From Lytechinus variegatus (lineage: Eukaryota > Echinodermata > Echinoidea > Temnopleuroida > Toxopneustidae): a DNA stretch of 64,000 nucleotides. The stretch covers positions 66,066,697 through 66,130,696 of the forward strand of contig NC_054741.1 in NCBI RefSeq assembly GCF_018143015.1, written 5' to 3'. The notes below the pieces were generated by a model, which ran no database searches, was not told the DNA's origin, and worked only from the letters and a program-made list of their open reading frames with translations. Shown piece by piece: positions 1 through 64,000 of this stretch. The translations under genes and the position numbers were made by a program. Position 1 is the stretch's first letter, and each line of letters begins with the position of its first letter.

Positions 1-124
1 GGCTGTTGAGGAACTCCAGGCGTTCAAAGTGACACCCACGATCCTCCAGAAGATGAAACGACACATGGAAACTCATCGTACCGATGGTGATGGAAGTAAC
101 AATAGCAGTGATAATAATGAATGA
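1..124 (+). CDS. Last coding exon of an unidentified gene (3' end only)
   Basis: The frame starting at base 2 is open from the window edge to a TGA at 122-124. It encodes about 40 residues, beginning AVEELQAFKVTPTILQKMKR and ending in a polar tail rich in D, N, S and G. The charged, helix-like character followed by an acidic, asparagine-rich end is typical of a real C-terminus, and base composition drops to AT-rich non-coding sequence straight after the stop. The splice acceptor, if any, lies outside the window. The family was not recognised. The call rests on coding-like composition only. Confidence 0.55.
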   Translation, partial: AVEELQAFKVTPTILQKMKRHMETHRTDGDGSNNSSDNNE

Positions 125-2800
125 CATTTTTCATAAGTTAGCTATACGATTGCACTGTATCATGTTACAGTTAAACTTGCCTTAGTTATATCTGTTGGGA
201 CCGGGAAATGAATTCAGACTTTGAATAGAATCAAATCAACCTTAAAGTGTTGAAATCAATAGAATATAATAAAAGTGAATGTGAGCATTTTTTTTTTCTC
301 AACTTTTTCAAGTTGGACTTGGGCAAAGTCGACTATATATAAGTATTGAGATCATTAGAAATACTATGAAAATATGTTAAAACATCCCAAGCATTGGGGT
401 TTATGTTTAAGCACTTCATATAGCAGTCATTCTCAGTGTTGTGCGAAACTCCATATATGGTTTATTTTATGACAAATCCCTGGTTATCAACTAATTCTTT
501 CAATTGTCATCTCCCCCCCCCCATTTTTTGTCTTGCCTGCATAACTGAGCGAGTCTGTAGCATTTTAAGGACTTGATTTTCGATGCTGTTGTACTCATGA
601 GCAAACTCCCATCACTCCCATAATTCTGAGTGAGTGGTCATAATTGTGAGTTATGGAGCAACCATCACTGGCACAGCAATCAATCACTGAACCAAATATA
701 TGGCTTATTTGGCATGCATCAAGAACAACTGAACAAAACAACACAACTTGCTCACATGCTCACTATTTCTCACAACTTTCCCTCACAGTACTTGTATTGG
801 ACTGTTGTCCTGCATTCATCATCAAGAGCAATCAATCGGCTTATTTACACATAATAATATAGGGCAAAATACAGTTTATAAATCAATCAGAACTTTGAAA
901 ATTTAGGGATAGTTCATGAAATGTGGGGACCTAGGGGTAATCAAGTATCACTGATCATCTTGTACAGATCTTCGGTCACATGATCAAGGTCAAATGTTAT
1001 TTAGGGTCAATGAACATAGTTTTTTATTATCATATGAACAGTGTTTTTTTTTTTTACAATTCTATAGTCATTTTCAAAGTCAGCACTGCTGCTATATTGA
1101 ATTGCGTAATGCAGGCAAGACAGCCAGAGGCATTCCACTTGTTTTTTTTAGAAGAGGAAAGAAATTGCATTTCCCATAGCAGTGCACAGTAAAAATATCC
1201 CCCCCCCCATAGGAAAATCTTATATTAACCATATATTTAGCTCTGAATGGAAAAGATTTAGATTCTTTCCTCCAATTTCAGAATGGTGGGTTAAAAAAAA
1301 CATGCTCCTTTAATCATATATATAGTATATTGAGAATAAAAACCTGTAGTTGTATGTAAATAGGAACATATATTGTGCAATCTTAATTGTGTTATTTGCT
1401 GATATGGCACTATTTCTTAGCACAAATGACATTCCATGACCATCCTTGTATTAGTTTTTATTTTTGTACATGTATTTTAAAAAAATGCTGTTGTGCCAGT
1501 TACTATTAACACAGGTTTCTGTTGAACAATGGAATATTAACTCAAGCCTAACTTCACAAATGGGATTTAAACCAGAATAGGGCACAAAACCTCAAAAAGT
1601 GCTCTATAATTCAGGTAAATACATATTATATGATCCAAAATATATTTGGATCATATTCTGTATGTGTGCGCACTGAAAAAGAATTTGGCTGGGGTTCAAA
1701 CCAGAAAAGTTTAAACCTTTACAACTTTGGACTGTAGATATTAAACTGGAATGAGGGTTGGAGATAATTATGACTTTAACATATACATGTTGGGAATCTC
1801 AATCCTTTATCCAATGTAAGGTAGTCTTTCATATATATTTTTCTTTTGTTATTTATTTGATATATGTACATGTACCTGGCATCTTTAATTTCTGAGAGAA
1901 GTATTGCATTTTTTTTTTCATGTTATACTCATTGAGGCTAATTTCCAATATTTTAATAGGGATTATCATATTTTTTCTCAGCAGCAATTTAAATTGATAA
2001 AAAGAGTCTGATTTTCAGTTAACTACTTCATTGGGTTTGTTCGATTGGATGGATTAATATAAATAATTACTCTGCAAAAATTTGATAGAGTAAATTTCAG
2101 CTTTACCAATCAAAGTCGGTTATGTAATTGAAAATCTTGATAATTATGATTTTGATGAGAAGGCATACTATAAATACTTTGTGAATATTTCACGTCAAAG
2201 AAAAAATGTTTGCATAATAGTTCACAAGTTCTCATTGCTATTTGTTTACTCCATCTCTGCATTATTACATAACCTTACGCTGGAAGTTTATGTGATTTCT
2301 TGTCATTTCGGGAGGGGGGGGGGTGTGAAGTGACACTCTGATAGGATGCTATATAAAGAAGAATTGGCTGATACAATAAAAATGGCTAATACAGAATTCA
2401 TCATATATAGATTTTTTTTGTTCATCAAAAGTTTTATGAAGCATTCATGAATCATTTAATTTACAAATGTAAATCAAATTTTAGTAAGCACAAAAATAAC
2501 CACTTAAAATTGTCTTTAACAAAGTCATTTTATTGTACATAAAATAAGTATAAGAGTACAAATGTAAGATATTGATATTACATGTATTTACAAATGGTAG
2601 AAAGGTTAACATTTTTATTGTACATGGAACTATGACAGAGTAATTGGAATAAATATCATTTGCTGAAACGATAGATCCCTTATGTGTATTTTGTAGAACA
2701 CTTTTTTCAATACATGATTATACATGTATTTTAAAAATACAGATACATGTATATCCAGATTTTAATCATTTTTTAAAACTAAGAATTATGTTCAACAATA
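125..2800 (+). other. Probable 3' UTR then intergenic DNA
   Basis: AT-rich sequence without a convincing exon follows the first gene. AATAAA hexamers at 1335-1340, 2375-2380 and 2648-2653 could end its transcript, but none can be chosen from sequence alone. A repeat fragment sits at 915-1142 (separate entry). Runs of C or G occur near 511, 1200 and 2310. Short reading frames here have no recognisable domains. Confidence 0.4.
915..1142 (-). repeat. Fragment of the 11.1-12.0 kb repeat family, inverted
   Basis: Reverse-complemented, this stretch matches the element at 11,143-12,025. It shares the start (GTGGAATGCCTCTGGC near 1,141, read on the minus strand), the segment about an initial cysteine-rich-looking CAGCAGTGCTGACTTTG tract, and the CATGTGACC / GACCTTGATC module. 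It is shorter and lacks the tandem middle part. Confidence 0.75.
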
Positions 2801-2805
2801 CAGGG

Positions 2806-2922
2806 CAGAGGACGTGGAACATCAGGTTCATACAATGAAAGTGGAGGGGCACCCATTGTTTAGCAGACAAAAAGTGCCCCGCCACTTTCTTTGTGCCTGA
2901 TGTTCCGCCACCTCTAATACAG
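2806..2922. repeat. Small foldback element (MITE-like)
   Basis: The left arm (AGAGGACGTGGAACATCAGG onwards) is repeated in inverted orientation at the right end (CCTGATGTTCCGCCACCTCT). The arms extend through an AAAGTGG.GGGGCAC segment to a short centre near 2,862. Long imperfect arms and no coding capacity fit a MITE or foldback element. Confidence 0.75.
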
Positions 2923-3414
2923 GGTAATATTGCCATCACGTAGGATCTGCAAGACCCTGCATAGGTACTTGGAGTTATCTCGAGTCTGGACTACAATTTT
3001 GTCGAGTCTACGAGGTTGGCATATAAAGATAACATTAAGCAGAGAAAAATGCATAAAAGTCATAATTTCATTTCGCGGTAGTATACATGTAAGTTTCTGG
3101 AGATGTAACATAAAGAACAGATTCCTTAAAAAAAAGTGAATCCTCTTTCTTGTAAGGCTCAGATTCAGAATTATCTCTGGTACTTTCTCTTTTGCGTAAA
3201 TCCATGTTATCAAAGAGCAAAATACCACAAGATCGAGTCATTATTTAACCCTATCTAGGCCGGGGTATTTTTGGAGTTCATATGGGGGGGGCCTCCCAGG
3301 CTCCCCCTTGAGATCTCGGCCGTCGACCGCGCGATCGCGCCGAAAATTGGCATGCAGGTTGTCTGTGATATAATCTACAAAATGGTATAGTAATTTATTT
3401 CATGCGAATTGTTA

Positions 3415-4129
3415 TTAAAGGTCAAGTCCACCCCAGAAAAATGTTAATTTGAATATATAGAGAAAAATCAAACTAGCAAAGTGCTGGAGATTTCATCAAA
3501 ATCGGATGTAAACTAAGAAAGTTATGACATTTTAATGTTTTGCTTATTTTGCACAAAACAGTGATATGCACAACTCAAATGAGAAAGTTGGTGATGTCCC
3601 TCACTATTTCTTTAGTTTTTATTGTTTGAATAATACAATATTTCATTTTAATAAATTTGACAACGTCAGCCACTATGACTGATTAACCTAGACGTAAAAT
3701 GTTTCATAGGTAATGGTTACTTACCAGCTTGGCGTTTACCAGCAAAATGCTGTCCTGCCGAGTTCCTACCGGAGTTACCACAAAACAATAAGGACCAACT
3801 TGACCGAATCATATAGTATTAAACAATACTCATTCCTCATGTTCAGGGTGGAATCAATTGTCGTTTCACTTGACAATGAGGATAAAAATAGAATATTCCC
3901 TATTTCATATAATAAAATACAAAAGAAATAGTGAGTGGATGATGTCATCAGTCTCCTCATTTGCATATCTACCAGGATGTGCATATCACTGTTTTGTGAA
4001 ATTAAGCAAAATTCTAAAATGTCATAACTTATTTTAATCCAATTTTGATGAAATTTTCAGTGTTATGCTTGTTTGATTTTTCTCTTTTTATTAAAATCAA
4101 CTTTTTGTTGGGGTGGACTTGTCCTTTAA
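3415..4129. mobile_element. Nonautonomous piggyBac-like MITE (TTAA ends), family A
   Basis: The left end TTAAAGGTCAAGTCCACCCC is matched in inverted orientation by GGGGTGGACTTGTCCTTTAA at 4,110-4,129. Similarity between the arms continues for well over 100 bp (GATGAAATTTTCAGTGTTAT, CACTATTTCTTT and CATTTGCATAT motifs on both sides). TTAA borders both ends, and the related locus at 39.5 kb has TTAATTATGCTAATTTA at the matching place with no insertion. No transposase is present. Partial relatives lie near 25.1, 27.2, 27.6, 32.7 and 56.8-57.3 kb. Confidence 0.8.
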
Positions 4130-4323
4130 GTAATTATGCTAATTTATTCGTAATTAGTTTGCGAAATCGTATTTTTTCCTCTAACTCCCTGAATAAAGTT
4201 CCCAAATGTTCTAATTTTTGGCATAGAAACTCTATGTGGTGTTATTAGCAAGTTTACATGAAAACAATTGTGATATCAGATCAATTTCTTATGTATTATA
4301 TTGGGTTTTTTGGCAATTTCTTA

Positions 4324-4929
4324 TGTACCGTAAGGGCACTAGTATTCAACCCGGCATAATTCAAAGATTTTGACATATTCCCAGAAATATGGAATCCATC
4401 TTAATTTCATATCTTTGTTATTTCCAGGGTAATCTGTTGTCGGTATTTTCTTTATCAATCTGTCGCCTGTATGCTCGGAGGATCGAATTTTGCGTCAATG
4501 GCCTTTTGCACTGAATGGCACTAGTATTCAACCTAGTGAGGATAGATGGCAAATCTCAAAAGGGTTTATATTGTTAAATTAGATCTAGATCTATGTAAGT
4601 CTCTGGCTTTGATTAATTCCCTGTTTGGTCTCATCTCAAATGGTCTAGTCCCTAGTCGGATGGGACAAGGGAAGATTGAGAGACAGGACCATCTTTCATC
4701 GCTAGGTTGAATACTAGTGCTGACAGATTGAATACTAGTGCTAAAACCGTCGCCGTATAATTCGATTGCCCGCGCACACAGTCGACTGGTTGACGAAAAA
4801 AATAACGGAAAGAATAACCAGCATTCGCTCTTGGAAATAAGACGGGTCTGAAATTCAGGTAAATTCTATATTTCTATATATTTGAGGAAACTCTCCAAAC
4901 GGGTTGAATACTAGTGCCCTTACGGTATT
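4324..4929. mobile_element. Nonautonomous Tc1/mariner-like MITE (TA ends)
   Basis: The ends are a perfect inverted repeat of about 27 bp: TACCGTAAGGGCACTAGTAT from 4,326 and ATACTAGTGCCCTTACGGTA up to 4,927. The flanks read CTTATG-TA on the left and TA-TTTCTC on the right. The uninterrupted relative at 39.7 kb reads CTTATGTATTTCTT, which is the expected empty site with one TA. Subterminal copies of TTGAATACTAGTGCT occur near 4,703-4,742. No coding capacity. Confidence 0.85.
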
Positions 4930-5447
4930 TCTCTTTTTTTTGGACCCTTTGTTTTTCATTGTTTTTTCAATGAAATTAGTTGGGGACTCTTCTGAGATCA
5001 TAAACATCATAAAATACATACATTTAGACCAGCAAAACTAGAAATAATCATACATTTATGATTTTTGGTTGAAAACACAATTTACATTGAGTTTGTACAC
5101 GACATCACGTTTTTGAGCAATTTTTGGTCTGACATGCACTTACATAACGTTGCATAATTTCGGAACCGCATACCCAGGTGACGCAAAATTGGTCTCAAAA
5201 GTTGTGCAAGACTTGAAAGTAAAAAGTCGGCGAGCAGCGCGGTCAAAAAAAAAATTTTGCGCGGTGAAAATATTGCGCAACTCCTTGAGGGGGGCCTCGG
5301 AGGCCCCCCTCCCCGGCCTAGATAGGGTTAAGCATGTGATGATAACATTCAGAGCGATGTAAACAAAGATACACGATCATGCAAATAATGAGCATTACTG
5401 GCCGCCTTCAGATGTGTGTACCACTGACCAATGTATATAGTATTATA

Positions 5448-5611
5448 CAATTAATGCACATTTATGAGTGTGTTATGACGATGCAGCACACTCGAGGGTA
5501 TTTACAATTATGCGAAAGCAAGAGGCGCTTGCGCCGAGTGCTTTTGCATAATTGTAAATACCCTCGAGTGTGCTGCATCGTCATAACACACTCATAAATG
5601 TGCATTAATTG
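5448..5611. repeat. Near-perfect 164-bp palindrome (foldback element)
   Basis: Two arms of about 70 bp (5,448-5,519 and 5,540-5,611) are almost exact reverse complements. They share CAATTAATGCACATTTATGA at the outside and ACACTCGAGGGTATTTACAA further in. The loop is a short GC-rich segment around 5,530. The near identity of the arms points to a recent insertion or ongoing arm correction. Confidence 0.85.
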
Positions 5612-6834
5612 TTAACATACTTGTTTTCCCTCAAAAGAATAATAATTAAGGTCAGAAGCATTGAGGCACGATTTGACATGAAAATCATAAGAATTGTGAA
5701 CACACAGATATTGCTGAGCTTCGTTGTACCATATGCAATCAGGTTACAGTTTTTATTTTTCCCTATTTCATTAATGGCACAGCAGTCAGATGTCTGGTTC
5801 ATCAATATGGTATAAGAATTGTGACTTTTTCTTAATAGTTGGCAGCTCTGTGTACTACATTTACATGAATATAAATACACAAAATACAAGATTAATGACA
5901 AAGTAGCAGAGCAAACGGCTGATTAGTTTACACCTACTTCATCTACTTTCCATTTTGTCTCGTCCCACATGGTTTAATCCTGGTTCATCTAAAACCATTT
6001 ACCTCCTAAACAATTGATCTAATACAATTCTAATTTCTGATTATGCTATACCGTATACCATTCTGTCCAAAATCCACTTGGTCTATCACCACTTTTTAGT
6101 ATTTATGGTTAGATGAAATCTTTATGAACCAAATATCAATTTTCCAAAGTAAAAAAATAAGATGATTTGGAAGTTAGACCAACTGAGCATTAGATGAAAT
6201 GAGAATTAGGCTAGGTGGGCATTAGACCAAATGCAGTGTAGACCAAACAGCAATTAGACTACCTGAGAAACAGACCGACTGTTTGTAGTCAAAGTGAATA
6301 TAAACTGCATAAATGTACTCCTAAAATAAGTTTTGTCCAAAAACAATGCGACAACTTTAGCTCAGCAACATTTTCCATAATGTTCAGACACGGTGGGACT
6401 AAATCTCCATGTTTGACCATGCAATTGTGGACAAGCTAATTTGCATTGAGATTGATTGGTTCACTAATTTCTTTTCAATTTGCCTCCTATCTTGCAACAA
6501 TATTATTGCCCATATATCCCACTGACTTTGAACACATAGATATTGCTGAGCTTCGTCGTACCATACATTTTATGTTTCCCTATTTCATTAATGGCACAGC
6601 AGTCCGATGTCTGGTTCATTAATATGGTATAATACAAAATAACTGGCAAGTTTTGAGTTAAAAAAAAAGTATCAGGAAACTATTCTCCAGACAACGCCAT
6701 CTTTCCATACTCAAAGCTGCAAAGTTTAATACTGACAAATGTTCTATTTACAAATAGAATACAAAATACATTTTTCATGATCAAACGACATCAGTCATTA
6801 GAGATGAAACTTGTCCCTTTCCATATTTTCATGA
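5612..6834 (-). other. Probable 3' UTR / downstream region of the XNDC1-like gene
   Basis: No exon is seen here. A direct repeat of about 100 bp occurs at 5,697-5,818 and again at 6,529-6,632 (both contain ATATTGCTGAGCTTCGT and ATGGCACAGCAGTC). Between them at about 5,936-6,270 lies a MITE of the 'accatttggtctaa' family. On the minus strand an ATTAAA variant signal is at 6,730-6,725 and an AATAAA at 5,757-5,752; either could end the transcript. Confidence 0.4.
5936..6270. repeat. 'Accatttggtctaa' MITE family, copy 1
   Basis: Short ACCA-TTTGGTCTA-type words recur on both strands through this stretch: ACCATTT, CACTTGGTCTA, AGACCAACTGAGCATTAGA and AGACCAAATGC. The left half is largely the complement of the right half. 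The same pattern is found at about 33,883-34,115 and 56,325-56,590. Confidence 0.6.
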
Positions 6835-7697
6835 TCAGTCAACCCATAAAGCAGCTTCAACATCCCTGAGAAAACCCCCACTTAGGGCACCAAAGCCTCC
6901 CAACCCAAGCCCACCACCATGCATCCCTCCTCCTGACTCTCCACAGAATGCTGCATGGGTTTCTATGCTGCACTGAGGGAACTCCTGGTTGCAGATGGGA
7001 CAGGGGACCAAGTCCAAGAGCATTCCTGGCTGAGGATCATGATATGAGGTGTCCATGTCGTCAGAGACATCAGAGCTTCCAGGTGAGTTGGTCCATGGGT
7101 TCGGTAAGGCATTTGCAGGTGACCTAGCCTGTCCTCGACCTCGTCCCCTACCCCCGGGCTGGCCACGCCCTCGCCGCCCCCTACCTCTAACGGAAGTCGA
7201 AGGTGTCACATGATCAACTTCATCGTCGGAGCTTGAGAGTGGATCAACATATTCTACTGAGGTAGGGTTCTTTCCCTTCTTGGTCGCTGATTTTGTACCA
7301 CCTCTACCTCTCCCCCTACCTATACCCCTACCACGCCCTCGTCCAGGGGTGGAGGTGGCATTTGTTTGACCATTGTTCTTCCCACCACGCCCTCTTCCTG
7401 TTCTACCATTGGAACCACGCTTACTTCCTCGCCCACCTCTCCTTGGAGTCCACATATCTTCCTCCCCGTTGTTTATCCCTGATGTTGCTGCATCAGTTGC
7501 CATGGTAACTCCTCCACCAAATATCCCAGCACCTGTATGCCTCTTTGATGACAAGTCATTGTGATGTTCATGGATCAGACTGTTGGCTCTACGTTTCAGG
7601 TGGGTTGCAGGACTTGGTGATGATCTAACTGGCGTTGATTCTCGTTTCCCTTGGCAATCCCAGATGTGAACGTTCATACGAGATGCAGGAAACAACC
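6835..7697 (-). CDS. XNDC1: Terminal coding exon of the XNDC1-like gene: RG-rich tract and second zinc finger
   Basis: The acceptor is a CAG just above 7,697; the first two exon bases complete a glycine codon, so the frame opens GLFPASRMNVH. The exon completes zinc finger 1 (H539, C543) and runs through about 110 residues of RG/RGR repeats broken by an acidic SSSDDEVD patch, a likely CK2-type site. It then encodes finger 2 (CPIC...H..FC). The tail is glycine-rich and ends DVEAALWVD. RG tracts commonly bind nucleic acid or poly(ADP-ribose) and are arginine-methylated, which is family knowledge rather than shown here. Confidence 0.9.
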
Positions 7698-10600
7698 CTG
7701 TTCAAAACAGAGCAAAAAAAAAAGGAAGATAAACGTATAGTGAAGCATGGAAAAAAGGAAGGCTTCATATGAAGTATGATGACCCCTTTTTTTTCAAGCA
7801 TTCGTTCTTTGTTTTAAAAGGGTTGTTGCATGCATTTCTATGATGAAAAATTATGAATGACCAAGTATATGATTGATCCTTCTTGAATTATGAGATTGTG
7901 GTATAGCAAGTAAAGATTGGCTAACAGACCTTGGGTTCTGACAAGAAATATATTGACTTATGAGGGACGGTTCCATGTACCGAGTGAAAGACTAGCATGA
8001 ACAATTTAATTCTTTTTAATTGGTTACGGTCAAGAAGGAAGCTACCTACGTCCTTGAACCTTACCTCCACATTTGGGGCACGGTTTGCCCTCACCACTTT
8101 GAGCAGGGGAGTTCATCCAAGATGGAAGGTCACGTCCTTTGTCCACAGGGTCTTTAGGATTGATGCCAGAATAGGGGATCCTGATATCGTCCCTGCAATG
8201 AGGAAATTAATATTTCATTCCATACAATGATACAACCATAGCTACTATAGCGACTAGTCTGGTTCAGTGGGGGGGAGCAGTCATCTGTATTGCTGTATGC
8301 ATGATGTTTGAGAGCATTTTATCTTTCCAGTTTTCAAAATAACTTATGTATTTCAGCGTACATTGTAAATTTTTGAGAATGACGGAATGAGTCTAGAAAA
8401 AACTCCTTTTCAAAAGTTTTTGCCTCTTCTCTTTAATTATTTTTCTCATTCATGACTCCCTTAACATGCCATGAAGTCATGAACACACCACTTTTTAAAC
8501 AGCAAAACTTTTTTATTTTATTTCTGTATTCTTTTAATCAATCACGTGTTACACTGATATAGTTTACTCCCAACCCCCCCCCCCAGCAAGTTCTGAATTG
8601 ATCCACAAGTAACTTCAAATAAAAATTCAGCTCTTAATCTAATCAAAGAACATGATGCGATTGATTCTTAATTGGTGGGCCACACTTTCAGTCTTATAAT
8701 CTCTTCAATACCTTTTCATCTGGAGACTTAATCCTTAACGAAAATCACAGCGATATAATCCTACTTTTCATCCCTAGCATAAGCTCACAGGAGCCAGAGA
8801 AATAAATCTTTGGCTCAGGTATGGTGCAGTCGCTATATTGCATGGTATAAATTTGTGTTTCCTCTCCCATTGTAGACATTCACAAGAAGTCCATATGAAC
8901 AATGAGCTTATACAATTTCCAGCGTAGTAAAGCTTACATAAAAGTTACTTGTATCTTGAAACAAGGGCTAAAGAATATTCTTTTGATGGGAAATATTGAG
9001 GGAAGGAGGAGTACAGGGGAATATAAGGAGAGTTTGGGTATGGTTCTGCAAAAATTTGGGCAAACTTAGAAATAAGTAGAGGAAGTAGGATTTGTGCTCA
9101 TGAGAAAGGCTAGGAGCTGACGGTTGTGCAATGAACAGTAGGGCCACCAAATTCAAAACAATAATGCAATAGGTATAGAGACAGACAGAGAACGATCTTT
9201 ATCTTAAGGAAAAATTAATAAATAAAAGAAAATGTCTTTTAGAAATAAAACACAATACCTAATAGGAGGGTTTGAGAAGGTAGAAGGCGGCGATGACTGT
9301 AAACATCCATTGTTTTTGCTATTCCTAGCTGGTCCAGAGATTGGTATATTTGGCCGTGAGGAATTAGCTTGTGACCATCTGTTATTCAGCGAGCTGGCAT
9401 CCTTACTGCATGGTCCGGCATTTGGTGTACTAGGGGTGGGCTTAGCTTGTATCCATCCTGAGCTGGCATCCCTATGGCATGATCCAACATTTGGTATTCT
9501 AGGGGTGGGTTTGGCTTGTAGCCATCCACTCTCTTTCTTGCTTGTCCTTCTCAGTCCAATGTCTGGTGTATCGGTCCCTGCTGGGTCATCCAAGGCTTCT
9601 ACTGCGTGAATGGCCAATCGCTTGAAGATTGCTTTCTCGCTCTTTACTAGTTTCCGGCCGAGGCAACTCTCAAACTTGGGTCTCAATTCTGGAATAAAAG
9701 ATCGCGGGAAAATATCAGAAGTTGTTGATAATATTAATAAATAGCAATAATACTGTGATTCAGAAACCCACAGACAGAAAGGTTTGTAGAAGGTTTCAAC
9801 ATGATGATATGCTCATTAAGTCTAATGCACAATGTAGGACAAGCTTGAGCACAGAATTTTACCCCCAAAGCTTTCAAAATTTGCATATTACAAGAGATAT
9901 CTTCAACCATATTCAAAACTTAAAGACAAGTTATTCATCTACATACAGAACTATATGTATCATGCCATCCATAAATATACAACACTTGCCTTGAACCTAG
10001 CTTATAACTGTAACAGATGCTGCAGCTCTATTTGATGTTCAGCTAGTTTCAGGCAGCCTATAATCTAGGGGGAGGCTTTAGCGATATGTCTGATGCAGTG
10101 ATACTACTGAATGCAAATCACCCACCACCTATACTGCTAAAACTGTTGCAACAAGACGATAAACCATGGATGCAAAGTACCCACTGATCGTACCGTCTTG
10201 CCTTGCTTTCATCATTTTTTTCCTTTTCATCAACTGTGATTCAATGCAGATTTTTTTTTGCAAAAGATTGCCACCAGATATCTGCCTATGAGAAATCAAT
10301 GACTAAAACAAGAGTAGGTATGGATGATGGGTGCTTTGCATCATGTAGTCTTACTGCATCAGACATACCGCTGAAGCCTCCACATTGATAACAGGCTACC
10401 CTGAACCTCCCTGAAATACACTTGGATAACATTCAGATGACTATTTATTACACTAAATTCACATTTATGTTGCCACAAAGATCGAGATGTTTTTACAACT
10501 TCCTTCATTTCACTCTTGATAGAATCCCTCACATGGACATGCACCAAAAGTTCAGCAAACAGAAATTGGACAGTAAAAACAGCAAGGGGCACACATTGTT

Positions 10601-13600
10601 TCTTTACCTGTGAGAGTAGCATCTTTTAATGCGGGGCCTACATGGGACAGAAACTCTTTGACCTGTTCCTCAAGAAGAAGAGCCGCATCATCAGGTGGCT
10701 GCTCCAAGACAGACGTCTTGTTCTTTCCTTTTCCTCTCTTGGTCCCTGTTGATGACGATGAAGATAAAGAAGGGGGTGGTTGAGGAGTTGAAAGTGATGC
10801 AGTTGGCATCGTAGCTCCCGATGATGATGTTGATGAGTTCTCATTATTGATGGACGACTGGGAGGTCGATAAGGGCACTCTTTTCCCTGATGCAGCTAAG
10901 ATGATCTGTGCAGCTCTGCCCAAGGAGTGTCCACTCTGAGACTTAGACTCTGAGGTAGACTCTATCCTGACAAGCCTGTCTTTAAGGTCTAATGTTGCAC
11001 TATTCCTATTTAAAATGAATAAAATATGAATACTCTTGATAGAATTAATACAGAAGATATATACAGATACTTTTGATATCAAATATTTTCCTTTTCATGA
11101 AAAACAGAAATTGCAAATTCCAGCCGGTTGATTCATGAACAAGTGGAATGCCTCTGGCCGTCTCACCTGCATCACGCAGTTCAATATAGCAGCAGTGCTG
11201 ACTTTGAATACTACTCTAACTCGCACAAGATGTTCAGTGATACATGGTTACTCTTATGTCCACTTTTTATGAACTAGACCAATAAACTTACAGAGATATG
11301 ATGGTTATTCAACAAAAAACCCCAACAGGGCCAAAGTTCATTGACCTTACATGACCTTTGACCTTGATCATGTGACCTGAAACTCGAACAGGATGTTCAG
11401 TGATACTTGATTACTCTTATGTACAAGTTTCATGAATCGGATCCATAAACTTTCAAAGTTATGATGGTAATTCAACAGATACACCCAATTCGGCCAAAGT
11501 TCATTGACCTTTGACCTTGGTCATGTGACCTGAAATGCGCACAGGATGTTCAGTGATACTTGATTACTCTAATGTCCAAGTTTAATGAACTAGACCAATA
11601 AACTTTCAAAGTTATGATGGTAATTCAACAGATACCCCCGATTCGGCCAAAGTTCATTGACCCTAAATGACCTTTGACCTTGGTCATGTGACGTGAAACT
11701 CATGCAGGATGTTCAGTGATACTTGATTAACCTTATGACATTTCAAAAACTTAACCTCAGGTTAAGATTTCGATGTTGATTCCTCCAACATGGTCTAAGT
11801 TCATTGACCCTAAATGACCTTTGACCTTGGTCATGTGACATGAAACTCTAATAGGATGTTCAGTAATACTTGATTAACCTTATGGCCAAGTTTCATTAAC
11901 TAGGTCCATATACTTTCTAAGTTATGACGTCATTTCAAAAACTTAACCTCAGGTTAAGATTTGATGTTGACGCCGCCGCCGCCGTCGGAAAAAGCGGCGC
12001 CTATAGTCTCACTTTGCTTCGCAGGTGATTCATGAACAAAACATTATGATGATGCTTGTTCTTCACTGGCTATGGCAACCACATCTTGCAACACACAACT
12101 TTAACTTCAAATTAAACTTTTCCTTCACGAGGACAAAAACCATGCTGCCTGTGCTGTTTTTATTATCGTCCCAGGGGAATAGTTCCGTAATTAACTTTGG
12201 CCTGTGGGAAATTTGTCCTACCACTTGTCATAATTTACTTACAAAGTTGCCAATTTGAAATTTGTCATAATTTACTTACAAAGTTGCCAATTTGAACTAT
12301 GTTATTGCTTGTCCGATTTCTTTCAAACTGTCACCATTCTGCTTTACCTATTTTTCATTTCTCTAAAAGGTTGACCAATGTTAGATTCCCCTTTAAAATA
12401 ATTAAATTTGAATGGTTTCTATTTCACCACAAGCCATTTTCTAGTGAATAGGTACCTCTTTAAACTTTGCTCTTGTCACTCCAAAGCTATTCAAGTAAAT
12501 GTCTGTCCTGCATGTATATGTACATCAAGTTTGAAGTTGATCTGTGAAACAGGTTAAAACTTTCAAAAATACAAAAAGCCCCGTCCCCAGACTATGCAAT
12601 TTCAAAATAGCCTGGGCTATATAGGGTTAAGGAATGATTTGTACTTACTCTCCAGGGTTGATCGCATTCACTTTTTTCTGGAATGCAGCATTTGACTTCC
12701 AAGATGGTGAAAGGATCGAGACCTTTTCTTGTTTCTGGACAGGCTTAGGTTTCGGGACAGGCTTCTTTATCTCCTAATTTTTAGAAAAGTGAGATAAGTT
12801 TCAAATAAAGTTAATGCACATATAGAGTGGCTTACATTAGTTCATGTTAAACAATACTTCGCATGGATCTTTTTGAACACTATTACAAAACCGAATACTA
12901 TTATTATTTATACATAGAGTTGAGAAATATATGAACAACTGGTTTCAGACATAAATCTGTCCAAGGCCGGCGAAATGTGACCTCAGGGTTGGCCTCGAAT
13001 ATAAATATCCCTGGTGACAGTAGCAGGGAAAAGGTCACATGTGCAATACTTATATGATGGATTATGCATAATGCATAATCCATTATGCAGTTTAGAAGGT
13101 GGAACAGAATAATATAGTGCAACTTACATCCTACATGAATTAAATCCTGTATGCTGATTGGTTTAAATAGCATTTAAATAGCAAATGACCAAACATATTC
13201 TCACTATTTTGCGATGATGTCGAAAATGAAACGCCCACCGAAGAAAATGTGCTATTCCGTGACTTTAATGATGGAATAGTCGACTATTCCATCATTGACG
13301 GCAAGTCCCGTGAAGGGACGGCGCAGGCACAAATCCGCGTTCCGCTGAGCGTGTGGTTTCGGGAAAAGTAAATCAGTCTGCGCAGCGTGTTAAAAAAAGA
13401 TGATCTACGTGTACAAGAGTAGATAGACTATTGTTTTATATGCCTAATTAAATGTAGGATATAAAACAAATATACCAGGGCTTTATTTTGAAAGTATAGA
13501 GGTAATTATTTATCCTCGGTTGTACTGGACTATTTTTCCCTCGGGGCTTCACCCCTTGGGGAAATAGTAACGCCAGTCCAACCTCTGAAAATAATTCCCG

Positions 13601-16600
13601 CTATACTTACTCAAAGCCTGGTATATTTGTATACTATACACAGATGACTTACTGTATGCTTGACATGCGGCTGTCTATCTTCAGCGACATTCTCTTTCTC
13701 CTCAACGGAACTAATCTTGATGAACGCAAGACCAAACTGAGCATCTTTCTTGAAGGGTTGCCTGCAAACCACCTTGATTCGGTCCCAGTACTCATCACGA
13801 GCATCTTCACAAAGTTGGTCTGCAAAGTCAGTTTTAGATTATGAAACTATAACTAGTTCAAAACATAAATATATTTTCAAAGTATTGTCAATGATGACTC
13901 TGATCTGAAACATAGTACTTAATCATCAAGGACAGCCCCAGCACCAACCTTTCGCACTACCATTACTTTTGTAGTGACAACAAATCTCAGTGCATTTCAA
14001 AATGGTGAGTAAACTCAGTGGTATCATGCTAAAAGGGGATCCAACTCAACCTACCACCAAGTTGTGAAAAAACATACCAGTATGCAGATTGATAAAAGTT
14101 TGAATAAAATCAATCATTGTCACACTGTATTTGCTAACTACACAAAATTACTCAGAAATGTGTCCTGCACTTCTTTATCTCAAGACCAATGTGTGTGCCA
14201 TTTTTCATGAAAATTTTTTAAAAGCTGAGAAAGTAGTTCTAGTTCGAATCACAGGAATTTTACTAATTTTTGCAATAATATACCATTACCATGGCAACAC
14301 ACTTTCTGACACATGCGAAAAATGTGTCTTGCACATCACTACCCCAAGACCAACGTATGTTCCAAACTTCATGATTGGTTAGACTTTGAGGAAGTAGTTT
14401 GCACTGCAAGATTTCCAACGGACTAACAAACCAATCATCTATTACCAGACCATATGCTGATTCATACCCCTTCAAACTTTGTTTTGGGGGGTATTACAAA
14501 TTCACTCAGTAGGATTTTTACTTAGATCTTTTTATGAACTTGCAAAATTTCAATGTTATCAATGCCACTTTTTAAAAATCTTTCTCTTTCTAATTTTCAG
14601 CTTTTAATTTTGTTTACCAGAAATGGACAACCCTTTACACGCCCACAGTAAACCTTACCTCTAGAGAACATCTTGACACCTGTTTTGTTCTTGCCCTGTT
14701 TACTATCCATGGGTGTCATACAGCTTGTGGTTGGTACCAGAGTCTTAAACTGATCATCAGAGGCAGATGACCGACGCACAAGAATCTCAATCAATGCGGA
14801 TCCATAGTTACCTTGGGAAAACAAATCAAGATATCAATGAGAATAAATAGTACATGTAGTACAATAACATTTTCAAATTCAAATTTTAAGTCTAAAAATT
14901 TACAAATACCTTTCCCCTTTTAAAAGGAAAGGGAAAGCATGCAGTACATAATATAAGTCATAAATGTTGTTCTACCATGGTTTGACCATCTGTGATTTAT
15001 ATCAAAATGGTGTCAAATTCCGCCATGAAAATAGACAACAACCCCTCTTCAAAGCTTTAGTTTTCTGCTATACAATTCAACTACTTCTCAAAATTACATT
15101 GATCTTATTCTTTTATTTTCTTTTTTTTTCACACAAACCTAATTGCTCCAAGGAGCTCTATATCTTAAAAAGAAGGAATTGTAAAGTTAATTGCAATACT
15201 ATGTAGAAATTCTATGTGGAAGCGCCGTGGTGTAGCGGTTTTGACTCTCGCCTTGTAATCAGAGGGTCGTGTGTTCGAATCCCACCATGGCCTAGCGCCC
15301 TTTGGCAAGGCCTCAATCCACACTTTGCCACTCTCACCCAGGTGCTAATTGGGTACCGGTAGGAAACAACCGTCATTGTGATTGGTTTAGCAAGTTTGCG
15401 CCTAACAGGCTGCTTGGAATGCTATGAATCCAGTGACCGGTTTATAATAATTGTGAAGCGCTTTGAACAGTCATAGATTGATAAAGCGCTATATAAGTGC
15501 CAATTATTATCATTATTAATTCATCTTCACTTAGTCAGGGAAGGTCAGGAATTCACCATAACCTGCCTCTAGTACTAGTAATCTCAACACTTCCATAGTT
15601 TCACCTTGCAGGAGACAACAGTGCATATATATAGGGCCTACTTTGGGAAGAATCTGTACACATGGCAACACAGGAGTGCAAACTATGATAACAAAATAGG
15701 GTTTGATGAACTGTGATTGTCTGACAGATTTGTTATAATTTTTCTTTTAATTACCAACCTCTGTAGTCTGCAGCTAATTTTTTTATTGTTTTACAACAAT
15801 TTAGATGTCACATAAGTGTGAAGTTTTAGCAAATTTAGAATGATAGTTGAAAGTTTTTATTGGGGTTTTCAAATCAATATTGCTATGTGAAGCAAAAGAC
15901 ATGTAGATGACTAGATGTCCCTTATAGTGTTTTAACATACCAATATCTATGAATCCAATCCTTACAGCTCTCTCCAGTTGAAACTCTGCTTGAACCGACC
16001 CAGATCGATCACCAGGAGCACACAACCAACGTCTCCATTGATTAGTTTCTAGAAGGTTTTTTGCACAATGATCTGTATCCTAAAACATGAACAAACAATC
16101 AAAATATTAAGGTGATGCCAGTAAACAAATCAGAATATCAGAGGAAACCTACAGTTTCCGGCTCAAATGACAGGGGAGGTGGGAAACCCAAGATTGAGTT
16201 GAAATTTTAAGTTGAATGTATTTCAGATTCAGACTTTCCATGTCTCATTAAAGAAAAAATGCAAAAAAATATTTTCATTTTATATTCCTTTGCGACTTTG
16301 CTCAAAAGATGCGTCATTCGTTTATCTTTCTAATAAAACTCATTCATTTTATTGTAAAGCAGTAACAGCTCCAAGGCTCAAAACCCTTTTAAAACATATT
16401 CCAAACGTGCATGTTGCCGACTTAAATTCCAATGCATTCATCTTTGTGACTTTCTCAGGAAGATGCACGCGACCGTGAAAAAAAATTGATTTATTCCTTT
16501 GTTTTTAAACATCGCCAATTCGATGTTCAATTCAATTTTAGAAGTTTAACTTCCAATCCGATTTTCGATCTGATTCTTGATCCGATTTACATTAATTTCA

Positions 16601-19600
16601 ACACAGGTTAATATAACTTTATATCATTAGGATAATGATCACTCATCAGCTGGCAATTGGTAGGATTTTATTCCCAGTACATGTATTTGTCATTTTGTAA
16701 TATTATTGTTTAATATCATGTTTAGTTTTTAGTACTCACAATTTTGCAAAGGTTTATGATCAGTTTATTACAATTGCAATTTTCTCTTTCAGGATATTGG
16801 TATTATACACTCAATTTTAGTAATAATATTCTTTGTAGTACAATTCAAATTATAATATCCTCCTGTTCCACCTTTTTTCTTCTCCTCTTTTTCTCTTCCT
16901 TTGTCCTCTCCTATTGTTGATTTTTTTTTCATATGTATTGGTCCAATCATTGTGGGAACATTATCGCTGGCGGATACATCAGCTGAGTACTAGTATTTGC
17001 CAATCAGCCAAGTATTATATGTTATTGATGTTTTATTCCTTATTTTTAAAACTTTTCTGCCGGAGAGGAAAAACTGGCAGCCGTTGTTGCCTCCATCTAC
17101 GTTCGTTAACTGCCGTCTAAGGTATGATACTTCTGAATTTCATATATCTTCGTGTCAAGTTGGATGTATTTCTGTTTTATAATGTGACATTTTAATCAAC
17201 ATTTTATGTATTATTAAAAAAAAAACATCCGAAAATCGGGTTTCCGCCAAATAGTTGTCTTTAAGTACGTGTACGTCAACAACACTTCACTCAGTCATGT
17301 ATTGGTGTGAGTGGAGCCAATGCACCCATGGGTTCATATCATCTCGCGTGCGAAGGATTATCAGTCATACGCACGCGACACACACCTACACTTCCAAAAT
17401 ACAGTGGGTTTTTGCCCACATAAAACATTATGTATGAATTGGTATTCCACATCCTGCTATGACACTTACCGAATCATTTAGATCCTTCCGTGACTTCTTG
17501 AAGTTTCTTTCTAAAAATATGTATATTTTCTTGATCTTTAGTGAAGATTTCACAGAGATAGAAATCAGTCAGCGTTGATATCAATTTTCTCCTGAAAAGG
17601 GCGCGCGATTTATATTCATATCAAAGACACGACAAGGGAAAGAATAGGCACCTACACTATTTTACACGCATATCGACGCAAGGCATTACGCAAAGTCCGT
17701 GAAGTGTCCAATCTTTTCATTGTATAGACTTTGGTATACCGTATACGTATTATTGACGTTCGTGTGTGTGTGTGTGTATTTGAGTTTTGTCAGACGTGTA
17801 TCAATCAGATATGATTATTTACGTCTGGGACCGACCTTTAACGTCACCATCCGAAAGACGTGACCAGGGCTCGAACCTCGAACCTCTGCATCAATTTGTA
17901 ACTTCCCCACAGCTTGGATTACAGGCGCACGCCACAACGCCCAGTTAAAGCTTGTACTGCTGGTTTCTTTCCAGGCACGTATATTATTTTCATTTTTTTT
18001 TTATCAGTCATCTTTTTAAATTTATTGCAAATGAGTGTTATCATCACCAATAATAATCATTAATTATGTTTTTGAAGGTATTTCATTCATTGGTGCCCAT
18101 AATTAGTAAATTAATCATAAGGATTGCGCATTCAAAGAATTTAGATACAGTTATAAAATTACCGAGGAGCTGAATCAAGGTTGTGAAATTATTAGCGCCA
18201 CCAACGGGCTTCTTTGTATTTCCATGGAAGAGACCAGCGAAGTCACTTTCGAGGCCGAGGTAAGCAAAATGTGCTTTTTTTAAATGATTATTATTTTCAT
18301 ATTTAATAAACTATTGCTACTTACCGGCAAGAGCCCCGGTGCATAGCGAGGAGTTTCGGCAAATATTACTTCAGCAGTGAAGCGATGTTTGCCGACTACT
18401 TCGAAATCCAGGGTCAAACACGGGCTATTGTACGAGGTTAGTACATACTAACCTCGTACAATGTGTGAGTGGAGCCAATGCAGTTCAGCGGAACCAAAGA
18501 AATAGAGACTGAAGCTTTTGAACTTGTCTTGACTCTTGCCTGGCTTGCCCTATCTCGATTAATTTAGATCTAGGCCTAGACCTATGCTATGGCACTCATT
18601 CAATGAACAAGGTTATGATATAACCTTGTTCTCAGTTGCATCCCCATGTGTGGCCAAATAATGGTGGCAATGTTTGGCTTAATTTCTCTTTTTATATGGG
18701 ACGAATGCTTGATTTTCTTACACTGTCAGTTTTCATTACAGCTATTCATTACATAACTTGGCACTTATGTAAATTTAATTCTTTAAATTATTTTTTTCTT
18801 AATTAAAAATAGAGACTGAAAAATGAAAATTTTCTTGCCATATTACTTTCCACCAATAGAGGGCATTCACAAAAATATGCCCAAAATTCAAGTTTTTGAG
18901 CGCTCTGGTGAATACAAAAATTGTTCCCAAGTTACTAAATAAAAATAAATTGCAACTGTATGGAAATCAGTAATTTCGGTAACAAAAGTGATATTTTAAT
19001 GATTTTTCAAAGTGTGTGCTATTTACAGCATTGGCATACATAGTCCTACTTGTAGATTCTCCACAGGCAGGATGGTTGCAGTGAACAAGTGTGCTATGGC
19101 TAAGCCCACTTGTTCACTGCTACCATCTGGCCTGTGGAGAATCTACAGGTAGGACTATGGTATGCCAATGCTGTATAGAGCACACACTTTAAAAAATCAT
19201 TAAATATCACTTTTGTGACCAAAATTACTAATTTCGATACAGTTTTAATTCATTTATCATTAGTAATGTGGGAATAATTTTTGTATTCACCAGAGCGCTC
19301 AAAAACTTGAAATTTGGGCATATTTTTGTGTATGCCCTCTATTGGTGGAAAATAATATGGCAAGAAAATTTTCATTTTTTGATCTCTATTTTTAATTAAG
19401 AAAAAATTATATAATGAATCAAATTTAAATAAGAGCCAAGCAGTATGAATTAACAGGTCTAATGAAAACTGTCAGTGTAAAAAAAATCAAGCATTTGCCC
19501 CAAAGAAAAAGAGAAAATAAGCCAAACATTGCCACCCTTATTTTGTCACACATGGAGATATAACTGAGAACAAGGTTATATTATAACCTTGTTCATTGAA

Positions 19601-22461
19601 TGAGTGGCTAAGCCCCGGGGGGGGCCACTTCCATTCACGAGTGGATACCATGTGCGACCATGGAGTCTCAAAAAGCACCCTAAACACGTAATTTCCATAT
19701 TCTGAAAATGCACCCCTTAACAAGTATTGGCGTGTGAAACCCTACCCTTAACAAGTATTGGAAACAAAACGATACTCTTGGCAAATATTCCCTGAAATGA
19801 ACCCCTAAACAAGTACAGGAATGTTTTATTGTTACGGGTCCTTCGGTCGTCGGCTTTACCATATTTGGTTTAGTACGACCCCACCTTCTACAACTCGTGC
19901 AAATCGGACTCTAAACACGAAGTGTTGGGGCAAAAAGGACATCCTTTATAAAACATTTTAATTTTGTTTTATCATCCCCGCAAATTCGACCCTAAACACG
20001 TAAATTTCCTATCAAAATAGATACCCTTTTTTCATTATTTTTGTGTTTTTGACACCCTTATCACGTTACGTACGTAACGTGCCCTATCGTGAAATGACAT
20101 CCTATTTACGTGTTTTTTTGGTCGCGCATGGTATCCACTCGTCAATGTAAGTGGCCCCCCCCCCCCCGGGGGCTAAGCCCGAGCAGAGATTCACACTAGA
20201 CTAAGACTACACAAACAGAATATTAACAGCAATTGCATGAATGGCCTTCACGTTTACTCTAGTTTTAAAGTATAACCTCTTTCAGGCATTCAAGTACAGT
20301 ACCACTTACCAGACAAGCTGTATATTATACAACCAAAACTGAGCTGAAAGTAAGAGCTGAAAGTATCAGCTATATTACATGATTTTTTTTTTTTTTTAAA
20401 TACAAATTATACATCACTTGAAAGGTTTTTTCAAGACAAATTCAATGGTGAAGACCAAATTACAATTGGAGCACCATAACTGAAGCTATGGCCTCTTAAA
20501 GGGACGCTATACGCAGAACTTTTCTGCCACCCAAGACAAGTACCCATTGGGTGGCAGATCTACAGGTACTTGTAGATCTAAGAAACTTCCATACTTTTTT
20601 TTCATGTAGGTTACTAAGTTAATTTGACTAAAATGCAACACAAGAGGTGATCTTGTAGAGCATGGCTGTGTTACCTTCATATTTTTCTTATTCAAACAGC
20701 TTCTATTTGTGAAAATATAGTATACAAGAAGAAAGATAACAAATTAGAATAAGACAAGAGAAATGCATGGAACGCTTTGCGTTGTTAAAAAAATTAATCA
20801 ACTCTTGGGGGTCTCATTCCTCAACAGACTTTAATCAGAAAATAAAAATGAATGTCCCACTATACTTCCTGGTATCTGTAAGATTTATATCATTCAAAAG
20901 TAGAAAATTAAGTTTTGCAAGTAATTTTTTTTTTCTTTCTGTTTGTCCATGTTCACTCTGTATTCTGTATAATTACCATGATGTCTCTTTTTGTTTGCAG
21001 ATCTGAGAATGCGAGATCAGACAGCTGGAGCTGCAACAGTAGCTAGAAATGTTCTCCACTGCTTAGAATTATAGAATATATTAACATTAAATATATTGGA
21101 ATATATAAAGTTAAAAAGCAACTTGAAGTCTCTGACATTATCTGAATTTCTACTACATTTAAAATCACATTTACAAAATAATCTCCCTCCTAGTAAACAT
21201 AATCAAACAGGGACCCATTATTGTGTACAATAATGGGTCAATAATCAATATCAATAATATTATTGATGAGACAGCTTATTGATATGACACAAAACAACAG
21301 AATATAGATCATTTTAATACCAGTACCAGGCAGCAGTCAATGCATGGTCTGCGCCTGTACACCATGAAAAAAAAAATGAGACTGGAATTAAACGTGCTTT
21401 AATTCCCACCTGTTTTTTTTTCTTGAAATATTAAGTTGAAATTATCATTAATTTATCATCAATACACATAATTCATGCAGAAATCAAATGCACAACTTAT
21501 CACCTACAACTACACCCACGGCCACCACGCCCACTCACTCCTTTCGGTCAGCCATGGCACCAAAATCACACTCTAGGCAGCACAACATGGGCTTGCATTC
21601 GCCTCTTGCGCAGCTATGCGACACATTCTTATAATATATATCAAAATTAGATTTTCTGATACAAATACACTTCAAAGAATTAATTTATATCTGATATTTG
21701 ACTGTTCCCTGGGAAATTTTCTGTTTATACGGCTTTGAAGTAAGAAAATAGAAACACGATTTACCGTAAGTGTCCAAAAAACTCCTTTTTTTAACGAAAA
21801 ACATTGCCGATATTGAACTGAAATCGTCACTAACTTGTAGAAGAAAGTCTGCCGATTTTAATGATACATAACACATGGTTATTTGATGCCCCTAGAGGGT
21901 GTCAACAAGTAAAAGTAACTTGCAAGATTAACCCGGTTCTGGAGTCATATTTTCCAAAATGGCGACTTCCATCGTGTGACGACGGACAGGTGGTGCTCTC
22001 GAAAACGGCCTTAAAAACAACATTTTGGCGATGCAAATGTGAGTAAATTGACTAGAAATAAGAAGTTTAGATATAATAGAAAAAGATCGTAACATTTTAT
22101 GAAAAAAGGATTTGAAATGTTGATACACTGGCTCAATGAATTTTGCCCATTTTGTGTGTTGGCAGAATAGGAAATGTGTTAAACGCGAACCCGTTGCGAT
22201 CGCTAGAAAGTAACAGCTGAGGCTGAGCAAAAAACATGCTAGGCCTAATTAAAAGACATAAAAAGCAATAGGTGGGACTGTGTCCGCTGTTAGTGTTACA
22301 CTTTTATAAATCATCTGATATTTCCATTTCCTGTCCGTTACAATATATGAAAAAAATGCAAAAAATACTTTCCCATCCCCTCTTTCCTTCTACTATCGTG
22401 AATAAAAATTTCTTACTTGAGAGCTGAATGAAACAACATTCTTCAGTTTGACAGGGGCCAT
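6835..22461 (-). CDS. XNDC1: XRCC1 N-terminal domain protein (XNDC1-like) with two UBZ4-like zinc fingers and an RG-rich tract; nine coding exons
   Basis: Coding exons, read on the minus strand, are 22461-22417, 16079-15941, 14811-14659, 13819-13653, 12773-12649, 11005-10608, 9688-9259, 8192-8065 and 7697-6835. All join in phase (2,448 nt, 815 residues). Residues 1 to about 150 match the XRCC1 N-terminal fold and XNDC1: MAPVKLKNVVSFSSQ, then AKNLLETNQWRRW, LERAVRIGFIDIGNYG, DSKQGKNKTGVKMF, YWDRIKVVCRQPF and FGLAFIKI. In XRCC1 this domain binds DNA polymerase beta and nicked or gapped DNA. No BRCT domain is seen. A basic proline-rich linker, a Ser/Thr-rich region, a charged helical segment and a three-copy repeat (residues about 397-465) follow. 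Two C-x2-C-x11-H-x3-C fingers lie at C524/C527/H539/C543 and C761/C764/H776/C780, either side of an RG-rich tract (about 612-721). Such fingers often bind ubiquitin; that is inference here. A TGA lies in frame just upstream of the ATG. The symbol marks resemblance, not proven orthology. Confidence 0.9.
7698..8064 (-). other. Intron 8 of the XNDC1-like gene
   Basis: A short AT-rich intron with consensus ends and no repeat or exon recognised in it. Confidence 0.8.
8065..8192 (-). CDS. XNDC1: Exon 8 of the XNDC1-like gene: first half of zinc finger 1
   Basis: Flanked by CAG on the 5' side and GTAAGG on the 3' side. It encodes DDIRIPYSGINPKD, then DLPSWMNSPAQSG and EGKPCPKCGG. The CPKC knuckle is separated from its partner histidine and cysteine by the following intron, so the finger is split after the second cysteine. 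Phases are 2 in and 1 out, and both match the neighbours. Confidence 0.9.
8193..9258 (-). other. Intron 7 of the XNDC1-like gene
   Basis: About 1.1 kb of AT-rich sequence with a poly(C) run near 8,575. No repeat family was recognised and no additional exon is needed for the reading frame. Confidence 0.75.
9259..9688 (-). CDS. XNDC1: Exon 7 of the XNDC1-like gene with a three-copy internal repeat
   Basis: The acceptor is TTCCAG and the donor GTATTG. The exon begins ELRPKFESCLGRKLVKSEKA, a charged helical segment. It then has repeats opening GWLQAKPTPRIPN, GWIQAKPTPSTPN and RWSQANSSRPNIP, about 23 residues apart, the third more diverged. Each has a W-x-Q-A core and a Pro/Ser tail. The repeats have no recognised domain and could be linear binding motifs. 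Confidence 0.9.
9689..10607 (-). other. Intron 6 of the XNDC1-like gene
   Basis: About 0.9 kb, AT-rich, nothing distinctive. Small reading frames inside carry no recognisable motifs. Confidence 0.75.
10608..11005 (-). CDS. XNDC1: Exon 6 of the XNDC1-like gene: Ser/Thr-rich linker
   Basis: The acceptor is AAATAG and the donor GTAAAG. It encodes NSATLDLKDRLVRIE, GRAAQIILAASGKRVPL, a long serine/threonine/proline stretch, a basic KRGKGKNK patch (possible nuclear signal) and an amphipathic segment LLLEEQVKEFLSHVGPALKD. It opens in phase 2 and closes in phase 1, in register with its neighbours. Confidence 0.9.
11129..12039 (+). mobile_element. Interspersed repeat with internal tandem units and a 14-bp target duplication
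   Basis: The 14-bp direct repeat TGATTCATGAACAA occurs at 11,129-11,142 and 12,026-12,039, bracketing the element. Inside, a unit of about 160 bp is repeated about four times (each with GACCTTTGACCTTGGTCATG, AGGATGTTCAGTGATACTTG and a GTTCATTGACC word). A GC-rich tail at about 11,970-12,025 ends CTATAGTCTCACTTTGCTTC GCAGG. It lies in intron 5 of the XNDC1-like gene. A 14-bp duplication fits retroposition; no coding capacity is seen. Confidence 0.8.
12170..12400 (-). repeat. Repeat family shared with 48.4-48.7 kb (inverted)
   Basis: The minus strand matches 48,435-48,690: TTTGAAAGAAATC, GACAAG.AATAA and CAAATTGGCAACT words occur in the same order. Within this copy the segment TTACTTACAAAGTTGCCAA is duplicated in tandem at about 12,235 and 12,270. 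Confidence 0.6.
12560..12632. repeat. Terminal fragment related to the 3.2 / 39.4 kb foldback element
   Basis: The end GGGCTATATAGGGTTAAGG resembles the right terminus of the 3,244-5,330 element (GGCCTAGATAGGGTTAA). Only the end is preserved. Confidence 0.4.
12649..12773 (-). CDS. XNDC1: Exon 5 of the XNDC1-like gene: basic proline-rich linker
   Basis: The acceptor is AATTAG and the donor GTAAGT. It encodes EIKKPVPKPKPVQKQEK, then ILSPSWKSNAAFQKKV and NAINPGE. The K/P alternation suggests an extended, possibly nuclear-targeting linker just after the XRCC1-type domain. Confidence 0.9.
13057..13640. repeat. Cluster of palindromic segments in intron 4 of the XNDC1-like gene
   Basis: Three inverted motifs lie close together: ATGGATTATGCATAATGCAT and its mirror at 13,057-13,085, a perfect 24-bp palindrome centred near 13,282 (GATGGAATAGTC and its complement), and inverted ends ACAAATATACCAGG.CTTT / AAAGCCTGGTATATTTGT near 13,465 and 13,617. 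The last pair may bound a MITE of about 190 bp. Confidence 0.55.
13653..13819 (-). CDS. XNDC1: Exon 4 of the XNDC1-like gene: end of the XRCC1 N-terminal domain
   Basis: The acceptor is TTGCAG and the donor GTAAGT. It encodes DQLCEDARDEYWDRIKVVC, then RQPFKKDAQFGLAFIKISS. The pattern W-D-R-x-K-[VI]-x-C-x-Q-P-[FY]...FGL-x-F is diagnostic of the XRCC1 N-terminal family. Confidence 0.93.
14659..14811 (-). CDS. XNDC1: Exon 3 of the XNDC1-like gene: core of the XRCC1 N-terminal domain
   Basis: The acceptor is CCCAAG and the donor GTAAGG. It encodes GNYGSALIEILVRRSSASDD, LVPTTSCMTPMDSKQGKN and KTGVKMFSR. The DIGN-x-G-[SC]-A-[FL] strand and the M-[ST]-P...DSKQGKN...GV-[KR]-MF block are the strongest family match in the protein, closer to XNDC1 than to XRCC1. 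Confidence 0.95.
15222..15521 (+). mobile_element. tRNA-derived SINE
   Basis: The 5' end GCGCCGTGGTGTAGCGGTTT carries an RNA polymerase III A box (TGGTGTAGCGG), and GTGTTCGAATCCC about 40 bp later is a B box. The tRNA-like head is followed by a unique body, a tail with AAGCGCTATATAAGTGCC and a short ATT-rich 3' end. It sits in intron 2 of the XNDC1-like gene, in the opposite orientation to the gene. Confidence 0.88.
15941..16079 (-). CDS. XNDC1: Exon 2 of the XNDC1-like gene
   Basis: The acceptor is TTTTAG and the donor GTATGT. It encodes DTDHCAKNLLETNQWRRWL, then CAPGDRSGSVQAEFQLERAV and RIGFIDIG. The first codon follows the last codon of exon 1 in phase 0, giving SFSSQ-DTDHCAKNLL, which matches the XRCC1-family start SxSSQD...AENLL. 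Confidence 0.94.
17750..17945 (-). mobile_element. SINE with a 7SL/Alu-domain-like 5' end
   Basis: Read on the minus strand the 5' end is CTGGGCGTTGTGGCGTGCGC followed by CTGTAATCCAAGCT. This closely resembles the Alu-domain start of 7SL RNA (GGGCG..GTGGCG..GCCTGTAATCCCAGCT). A B-box-like GGTTCGAGCCC follows about 65 bp downstream. The 3' part (GACGTTAAAGGTCGGTCCC) resembles SINE tails and not SRP RNA. It may be a chimera of a 7SL-like head and another SINE body. It lies in intron 1 of the XNDC1-like gene. Confidence 0.6.
18430..18461. repeat. Short perfect hairpin
   Basis: GTACGAGGTTAGTA is followed after two bases by TACTAACCTCGTAC. It stands just left of the large palindrome at 18.6-19.6 kb. 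Confidence 0.7.
18592..19605. repeat. ~1-kb palindrome with ~500-bp arms
   Basis: The left arm starts CACTCATTCAATGAACAAGG and the right arm ends CCTTGTTCATTGAATGAGTG. Matching words run inwards on both arms: AGAGAAA.TAAGCCAAACATT, TTTTTGAGCGCTCTGGTGAA, ATTCTCCACAGGC and CACTTGTTCACTGC, with the centre near 19,098. The arms differ by scattered substitutions and small indels, so the duplication is not fresh. One arm only is found at 32,190-32,665. No protein is encoded. Confidence 0.9.
19606..20180. mobile_element. MITE with GC-rich inverted ends
   Basis: Inverted ends: GGGGGGCCACTTCCATTCAC then GAGTGGATACCA on the left, and TGGTATCCACTCGTCAATGT then AAGTGGCCCCCC on the right. GGCTAAGCCC stands at both borders (19,606-19,615 and 20,171-20,180). 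Because that word is nearly palindromic it could be a target duplication or the tip of the inverted repeat. The interior repeats CCCTTAACAAGTATTGG-like words. It abuts the large palindrome directly. Confidence 0.75.
20181..22416 (-). other. 5' part of intron 1 of the XNDC1-like gene
   Basis: AT-rich sequence with poly(T) runs and no recognised exon. Around 21,950-22,060 there is a GC-richer patch containing CCAAAATGGCGAC, a core that resembles a YY1-type site, but no open frame of family character starts there. Confidence 0.6.
22417..22461 (-). CDS. XNDC1: Exon 1 (start) of the XNDC1-like gene
   Basis: Fifteen codons, MAPVKLKNVVSFSSQ, end at a GTAAGA donor. The match to the conserved N-terminus of the XRCC1 family (M-x-x-[IV]-[KR]...VVSxSSQ) fixes the start. 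On the minus strand an in-frame TGA lies two codons before the ATG and the context is GAGATGG. The exon is 6.3 kb from exon 2. Confidence 0.92.
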
Positions 22462-22560
22462 CTCTCAGACTCAGACTTGAAGTTGATCCGACTTCTCCTC
22501 CGGGCAAGGCCGAGATCAAAAATAGCGCGCCGGGATAACGCGCATGCGTTGTATTCTCTG
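22462..22560 (-). promoter_or_regulatory. Probable promoter / 5' UTR of the XNDC1-like gene, with an NRF-1-like site
   Basis: The patch upstream of the ATG is CpG-rich against an AT-rich background. It contains ACGCGCATGCGTT at about 22,536-22,549, close to the NRF-1 consensus (TGCGCATGCGC), and GCGCGCCGGGAT beside it. NRF-1 sites mark many housekeeping and DNA-repair promoters. The start site itself cannot be placed. Confidence 0.45.
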
Positions 22561-23630
22561 AATCAACTCGATACACATTCCCATTCCATAAACAAGTTTT
22601 ACAAATTACTTGAAACACGAAACATTATAAAGTATACAATAAATCCATATCCCATATAATTATACATCAAACTTCAAAGAAACAGGAAATTAATACTGAT
22701 GCGTTTCAACATATACAAAATGAAATTAACAAGATTTATCAAATGACAAGAGAGAAAAAAAAGGGCAAGTTTTTTTTTGTTCTAGTCTGCGTCGGTGGAA
22801 ACCATAGAGATAATTATATACTTAATTAGTATACATCTCTATGGTGGAAACACACTTGTTGAGCGCTGCTCTCCTGTTCAAAGTTTCAATCAGGGTCTGT
22901 GCCTGCAGACTAGATCTTACCCACTTCCTGTTCGATTGTGTGAATTTGGGTCAAGGAATTTAAAAATTCGCAAACCATAGTACTATTCATTTATTCATTA
23001 AACGATATTTCAATAGGGTGCCCTTTCAGTTTCAGCAAAAGCTGGGGCCCTAATAAAAACAAAACATTTATATGCTACAAGTGAAACATTGTATAAATCA
23101 TACATATTAGAACACAGAAAGCATGCAAAATTCGAGTCATTTCACAGGAACCATTGACATTTTAACATTTGCTGGACAGATATATGAGTTCTCTTATAAA
23201 ACTGGAGAGGGTGGATACGGTTTTTGAATAGGGGAATGAATTGAACATTGATACTGAGGAAATAATGACTGAACATTTATAGTAGGCCTATCCAGTATTC
23301 CATTTGGGGACATCGAGTGATTTAATTGGAGGCAGATCTTGTATTTACGTTATGTATTTCGGATACCAATTTAAAGTTATCATTAAAGAAATTGGAAGAT
23401 AAATTATTCAAACTCTTGAATATAAATATACATCGGAAATACATTATTCTTTGGGGATAGGAGAACCATTCCAGTTTTTTTTAAATAATTGATCAGACGG
23501 GGTGAGAAGGTTATATAGCTTTGAGTATTATTATGGCAGCACTTTTCTGAAGTTTTATTATTTGATTCGTTTGTGTGATAAATCGTAAACCCCATTCACA
23601 ACAATAGTCAATCTGACTCAGTGGATATTA
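22561..23630. other. Intergenic sequence
   Basis: AT-rich, no gene seen. A small hairpin at 22,799-22,846 (CCATAGAGAT...ATCTCTATGG) is the only structured element noticed. Confidence 0.6.
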
Positions 23631-23639
23631 GACAGTTAT

Positions 23640-23875
23640 ATATAGATTAGTTTTGCCGTGGTACACAGCAAAACTGAGGTGTTAACCGGTGTACATACAG
23701 GACCACACCAGTTATTTTACACTGGTGGTGTTAGTTTTACACCTATAGGTGTTATTACAACACCTATGGTTGTTTCATTTACACTCTTTGGTGTTATATT
23801 CAATCTCTAGGGTGTTATTTTAACACCAATCGGTGTCAGTTTTAACACCACAGTTGAAGTGGAACATCAATGAAT
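23640..23875 (+). repeat. 'GGTGTTA' repeat element, copy 1
   Basis: GGTGTT and AACACC words recur every 20-40 bp: GAGGTGTTAACCGGTGTACA, TGGTGGTGTTAGTTTTACAC and ATAGGTGTTATTACAACACC, with inverted relations between halves. The same element occurs in opposite orientation at 51,161-51,400. Confidence 0.75.
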
Positions 23876-23989
23876 GGATTAGCCATTTTCAGTATGGCGA
23901 GAGCAACACATACTTTTTTTTTTACTAACTTGTTCTACTGTCATGCCAAAGGAGTTTATCGTCTATTATGACACCTATACAATAGAGTA

Positions 23990-24440
23990 AACCTTCTTTA
24001 TACAAACGTGATAGAAATATCTGAATCTGATATTTGTTCATTCTTTGTCTTGACCCCAGTCATATTTGTCTTTTCAACATTGAGAATTAGCTTATTTAAT
24101 TTTAACCATTGGTTCAAAGCATTTACATCTTCTTTTAAAGCCAACATCAGATCCTGATAAAAATAATGTTGTGTCGTCGGCATACATTATAACTTGACCA
24201 TCTTTATTACATTAGGCAGGTCGTTAATTAGGACTAGAAAGAGTAGCGAACCTAATATGGATCCTTGTGGTACCCCGATAGACACACTTTCTTTCCCCAG
24301 AAATAGATTTGTTATACTGAACACATTAATTGTGATCTCATGTTTAGATACGAGTTAAACCATCGTAGTATTTTATCGGAACAGCCAATACACTGGAGCT
24401 TATTTAGCAGTACTACACTAGCTATAATTGAAAACATGTT
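23990..24440 (-). pseudogene. Non-LTR retrotransposon reverse-transcriptase fragment, broken
   Basis: Read on the minus strand, pieces of the RT fold appear in order. First comes CIGCSDKILRWFNSYL, then GVPQGSILGSLLFLVLINDL (the GVPQGS motif), then MYADDTTLFLSGSD with the catalytic YADD box, then DVNALNQWLKLNKLILNVEK. The pieces lie in different frames, with a stop between the second and third, so the fragment is dead. It is too short to place in a clade. Confidence 0.88.
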
Positions 24441-25100
24441 ATCATGACCATGGGATGATTAGGATCTACATAGGCGGCGGAAGCAGGGAGACGGGGGGGG
24501 GGGGGTCCTGTCACCCCCTCACCTATTTTTTTTTGTTGATAACCTTTTTTCTGGTTGATAACTGTGGTTGATAATTGTGGTTGATAACTTTTCTTATTGT
24601 GGTTGATAACTTTTTTTTTTGCTCGTCAAATTGATTACCTGTGTCCATCCCAAAATTTTAGGTGGACCCCGTCCCCCCTAAATTTTTGGGCTTCTACCGC
24701 CAATGACTGTCTACGATTGTACACGTCAATGACTGCGATATTGATCTTGTTCGAGAAATTTTCGATTATTCTTGTAAATCGTTTTTCAGCATGGTATTTT
24801 CGTATTTTCGTTTTTTTTTTAGCTGCAACTTCCCACAGTCGAATAGAGGTGGGGGGGGGGGGTCCGCCAATGCTGAAGTTGCGGGGGACGGGATGCTATC
24901 CCCTTCTCTGTTATCCAGCCTTGCCTGAGTAGTGTTACATTTTGGGTTAAAGGGATCGATAATTTGTTCATTTTATATGTTGTTTTAATTGCTTGTTTTT
25001 ATTGATTGTACATTCTGTTTTCTTTTTATCTGTATGAACACACCATATTCTATGAGTGCCTTCGATATAAAGGAATCTGTTCAAATAAATGAATAAATAC
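24441..25100. other. Intergenic sequence with repeated GGTTGATAACT words
   Basis: TGGTTGATAACTNTTTNTT recurs between 24,535 and 24,615. Poly(G) runs stand at about 24,494 and 24,850. No exon seen. Confidence 0.5.
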
Positions 25101-25102
25101 AT

Positions 25103-25575
25103 GAATAAATCAAGTCCACCCCAACACAAAGTTTATTTGAATAAAAGGAGAAAAATCGAACAAGAATAACAGTGAAAATTTAATCAAAATTGGATGAAAA
25201 AAAAGTTATGATTTTTTTTTGATTTCGCTTAATCTAAAAATAGTTATTTGTCCTTATCGGTATGCCATTGAGGGGATTGATGACATCACCCACGCACTTA
25301 TCTTGATTTTGATTGTATCACCCTTGCACTATATTTCTTTTTGTATTTCATTATGAATTATCTTGATTTTGTCCTCATTGTCATGACTTGTGAAATAAAG
25401 ATTTATTGCTCCCTGAATTTGTGGAATTACAATTAATTAAACATTTTGTGGTATAGTCATTTTGGTCATGATATTGTCAAATCTGTAAAAATTGATTTAT
25501 TGTAATTGAAATAATAAAAACAAAAGAAATAGTGAGTGATGGACATCATCGACTATCTCATTTGCATGTCACCAA
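25103..25575. repeat. Family A MITE, partial
   Basis: It starts AATCAAGTCCACCCCAACAC with GAATAAAAGGAGAAAAATCGAA following, as in the left arm of 3,415-4,129. It continues to AGAAATAGTGAGTGATGGAC and CATTTGCATGTCACC, then ends abruptly. The right terminus is missing. Confidence 0.7.
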
Positions 25576-27790
25576 GGGCAGTGGAACGTATAGTTTCGTG
25601 GGGGGGGGGGGGCAAAGCCAAAAAGGGCACTGATATGTCGATCGAAGTGGTCATTTTATATGCAAAGGCATTATTTTTTTTCATCATGAGATGCGTATAT
25701 GTTTTCTAGTAATTACGTTGGGCAAAGCCTTTTAAATATACTTTAGGGATTTTTCTTCCCCTTTCCCCTTCCCCTTTCTTTCTCCCTCCTTTTTCTCCCC
25801 GTTTTTTTTTATCCGCCAGGGGGGCAGCTTGCCCCCCGCCTGTTACGCCACTGTAACCAAGAACAGAATGAGACCTTACTAAATATTAATTGATGTGAGC
25901 GCGGAGCACGAGCTAAATTTTGTTGATATTCAAACCTGAAAACTGACATTCTGAGCACTTTTTGTAACCAAGAACATGAATACTGCAATTGATGCGAGCG
26001 CGAAACCCTAGCTGAAAGTTTGAGATTTTTCCACCTGAAAACTGGACACTCTAAGCACTTTTTGTTACCATGAACATAATTGGTAGCTTACTACATAATT
26101 TGCAAGCGCGAAGCGCGTCTAGCCCAAAATGTTGTGATTTTCTTACCTAAAATGTAATGTGTTTTACTTCAAAAAAAGGTATTTTATTTTGAAAAAAAGG
26201 GCACATAAATATCATTTTGATAAAGAGGTACTTTTCATTTTAAAGAGGGCATTTCTTTTCCTACTTTATGGGCGGATTTTTTTTTTTTTGGGGGGAGGGG
26301 GGCAAGTGCACCCCCAGTTCCGCTACCCCTGATAAGCGGAAATTCAAAATGGAATACATTATGAAAGATTTCTGCCTAAATGAGACAGAAAATCGTGTAC
26401 AACTCTTGAACGCACACACAGCTAGGTCACGGAGTGACCCTGAGTGCAAACAGCTGACCGTGTGACAACGTAGGGGTGATACATTTTCACAATAGGGGTG
26501 ATCAAACTCACTGGAGGGACTTTAATTCACTTATAACAAAGAAATGTGTACTACAGTACTCCTGTTGAATGCTCTGATGAAAATTATATGAGTTTCACAT
26601 TCATTTGAACGGGAGGACAAGATTATTGTATATATTGAGTACATTATGCATAATCATCATGTGAAAAAAGGTGCATTTTCCATAGAACTTCTGCCAAAAA
26701 GCAATGCGTAAGGGAAAGATTAGCCCCAAAACACGAATAGATGAGTTAATCAAATGGAATGAATCATGAAAATCAGTGAAATATAGTTTCTCCTGTACTC
26801 ATTACTGAATACCCCGACTTGATACGATTAATTCCCCCCCCTCTCCATCAACTTTTAAGAAAAAGGGTGCATCCTAGTGCATATTTTCATAAAAATAGCA
26901 TGCGTTATATCGACGGACGCCCGTGCGTACAAGCAGGAGGAACCCAAATGTCTCGTATTTTTCATAATGTTTGTTTTATTTTAAATCTATCCGACTGAAT
27001 GATTATGGATTTTTCTATATTGAACCAAGCCTTATCTTGAGATTCTGTAAGATAAAATTTTGTGATTCTCTAACGTTAAATAAATTATGTTTTACTTTAA
27101 AAAGGGAAATATATTTTGAGAAAAAAGGGGCACTTACATTTTGAAAAAGAGCAAGTGCCCCCCCTCCCCGTTCCACCGCCAGTATCACTGAGCTGTGCAT
27201 GTAACTGGTTTGTGAAAAATAAGCGTAAATTAAAATATGAAATAACTTTCTTATTTCATATCCGATTTGATGAAATTTTCAGTGTTATGCTTTATTGGAT
27301 TTTCTTTATTGAATTAGATTCAACTTGAGATTCTGTAGGATACAATGTTGTGATTTTCTAACATGAAATGTATTATATTTTACTTAAAAAGAAGGTATTT
27401 TATTTTGAAGAAAGGGCACACATTATTTTGAAAAAAGGAAACTTTCCATTTTGGAAATGGGAATTATTAGCTAGTGGGAATTTTCGAGGGCAAGTGCCCC
27501 CCCCCCCCCCCGGTTCAGTCGCGAGTGCAATAATCACGGAGTTGTGCACGTTACTGTTTTGTGAAAAATAAGCGAAAATCATCAAAATGGAATAACTTTC
27601 TTGTGTTATATATCCGATTTCGATGAAATTTTCAGTGTTATATTTGTTGGATTTTTTTTATTGAATCAAATTTTATTTCAAGATTCTGTAAGTAAAAATA
27701 ATATGATTTTCTAACATTAAATGAATTATGTTTTACATCAAAAAATGTATTTTATTTTGAGAAAAAAGGCACAGGGAAAAGTGGACGTTT
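25576..27790. repeat. Composite repeat cluster with G/C runs
   Basis: A module with TATTTTATTTTGANAAAA GGGCAC and a G or C run recurs at about 26,170, 27,110, 27,400 and 27,750. At 27,038-27,325 and 27,326-27,680 it is joined to a family A fragment (GTGAAAAATAAGCG then GATGAAATTTTCAGTGTTAT), so the composite is itself tandemly duplicated, with a third partial copy to 27,785. Two segments contain GCGCGAAGCGCG-type words near 25,900-26,120. No coding exon. Confidence 0.65.
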
Positions 27791-28059
27791 GATTCACCGA
27801 TTGAAAATTGTGCAGATACTTGGCTTCTCTATGGACACACCGAAATGTATATACAGAATTAAAGAATTGTGTAATAGGGAAGTACTAATATTATTTATTC
27901 TTGTTGTTTATTCTAAAATAAAGTCACAATTAAAGTGACTGAGAAAAGAAAGTGGAAGGTGCATATAGATATCTCTATGGGATACTTTTTTTTGCACACC
28001 TGGTTACCAATAATGCATATACCATTTCCATTTACTTGAAGCAGGATAAAAGAGCATTG

Positions 28060-28158
28060 TAGGTTAAATACCTTGCTCACGGGCATATGTGCCGCGGTTG
28101 GGGATCGAACCCCGGACTTTCCATGTATAACCAGGCGCCTTAGACCACGACACCTCCA
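28060..28158 (-). mobile_element. tRNA-like SINE head
   Basis: On the minus strand GGAGGTGTCGTGGTCTAAGG gives an A-box-like start and GGGGTTCGATCCCC an exact B box about 45 bp on, followed by a short body. It lacks a tRNA gene's full fold and sits in intergenic DNA just upstream of FUS, so a SINE fragment is more likely than a functional tRNA. Confidence 0.7.
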
Positions 28159-28200
28159 CTGTTACAGTAGTATGACATAAGTCAGACATAAGTGGTCTAC

Positions 28201-28316
28201 CGCCATTTCCTGTTCAACTCTTGGCGCCTATTATGACGTCGTATCACGTGTCAATTAATTATGCAAATTAGCGTCATTCCGACATTTACCTCGCCTGTAA
28301 ACCCGTACAGATCATC
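28201..28316 (+). promoter_or_regulatory. FUS: Probable FUS promoter / 5' UTR
   Basis: Within about 115 bp of the start codon stand CGCCATTTCC (YY1-like), TGACGTC at 28,234-28,240 (CRE half or full site), TCACGTG at 28,244-28,250 (E-box) and ATGCAAAT at 28,261-28,268 (an exact POU octamer). The octamer overlaps the region where an in-frame TAG (28,269-28,271) precedes the ATG. The transcription start is not determined, so some of these may be in the 5' UTR. Confidence 0.5.
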
Positions 28317-28332
28317 ATGTCGGCAGATTCTC
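28317..28332 (+). CDS. FUS: FUS exon 1 (start)
   Basis: Sixteen coding bases, ATGTCGGCAGATTCTC, end at GTAAGA. Joined to exon 2 they give MSADSQYAGYGATQQS, the kind of short tyrosine-containing start seen in FET proteins. In FET genes the first coding exon is usually this short. Confidence 0.88.
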
Positions 28333-30191
28333 GTAAGAAATTTCACTTACTTTATCCACACACCTTTTTCATTGCATGATAAATGAATTTTCTCGTTCAT
28401 GCCGAATTTTATAAACCATCTTTTGTCACCCTGTGTATTTTTATTTGTCGTAATTTGGAAGGCGAAGTTCAATATTTTTCACCCGGGCCGGGCCGTGACT
28501 GATCCGTGATCGTGGCCGCGTGTTTCTTGGTTTGCGTTTGTGCATGTTAATTGACTTTATGTGCGCTTGCTTTCTACATGTAGGTAAGCGTGCATATAAT
28601 AATGCCATGAGCCTGTGTTATGTGGTGAGTGCGGTGCTACACGCTGATGTGTGATGTGATGTTTGTGCATACCCTGAAATTCATTCCCAGAGCTACCAAG
28701 TCTCACGCATTATGCGTGAGACTCAAGCATTTTGGACTCTTGTTCATCCCCTCAAATCTCTGTCTCACGCAACTATCACAGCCTATCCCCATCTACATTG
28801 TTAGCGATGCCAAACCAGCCGCGCGTTCGCATCGGTATGCTCTGCCCCTGTGTAAAACATGGTCTCAGAAAACTCTTTTCCAGTCTTTAAATATTAATTC
28901 AGTAACACTCTGACCCACAAAAATCCGAAGATTATTAAATTAAAATAGGAAATTTTCACTTTACATTCTGATTTGAGGTTAGAATCGCCAGATATTTTGC
29001 ACTTGAAATGTGTCTTGAAACCTGCCTGATCGTACGATGCGCGCGGCCATTTTGAATCTCAGAAGCCAAAAGTGGAAAGTACTGCTCATGTCATAATCAT
29101 GTGACACACAAGATTTTGACTTCCACCAGTGTTTGTGGCAATTTGAATCGTTAGTTTAGTACTTTTGCTCTGAAATTATGTCTAAAAAATCCGATTTTTT
29201 TTGCATTTTGATATCATGATTTGTTGAGATTTTGTTGATATGGTGATTTGATGATGACATGAATGATTTGACCCCTTTATCGTACCCCTACACATAAAAA
29301 AACCAAAAAACTCCCAGCATCATGAGATTCTTTGAATTCTAAGCTTTGTAATGATACCAAACTTGTTACCAATTAGCAAACCGCGAATTACCGCCAGCGG
29401 GAAAGATAAGGGCTTGCACTGTCCCCAATCTGGAAAATTCAGGGTCAATACAGAGACTGTATAGTCTGTTGAGTAGGGTTGTTTGGTTTTTGGTGATTAT
29501 GTAACAGATGGTGATGTACCTTTCTTGCCCTTTTAAACCCTGATTATGGTCCAAGGCCCCATTTTTTTTTTTTGCCTGATTTATTATGTCTAGATCTATG
29601 TTTACCCCTTCCATAATTTGCCCCAGGCCCCTGCGTGGCCTATATGTTTGCAACCCGCCCCTCACCCATAATTGCCATTATTACTCGTCCCAACCCTATT
29701 TCTTTTTTTTTTGGGGGGGGGCCTGTAACACGGACCCCAAACTTTATTGGCCCTTGCCCCCTGACCCCATTTTTTTGGGGGGAGGGCTACCCATTATCGG
29801 TACTTGTCCAACGTCACCGGCCCGGCGGCCCCTACCTATCCCGACCCATTTTTTTAGCTACCTTTAAGCCGTCAAATGTTACTGGCCCCCGCCCCTCCCC
29901 CCATCCCGGCCCCTGCCCCCCCCCCCCCACCAGCCCAATTTTTTTTTTAGCTTTCTTTAACTTGTCCAACCTTACCGGCCCCTGGCACCCCATCCCGGCC
30001 CCTTGCCCCGACCCAATTTTTTATTTTTTTATTTTTAGCTTTCTTTAATATGTCCGACCTTACCGGCCCCTGGCCCCCCTCCCTCATCACGGCCCGTGGC
30101 CCTGACCAATTTTTTTTTGTTTTTTTTTAGTTTTCTTGAACTTGTCCAACCTTACTGGTCCCTCGCCCCATCCCGGCCCAGGGCCCCTGAC

Positions 30192-30242
<51 letters not shown>

Positions 30243-33200
30243 CTTTCTTTAACTTGTCCAATCTTACTGGCCCCTGGTCCCCCTCCCCCATCACGGCCCG
30301 TGGCCCCTGACCCAATTTTTTTTTTTTATTTATTTTTCTTTAACTTGTCCAACCTTACTGGTCCCTGGCCCCCCTCCCCCATCCCGGCCAGTGGCCCGAC
30401 CTAATTTTTTTTTTTTAGCTTTCTTTAACTTGTCCAACCTTACTGGTCCCTGACCCCCATACCGGTCCATGGCCCCTGACCCAATTTTTTTTTTGGAGAG
30501 CTTTCTTTAACTTGTCCAACCTTACCGGCCCCTGGCCCCCTCCCCCCATTCCGGCCCGTGGCCCCCGACCCAATTTTTTTTTTTTTTAGCCTTCTCTACT
30601 TGTCCAACCTTACCAAATCACTTTGGAAGGCCAGAAAGGCGATCTTGTAATATTCTCGATGTTGAATATACTTGTTTTGGGGAAAAATAGTATAACAGAA
30701 TACATCTTTTCACAAGTGAACATTCGATCATCTTTGAAATGCAGATGATACGTGTGTGGAATACTTTACCACTGACCAATTCATTGATCAGGGATCAGGC
30801 AAGTTTCATGCATAATGATAATAATCAGTATAATGGTATTTCATTTCAAGAATGTTAGAAGCATAAACTGAATTGTACAGAGCTTTTACATGTAAACAAA
30901 AGAAAATGTAAACTGCATTTTAGTACTTAATAAAAAATAATATCAAGTTGTATTATACAAATATACAGTATACAAAGCATGAAGAAGCATAAATTTGGTA
31001 ATGAATGCAGCTGGACAAGTACTTCTGCACTTGAATTGTTCATTACATAATCGTCTCATTTGCATATTTACCACTTTTTGTACATGTAGAAGATAATATT
31101 CTATGAATTTGTTCTTTTGCAATTGAACATCATATCACTGATGATGATACTATTATCCAATTTATTTGTAATGAAATGCCATACACAAGAACAAACATCA
31201 TTGTAACATATATTGTACTATATTGCATCATAATCTCATTTGCATATGCATATTTAAATACATGTATTCTGTTTGAATTTTAATATATTATAATAGTTTA
31301 ATCAAGGAATAGGCCACTTGACATATTGTTGGTGGTTAATTTCCTCATACATGTAGTTTGAAAAGAAATATTTTTAACATACATGTTTACAATATGCGTA
31401 TCATTGGCTTTGCATCATAACCTCATTTACATAAAGATATATGGTATTTTAAATTTGCATATTTAATTATATGAAACACTCTTTTTTTAATATTATATAT
31501 TGGTTTAATCAAAGAATGGGCCAATTGACATATTTTGTTGGTTAATTATCTCAAAATCACTAGCATGGGTGAAACTACAAAGGCAAATACACATTCCGCA
31601 TGAGCGGCAGACATTTTTAATGATATGCGTGCATATTTAATTAGATATTTGCCTAATTTGCATATATTAAGAAAAAACCGTAGTCTTATTGTGAAGAGCA
31701 GGTCACAAGCTTCAAAATGAATGGTCACAACATATGTATACAGTAGATATTTAAAAATGATGTGGCATCGCTAACATTGTACACAATGTCTGTGATCTCA
31801 CTCAGATTCACAGAAAATCTCACGCATAGCTGGTCTTTGAACTTGGCATCTCTGCATTCCAACAAAGTAATTGTTTGATTTGATGGAAAAAAAATCCTGT
31901 GCTGTGCAGTTAGGTGGTGTGTACAATAAAGATTAAATTGGAAGTGACTGAGAGAGGGATATTTATCTGAAAATTAAAAAAGAATGGACTTAAAAAAAGA
32001 AAAAAATTGAATAAAAATAAAAAGTACCATATTGATAATTGAGAGTTCCAGCAATTTGTAAAATGTGCTAACTTTAAAGTAGATCAGGCATTCGGTCAAA
32101 TTAGGGGTCAAGTTTTAATTTAATTTTGATGATTTGTTGGAGATTTGTTACAATAAGTTTTCTTGGTATTTGCAATACTTAGTATTTTTTATGGACGCCA
32201 CTTGTTCACTGCAACCATCCTGCCTGGCTGTGGGGAATCTACAGGTAGGATGCCAATGTTGTAGCACACACTTTACAAAATTTTGTGACCAAAATTTCTA
32301 AACAGTTGCAATTTATTTTTCATTAGAAACTTGGGAATAATTTTTGTATTCACTAGAGCGCTCAAAAACTTCATTTTGGGTCATATTTTTATGTACGCCC
32401 TCTATTGGTGCAAAGTAATATTGTAAGAAAATTTTCATATTTTGGTCTCTATTTTTAAGAAAAAAATAATTTAAAGAATCAAATTTACTAAAGAGCCAAG
32501 TTGTATGATGAATAGATGTAATGGAAACTGTCAGTGTAAAAAAATCAAGCATTTGTCCCAAAGAAAAAGAGAAAATAAGCCAAACATTGCCACCCTTATT
32601 TTGCCACACATGGAGATATAACTGAGAACAAGGTTTAATATCATAACCTTGTTCATTGAATGGGTGATGGACACGTACATTGCTTAATTCAGAACCCAAC
32701 CAGCGTTGATGTTTAGAACAAGTCCACCCCAACAAAAAATTGTTTGAAATTTTAAGAGAAAAATCCAACAAGCATAGCACTAAAAATTTCAATTGCCAAT
32801 TTGTCTACTGTCCACTCACTATATGTTCTACCGTAAGCAACGGTGTATTAACCGCACCTTTTTCTCGGCGGGATAGAAGCAAAAGTCGGGGGTGCGGTTT
32901 ATACATGGTGACTGGTCTGAGCCAGCCCGCCGTAACCCTTCCCGTACATGTACGATGTCTGCCAGTTCACAACACATCGAGTGGCCGGGCGTAGCCACCC
33001 AGGCAATGTCGTTTAGAGGGGTATGAGCCGCGGGTAATGAGCTGAGAAGCGAATATTCAATATTAATTAGATGTTGTCCATAACAAACGCACCCACCTTC
33101 ATGACACTAATTTTTACTTTATTCTTGATTCAAAGTAGTGAAGTTCCCTGGCTAATTTAAAAGAGACGCCAAGGCCCAAGCATACTCGGTAATATTTTGT

Positions 33201-36200
33201 CACCGCTGAGCTGAGCGAGAGTTGAGTGAGCTTAGAGATTGCGTTGTAATGTGGTTATAGTGCGACTTAAGCTGGCGCTATTCAAAGTCCCGTTTCGCGC
33301 CAGCTTGTTTTTTTTTCCTTCCTGTTTGCTTTTCATAAGAAACCATGTAAACCACGCACGAGAGAGACGGCACGAAGCCGTAAAAAACAACTGGAAAAAA
33401 TGTCAATTTCTTTGTTTCTTGAATTTTCCTGTAATGCCGTATCCAAAATTCATGCTAAGACATCAAATTTCTGAAAGTGATTGTGAGATTGTGATGCATG
33501 AAATGTGAATGTTTCTTCCTCCTACGCTGGGAAAGACACAGGTCATAATTTGATAAGATGTACTGGCATGACTGGTACTGTATCGTAGTTTGCAATGTAA
33601 TGGCAGTGCTGTGTGTGTACGCTGTGACTGTGAGGTGAGTGAGTGTGTAAGTTGCCAATATTGTCGGGACCGTTCTCTCTTTCTAACATTTGTAGATGAA
33701 TTGATCAAGAACAGCATATTTCCGCATACCGGTAATCTCTTTGGATACTTTGGAATCTTAAAACCTTAGATTTTGTTTCTTCGTACCTCAATATGCATGT
33801 AAATGTGAGAAGATTTTTTTTTTTTTTTAGTCCAAAGTTGGGGGTGCGGTTAATACACCGTTACTTACGGTACTTTCATTTAGTCGAGAACCTAATGCCA
33901 ATCTATCCAACATTTCGTGTACCATTTGGTCCAATCTTCACTTGGTCTAATCACTATTTTGTCTCTTAACCAGTTGGTTTATATCCGTTTCATTTTCATT
34001 CATTTTGCACAATTTAACACTTAGTCCAAATAGACATATATGGACTAAATGGCTATTGGACCAACTTGTTTTTAGACAGAATGGCATTAGACCAAATGAA
34101 AGTATACCATGTGGTGAGTTTTTTACTTTGATTTTTGACACCAGTAGCGTGTCTTGTACATGTAGTTGTTTTCCCCATAGTCCTTTGCCAGGAAGTGTTA
34201 CTCGGGGCTGACGAGAGGTGGTGGTATTGATGGGTTTGGGAAGGCCTTTTTGCTCTTTGAATTTGAAGGTTTCGGAGCTTTTTGAAGTGATAATTCTGTG
34301 AGATTGTTCTAACGGGTGATTGTATTGGGAAAGAGTAGTCCGCTAATTGTGTAGTTGATAATGATATGAATCGTGAGGGCATCTCAATCGTGTTTACTTC
34401 TCTGAGGCATATTTTTGTAGATCGAGGTGGACTTCTCCATGTATTATCTTAAAGATGGTACATGTACATGGTGAAAAATATACTCAAAATTAGCATTTTT
34501 ATTGCTCCTTGAAATAAAAATTTATACATTATATTGTGACGCTAAAGTATTTTTTTGTTTTCTTTGCAGAATACGCTGGTTATGGCGCCACCCAACAGTC
34601 GTAAGTATCTGAGAGGAAATGATAAAGACATTTTTCTGATTTGTAGCATTTTTGGAGGGGGGGGGGGCTGGTATGGCATTATGCCAATTATGGAAATATG
34701 TGCAGTACAAGTACTTATTTTAACTCTAAAAAAAACTTCATAGTATGAATATTGACTATTAATTTTTTTTAAGTATTGCTTAGGTACATACTTTTAAAAA
34801 ATGATTTGAATAATCCCGATGATGAGATGCCTCAACATATGCTGGAATTACCGTATGACTTCTGATTCCGCCATGGCTCCTGAGGGAAAAGTTATTCTTT
34901 TAAAATTCATTTTATGATCTTATCACTGCTGTGCAACTGGAAGTTAAGGTCTTTGAAATTCATTTTTCAGGTATGGGTATGGAGCCACTACTGGATATCA
35001 ACAGCAAGCAGCTCAACCTGCAGCCACCAGTGGTTACCAACAACCAGGACAGTATGCAGCGGTAAGCAACCTTGAACAAAGCTTGGCCATTGATCTTGCA
35101 GTTAATTTTCATGTATTGAATTGTATAATTTATGGAAGCAATAAGAAAGTTGGCCCTTAAATTGCTGCTTATTTTTTGTGTGAATTAGACCCTGTATGGT
35201 TTTCACAATTTATTGAAACTTGTCCATGATAAACGACTGCTTAGCTAGGGCTCTGAGAAACGGTGGGTTCTTTGGTACAATGGTATTCATGCATTATCAG
35301 GGAAAAGTAGCAAGTTTAAAGCACTCATTGCTGAAACAAATGTGACTGAAGTTATTAAGTCCATTGTCTGTGGTTTAGGCATATGGTTAGATACCTGACC
35401 TACAAAGATTACTATTCTACAGAGACTGGAAACTGATGTTTAAACAAATTATTCTTTTGGGTGGAGGAGACTAGACTCCAAAGTCACTGAGAAGTACAAG
35501 TCTCTACATTCAGACCCTGCATTGTGCAGTATGCTAAACCATGTTTATCATTGGTTTCGTATGTAAACTATGAAGGACCAGAATGCTCGCACTTGAAATG
35601 CCACTACTATGTTGGTACTTTCTTGACTGGGTCAGACCATCCTGGTACCATCCATTACAAGTGGTAGTTAACCGAGAGATTTATCAGTTGTGAATTTTAG
35701 ATATTTTCCATGCCCTTTTTCAAATCAAACTGGCTCGTCTCATTTTAAGAGGGGTCAAGTTTTGTCTTCCATTCTCCTTCCCTTTTCCTCCAAAATTAAT
35801 GGTGCCATGCTATAGTACAGCTGGTTTGAGCTTATCAATTATTAACACCACCCCCTCTATTCTATTTGCAGCAAGGATATGGTCAAGCAGCAGCCCCTGC
35901 ACCAGCAGCTGTAGCAGCAGCACCCCAGGCCTCCACTGGGTATGATTATTCTCAGCAACCACAAGCCCAAGGTCAACAAGCATACTCCTCCACCTCATAC
36001 GCTACTCAGCCAGCGGCACAGCAGCAACAACAGTCATATTCTACTGGTACGTAATAAAGGAAAAAAAATGGAGATTCCTTTAAGCATTGTCTTTAAGTGA
36101 ACAATGTTATTTTAATGTGAAATGTGAGACAATCCTGATGCTTAACCGATGAAAAGTGCCCCAATACTTTGGTATTTTGACAGTCGATATTTTGATATTG

Positions 36201-39200
36201 TGTCAGTTGTGCTATATTATCCACATAGATTTAGGATCAACTCAGCTTATTTGATATTTTGCAGATCAGGCTAAAAGCCTGCTCCAGATTAGTTAATCAA
36301 TGACTGATCTGGCGTTCCCGCTGCAGAAATTAAATTCATGTACCGCTATCTTGTCATCTAGATACTTGTGGATGACATGACGAAGTACATGTACAAAATC
36401 TTTACACCAATTCAGTTTGATGCTTTTATGCATCTTTTGATGAAGTTTTGTTGTTCGATGGCAAGTACTTGGAAATTTCTAGCTTTTAATTAAATTTGAC
36501 TACATGATTATGCAATTTAAAGGCATTGTGCATACAGCACTTGCTCCCCATTGCTGACCATCGGAATGGAGAGTGGATTCAGGATGTCTTTCCTGTCAAC
36601 CTGTTCTCGTATGATGTTCCTATCTCAAGCCCTTTTCCTCATTACACCATAGGCATTAAGAACAATACATAATTTTTCTGCAGTCAGAAGAGGCGTATTA
36701 AGATACATGATTTGTGGATGTGGACACCATTCTTGTTCACTCGTCCTAAACTTACCTATCTTTTCTGTCTTAGGCTTCAGTCAACAGAGCACTGCCAGCA
36801 CAGGATATGCCCAGCCCCAAGCAGCCCAGCCAGCCTACAGCCAGCCAGCCAGTGGCCAGTCAAGCTACAGCCAACCCCCAGCCCAGCCGCAGACCCAGGG
36901 CTACCAACAGCAGAGCCAGCCAGGAGGTGGTGGTTACAACCAAGGTCAGTCTGGTGGTGGTAGTGGTGGTGGTGGATATCAAAGTGGTGGTAGTGGTGGT
37001 GGACAGTATGGTCAAGATCAGTCACAAGGTGAGGATAATGGCAAAGCCCTTCCAGAGATGCCAACTCTTCCCCTTTTGAAATATTATGTTTTACCCAAAC
37101 TTTATATTACAGGTTTCATCATAAATGACCACTTCCTCCTAGAAAATTATAAAATGGAAATGTTAAGGTATAATATCCTTGATTTGCATTAAAGATTTAC
37201 AATATTTTGTTATGGAAATTTCATTTGTATAGCATGTTTGTGACATCGCTCTGTACAGAAGTGTGTTAAAAGTAATTACCCATGTCATTTTAAATCCTCA
37301 ATCCTATTTCAGGAAGATGGATTTTTGGCATCTCTACTCTAAGGCCTCCATCATTCTCTCATTCGTGATTGTCATTATCATACAGCAACATATTGAAAGA
37401 TGTGTCATACAGTCAAACTCGCTTATCGTTCAAAATTTTATCGGCTGAAATTGCTTGAGTGTTGCATATTATGAAAAGCTGCATGGCGAAATAAAAAAAA
37501 AGACCCCCCCCCCAAAAAAAAAAAGGGGGAAAAAGGAAGAAGAGTGGAGCAGGGTACCAAACATTGGCTAAATAGGGATTTTAGGAATAATACTTTTGAC
37601 ATAAACTGACATGAAGGTGATTCTGTAAGCTTGACTGTATTTAACACAAATGAGTATGAGGATATTGATGACATGCAGGGGATTCTAATCAGAGTTCTTC
37701 TTTGGTAGAGTAATTGTAGATGAAGAGACCTGAGTATCTTCCTTTTCTACTAATCTTTGCCCATTTGTGATTTCTGCAGTGTTTATTCTCTTCACATTTT
37801 TCCTTGACCTTTTACCAGTCAAATTGTTACATTTTTGGAGTGTCATTCTGATATCATTAAAATGTTTGGACCAGAAGTTTTTAGTTCATATGTTTGTGAT
37901 TTCACTGGACCAAAACATTATTGTTATGCATTAAATTGAGCTATATTCAGAGATGCAAAAAAAAATTGTAGGATTTTGATATAAAAACTGTATGTATCTT
38001 ATAGGTAAAATACACCCCCTCCCCCCAAAAGAAAAAGAAAATTGTCTACTGGATAATACTTAATTTTTTTTCTCAAAATTTTGAATGGGCTGGCATCCTC
38101 GCAAAATGGAATATATCATAATTAGATAGAACAGCTGAATAACTAATACCTTTTTCTGAAAAATACAACCCTTCTCAATGAAAATTATATTTCTCTCTTG
38201 CTTTCAGATTTCTTTTCTTCTAAGCATAATAGACTGTCCTTCAATCTCTAACACACAATTTCCCTTTGACTAACACCATACCACTTTGTACTGTAGCATC
38301 CACTTCAGATGCTGAAAACTTATCCAGTGCATCCCGGTTCGTCACAAGAGTAGAAAAGGAGCTCTAATATGACTTCATACGCCTCGCCTTAGCCACATTC
38401 TTCAATGAATCTGTACCCAGCAAAATTTCTGTGTTGATATTTAACAAATTACATTCATTCTTCTTTAATGCTCTAATTCCTTGTGATGGTTGATAGAAGC
38501 TGTAAGTCCCATACATGCTAGATATGTAATTGTTTATTATATCGATGTTCACGTTCTCAGGTGGTTATCAACAACAGAGTTCGGGAGGCAACAGCTGCTA
38601 TAGCCAACCACAAGTCCAGCAGTCAGGTTTGTTACCACACGCCCTTCCGGTATAATCGAATCCATCACTGGATCATGTTTGACTCCTCAAACTATCTTAG
38701 CTCTAAAATGTTCATTTGTAGTAGCTGTAAGTTTGCATGCATGCAAAACGGGTAATATCCATGTTTATCCCTGTTCACACTTTCAGGTGGTTACCAACAG
38801 CAGCAGCAGCAGAACTCCGGAGGGTACAGCCAACCGCAAGGCCAGCAGTCAGGTTTGTTCACACATGCCCATCTTGCTACAATCCAGTGCTTCATTTGAT
38901 CACATTTTGCTTTTCAGTAACTATGCTTTATACTACCAGGCATGTTCACATTTGCAGATTCCATTGGAGAACGGAGTATGCATCATGTGGCGATGATCAT
39001 GTCAAAGGATACATTGAACATGCCATTGTTTATTGATGTTGTTATGGACGATTATACCTCGTTGAATATAACGTTTGTTTATGTGTTGCTATGTGTAAAC
39101 AGGTGTTGAGTATTTTGATTATTTTGTGAAAGAGACAAATGAAAATAATGCAATCACTTAATCCAAAATCTTTGTTCCAAGAATTGTATGCAAATTGTAT

Positions 39201-42200
39201 TGGAAATGATATTAAAGAATATTGGAAATGATAGTTAAAGATATTGGAAATGATAGTTAAAGAATTGTATTGGAAATGATATTAAATGCGCTTTTCTTAG
39301 AAAAATTAAAAATTAAACTTTTTTTGCTTGGAAAATTGGACATTCATTAGAATGAATGGATTTGATTTTCTTAATTCTAAATAGACTGGGCTATTTCGAC
39401 GCCTAAGAAGACTGGGGGGGGGCTGATTCAGCCCCCCCCTTATGATCTCGGCCGTCGATCGCGCGATCGCGACGAAAATTGGCACACGCGTTACCCATGG
39501 CATTATCTACAAAACTATAACATCAAATTCTGCAAAAATCTCATGTTTGATTAATTATGCTAATTTATGCGTAAAATCATAAGTTTGCTGTAATTAATAA
39601 AATAATGCCCCTGAAATGCTAATTTTTGTTTCACATACTCTAGATAGGCATCTGATCAAATTTATTTAAAAAAATTTCAACATCACATTTACTTTCTTAT
39701 GTATTCTATTGTTTTCTAAATTTCTTATGTATTTCTTTGTTTTTCGACTTTTTGTTTTTTATTGTTTTTTCAATGGAAATTGTCGGGGACTTTATTTGGA
39801 CCATAAAAAAGATAAAATTAATTGATTTTAAGCAGTAAAAGGAAAAATAATGATACATTTATGAATTTTGGTTAAAAACACTATTTGCATTGGATTTGTA
39901 CACAAATTCACGTTTTTGAGTAATTTTGGGTGTGCATGCACTTACGAAATGTTGCGTAATTTCCGAACCGCGTACCCGGGGGTCACAATTTTGGTCTCAA
40001 AAGTTGCGCGAGACTTGAAAGTAAAAAGTCAGTGAGCGACGCGGTCAAAAAATTTTGCGCGGCGGATTTATCGCGAAAAATGTCGAGGGGGGGGCTGATT
40101 CAGCCCCCCCCCCAGTCTTTTTAGGCTTAATTCAGTTTAAAAATAAAAATCTTTAGATTATTAGCCCCAGCCTTGATGATTAGACAATATATTTATGGGG
40201 AAAAAAATCTTGAAAGAAAATATTTTTATGCATAAAAACTGCATAAAAACGGAAAATAACTTAGTGTACATGAGTCATGTCTTTTGACAGGTCAATGTTA
40301 TCATTTGAAATGGTATCTTGTTATGTTGCAGGTGGTGGTGGTGGTGGTGGATACCAACAAGGTGGTGGATATCAACAAGGCGGTGAGTTGCACAATCATT
40401 TTTGGTCATCCACATTGAGCCTGTGTCTCTTGACTTGACCTAATGTTTTCCAAAGCACACTGCTGCATTGTAGTCACATGACAAATATGTAGAAAGATTG
40501 TTAGATGGCCGTTAACCTTTCTTTTGAATGTCTTTTGGTATAATTTTAAGTTAAAGTACAAATATTGTGTGGAAAGACACCATAAAGTAAGATAATTTGA
40601 TGCATGCTATTAGTATTATCATAAGACATAAATAAACTGGAGATAGAATCTGCAGGTATTGTGTTAACGAGTTTTATGTATGGACACGGTCATGTTTGTT
40701 GAATATTAAGGGGATGAATAAAGCTAAGAAAAGATCATTAGAATGGTTAAAATTACATGGTTGGTTTTCTCTGTATCTAGCCGTAGATTTACAAGTAGAG
40801 TAGATAGAGATTTACAAGTATTATAGATGAAAGTAGCCAAGTATTCAGCCTTGGTGAGAGCTTGTGGTTTGGTGTTTTTATAGGGTTCAACCAGCGACCT
40901 GGAGGGCCTGGGCCACAAGGTGGTGGTGGTGGTGGGGGCGGATACAGACCCCCTCCTCAGGGTAAGTCTACATCATCGGGTGCAATCTGTTACTGAAAGA
41001 TGTGGTAATAAGGGTTAATAAAATGGACATATTCTGGATAAGAATGGTTCATAGTGTATTCTTCAAATAAACTGATGGTAAGTGTATGTTAAAAGCTACA
41101 TGCATGCATTTCACATTTTCAAATTACATGTCCTCTTAATGTCATAAAATTGGATTGCAATGATAACTTTGGCAACAGTAATGAAGAGATTTTAAGAATT
41201 ATTTCTAACATAATTTGGTAGTCACTTCAACGAAGACCCGCAGTGCTTTTCAAACTCATGGCACATGGGACATTATTCCTGGATAGCCACATTATATGAT
41301 GTAGGTTGGGTTTTGCATAAGTAAATGTTTGACTCTGTGAATTTTGATTTCTAGGTGGGCCGAGTGGTGGCGGAGGTGGATATAACCGAGGTCGGGATGA
41401 TGGCGGCCGTGGAGGCGGTTACGGAGGACGTGGCGGTCGCGATGGTGGATTTGGGTGAGTAACTATCCGTGTAGGATTTTGGAAGTTTGCATGTGTTGTA
41501 ATGGTCCTGGGCCCCGTTGCATAAAAGTTACCATTATGGTAACTTTGCCATCCAATGGTAACTACCATGGAATCCTAGCTTTTGATTGGCTGTTGATCAG
41601 CGTTACCATGGTAGTTGACATCGGATGGCAAAGTTAGCATAATTGTAACTTTTATGCAAAGGGCTCCTGGAAAGGTACAGTGGCTCAGGATTGTATCTTG
41701 GAAGACTTACAAAACAAAATAGAGAATAGGTGCATCTTCCAAATACCAGGATGCCCCTTTTCAGGTTTAAGTATTTTCTACTACATAGTTATGTCTGCAT
41801 GTGAAAAAGGGCTAATTCTGTAATTTACAGTCCCTCATCAGTTACAGTGTAATTAAGGTGTTTTTATTTCAGTTTATTTCTTTGTGGGTTTCATATGTTT
41901 TTTATTGAGTCATGACACGAAATCATAAATAAATATCTTGAATGAAAAAAACAATAATGCACAAAAAAGAAGGGGAAATATTATCAATCAAAGAACTAGT
42001 GTTACACTAGAAAATAAGACTGATACATTGATTCATGTGTGTGCATACACGAAATCATAAATATCTTGAATGAAAAAAACAATAATGCACAAAAAAGAAG
42101 GGGAAATATTATCAAAGAACTAGTGTTACACTAGCAAATAAGACTGATACATTGATTCATGTGTGTGCGTGGTTTAATCTAGAACAGTTCTAGGAATAAT

Positions 42201-45200
42201 TCGGGTGTAAATACAAATTGAATGAGACAGACCTGTCCTGTTCCTATTTCCGTTGGTACAGGGTCAGTGTTCATACATGTCTTCTGTTACAAGTAATATG
42301 TATCATAGTCAACACCTTGTTTTGATTGGTTTGTCTAACAACATTACAATGGTTTCTCGTTTCAGGTTTCACCATAGTTTGAAAATGTAGTGTCAAGTAT
42401 ATGTTAAACATCATAAGGAGCTAATCTAAATTTTTTTTTTTACTTCTATTAATGTAAAGAACCAGCCAAGTTTCAGACTAATGAAAAGGGTGTTTTGCAA
42501 GAATTAAAAGAAAATGGCATGTTACTTTTCAAACGTGCTGTACAGTTACAGTATAAGACGTTTGAAATCCTTGGTGTACAAGTAAGAACATGGTTATACC
42601 ATGAGTGTTATCGAAAAGGTTATGCATAGAACTCCATTGGAAATGGGTCAGTAGTAAATGTCGAGTTTCGGATTCTGTTTTCATCTTTGGATCAGTTATT
42701 ACCATTTCATTTGTCATTCTATCTATATGAATGTATTTCTCTTAGGAGGTGCAAAAGTTCTGACTCCTGACTATCAATTTTTTTTACTTTGTGGATTACA
42801 ACAGTATCTCAGGGATTCTCAGAAGATGCGCGAGAACGTAATAATTCAGTGAGTGATGCGGTAAAAACAATTGTGCGGTGAATGGTCCCCTGTTTCGCTG
42901 CCCCCCTTCCCTTCCTGGGAGAGTAAGGGTTAATATTCTGCCTTGATTTGGTGGCAGGTGTATAAGAGTGCATAGATAGTGAGTTAGACATCCATTTATG
43001 GTGTATTCAAATGATCGGAATGTAGGAAAAGTGTGACTTTCACTTTTATAGTGTCCAGTGATTTTGACACTACTTCATATTTTGCAGATCTACAACTGTA
43101 ACTATCTGTTTGGACTCGTGAAGTGCTAGTTTTCATATTGAATTTCACACAATGTAGTTGCTAGTTACCCAGCTACGGGTGTTCATCACACGGAGTGGAA
43201 TCTAGTTTCATGAACATTAGACAAATGTGCACATATAATGTGGTATTGCATGCATCACCTCATGCAGGAAAGTTATATTTGCACAGGTGTGATGTTATCT
43301 GACACAGAGCAAGGGTTTTATGGCAATTAGACACCTGAGTTAGATCTACTTGAAAATCTTATGCAAGTGATAATATATCTTTCTTGAATGTACTGTGCAC
43401 AAGGGTTTTTCCCCCCTTTTTTCAAAATTCGGATTCCTTTTGAGGTGGATGTTGACCTATTTTGGTATGAATTTTCTATTGTATACTGACCCATTGACCT
43501 TGAACTGGAGCTTTTTTAGGATTAGAGAGAGACAAAGACACAAGTTTTGTCAAAGGGTTTATTTTTTTAGATTTATTGAACTGGCTGGTTCTAGTAATTA
43601 AATTATGGTTGTACATGTATGTCTCAAATGTACATTTTTAATACAGTATTTTTTTTTGCAACCTGAACGTATATACACACGTACTTAGTGAAATATTTTT
43701 TTCTTTATATAGTATGTTAACATCAACATATACACATGGGTTTCACATTGTTAATTTCGAATGTTGAAAATGAGTGTAATGTATTTTTTCTCACAGTAAC
43801 AGTTCCTCTTCCATTTCAATTATTATGATTAAAATTATGTATGCAGAATAATTTCTCATCAACATGGGGGTAAAGTTATTTGGGGCTAAAGCTTCTATAC
43901 ATTTATTGATTTAAAGGTTTTTCAAAAAGAATAACTTTAAGTTGGTGCATATCAGCACCAAACTTACTAGCACCCATCAGTTCCTGTTGGGTATAAAGTA
44001 AAATATGATCAAATGACAGCCATTTAGAACATTTGACATGTAAAGAACATGAAAATGGTATTAATTTTTTTTCAAATTTTTAAGTCGTATTAGGGCTGAG
44101 TCAAAGTGGGCAGTCCATCTGTGACCGAAAGATGATGCCTGTCTATGATGCAATTTCTTCCAGACTGGTGGACCAAAGAAAAAAAAGATAAAGAAGTTCA
44201 GTGTCATCAAGGAAGATAATATCAACCACTCTAAATATAAACTTTCTGATGATCCTATTTTTAAAACTTTACGTCAACCAATTAGAGATGTAGAAAAGTA
44301 GAACCAAGCAGGATTTCTCAATTTTCTTGGTTGAATTTATCGACCGTAATGTTATTATCCCAGTGGATGGCTACTGCCATTTATTCTGTTGCAAATTTTA
44401 AACATCTGTACTTGGTTGATTGAAAAAAGGTTTGAAATATAGCATCATGTGAAAGTTTTTATCTAAAAAAACAACCCTGTAATGACTCAGCCCTGGTTCA
44501 AATGATTAAAAAAAAAATATGTGTGTGTATTAGAAGCACATCTGTAGAATAATCAGTTAAGTTAAAGGTGCACTATCCCAGGCAATGTTGGATGTTTTTG
44601 TACTCGCCGCCCGCCATCTTCATTATGAAGATCATCAACGTAGTTTGCATGCAGCTGTCAATCATCAGCCTGTCGCGCAGCACGTGCACACATCCACAGT
44701 ATACATACCCTACGCTGCTTTTGGCTACATCGGCATTAGCCGTATCATCTGCTGACTTCACTTCACACAGCAGGAGGCGGAGCCAACCTGCCATGATCTT
44801 CAAACAGCCACCAAAGCATACGCGAACTGAAAATTGTCAAATCTTGGGTGTTCAGAACATGGCATCTGTGTATCCATCGTATAACATGCAGCTGGCGCTG
44901 TCCGCAGCCTATACGTATGTCTAACAGTGCCCTCTGAATCCAGGGATCGTGCAACTTTAACAGTACCACATAAATTTACTTGTGTTCAGGTGATATCAGT
45001 AGATTATATATCAAACAAAAGGATATTTTTTCAGTGAAAATGTGTATTTTTATGCCACTTTGACATTTATTATTTTAAAAAGTAGGTAATTCTTTCCATT
45101 AGATCAAATTATTAAAATCACCCAGCAAGGTTTACATGCGTAATGTAGAAAAAGTTTTTTTTCTGAGTATAGTCCAAAGGCTCAAGTACAAAATATGTTA

Positions 45201-48200
45201 GAGTAAACATGTATAACAAGTAAACCACACCTTACAATTACGTTGCTTTTTGTGTCTTGCTAGCTATTGGATAGCTCCTTTCAAAGACAAACTTATCTTT
45301 GTCTCTGTGATAGGAATCTTTATTTTCTTCAAAATATCCAGTATCAAACATTTGCTATTACCTTATTTGTTGATAAGGATCAAACATAGTAGCTATGCCT
45401 CAGACCAGCTTTGAATTGAAACCCTTTAAATTTTGATCAACTTGTGAAGAGAGGTTTATTTTTGTAGATCCTGTATATCCTATGAAAGAAGAGATGGTAC
45501 CTTGTCAGGAAGTTGTACTTGCAATGACGATCAAACTCATATTTTGGACAGAAAAAGAAAAGAATAAAATGGGTTGCTAAATTTGCAAGGTATATTTTCA
45601 GAATAAGCCTCTCTGGATCCATAATCTTGTACTGGATCCGTAATCTTGTAAATTGTATATGAACATTGCCTGATTAATCCTGAACAGCTGATCTTGGTTT
45701 CTCACTACCGGGTACTGTCAAGAAGACATTGAAGCTGATTCAGGCTGTAGTGAAGAATGTAAAGATGCTTAACGTGAGACCGGGGAGCTTTACCTCAATG
45801 GGGTATAGAATGCTCCCTTTCTCCTAAGCTCTTGCTCGCTCTAAATCAACTTCCCCTTTATTTATACAACCAGTGATCGCGGTGGCGGCAGGGGTGGATT
45901 CAATAAGTATGGTGGTAAGTCTAGGTCACCCGCCTCAGGTGTGTCATCAATGTGTTCTACATTCATATTTTAATTCTCCTTGAAAGATAACTTCAAAAAA
46001 GAATACCTTAATATGATAATCAGAAAGAGTCCTTCACTCAGATTTTCTGGTCAGATGGGTCAATCAGAATATTAAATGATGAATCAATTTTGATATTTTA
46101 ATAGGGCTATTTTTTTTCAAATGGAGCTTCTGATTTTGGCAATATAAATCACATGTTTCACAGAATGTGGTATAGTACTGCAACATTATTAAGAGTTGAT
46201 GTTTATTTTGCTTACAATATTTTTGGGTTCAATAATTTTCCTGATTCATTGGTTGAGAGCGATTAAAAAACCTGCCAAGTTAGCTACTTTTCCCCTGAAT
46301 TCAATTAAGAGTAAGTTTGACTTCAAAGATTGATTTGGAGAAGAAGAAAAAAGAGCATCTAAGATTGGCAATTTTTCTAAGATTTGAATTTACATTGGGT
46401 AGGTAGGGATGGTTGATTGTGGGTATATGAAGTTTTATTTATGTGTTTTAGTGTTTTTGAAATTGTTATTTTTTACAGCATGTGGTAATCGACAAGGAGC
46501 AGAGATTTCTTCAAATGTTCACACTTTATTCATTGTTTGATTACAGGTGAAATAGAGTTCAAAGGTGAACAAGTTCTCATGCACAATAATAATGCAAAAA
46601 CATACTTAAATGCGCAATGTCAGAAGTAAAATGAATTGTGTTATACGCTGCGTTACGTGTAGTAGTTGCCAACAATTGCAGTTATTGATTCAAATTAATT
46701 GGGATAAGTAGTACTTTGTGCATGACAGCCAATTGAGAATTGATAAAATAGTGCTGACGTTTTGGTGTTATTCTGGTGTATTTATTCAAGTAAATGCAGC
46801 ATTTGTAGTAACAAGAGTGATATACACTTCGCCAGCATAAACAAGTATTTGAAATATAAAAGAATGAAGAAACTTCTGACAAACATTGTAATCACAACAA
46901 TTAACAGTCATAAAAAGAGTTACACCTGTGATATGCAGTATCATATTTTGGGACAAACAGGATTTTTTTTTTGGTTCCCCACTGAATGTATGCATCTTAA
47001 TGATAATCTTGTGTAGAAATGAGTTTGATGGGATCATGTACAATTTACTTGGTTTGTGAAACTTTGGGATTTTATAGTTTAGTTGATAATATATCAAGAG
47101 AACAAAGTTCGGTGTGTGTATTGATAATTATGCAAGGAAACAAAAATAAGATGCAGTTAATAGAAATTTGCCAAGAATTTTCTCTTCCAACAAGGACAGA
47201 GAGGGCTGAGAATAAAAACTGTTGATAAGAGCTGTGCGTATTGTGTCCATTGATGGAATTTGGTCAAAACGCCAGAGTACAGACAGTTTATATGAACTTT
47301 AGAAGAGCAAGTGGGCTATTGACTCTTCTGATATTCAATGAGAACAAGAAACATGAATTGGAAGACTATGAGCATATATCATGTAGGTTCTTAAATAGAT
47401 CTTAATGAAAAATCATTTGATGGTTAAGTATTTCTTTTTCTTCATGGGGAGGGGGGGGGGGGGGAGATGGGAGTCATCGGGTAGAAGCATGTTACTGTGG
47501 ACTTTTCTCTTATTTATACATGTTTGCCTCTCTAAGAAATGGGGTATGATAAACTTGAGTTTCTAAGACAGTATTGAGTAAATGGGATGGTAGTGTTTGA
47601 ATTGAAAGAAAAATATACTTTGTTAGAAATACCAGCGCAGCAACAGCAGCAACTTGCCAGTTCCTAAGTACATGTGATCTGGTATGGATAGTTGTCAGTG
47701 GCCAAGGTTTTGCAAAGAATGATTTTATGGATCATTAATGGCCTATGTTTAGGCAAATAAAAAATGTGGATGGTCATTGGTTTCCAAACATCATGTAAAA
47801 TATTTGACAGAGGTGCCGTTACGAATGCAAAGCATTTTGCTGGTATGGTATTCTGGTGTATGCAGGAAGAAAACATGCATTTGAAAATTAGGCATGCCAG
47901 GTAGTTGCAAGCGATTTTATCAGATCTGTTCACTCAACGTGGAGTGATTAATGAAGCATGCTCTTGTATATTTCCTGTATAATTCGAAAAAAAAAAGAAT
48001 AAAAAAAAGGATTTAAAAGGTTAAAAAAAAAAGTTGCAACCAAAAAAGGTGAAAACAAAGACAAAAAAAAACTGACACACACAACTGCATTACTAACTCA
48101 TTTATTTTGACTCCTTTCTTATAGGTACTGAATGTTGAACTCTGCAGCAACCATATATTGTAAAAAAGTTAATGTTACTGTGATATTAATCCATGGTTGA

Positions 48201-51200
48201 ATTTTCTTTTCTTTTTGAAGGTGATGGTGGCGGAGGATTTGGCAGCAGAGACTCTGACAACGGATACAACAAAGGAGGAGGAGGTCAGTTTGAATTGTTG
48301 GATTTTAATATACTTGATCATATTTAAAAAAAAAAAAAAAGAGCAAACCATGTTTTTTGCTCCTTGAAATGTTTTCTCAAGAAAGTTTGGCTTACTTTGT
48401 TCTTTCTACATGTATGAATTATAAATTTGTTGTAGGTGTTTTAAAGGGGGATCCAGCCTTGGTTATAAAATGCTGTTGTTGGAAAGGAGAAAAATAATAC
48501 AGAATGGTGAAAGTTTGAAAGAAATCAGACAAGAAATAATGTTATGGCTGCTTTAAAATTGAGATCCCTAAGACTTTGTAGATTTCAAATTGGCAACTGG
48601 GTAAGTAAATTGTGACAAGGGGCAAGGACAACTTTCCTAGAGGCAATGTACTTAATTATCAGTGATTTGTGGTTTTCTCCCAAGTACCCATTCCCTGGTG
48701 TGGCAGTAGTATATTGTTATATGTCCTAATGTAAGAAAAATATAATTTGAAGTAAAACTTTTTTTAGTCTATTTATTTGAGTAGTCCTTGCCTTACATCA
48801 CTATGGCACTATATATATGCAGCCATTTTGAATTCTCCATGGGTGTAGTGATTACCAATACTTATACAACTCTTCAAAATTCATAACTTTCTGTTTGTCA
48901 GACATTGTATCAACTTGTTTGAATTTTCTTTTTCCTCTTTAAAAACAAGTTTTTATTTTGTGTAGTATTTTACCTTTAGGGTGGGAAGGGGAAGTTATGA
49001 TACCTGCGTAGCCAATGTTGTTTTGAATTCAACATGTTTCATTCAACATTGTTGTTGGCTTCAGATGTAGATATAAAGTTGTCCTTATATATTCATATTT
49101 CATATCAGCTTTGTTATTCATAAAATTGTGTTCTTGTAGATCTTTAATTGTCAAAATATGATCTTTATTTTTCTTGGAGCAGAAATGGAAGTACAACACG
49201 ACACTGTTTTCATCAGTGGGATGCAACCAAATGCTGTGGATGAAGGCAAGATCAAGGAACACTTTGGACAAATTGGTATCATCAAGGTAAATACACAGTA
49301 AAAACAATACACTGACGCTAAGCTGATTTACAGGGGAACATAAGGAGCTCTGGCACACAATAAATATATTGCCATTGGAGAATGTGCATTAAGGTACTAG
49401 AGAAATATTCTGTTTCCTGAAAGAAGTGGAAATAATCTTCACTTTTCATTTAGAAATATGTGGTCATTTAATCTTCATTAAAAAAGAGAGACTGTTCTGA
49501 AGCATACTGTCAACATTTGGTCTTTTGTCAGTCGGAGAGCAAAATAACCTTTTGTTAATTCTATTTTTGGGAAGCACTTTGGGTATGTTACTGAGGATAT
49601 ATATATTTGTGATGGTTCAAATTCTATTTCTTTGTCTCTAAACTTCGATAGCTTGACAAGAGAACCCAGAAGGATAGGATCTGGATCTACAGGAACAAGC
49701 AAACACATGAACCTACAGGAGAGGCCACAGTTACCTATGATGATCCCCATACTGCCACATCTGCTATTGAATGGTTCAATGGTGAGTGTACCGTGCTTGA
49801 AAGAACAGTGCCCGAGAGTGTGTTCAATGTTCTCCAAGTGTGGAACTGGAATACTGAGAAATCGTCTTCACACTACAATGATCAAATGCAACATGATTCT
49901 GTAATGCAGAGCTGCCAAGTAGCACTGATTTTCAGTATTTAGTACTGAAAAGTGAGAAGAATACTGATAGTTTCATGTAAAATACTGATTTTTAAAGTTT
50001 CAGGTGTATGTGTGGTCCTATGGGGGTTTTTTGTTGAAAATACCGATTTCCTCACAGAAATACTGATTTTCAGCTTCAATAATACTGAAATGTTCCTTTT
50101 CAGGTTGGCAGCTCTGGTAATGGACTTATATATTTTTTCATCTGTCAAGAACCAGATCTTGAAAAATTTATCACATATTTTCTCCCCCCCCCCCCCCCAC
50201 AAGGGCACGTGAGAAAGAAGATGGAATACACCAATTTTTTTTGTTGATTCTTCACACCTCATGGGGTTTTGTTTTTCTCTCCATCTGATATAATTCCTCA
50301 ATCATTCATATCTAATTTGAATGAAAGAAGATATCGGTTTTGATATTATCCTGGTTTTCGTCATTTTGGATGTATTTTTTTCCTGCAGGCAAGCCATTCG
50401 CAGGCGGTACTATCAAAGTAGAACTTGCACAGCGTCCAGCCAACCGAGGTGGCGGCCGTGGAGGTCGCGGCGGTGGAAGGGGCTTCGATAGGGGTGGACG
50501 AGGACGCGGTGGCATGGATAGGGGAGGCCGTGGTGGTGGCGGACGTGGAGGAGGAAGGGGAGGACCCGGCGGAGGTGGAGGCTCACACCGAGATGGGGAT
50601 TGGGAATGCTCGTAAGTATAGGATGAAGGTATAAAAGCAAAGGGATGGCATCTGCAGATAGTTGTACTTAAATAGTCAACATTAAGTTATAGTTCTGTTT
50701 CAGTAACATTCTTTATTGATTCAATCCAAAGTGATAGGTTATGTTTAACAACATTTGATAAGTATGTAACGCGGCATTTAGTGCATTTATCGCTTACGAT
50801 GCTGAAATGACGCTTTCAAATGTATATTCAATGCTTATTATCATTTATCATGCAGAAATGCGAGTTTCTACTGCCAATAGGAGATCAGGTCTGGTTGGTT
50901 TGAGAGTGTGAAATGAAACAAGTAGGGATTTCAAAATGATGAATAACTTCTAATTATCATCAGGATTCCTATTTTCAATATTTAGAGCAAGAAAATTTAG
51001 AGAAAGAAAGATTAACAAAACATTAAAATACATAAACTTGTCTCAGTCAGATGTTATACATCATAGATTGCGCACTTGGATACTATTCACTTTGTTGAAA
51101 GCTACAGGAGGGGGGGGGGGGCTGAGGCGGGGTACATACCTCATCCTCCTGGCTTGTAAGCACACAGTAAAAACTGCTGTGTTACAACTGACACCAATTG

Positions 51201-53573
51201 GTGTTAATAGAGGACCACACCCTGAGGTGTTAAGATTACACCCTAGAGATTAGGAACATAACACCAAAGAGTAAATGTAACAACAAAAGGTGTTGTAATA
51301 ACACCTATATGTGTAACACTAACACCACCAATTTAACACGGGTGTAAAATAACTGGTGTGGTCCTCTATGTACACCGGTTAATACCACAGTTTTTGCTTT
51401 GCAGGGCAGGGTTGATGCCTATATCACCCCCCCCCCCCCTTCCTCCAAATTAATGAGGAAGAGAGGCAAAATGAGCATAAGAAATGCTTACACTCATTGT
51501 TATCAACATTCTTTTATTTACTTTGTTTATTTTTATGCGAATACAAAGGTAATAAATGTTAACAAGAAGTTATAAATTCACACAATACATGTTTAGCCCA
51601 TTGATGGACATCAAGCAAGTAGAACTTGTAGCTGCAATACCATAGGAAGCGCACAAAATATATGAATGGAGCACTGCATTTTTGCATTAAAATGAGGGAT
51701 GTCTAAAGAGACGTTTTCTTTTAACACGTTTAGTCAGATTAGATATTGAATGCAAGGTATCAATCCCACTCTTTCTCTTGAGACCAAACTCCTTGATTTT
51801 TTGTCATTTGACCCTCAGTACAGCGCACACGAGAGCAATTCATCCGCGCGCAAAGCATGCTGGACAGGCGTAAGTAAAGCTCACATGAGTTTATTGATTA
51901 AAATAATTCATTAAAAATAGATCAAATGTTTGTATGTCAAAAGAAAAACGAAAGAGATAATGCTACATTCATACTCTTTCATAATTAAGGCGTTTGGGGA
52001 GGCTAGACTGCATTTTTGTATTTATTTTAATTATTTTAACCCACAATGCAGTTCTGGTTTTCTGGCCATGAACTGGCCAAAATTATGGTTACTAGTAATC
52101 TTTTTTCAGGCCATTTAACTTTTGATTGAGCTGGGCAAGTACCTGATTAACATATCAAGTCTTAATGTACTGTTAATTGTGACTTATGTCAGTGAATTAA
52201 AGCAAAATCTATCGAGGGATTGATTTTTAATGATTTTTTGATGAGCTATGATATAAACATGTGAGTGAATGGGGGTCTGTAATACTCATGTGTATCCTTA
52301 AAAAAAGACAACTTAGCCAGCAACCAATAATCTTTGATATTTGTTTTCTATTGCAAACCTATTTTGTTATAAGTCTTGTTCTATGTTTAATGTTGTATTC
52401 TTCCTATAGGTGTGCATGAGGCATACAACAATTCAGAAAGACTGCTGTATTGTGCTAACGATCAGGAATATGTGTTTAATAATTGCTAGAAAACAAGGGC
52501 AAGAAGCTAAGCCCTTGATCATTGAGTTTTGTGTTTGATTACAATGTACACTCAAACATACAAATCAATTGTTAGAATCAGTCAATATGGTTTGCATTAA
52601 ATGCCCTAGTTCCTCAATTAACGTATTCCATGAGTCCTGGTAGAATTTGCTTCCAGATTAAATATGTTTGTAGTGGTCCATTTTCCCATGCAGTTAGATG
52701 GTGTCATTAATTTCTCACCTTTCTATAATGCAGTGATTGTGGCAACAAAAACTTTGGATGGCGACAAAACTGTAACAGATGTTCAACTCCCAAGGAAGGA
52801 GGTGGTGGTGGTAAGTTCATGTGTCATGTCATTCAGCTCTCCTGACCGTTCTCACATTACATTAGTAACATGATATGTGATGTTCAGGATTTTTTTTTTC
52901 TTTTGAGATCAAATTTGGGCAACCAGGGGAGCGTTTCATCAATATTTTCATCCAACAAGTTGTTAGATCTGACATCTTTCCATGAATTTGATTGGCTGAA
53001 AGGCACTGTTCCTATGGTAACTGTCGGATAAAATGGGACTTGTCGGATAAAACGTCCGACAAGTCCTTTCATGAAATGCCCCCCTGATATGAAGTTCCAA
53101 AGTCACAGTGATTTTGTTCCTCCATGAAATACTGAAAACTGATAAAAATATGATTGATCCAAGCCAATTCGAATTGAATTTTAAGACAATTTTACATATA
53201 TATGGTTATTTTTGCCTGTAACAAATATATGTTTATGTACATGAGAAAAAATGGTTCTGTCAAGATGTAAGTACTATGACAATATTAATTAGTATCTATC
53301 ATTTGACTTCTTTATACAGGTGGCCAAGACATGGGTGGCGGCATGAGAGGAGGCCGTGGTGGTGGATTCCGTGGTCGCGGCGGTGACCGGGGAGGACCTG
53401 GTGATCGCGGTGGCCGTGGAGGCTTCGGTGGTGATCGTGGAGGTCGTGGAGGCTTTGGAGGAGGACGAGGAGGTGGATTCCGTGGTGGGCGTGGAGGACC
53501 AGGGGGTCCAGGCTTCAAGATGGGCGGTGATAGAATGGGCGACAGAAGAGATAGGAGGGATAGACCTTATTAA
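28317..53573 (+). CDS. FUS: FET-family RNA-binding protein (FUS/EWSR1/TAF15), 17 coding exons
   Basis: Coding exons: 28317-28332, 34570-34600, 34971-35061, 35872-36046, 36774-37028, 38561-38626, 38787-38852, 40332-40382, 40884-40961, 41355-41454, 45874-45914, 48221-48283, 49183-49286, 49652-49781, 50389-50611, 52734-52810 and 53320-53573. They total 1,821 nt (606 residues) with every phase matching. Order: low-complexity region rich in Q, S, Y, G, A and P (1 to about 276), RGG1 (about 277-324), RRM (about 351-436; VFISGM as RNP2, GEATVTY as RNP1), RGG2 (442-486), RanBP2-type finger (W494, C496, C499, N503, C510, C513), RGG3 (about 525-600) and a C-terminal DRRDRPY, the R-x(2-5)-PY import signal read by transportin. 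FET proteins act in transcription, splicing and RNA transport in the nucleus. An in-frame stop precedes the ATG with no other ATG between. One FET gene is usual in invertebrates, so the FUS symbol stands for the family. Confidence 0.96.
28333..29585 (+). other. 5' part of FUS intron 1
   Basis: The 6.2-kb first intron opens with moderately GC-rich, CpG-containing sequence. At 28,700-28,723 there is a hairpin GTCTCACGCA / TGCGTGAGAC. The segment to about 28,815 (ending ACATTGTTAGCGATGCC) recurs inverted near 31,765 (GGCATCGCTAACATTGT). No exon seen; small frames here have no domain. Confidence 0.5.
29600..30620 (+). repeat. Minisatellite, ~100-bp unit, about ten copies
   Basis: The unit runs GCCCCTGACCCAA, a T run, AGCTTTCTTTAACTTGTCCA, ACCTTACCGGCCCCTGGCCC and C-rich CCATCCCGGCCC. 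Its T run varies from about 8 to about 42 bases; the longest is at about 30,199-30,240. The first copies are more diverged than the middle ones. It lies in FUS intron 1. Confidence 0.92.
30621..32189 (+). other. AT-rich FUS intron 1 with degenerate tandem modules
   Basis: At 31,228-31,345 and 31,418-31,555 a module recurs: CTCATTTGCATAT or CTCATTTACATAA, TTTAATCAA(G/A)GAATGG(G)CCA and TTGACATATT.TTGGTGGTTAAT. No exon seen. CATTTGCAT octamer-like words are common here, but they belong to the repeat. Confidence 0.55.
32190..32665. repeat. Single arm of the 18.6-19.6 kb palindrome
   Basis: It begins CACTTGTTCACTGCAACCAT, which is the centre of the palindrome at 19.1 kb. It ends ACCTTGTTCATTGAATGGGT, which is its outer end. 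Words such as TTCACTAGAGCGCTCAAAAA and CACATGGAGATATAACTGAG are shared. The other arm is absent. Confidence 0.88.
32716..32828. repeat. Family A MITE fragment
   Basis: AACAAGTCCACCCCAACAAA then GAGAAAAATCCAACAAGCAT match the left arm of the family. The fragment is cut by the element that follows it. Confidence 0.65.
32829..33872. mobile_element. Nonautonomous Tc1/mariner-like element (~1 kb, TA ends)
   Basis: The left end is TA then CCGTAAGCAACGGTGTATTA and the right end TAATACACCGTTACTTACGG then TA, about 29 bp each with ACCGCACC / GGTGCGGT continuing inwards. The ends share CCGTAAG with the 4.3-4.9 kb MITE. The interior has only short reading frames and no transposase. Confidence 0.82.
33883..34115. 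repeat. 'Accatttggtctaa' MITE family, copy 2
   Basis: ACCATTTGGTCCAATCTTCA, ACTTGGTCTAATCAC, ACTAAATGGCTATTGGACCA and CATTAGACCAAATG stand in a partly inverted arrangement, as in the copies at 5.9 and 56.3 kb. Confidence 0.65.
34570..34600 (+). CDS. FUS: FUS exon 2
   Basis: A 31-base exon between TTTGCAG and GTAAGT, encoding QYAGYGATQQS across the junction with exon 1. It is too short for ordinary gene callers and was found by following phases between exons 1 and 3. Confidence 0.85.
34601..34970 (+). other. FUS intron 2
   Basis: Short, with a poly(G) run near 34,655. Nothing else seen. Confidence 0.8.
34971..35061 (+). CDS. FUS: FUS exon 3, low-complexity region
   Basis: Encodes SYGYGATTGYQQQAAQPAAT then SGYQQPGQYAA between TTTCAG and GTAAGC. 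[S/G]Y[G/Q] motifs are the aromatic 'stickers' thought to drive FET phase separation. Confidence 0.92.
35062..35871 (+). other. FUS intron 3
   Basis: About 0.8 kb of mixed sequence. No repeat family or extra exon was recognised. Confidence 0.7.
35872..36046 (+). CDS. FUS: FUS exon 4, low-complexity region
   Basis: Encodes QGYGQAAAPAPAAVAAAP then YDYSQQPQAQGQQAYSSTSY and QQQQQSYSTG, from TTTGCAG to GTACGT. It is richer in alanine and proline than vertebrate FUS at the equivalent place. Confidence 0.93.
36047..36773 (+). other. FUS intron 4
   Basis: AT-rich, unremarkable. No exon needed by phase. Confidence 0.75.
36774..37028 (+). CDS. FUS: FUS exon 5, low-complexity region with glycine-rich end
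   Basis: Bounded by GTCTTAG and GTGAGG. QPxYSQP-type repeats (AAQPAYSQPASGQSSYSQPP) change to a GGGSGGGGYQSGGSGGGQYG stretch. The upstream intron and the frame both confirm phase 1 at each end. Confidence 0.94.
37029..38560 (+). other. FUS intron 5
   Basis: About 1.5 kb. The intron start stays open in the exon 5 frame to 37,189 (161-residue ORF), so retention of the intron would append about 54 residues without glycine/tyrosine character. An A/C/A/G homopolymer block stands at about 37,490-37,530. Confidence 0.65.
38561..38626 (+). CDS. FUS: FUS exon 6, first of a duplicated pair
   Basis: A 66-base phase 1-1 exon encoding GGYQQQSSGGNSCYSQPQVQ QS. Exon 7 is a duplicate of the same length. 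The donor GTTTGT departs from the usual GTAAGT/GTGAGT, and exon 7 has the same unusual donor. Confidence 0.88.
38787..38852 (+). CDS. FUS: FUS exon 7, second of a duplicated pair
   Basis: A 66-base phase 1-1 exon encoding GGYQQQQQQNSGGYSQPQGQ QS. It is separated from exon 6 by only 160 bases and the intron starts of the two are alike, so the duplication included intron sequence. Skipping or keeping either one preserves the frame. Confidence 0.9.
39390..40130. mobile_element. Foldback element, copy 2 (uninterrupted), in FUS intron 7
   Basis: Inverted ends GCCTAAGAAGACTGGGGGGG and GGGGCCCCCCAGTCTTTTTAGGC-like sequence (left about 39,400, right about 40,125) bracket about 740 bp. CTCGGCCGTCGATCGCGCGA near the left and AAGTAAAAAGTCAGTGAGCG near the right match copy 1 at 3.2-5.3 kb. 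Both nested insertions of copy 1 are absent. Confidence 0.82.
40332..40382 (+). CDS. FUS: FUS exon 8
   Basis: Bounded by TTGCAG and GTGAGT; a 51-base exon encoding GGGGGGGYQQGGGYQQGG. It starts with a GGT array, a likely site of length variation. Confidence 0.88.
40884..40961 (+). CDS. FUS: FUS exon 9
   Basis: Bounded by TTATAG and GTAAGT; encodes GFNQRPGGPGPQGGGGGGGY RPPPQ. The first arginines of the protein appear here, leading into RGG1. Confidence 0.9.
41355..41454 (+). CDS. FUS: FUS exon 10, RGG box 1
   Basis: Bounded by TTCTAG and GTGAGT. It encodes GGPSGGGGGYNRGRDDGGRG then GGYGGRGGRDGGFG and ends in phase 2, which exon 11 restores. Confidence 0.93.
41508..41668. repeat. Foldback MITE
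   Basis: GGGCCCCGTTGCATAAAAGT and ACTTTTATGCAAAGGGCTCC are inverted ends. Inner words GGTAACTTTGCCATCC / GGATGGCAAAGTTAGC and TACCATGG continue the arms. Confidence 0.8.
41916..42169 (+). repeat. Tandem duplication, ~125-bp unit, two copies
   Basis: ACACGAAATCATAAATA...ATCTTGAATGAAAAAAAC...GGGGAAATATTATCAA...GTTACACTAG...ATTCATGTGTGTGC occurs twice in a row with nearly no differences apart from a 4-bp AATA and an ATCA loss. It is a recent local duplication. Confidence 0.92.
42800..42935. repeat. Right-end fragment of the 3.2/39.4 kb foldback family
   Basis: GCGCGAGAACGTAATAATTC, AGTGAGTGATGCGGTAAAAA and a C run before AAGGGTTAAT correspond to the right part of copies 1 and 2. Confidence 0.5.
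44562..44960. mobile_element. Nonautonomous TTAA-flanked MITE
   Basis: Ends TTAAAGGTGCACTATCCC and GGGATCGTGCAACTTTAA are inverted. TTAA occurs at both tips, as expected for piggyBac-type insertion. The interior has moderate GC and CATCTTCATTATGAAGATCATC, a small hairpin. A 118-residue frame inside carries no known domain. Confidence 0.72.
45874..45914 (+). CDS. FUS: FUS exon 11, RGG box 1 continued
   Basis: A 41-base exon (phase 2 in, 1 out) between CAACCAG and GTAAGT, encoding GDRGGGRGGFNKYG. Exon 10 followed by exon 11 is phase-balanced as a pair; skipping exon 11 alone would break the frame. Confidence 0.9.
45915..48220 (+). other. FUS intron 11
   Basis: About 2.3 kb, AT-rich, with a poly(G) run at about 47,450 and an A-rich block at about 47,990-48,080. 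No repeat family was recognised in it. Confidence 0.6.
48221..48283 (+). CDS. FUS: FUS exon 12
   Basis: Encodes GDGGGGFGSRDSDNGYNKGG G between TTGAAG and GTCAGT, the linker immediately before the RRM. Confidence 0.9.
48435..48690 (+). repeat. Repeat family shared with 12.2-12.4 kb
   Basis: AGAATGGTGAAAGTTTGAAA, GAAATCAGACAAGAAATAAT and CAAATTGGCAACTGGGTAAG occur in the same order as on the minus strand of 12,170-12,400. The start, GGGGGATCC, and GAGATCCC near 48,563 may be inverted ends. Confidence 0.6.
49183..49286 (+). CDS. FUS: FUS exon 13, first part of the RRM
   Basis: Encodes EMEVQHDTVFISGMQPNAV and DEGKIKEHFGQIGIIK between GAGCAG and GTAAAT. VFISGM is RNP2. HFGQIGIIK corresponds to the conserved YFKQIGIIK of FUS. 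Confidence 0.96.
49287..49651 (+). other. FUS intron 13
   Basis: Short AT-rich intron inside the RRM. Nothing else seen. Confidence 0.8.
49652..49781 (+). CDS. FUS: FUS exon 14, middle of the RRM
   Basis: Encodes LDKRTQKDRIWIYRNKQTHE, then PTGEATVTYDDPHTATSAIE and WFN. The basic loop LDKRTQKDR matches the extended KK loop of FET RRMs. RNP1 is GEATVTYDD; FET proteins have KGEATVSFDD there. Confidence 0.96.
49907..50117. repeat. MITE in FUS intron 14
   Basis: Ends CAGAGCTGCCAA and TTGGCAGCTCTG are perfect inverted repeats. Between them AATACTGAT(T) words recur about seven times on both strands. The related word TTGGCAGCTCTG also occurs near 5,842. Confidence 0.7.
50389..50611 (+). CDS. FUS: FUS exon 15, end of RRM, RGG box 2 and start of zinc finger
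   Basis: GKPFAGGTIKVELAQRPANR closes the RRM. About 45 residues of RGG/GGR repeats follow, then HRDGDWECS. The finger is split after the first cysteine (C496). The donor is GTAAGT in phase 2. Confidence 0.95.
50612..52733 (+). other. FUS intron 15
   Basis: About 2.1 kb separating the first cysteine of the zinc finger from the other three. It contains the GGTGTTA-family element at 51,161-51,400, and G and C runs at about 51,110 and 51,428. No extra exon seen. Confidence 0.65.
51161..51400 (-). repeat. 'GGTGTTA' repeat element, copy 2
   Basis: AACACC and GGTGTT words alternate through the stretch, and GTACACCGGTTAATACCACA near the right end is the complement of the left end of 23,640-23,875. 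The order of words is preserved in reverse. Confidence 0.75.
52734..52810 (+). CDS. FUS: FUS exon 16, RanBP2-type zinc finger
   Basis: Encodes SDCGNKNFGWRQNCNRC then STPKEGGGG between ATGCAG and GTAAGT. With exon 15 it gives W-x-C-x2-C-x3-N-x6-C-x2-C. The first knuckle has two residues between cysteines; vertebrate FUS has four. The N-F-x-W-R core that reads GGU RNA is present. Confidence 0.95.
52925..53090. repeat. 'GGGAGCGTTTCATGA' MITE, copy 1
   Basis: GGGGAGCGTTTCATCAATAT on the left and CTTTCATGAAATGCCCCCC on the right are inverted. Inside are ACTTGTCGGATAAAACGTCC and GGTAACTGTCGGATAAAA. A second copy in the other orientation is at 60,617-60,778. It lies in FUS intron 16. Confidence 0.75.
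53320..53573 (+). CDS. FUS: FUS exon 17, RGG box 3 and PY nuclear signal
   Basis: Bounded by ATACAG. It encodes about 75 residues of RGG repeats, then KMGGDRMGDRRDRRDRPY and a TAA. The basic DRRDRRDRPY end is the transportin-binding signal; mutations of this tail in human FUS cause ALS. Its conservation marks the reading frame as functional. Confidence 0.96.
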
Positions 53574-54440
53574 ATTCATTCAGGTTTTACCCTGTGTATA
53601 GATGGACACTGCACAACTGACCGTTTTTAACGATTAAATGGATCGAAACCAACTTTTAATCTCATCTACTGGGAAGTGTTGAAAGCTTCTGTGGGCATCC
53701 AAACTTGTGATATTCGCTTTGTGCCAAGGCTGTAAATATTCTGAAATGTGTACCTTAATTCACTCAAAGTTCTCAAATTTATTGTCGTATGCAATTTATC
53801 GAAATAGAATCCGTCAGCACAGAAGTAATTGTAATCATGGTTCGATTCGATGTAAGTTTTTTAGGTGCACTTAAATACCAAACAAAGCCAATATCACTCT
53901 TGTTCAACTGTGGACCAGATACACAACTGCCAACTGTCCCAATTTATCAGGCACAGTCATACTTTTGGAGAACAACAGCAGTTTTTATTTAAAAAAAAGT
54001 CAGGTAGCTGTTGAGTAAAAATCTATAGTGTTGTATAGTAATTTCACAACTTTCACAAACTCTCCTCCCCCTCCCCCCCCCCCCCCATTCTTGACTGAAA
54101 TTGGCAGGTGTGGGATATTCACCTTTTTTGAAGAGGTTAGTTGCTTATATTTGTGGGTTTGTAATAGAGAAAATATACTTTCCATCACTACATGATATGA
54201 AAATAGATTTCTCTTAATACCATGTGTGGGCATCAATCACTGTTGGAGTAAGATTGGTTATTTTCAGGAATGAATTACACAGATTTTAAGGGAACTTTTC
54301 TAAAAAAAAATTGCTGAATGTTTTTATTCCAGTAACTACAGTTGAGCTTTGTTTTCATGTATATTGTAACTGTTTTTTCCTTATTTTTAATATGTCATTG
54401 TTAATGTTCGTTGTAGAATAAAGTAAAAGTGGTTATATTC
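53574..54440 (+). terminator. FUS: FUS 3' UTR and poly(A) signal
   Basis: A canonical AATAAA stands at 54,417-54,422, about 845 bases after the stop, following T-rich sequence. A short C run and AT-rich stretches are the only features of the UTR. The cleavage site would lie near 54,440. Confidence 0.65.
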
Positions 54441-54773
54441 CTGAGAAAGATTGCCATTTTCTTCTTTGCTTGCAATTATCTAGCAATTTATCTGAGTTTT
54501 CAAAATTTGCTTACTTTTTTTTTCACAATCATAATTCTTCACATCTTTCATTTTGATGAGCTGATCTGGCATTGTAAGAAATGTCAAGACAAAGTGGTTC
54601 AACAAATCATTTGGATGGGATTTAAGGAAATTAGTTGGTGAAAAATATGCCCCAACCTAGTGACATTGAGTCGACACGTTTACAAAATTTCACATGGATT
54701 GTACTTTCGCAGACTAGATCTGATCCCATCAAATTGACCCTTCCCCCCCATAAGATTTGGCCTGAAATGCCCT
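54441..54773. other. Intergenic sequence after FUS
   Basis: AT-rich, no exon recognised. Confidence 0.6.
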
Positions 54774-55516
54774 GGGGCGGTATTCTGAACATTGTCTTTT
54801 TTCCATATTTTATCTTATCTCAGAGATATGACAAAATCTGTATTCTGGTGGATGTCATAACTTTTGTCACAAAAATTGTTATAAATTTTGTCTCTTCTCT
54901 TTAGCTCGCAGCAAAAATTTGCGGCTTTAAATGCGCTTAATCCTTTTATACAAGCAATAGATATGACAAAAGTTATGACAGGGGGGTAGCAGTCATAACT
55001 TTTGTCATATCTTTTGGTACCAAATATCCTGATACCCTGCCGACTGAATGTCAAGCAAATAATTATATTATTTAGATTAGATTGTGGTATTAGTTTCACT
55101 CATCTTCCATGACAATTCTCAAAATTATTTTTTCATGCTACAATTAGTTAGGCCCTACATATTTATTCCTCCTTTTTTTCTCCTTTTTCCTTTTCTAATT
55201 CTCTAAAATCCTTCACAGCTCCCTGTCTCTCTTTGTAATTAAGCGCATCAATATACACGTAGTTGCGCGATGCCAGCAACTGTTTTTGGGATACACCCTA
55301 CCTGCCACGGGGCTTTCCTATTGGCTAGAAGGGCTCCAACTGGGAACTAACGATGATTTTGATTGGTTTGCTGCCGAAAAGATGGGTGGGAACTTTGAGA
55401 GATATGACAGGGAAAAGACAATGTTCAGAATACCGATTTGTGACAATCGTAGCGGTGTCACATCTCGGAGAGAAATGGCAAAAGTTATGACAGAGTTCCA
55501 GAATACCACCCCTGGT
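54774..55516. mobile_element. MITE with GGGGYGGTATTCTG ends
   Basis: Ends GGGGCGGTATTCTGAACATT and CCAGAATACCACCCC are inverted; subterminal AGAGATATGACA words occur on both arms. Inner inverted words TATGACAAAAGTTATGACAG / GTCATAACTTTTGTCATATC flank a centre near 54,988. A 78-residue frame in the right part has no recognised domain. Confidence 0.75.
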
Positions 55517-56324
55517 ACATAAACAGCACAGCTTCACGAAAGTCGTACATGTATGAAAACTCACCAGAGACTCGTTCAAAAGTGTCTGCAAGCTTCATTC
55601 TAAGTATTGTAATTGATTCATTACTGGAGGCCCTATCTAAATAGCTGGTGTTAAAATGTATCTCGTGACATCCCTTGCTAACAACCTCTTAATGGTAATG
55701 GGTACATGAAAATACTCTGCATCATTGGATGCTAGCATATGCAGCTTGAGAAATAACCCCTGTTCCCAGCTTACCAGGGTAGAAACACCCATGAATGTGA
55801 ATTGATAAATGAGGGGCCTATTGAGTTCATTGTGAGAAAAAAAAAGTATATGGTGGTTTGGTAGACAGAACAAGATGGATGGTATTGACTGGGGGGGGGG
55901 TGAAGGGGCACTTTCTAGGAAAGAAGAGAGGAATATTAAAAAGTGAGGATGACATAAGGTTTTGAACAAGCACTTAATAGAAGAGATGAGAGGATTACAG
56001 TGTAAGGAGATGGATAGAATATGTGACTGATGATAAATTTGAAGTGAAGGAGAGAACAAGATGTTGAGGTGAATAGATAAATTACCACTTGGTCTCCTTT
56101 GTGTACATGCTATTTTGTTCCCTCTGGGGGAGGGGGGGGGTTGTTTCACAAAGATTTAAGCACGACTTAAGAATCTCACTTTAATGCTGATGCGTACATG
56201 ATATGCAACGCGCAATGTTACTGATCTATACGCAGTAATGCGCGTCCTCTGCATGATCTGACCAATGCGGCTATACCTTTAAGTCAAACTTACGTCTTAG
56301 TGAAACACCCCCCCCCCTGCTTTC
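55517..56324. other. Intergenic sequence
   Basis: Unremarkable apart from G runs near 55,892 and 56,133. No gene seen. Confidence 0.5.
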
Positions 56325-56590
56325 AATTATTACCATTATGTCCACTAACCATTTGGTCTAATTGCCATATTGCCTGAATACCATTTGGTCTATTTTCCAG
56401 TTTATCCACAATTTATCCACATGGTCTATAGGTAATGATTGGATGAACTGTAGATGAAACTTCCGACAAAGTCCAAAGTGATAAGAGGAAATTAGATCAT
56501 CTAGACATTTGACTAAACAATAGTTGACCAAGTGATGATTTGACAAAATGGTAACTAGACCATGATAGTAGACCAGGTGGGTTTAGCCAT
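56325..56590. repeat. 'Accatttggtctaa' MITE family, copy 3
   Basis: ACCATTTGGTCTAATTGCCA, CCATTTGGTCTATTTTCCAG and complementary GATTTGACAAAATGGTAACT / TAGACCATGATAGTAGACCA segments. Same pattern as at 5.9 and 33.9 kb. Confidence 0.65.
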
Positions 56591-56754
56591 GATGGTGTTC
56601 TGTGATTAACGAATAAGGGAAAACAAGCCAGTGAATCAGCCAAAGTCAAATGTCTAGATGTTCTCAGAAATCTTGGGAAAAATTCATCTTGGAAGAAGCG
56701 ATGAACACCAGATGCTTTGGCTCGAAAAACTGCCCTGACATTGGCAGCTGACTT

Positions 56755-57333
56755 TTGCACACTTGAGTTGATTTGAATAAAAAGAGAAAAATTCAACGAG
56801 CATAACACTGAAAATTTCATCAAAATCGAATGTAAAATGAAGTTATCACATTTTAAAGTTTTGCTTAATTTCACAAAATAGTTAAAAGAACATCCTGGCT
56901 GATATGCAAATGAGGAGAATATGACATCATCCGTTCACTATTTCTTATGTATTGTATTATAGGAAGTATGAAATATTCTAATTCTCTCCTCATTGTCAAG
57001 TGATACAATGATTAATTCCTCCCTGAACATGTGGAATTAGCTTTGTTTAATACTAAATGGTTCAGTCAAATTGGTCCTTATTGTCAAATCTATAAAAAAT
57101 GAAATATTGTATACCGGTAATTCAAACAAAAACAAAAGAAATAGTGAGTGATGGACATCATCGACTGAGTTATCAAGTTGTGCATATCACTGTTTTGTGA
57201 AAAATGAGCGAAACTTTAAAATGTCATAACTTTCTGATTTTACATCCGATTTTGATGAAATTTTCAGCACAATGCTAGTTTGATTTTTCTCTATTCAAGT
57301 CAGCATTTTCCTGGGGTGGACTTGACCTTTAAA
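56755..57333. repeat. Family A MITE, left end lost
   Basis: GAGAAAAATTCAACGAGCAT and GAAAATTTCATCAAAATCGA on the left pair with GATTTTGATGAAATTTTCAG and CTGGGGTGGACTTGACCTTT AAAC on the right. The outer 20 bp of the left arm is missing; the right terminus with TTTAA is intact. Confidence 0.78.
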
Positions 57334-60300
57334 CAAGTGCATTTGGGTACCAGCAAACCACTTGTATTCTGAATAAAGAGAAAAAACTCTTAATTTTACT
57401 AATGCAATCTCTGATTTTGATATGATTTTCCTATTGATTATTTTTACTCGACTCTAGGCTACCTTCCACTACCCAAATTGAGAAATTAGCAAGACCAATA
57501 GGATGGGAATGGGTTCACTTACAGATGAAGATTTAAATCAACATAATTTGAAATAAAATAAAATCGTCTGGCAAAATGGGGATAAGATGAACTTTGGGGG
57601 GGGGGGGGACTAAGGGGAACTTATCAGAATGGCTAACTTATACTTTGAAAGTTTGGCAAGAATCACTGGAAAATAAGGGCACCTCTAACACACTTTTTGC
57701 ACCAAGGTTCAATTGTATTTTCACTTGATATCATGAAGAGTCCCAAGGGGAAAAAATTGAGTAATTTATATTTCATTTAGCACTCATGAATGTATCGAAT
57801 GGCTCAAGAAGATATGAGAAAAAGGAACGATTCGGAAAAATTTGTTTCCATAATCATCTACAATCATATATATGTACCTAAGTTAATCAGAAAGCCTTTT
57901 TTACACTGTATGAGTGTATGTCCTTGATGGTTTGAGGAGCAGTGATTGGCAGGTGAATATCCAATTTCAAAGAGAAAATAATTTCATATTATGGTGTAAG
58001 CAACAAGCTGTGCTGGCATCAAATAAAATTTGTTCTGATATCAAATAAAATTTGTTCTGACTAAAATCATTTTAGCTCTCAAGATCAGTCTAACATTGAA
58101 ACAGTATTTTCAAGAGCTAAACAAGATAATGAAAACTAGGTTGTGATTAGAACGCTTATTTTCCATTCAGACTGAGAAAGAATCAGAAAAAGCTACATAC
58201 CCAACATCAATGATTAAAATCTATTCAAATTATGTGACGTTAAAATATTAGTACATTTGTCCAGTGACATCTAATTATTTATATTTTCTACTGGAGGCAA
58301 GAGGGCATATGCCCCAGGGGTCACTTACAGGGAGTCCAAAAACAGGGCTTATTACAAATCATTTACAAATAAATGAATTATAGCTTTTCATGTTGAACGG
58401 ACTGGTATAATATTCATACAGACAAAATGACACAGCATCCAACAAGAATCCATACAAATTGAAGTATTTATTAGATGAAAAAGACCACATATAGTAACAT
58501 AATATTTGCCAAAATCATACTCTATAATCGATAAATACAGTATGTACAATCACATCCCATAAAATTTACAGCAGTAATGATTTGCGGCTTTAGCTGCTTT
58601 TACATGTGATGTGCACACAACCATGCTTCAGAATAATATCAGCATCACTAATATCGTAACTTTTTTTGTTTTGTTGAAATTGTGGCCTTTCCTTTGCACA
58701 ATAACTATGGCACAGAAGCCTGTTCATATGAATATGTTACCAATATGCCTACAAGATTAATAAGGACATTTCAGGAATTCTCAGAAATTTGCATGAAGTT
58801 ACAGTTATCAATTGAACAATTACCTTTAAGATTACCCACATTATGTCGGCACCCGTTTTGCTTACAGTCCTACGTGTGTACAGCACAGTTTTCTATTTTA
58901 GGATAAGACATAGAACTGGTGAAGTGCACTATGAATGAGAAACAGAAGTTATCCATAAATCTCGAATTTACTGTCAATATTTGTTTATCATTCTGACAAT
59001 CATATACAACCAATGCAATCAAACATTTTATGTATTGTCTACCCATACAACTGTTGCCAAAAGAAAAATAAAACCAACACCACAACATAAACAGGATAAA
59101 AAGGGGGATACTGGAGGTTACACACATACATATTGGATAAATGTATACATCATATAAATACATCTCTCTCTATTAGAATAATCAGAAAACAAAATCTACT
59201 GTTTTCCATCAGTGTCTATAATACACTGATCTAAAATCAGACATACAACACACACAATGCACTAGACATGATCAAGATATTTTAAATCTCTTCTTAAGCC
59301 TATCAGTGATATACATGTAAATACAATAAATCAATTGGGAGTTCCTTGTATGTAGCAATTAAACACCACTTCTTGCTACCAACAAAGCTATTCCTCGTAC
59401 GTTAATCCGTGTTCGTGTGCAAAATAAATAAGAATCTAAATTCCCGTTTAAGGAATACTAAGTTTCAACTTCCTTTTTCAATATTGACGATGAAGACAAA
59501 GCACCAATTGGTCATTCATTTATTAATTTTTTTTTTTACTTATTTCATTTTTTTTCTCATTCCATCTTTAAATGTTTCATGTTCTACATATTTTATTTTC
59601 ATATAGTATGTTTTTATTTGCAATGCCTTATGGGAAAACAGTCAATTGGCTGAAGAGACTGTGCTTAATCAAGCAAAATTAAATTATCATCAAACTCTTC
59701 ACTGCAGAATAAAAATCACCTTTAGATCGTGAGAGCACTGAAACCATGCAATAACCCAAAGTATGGTCTATAGATAAGATTCGCCAGAGTTCACTGAATG
59801 ACATTATTCAGGAAAATAACTTTTAAAAATCAAGTTTAGTATATATCATACTATAGCTTTTTAAAGAGATTTTCAAATGTTAGATATATCAACAAAATAT
59901 GTTTTAACATAAGACCACATTATATTGAATAGAATTTTCAACATCAGCACAGTAGTAAAAAATACATTCAAAAGTGAAAGTACTGAAAATTCAGAATATA
60001 AAAAATAATTAAGACTTCTAATCTTATTTCTTTACAAATCTTTTTAGATTTCTTTTTCTCTCCATATAGGTCATGCAGAAATGATTATATACATTAAAAA
60101 TAAAAAAAAGACACTTTAAAATACACAAGACATCCATGAAAATGTCCTTACAAATATATGCTATTTTGATTAAATCCTATTACACATCTAAAGAGATTTA
60201 CAGCAGTAGAAATTTCAGATCGAGTGATTACTAGTATATGAAAGGAAAAGAATCCTGTGGATTTGATGTCATAATCCAGACAGTGCTCATCTTATATCAA

Positions 60301-60459
60301 ACGGTACCTATACTCCATAATCATTTGATTCTGTTAAAAAGTAGGATAGGTCATGGTAAAGCTTCTCTGGTTTTTAATTTTTAGTAAGTTGGATGTCTTG
60401 CAAGAGCAAAATTGTCACAAAAGACTGAAAATTGGTATGAAGTTAAATATCTCCTCCAT

Positions 60460-60605
60460 AATGATAATGATAATGAGAGGCAAACTACTATTATTACCCT
60501 GGCTTTAGATCAAGCTGTCACTTCCAGTACAATGTGGGTAATTTTCCTGCTGAAGGAAAACATGCCACGGCAGGGATTTGATCCCACAACCTTCTGATTG
60601 AAAGA
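60460..60605 (-). mobile_element. tRNA-like SINE fragment
   Basis: On the minus strand GTGGGATCAAATCCCTGCC is a degenerate B box preceded by TCTTTCAATCAGAAGGTT. The body runs to a TAATAATAGT / ATCATTATCATTA tail near 60,460. The tRNA-like head is incomplete. Confidence 0.5.
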
Positions 60606-60616
60606 CAAAAATAATG

Positions 60617-60778
60617 GGAGCGTTTCATGAAGGACTTGTCGGATGTTTTATCTGACAAGTCCTGTTTTATTCGACAGTTACCATGGTGACAGTGTCACTT
60701 AGTCAATTAAAATCAAGGATAGTTGTCAGATCTGACAACTTCTCGAACAAAAATGTTGATGAAAAGCTCCTCAGAGCT
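60617..60778. repeat. 'GGGAGCGTTTCATGA' MITE, copy 2
   Basis: GGGAGCGTTTCATGAAGGAC on the left and GTTGATGAAAAGCTCC on the right. CTTGTCGGATGTTTTATCTG and GACAGTTACCATGGTGACAG are shared, in reverse, with the copy at 52.9 kb. Confidence 0.75.
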
Positions 60779-62713
60779 ATATGGTAAGATGGAAACTGTT
60801 CTAATGAAAAATCTGCCTCAAACCTAACCCTATTTCTGCAACAAAGCCCCCATCTCACCCCCTAGCCCTTACAAGATATCTTGAGGGAAATTAAGACAGG
60901 ATTTACTTTCACTGAAGCAAATAGCAGGGCCCGCTGGGAGAACAGTTGTCGGAACTGAAGTGGCTACCCTGGGTAAATATAACATTATTATTATTACTAA
61001 TATCTCACGTCACCCTTAAGTTTTCTATCACACTTATGTTTCAGTCCTTTCTAAGCTCATAACCTTGTTTGAAGAACATCTTTCAGGTTGGGATTGATAA
61101 ACAAACAAACATCATAAATGGTCTATTTTACCAGTTTCCAAGGTATTATTGCCACAAGCTTGTGAAATTGAGGAAGTCGCACAAACTACCTCAACAAACC
61201 TTAATTCAAACTCTTTGTTATTTATGGTACGCCTTGCTTAGCCTTTGTAATGAATATGCACTCTAGTTTCTACAGAAGTGACGTATATACTTACTTTATA
61301 TACATATATATATATATATTATATATATTTATGGTTTCTAGATAGGTTTTTGAGATATTTAAAGGGATGTGGAATAAATAAATTGAAATTATAAAAACAT
61401 GTTGAATTCATACACCAAATACTGACTATTTTCTTCTTCTGCTAATTGTCATTCAAGACTTGCAACATTCCACATATTTGGAAGTAAATAATGAAATGAA
61501 ACAGAGTGGTTTGCTTTCAATGAACTAAGTGACAAGTGCTTATCTTATGTCTACTTTGGCACTCAATTAACAGTATCTGATTCTTTTCATCAATAAAAAC
61601 TTGCTTCAATGAAAAATGCTACATAGAGATATGAGATTTCAATGTCCTCGTTCACTGCCATTCCACTGTATATTTGTCACCATTAACTCTTTATACACAA
61701 ACTATAAGACAGAAATGATCCATAAACATTTCCAAACACAAGTACCCTCAAATACAACAACAAAACAGACCCCCTAAACCAACGTAAAATACAATCTTGA
61801 ATACTGCTAGTGATTATTTTCAACTATGCCCCTTTTAGGAGACTATTCTGATGGTTCCATGTATAGTTCTTACTATTACACAAAGTTTCATCAGGTCTGA
61901 AGTCTTGAGCTTACCCACTAGGATATAATCAACCATATCAATACATGAATCAAACTGTTAAGTACCAAGCCGTGCTTTACACATCGGGTGACACTAAATT
62001 AAATAAAAATTTTAAAAAATCTAAAAATGGCCTCCTAAAAGTATTTGATTGTAATGAATATGATACAAATTTATTCATATCAAAGGGGAAGTCCATCTTG
62101 ATATATGCTGATTTTAATAAATGTTGACTATTTAAAAAAAAACTTACATGTATGGACAAGAGGCTTGATTAGTCATGGAAAATTAACCACTTTCAATTTT
62201 CTGAGTAAATGCCAATAATGCACAGGATGTTACCTGCATGTGATATGAAATTGAAAAATTGTGAAACCACTATTCTCTGGCTTTGCCAAACCTTCAATGA
62301 AATATTTCTATCATTTGTCTCCTTTATCTAAAACCAACCTGATATAATAATGTTTCCCCCATTCTTCCCATTTCATTAAAATCCTTGTCATTATTATTTC
62401 CGAATCTATATGCCTTCTCTCATTTAACTATTAAAGTTGTATTTCCCCTTAGCAGTAATTTCCTACTAAGCACAATTAAATAATACTCTATATCTTCAGA
62501 TTTGAACAACTTGACATGAAACAGTACATTAAAACTCTGTATCAATACTTCACATGACATCACTATATTAAAGACTTTTCCTTACCTCCTTTTCTCACTG
62601 CACCCATATATACATACACATAGACAAATAAGTTGGAAGGCAATTACATTACAGATAATAACCTATTTCAATATCATAATCTACTTGTAGTATACCAGTA
62701 CTTCACAAATACA

Positions 62714-63331
62714 TACAGTTGAGGCCAAAATTTTACATATGTACCCCATGTGGAATTAAGTGACATTGGTTTGCTTGCAAAACATCGTAAAATTTACTAT
62801 ATCTTCAGAAATATAAATACTACCATGACAAATTTGGTACCAAATGAAAGAACGTATTAAGCTCTTTCACATGGTTGGTTGGGATACCATTGGGATTAAA
62901 GTATATTTCAGGTGGAGTTTTCTTTGAAGAAAACAAAGTAATATTCGTGCCAAATGTATTCTATTGTTTGTTATTATATTTTCAAACATCATTTCATAGA
63001 AACATAAAAATGTCAAATCTATGATTTATATTACATTTTCTATCATGATATATCACCACTGAATAAAAAAGTGTAATCTGAAATGTTTGTGTTGAGAAGT
63101 AACTAGCACAAATAGGAAATGTTTTGGGGGTAAAAAATGACACCTAAATATTTTCAGCTCCTGATGACAAAGCAATGTGATGAAGGGGCATGACATTCTT
63201 ATTTGCTTGATATCAAATTCGTCATGATAGCACAAATATTTTATAAGATATGGTAAACTTTAAGCTTTTTGGCAAGTGTTAACTTTTCTTTGAATTTCCT
63301 GGGTGTATGTAAACTTCAGGCCTCAACTATA
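62714..63331. mobile_element. Nonautonomous Tc1-like element
   Basis: Ends TACAGTTGAGGCCAAAATTT and ACTTCAGGCCTCAACTATA are inverted repeats with TA at the tips. The CAGTTGAGGCC...TTTACATA terminus is the standard form of Tc1-family transposons (for example CAGTTGAAGTCGG...TTTACATAC in Sleeping Beauty). The 615-bp body has no transposase frame. Confidence 0.82.
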
Positions 63332-63559
63332 CATATACTTGTCACCATATTTGTGAAGTATACATTCATGTACATATCTAATGCTGTTTCAATAAAAAAA
63401 AACTGTATCTCGATACTGTAGAATGTCCATGAGAGCGAAAAAGTATGGTTGCTATTAAGATGTATGCATTAGAATTTGGAATCGCCTTCTCTTTGAAATG
63501 AGCTATCAAGTTTGTGAGAGTATCTCCCTGGTTAACCAGAGAGATCAAGACCACACACA
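63332..63559. other. Intergenic sequence
   Basis: AT-rich, nothing recognised. Confidence 0.5.
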
Positions 63560-63992
63560 ATGGCCCAAATTCACAATGGTAGTTTTGAAATCTCACAGTT
63601 GAGTCCATGGTTTATGCAGATTTCCTGTACAAATTACGCTTATATTACCGCATATATTAAAAAAATGTCCAATGCTGATGCGCGCTTTTGTCACAATGCG
63701 CCAAATTGACGCCTGTTGCTGTGGTTATCCACGCAATTTTATTCATGAGTCACTTGTTTTCGAATTGATGAGTCCACTCTTCAAACAGTGGACTCATGAA
63801 TAAAATAGCGTATCTAACAATGGTAACAGACGTCAAGTTCGTGCACGTGACAAAAGTACGCATTAGCATTTTTTTATACACTATACACGCGTCCGATACG
63901 CGGTAAATTAAGCATAATTTATATAAGAAAATCTGCATAAACCATGGATTCAACCGGGGGTTATCAAAACCACCTTTGTGAATTCGGGCCAA
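63560..63992. mobile_element. Foldback MITE at the window end
   Basis: TGGCCCAAATTCACAATGGT on the left and CCACCTTTGTGAATTCGGGC on the right are inverted. The arms extend through CCATGGTTTATGCAGATTTC / GAAAATCTGCATAAACCATG. The centre near 63,775 has TTATTCATGAGTC and GACTCATGAATAA. An 80-residue minus-strand frame inside is fortuitous. Confidence 0.85.
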
Positions 63993-64000
63993 TATGTCAG

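Follow-up and report, generated by a model that had tools for sequence, protein, structure and literature searches.

The window, by which we mean the whole 64-kb stretch of sea urchin contig C2 that was analysed (the searched genome comprises 870 Mb in 33 contigs), carries on its minus strand a gene of nine coding exons. Its eight introns all follow the GT-AG rule, and the reading frame closes over 2,448 nt, which gives a predicted protein of 815 amino acids and a stop codon. The features of the gene are collected in Table 1.

Table 1. Coding exons and protein features of the XRCC1_N-containing gene, with positions in the window
Feature	Position	Strand	Content
Coding exon 1	22417..22461	-	MAPVKLKNVVSFSSQ; GT donor; in-frame stops just upstream of the ATG
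Coding exon 2	15941..16079	-	XRCC1_N domain, Pfam PF01834
Coding exon 3	14659..14811	-	XRCC1_N domain; sites aligned to XRCC1 F67, V86 and R109 are L, T and K
Coding exon 4	13653..13819	-	End of XRCC1_N; Pfam match stops at 13713
Coding exon 5	12649..12773	-	Lysine/proline-rich linker with SWKSNAAFQKKV; least certain exon
Coding exon 6	10608..11005	-	LGRAAQIILAA motif from residue 238, low-complexity linker; open frame, splice sites
Exon 6, 3' part	within 10608..11005	-	First part of helical-looking stretch
Coding exon 7	9259..9688	-	Rest of helical-looking stretch; in-frame GWxQAKPTP repeat
Coding exon 8	8065..8192	-	8065-8080 is the start of finger 1 (CPKCG)
Finger 1 (residues 524-543)	8065-8080 + 7654..7697	-	CPKCGGLFPASRMNVHIWDC, split between exons 8 and 9
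Coding exon 9	6835..7697	-	Contains the stop codon
RG/RGR tract (residues 609-718)	7129..7458	-	18 RG; acidic SSSDDEVD cluster between two RG blocks
Finger 2 (residues 761-780)	6943..7002	-	CPICNQEFPQCSIETHAAFC, C-x2-C-x11-H-x3-C pattern
ATTAAA, possible polyadenylation signal	6725..6730	-	104 nt past the stop

Eight of the exons were placed first, by reading translations, and exon 5 was then sought between 13653 and 11005. A simple splice filter left four in-phase candidates there, three of which (125, 86 and 29 nt) tied for the top score. The 125-nt form was kept because it gives the 815 residues reported by the original prediction, and since the exon was thus selected by length, the agreement on 815 residues is partly circular and brings no independent confirmation. 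With this reservation for exon 5, the claim of nine exons that join in phase was borne out by the coordinates, the introns and the closed frame. The exons have a G+C content of 0.42-0.53, compared to 0.30-0.40 in the 300 bases flanking them on each side. A genome search with residues 311-605 returned four matches, all four in the window and none at a second place, and the last 35 residues of exon 6 likewise have no second place in the genome. The exon 6-7 intron interrupts residues 314-377 (PDDAALLLEEQVKEFLSHVGPALKDATLTELRPKFESCLGRKLVKSEKAIFKRLAIHAVEALDD), which resemble a small helical domain, but neither Pfam at E values up to 10 nor a search of PDB sequences gave a match. A DEK_C-like identity for this stretch was considered and found no support.

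Several other features of the window were recorded. Exon 7 contains a 69-bp in-frame tandem duplication (9391-9527), whose repeated GWxQAKPTP peptides could be a short linear motif. A 163-bp tandem array of 4.5 copies (11218-11927) lies in the exon 5-6 intron, and a coding-like open frame (ETPTEENVLFRDFNDGIVDYSIID) on the plus strand faces the exon 4-5 intron (13189-13371). Also on the plus strand, 36653-53573 reads as a FET-like (FUS/EWS/TAF15) gene with a SYGQ-rich exon, two RGG exons and an RRM fragment (RRM_1, E 7e-4, 19.9 of 20.7 bits). Elsewhere in the genome, bindin, a sea urchin sperm protein, is represented by two genes or copies on contig C13 (L020 and L021) about 6.3 Mb apart (match E 4e-66). 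None of 14 control genomes gave a bindin match, and the genome is taken on this basis to be that of a sea urchin.

The N-terminal domain and its relation to XRCC1

Residues 1-148 match the Pfam XRCC1_N model over 148 of 148 positions with an E value of 1.1e-52, and the human XRCC1 N-domain chains were found in the PDB sequence search at 1.4e-37 to 5.7e-37. The Pfam check thus upheld the original prediction of an XNDC1-like domain at the start of the protein. Nothing besides XRCC1_N came above a cut-off in the Pfam scan of the 815 residues, and an NCBIfam search with the first 259 residues gave no match. The predicted lack of BRCT domains was also confirmed, inasmuch as none appeared in the Pfam scan or in a tblastn search of the window with BRCT queries (best E 2.1).

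Seven exon matches to XRCC1_N were found in the genome, three of which are the window gene, while the remaining four come from another gene, present on contig C8 in two inverted copies. The gene on C8 carries both BRCTs (best E 2.5e-15 and 3.7e-14 in tblastn with human BRCT queries) and is the canonical XRCC1. Its two copies are found at about 41.37 and 41.52 Mb (L008/L009 and L010/L011), approximately 150 kb apart, and the three longest aligned blocks listed between them are 1.6-8.5 kb in length and 93-96% identical; the pair reflects an inverted duplication of recent date or else a fault of the assembly.

Since a separate XRCC1 with both BRCTs is present in the genome, the window gene is taken to be an old paralogue, and the possibility that it is the animal's only XRCC1 with the tail lost is ruled out. 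Human and urchin XRCC1 are identical at 87 of 157 aligned columns, while the window protein is identical to human XRCC1 at 63 and to urchin XRCC1 at 60, a pattern that points to a split between XRCC1 and the window gene before the split between human and urchin. A retroposed or recent copy of XRCC1 is ruled out by the presence of introns, by the 60/157 identity and by the different intron sites in the domain, which lie after residue 15, within 62 and within 113 in the window gene and after 17, at about 85 and at about 138 in the C8 gene. The first residues read MAPVKL in the window protein, MPEIRL in human XRCC1 and MTIVQV in urchin XRCC1. What the window protein shares with XRCC1 is the N-terminal domain fold, but it is without a detected BRCT1 (PAR/DNA) or BRCT2 (ligase III) and has instead two fingers and an RG tract, together with a changed pol beta pocket.

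Relation to vertebrate XNDR/XNDC1

The window gene fits one that has been described in vertebrates. XNDR was described at the vertebrate TRPC2 locus by Frankenberg et al. in 2011 (PMC3170594), and the gene beside Trpc2 has been named Xndc1 (PMC12248226). The complete coding sequence of XNDR is contained in exons 2-10, and its most conserved, N-terminal region in exons 2-5 (PMC3170594). Like XNDR, the window gene is separate from XRCC1 and has the XRCC1 N-terminal-type domain complete at its N terminus. It likewise has nine coding exons, the first four of which encode the conserved N-terminal region, a likeness in exon number and order, and MAPVKL resembles MAPVKI translated from the published tammar primer 2F, a comparison of six residues only. 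The window gene differs from XNDR in being from a sea urchin and in not lying beside a TRPC gene, as none of the 15 TRP_2 matches in the genome falls on C2. A conserved linkage to TRPC2 is thus ruled out. In vertebrates, the linkage has exceptions in lizard and chicken (PMC3170594), and adjacency to TRPC2 was therefore not treated as a defining feature of XNDR. Neither lancelet nor sea squirt yielded an XNDR in the same account, in which the vertebrate protein is proposed to act in DNA repair (PMC3170594).

The original prediction did not know the architecture as a described one. The family has been described in vertebrates as XNDR, although the XNDR paper, the one found here that deals with the structure of the gene, makes no mention of zinc fingers, and in the portions drawn on here only the XRCC1-like N-terminal region is described (PMC3170594). 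Among the open-licence PMC papers listed by the searches, none was seen to describe the architecture or a member from an urchin.

Further comparison with the vertebrate gene was made with a presumed stretch of mouse Xndr whose letters are unverified and not independent of the window, and it is therefore used as a lead and not as a test. The stretch aligns to the window domain with 45% identity over 58 residues (E 7e-16). In these 58 shared columns, 5 support a grouping of the window protein with XNDR versus XRCC1, the other two splits being supported by 0 and 1, but plain identity does not tell the two apart, as the window protein is identical to human XRCC1 at 26 and to the presumed mouse XNDR also at 26. 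The presumed mouse stretch also holds two fingers with the same spacing as those of the window protein, and it is the sole basis for assuming fingers in vertebrate XNDC1. Its RRTFFP fragment agrees with one reading frame of the published primer 3F.

Taking these observations together, we consider it probable that the gene is the XNDR/XNDC1 of the sea urchin, orthologous to that of vertebrates and an old paralogue of XRCC1 without BRCTs that exists beside the canonical gene.

The zinc fingers and the RG tract

The two C-x2-C-x11-H-x3-C fingers are located to the residue where they had been predicted, and the pattern is not one that arises readily by chance: in 20,000 shuffles of the protein, one copy was found in 3 and two copies in none. 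On viral contigs, there were three pattern matches, of which none was a relative by tblastn. The nearest solved sequences to finger 1 are the RAD18 UBZ4 (E 0.073) and optineurin (E 0.13), both weak, and its best Pfam match is zf-C2HC_3 (E 0.00095 on a 23-residue piece, 19.5 of 24 bits). Finger 2 is nearest to the zinc finger of RAP80, with which it shares the pattern CPxC...FP...IE.HA..C, but the match is weak (E 0.022) and there is no match to the rest of RAP80. A single-sequence structure model of finger 2 was not confident (mean pLDDT 59.7 over 56 residues, best ten-residue block 75). The UBZ models in Pfam were all below their cut-offs, with zf_UBZ at 10.9-13.5 of 25.6 bits, zf-WRNIP1_ubi at 13.2-14.8 of 26.4 bits and UBZ_FAAP20 on finger 2 at 10.7 of 25 bits.

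The residues that contact ubiquitin in characterised fingers allow a closer comparison. FAAP20 uses an Asp at H-2, an Ala at H+2 and a Leu after the last Cys (PMC4267625) and, in addition, a Leu at H+1 (PMC4370504), while WRNIP1 and RAD18 use a Pro-Val loop and WRNIP1 also Asp37 (PMC4370504). The finger of NEMO, which also has Pro-Lys, falls outside both of these groups (PMC4370504). Our placement of WRNIP1 Asp37 at H+2 comes from our own count along the RAD18 chain. In finger 1, the corresponding residues are Pro-Lys, Asn (H-2), Ile (H+1), Trp (H+2) and, following the last Cys, Gln (NxHIWxCQ), so that it keeps one of three WRNIP1-type contacts (the Pro) and at most one of four of the FAAP20 type. 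Judged by these residues, it lies outside both characterised ubiquitin-contact groups, like NEMO. Finger 2 combines Pro-Ile with Glu (H-2), Ala (H+1 as well as H+2) and, following the last Cys, Gly (ExHAAxCG), which is a mixture that keeps about half of the contacts of either type. Of the FAAP20 motif DxHxAxCL with Leu at H+1, it retains an acid and the Ala and lacks both Leu residues. The WRNIP1 combination of Pro-Val loop and helix Asp is absent from both fingers, finger 1 having Pro-Lys and Trp and finger 2 Pro-Ile and Ala at these places. The fingers thus resemble UBZ2 (FAAP20) and UBZ4 (WRNIP1 and RAD18) in the C-x2-C...H-x3-C ligands and, for finger 2, in some contact residues, but finger 1 is without most of the ubiquitin contacts and finger 2 without about half. 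The earlier claim that UBZ4 fingers here read ubiquitin is weakened by the missing contact residues and the scores below the Pfam cut-offs, and from the sequence we regard it as unlikely that even one of the fingers binds ubiquitin.

The RG/RGR region of about 110 residues that had been predicted between the fingers is present and is far above chance. The 18 RG in the densest 110 residues compare to a maximum of 7 in 2,000 shuffles of the whole protein, and in 20,000 shuffles confined to the tract the count never came to 18. In this richness, it resembles the RG/RGG regions that bind PAR in other proteins, such as CIRBP and the FET proteins (PMC6953017). In XRCC1, the PAR reader is the central BRCT (PMC6953017). 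As there is no BRCT here, the RG tract would be the natural candidate for recruitment, although recruitment through RG remains a tentative and somewhat doubtful proposal.

Possible role of the protein

F67 and V86 of XRCC1 form a hydrophobic pocket that takes up the V303 loop of pol beta (PMC6614843). The V86R substitution gave no complex with pol beta on size exclusion and weakened the binding from 10.2 to 284 nM, and R109A weakened it to 170 nM (PMC8405949). At positions 67, 86 and 109, the window protein has L, T and K, while the canonical XRCC1 of the same genome has F, V and R. Such a contrast between two proteins of one genome speaks for a change of partner, and it weakens the part of the original prediction in which the N-domain contacts pol beta. 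L and T are mild changes, with which the window protein could still bind pol beta.

The explanation that we find likely as a whole is that the XNDC1 orthologue acts as a BRCT-less nuclear repair adaptor with altered partners. The protein would function at damaged DNA, where the N-domain, because its pol beta pocket is changed, would engage some other partner or have only a weak affinity for pol beta. The RG tract would take the part of the central BRCT of XRCC1 and recruit the protein to breaks through poly(ADP-ribose) or nucleic acid, and the two C2HC fingers would serve as small contact modules, finger 2 being RAP80/FAAP20-like with at most weak binding of ubiquitin and finger 1 belonging to neither characterised contact group. 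This could be taken further, to a second, pre-vertebrate scaffold of the XRCC1 type in which every known contact of XRCC1 has been replaced, the pol beta pocket by one for another partner, the PAR-reading BRCT by the RG tract and the ligase III BRCT by the RAP80/FAAP20-like fingers, so that a class of breaks would be repaired in connection with ubiquitin and not with ligase III. We think such a complete exchange distinctly improbable.

RG tracts bind nucleic acid widely, and the protein may instead be mainly an RNA- or chromatin-associated factor with an XRCC1_N fold, in which the RG region is a general nucleic acid tether and the fingers are structural or DNA- or protein-binding C2HC modules that play no part in ubiquitin signalling. 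The zf-C2HC_3 match of finger 1 and the fact that the contact residues of this finger fit neither characterised UBZ group agree with such a factor, but XRCC1_N is the domain of a known repair factor and a role in DNA repair has been proposed for vertebrate XNDR (PMC3170594), and we consider this reading possible but not the one to favour. It is improbable that, as originally suggested, the N-domain holds pol beta at strand breaks while both fingers read ubiquitin and so link repair to ubiquitin signals. The XRCC1_N fold and the CCHC spacing would fit this, as would the weak similarity of the fingers to RAP80, RAD18, WRNIP1, FAAP20 and optineurin and the hydrophobic Pro-Ile loop, the acid at H-2 and the Ala at H+2 of finger 2; however, F67L, V86T and R109K are found in a genome whose XRCC1 keeps all three residues, both fingers are under every Pfam cut-off, finger 1 has CPKC and a W at H+2, and finger 2 is without the Asp of WRNIP1 and the Leu pair of FAAP20. 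Finally, the choice of exon 5 by phase, splice score and the length in the original prediction leaves some room for two neighbouring genes joined by mistake, exons 1-5 coding for a short XRCC1_N protein and exons 6-9 for a separate RG/finger protein, but this is very improbable given that the frame closes across nine exons, that nine coding exons, the conserved N-terminal region being confined to the first four, are likewise found in vertebrate XNDR and, as a lead only, that LGRAAR in the unverified mouse stretch aligns in MAFFT with LGRAAQ of exon 6 (an alignment absent from the BLAST matches).

The preferred reading, that of an XNDC1 orthologue with altered partners, concerns a family that is known but neglected. 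Very little work exists on XNDC1: in a 2026 paper it is one of five genes of that paper's set for which PubMed gave no results, and fusion of processes is listed there for the mouse knockout (PMC12876460), and in an ovary survey the antibody staining of human XNDC1N disagrees with the single-cell RNA (PMC10775140). If the orthology is true, a sea urchin member with nine coding exons that are all open suggests that XNDC1 dates from before the vertebrates, and the C-terminal half of the protein, with its fingers and RG tract, would be worth assaying. An XRCC1 in the same animal that keeps the very pol beta pocket residues that are changed in its paralogue would make a sharp test of whether the two proteins differ in their partner.
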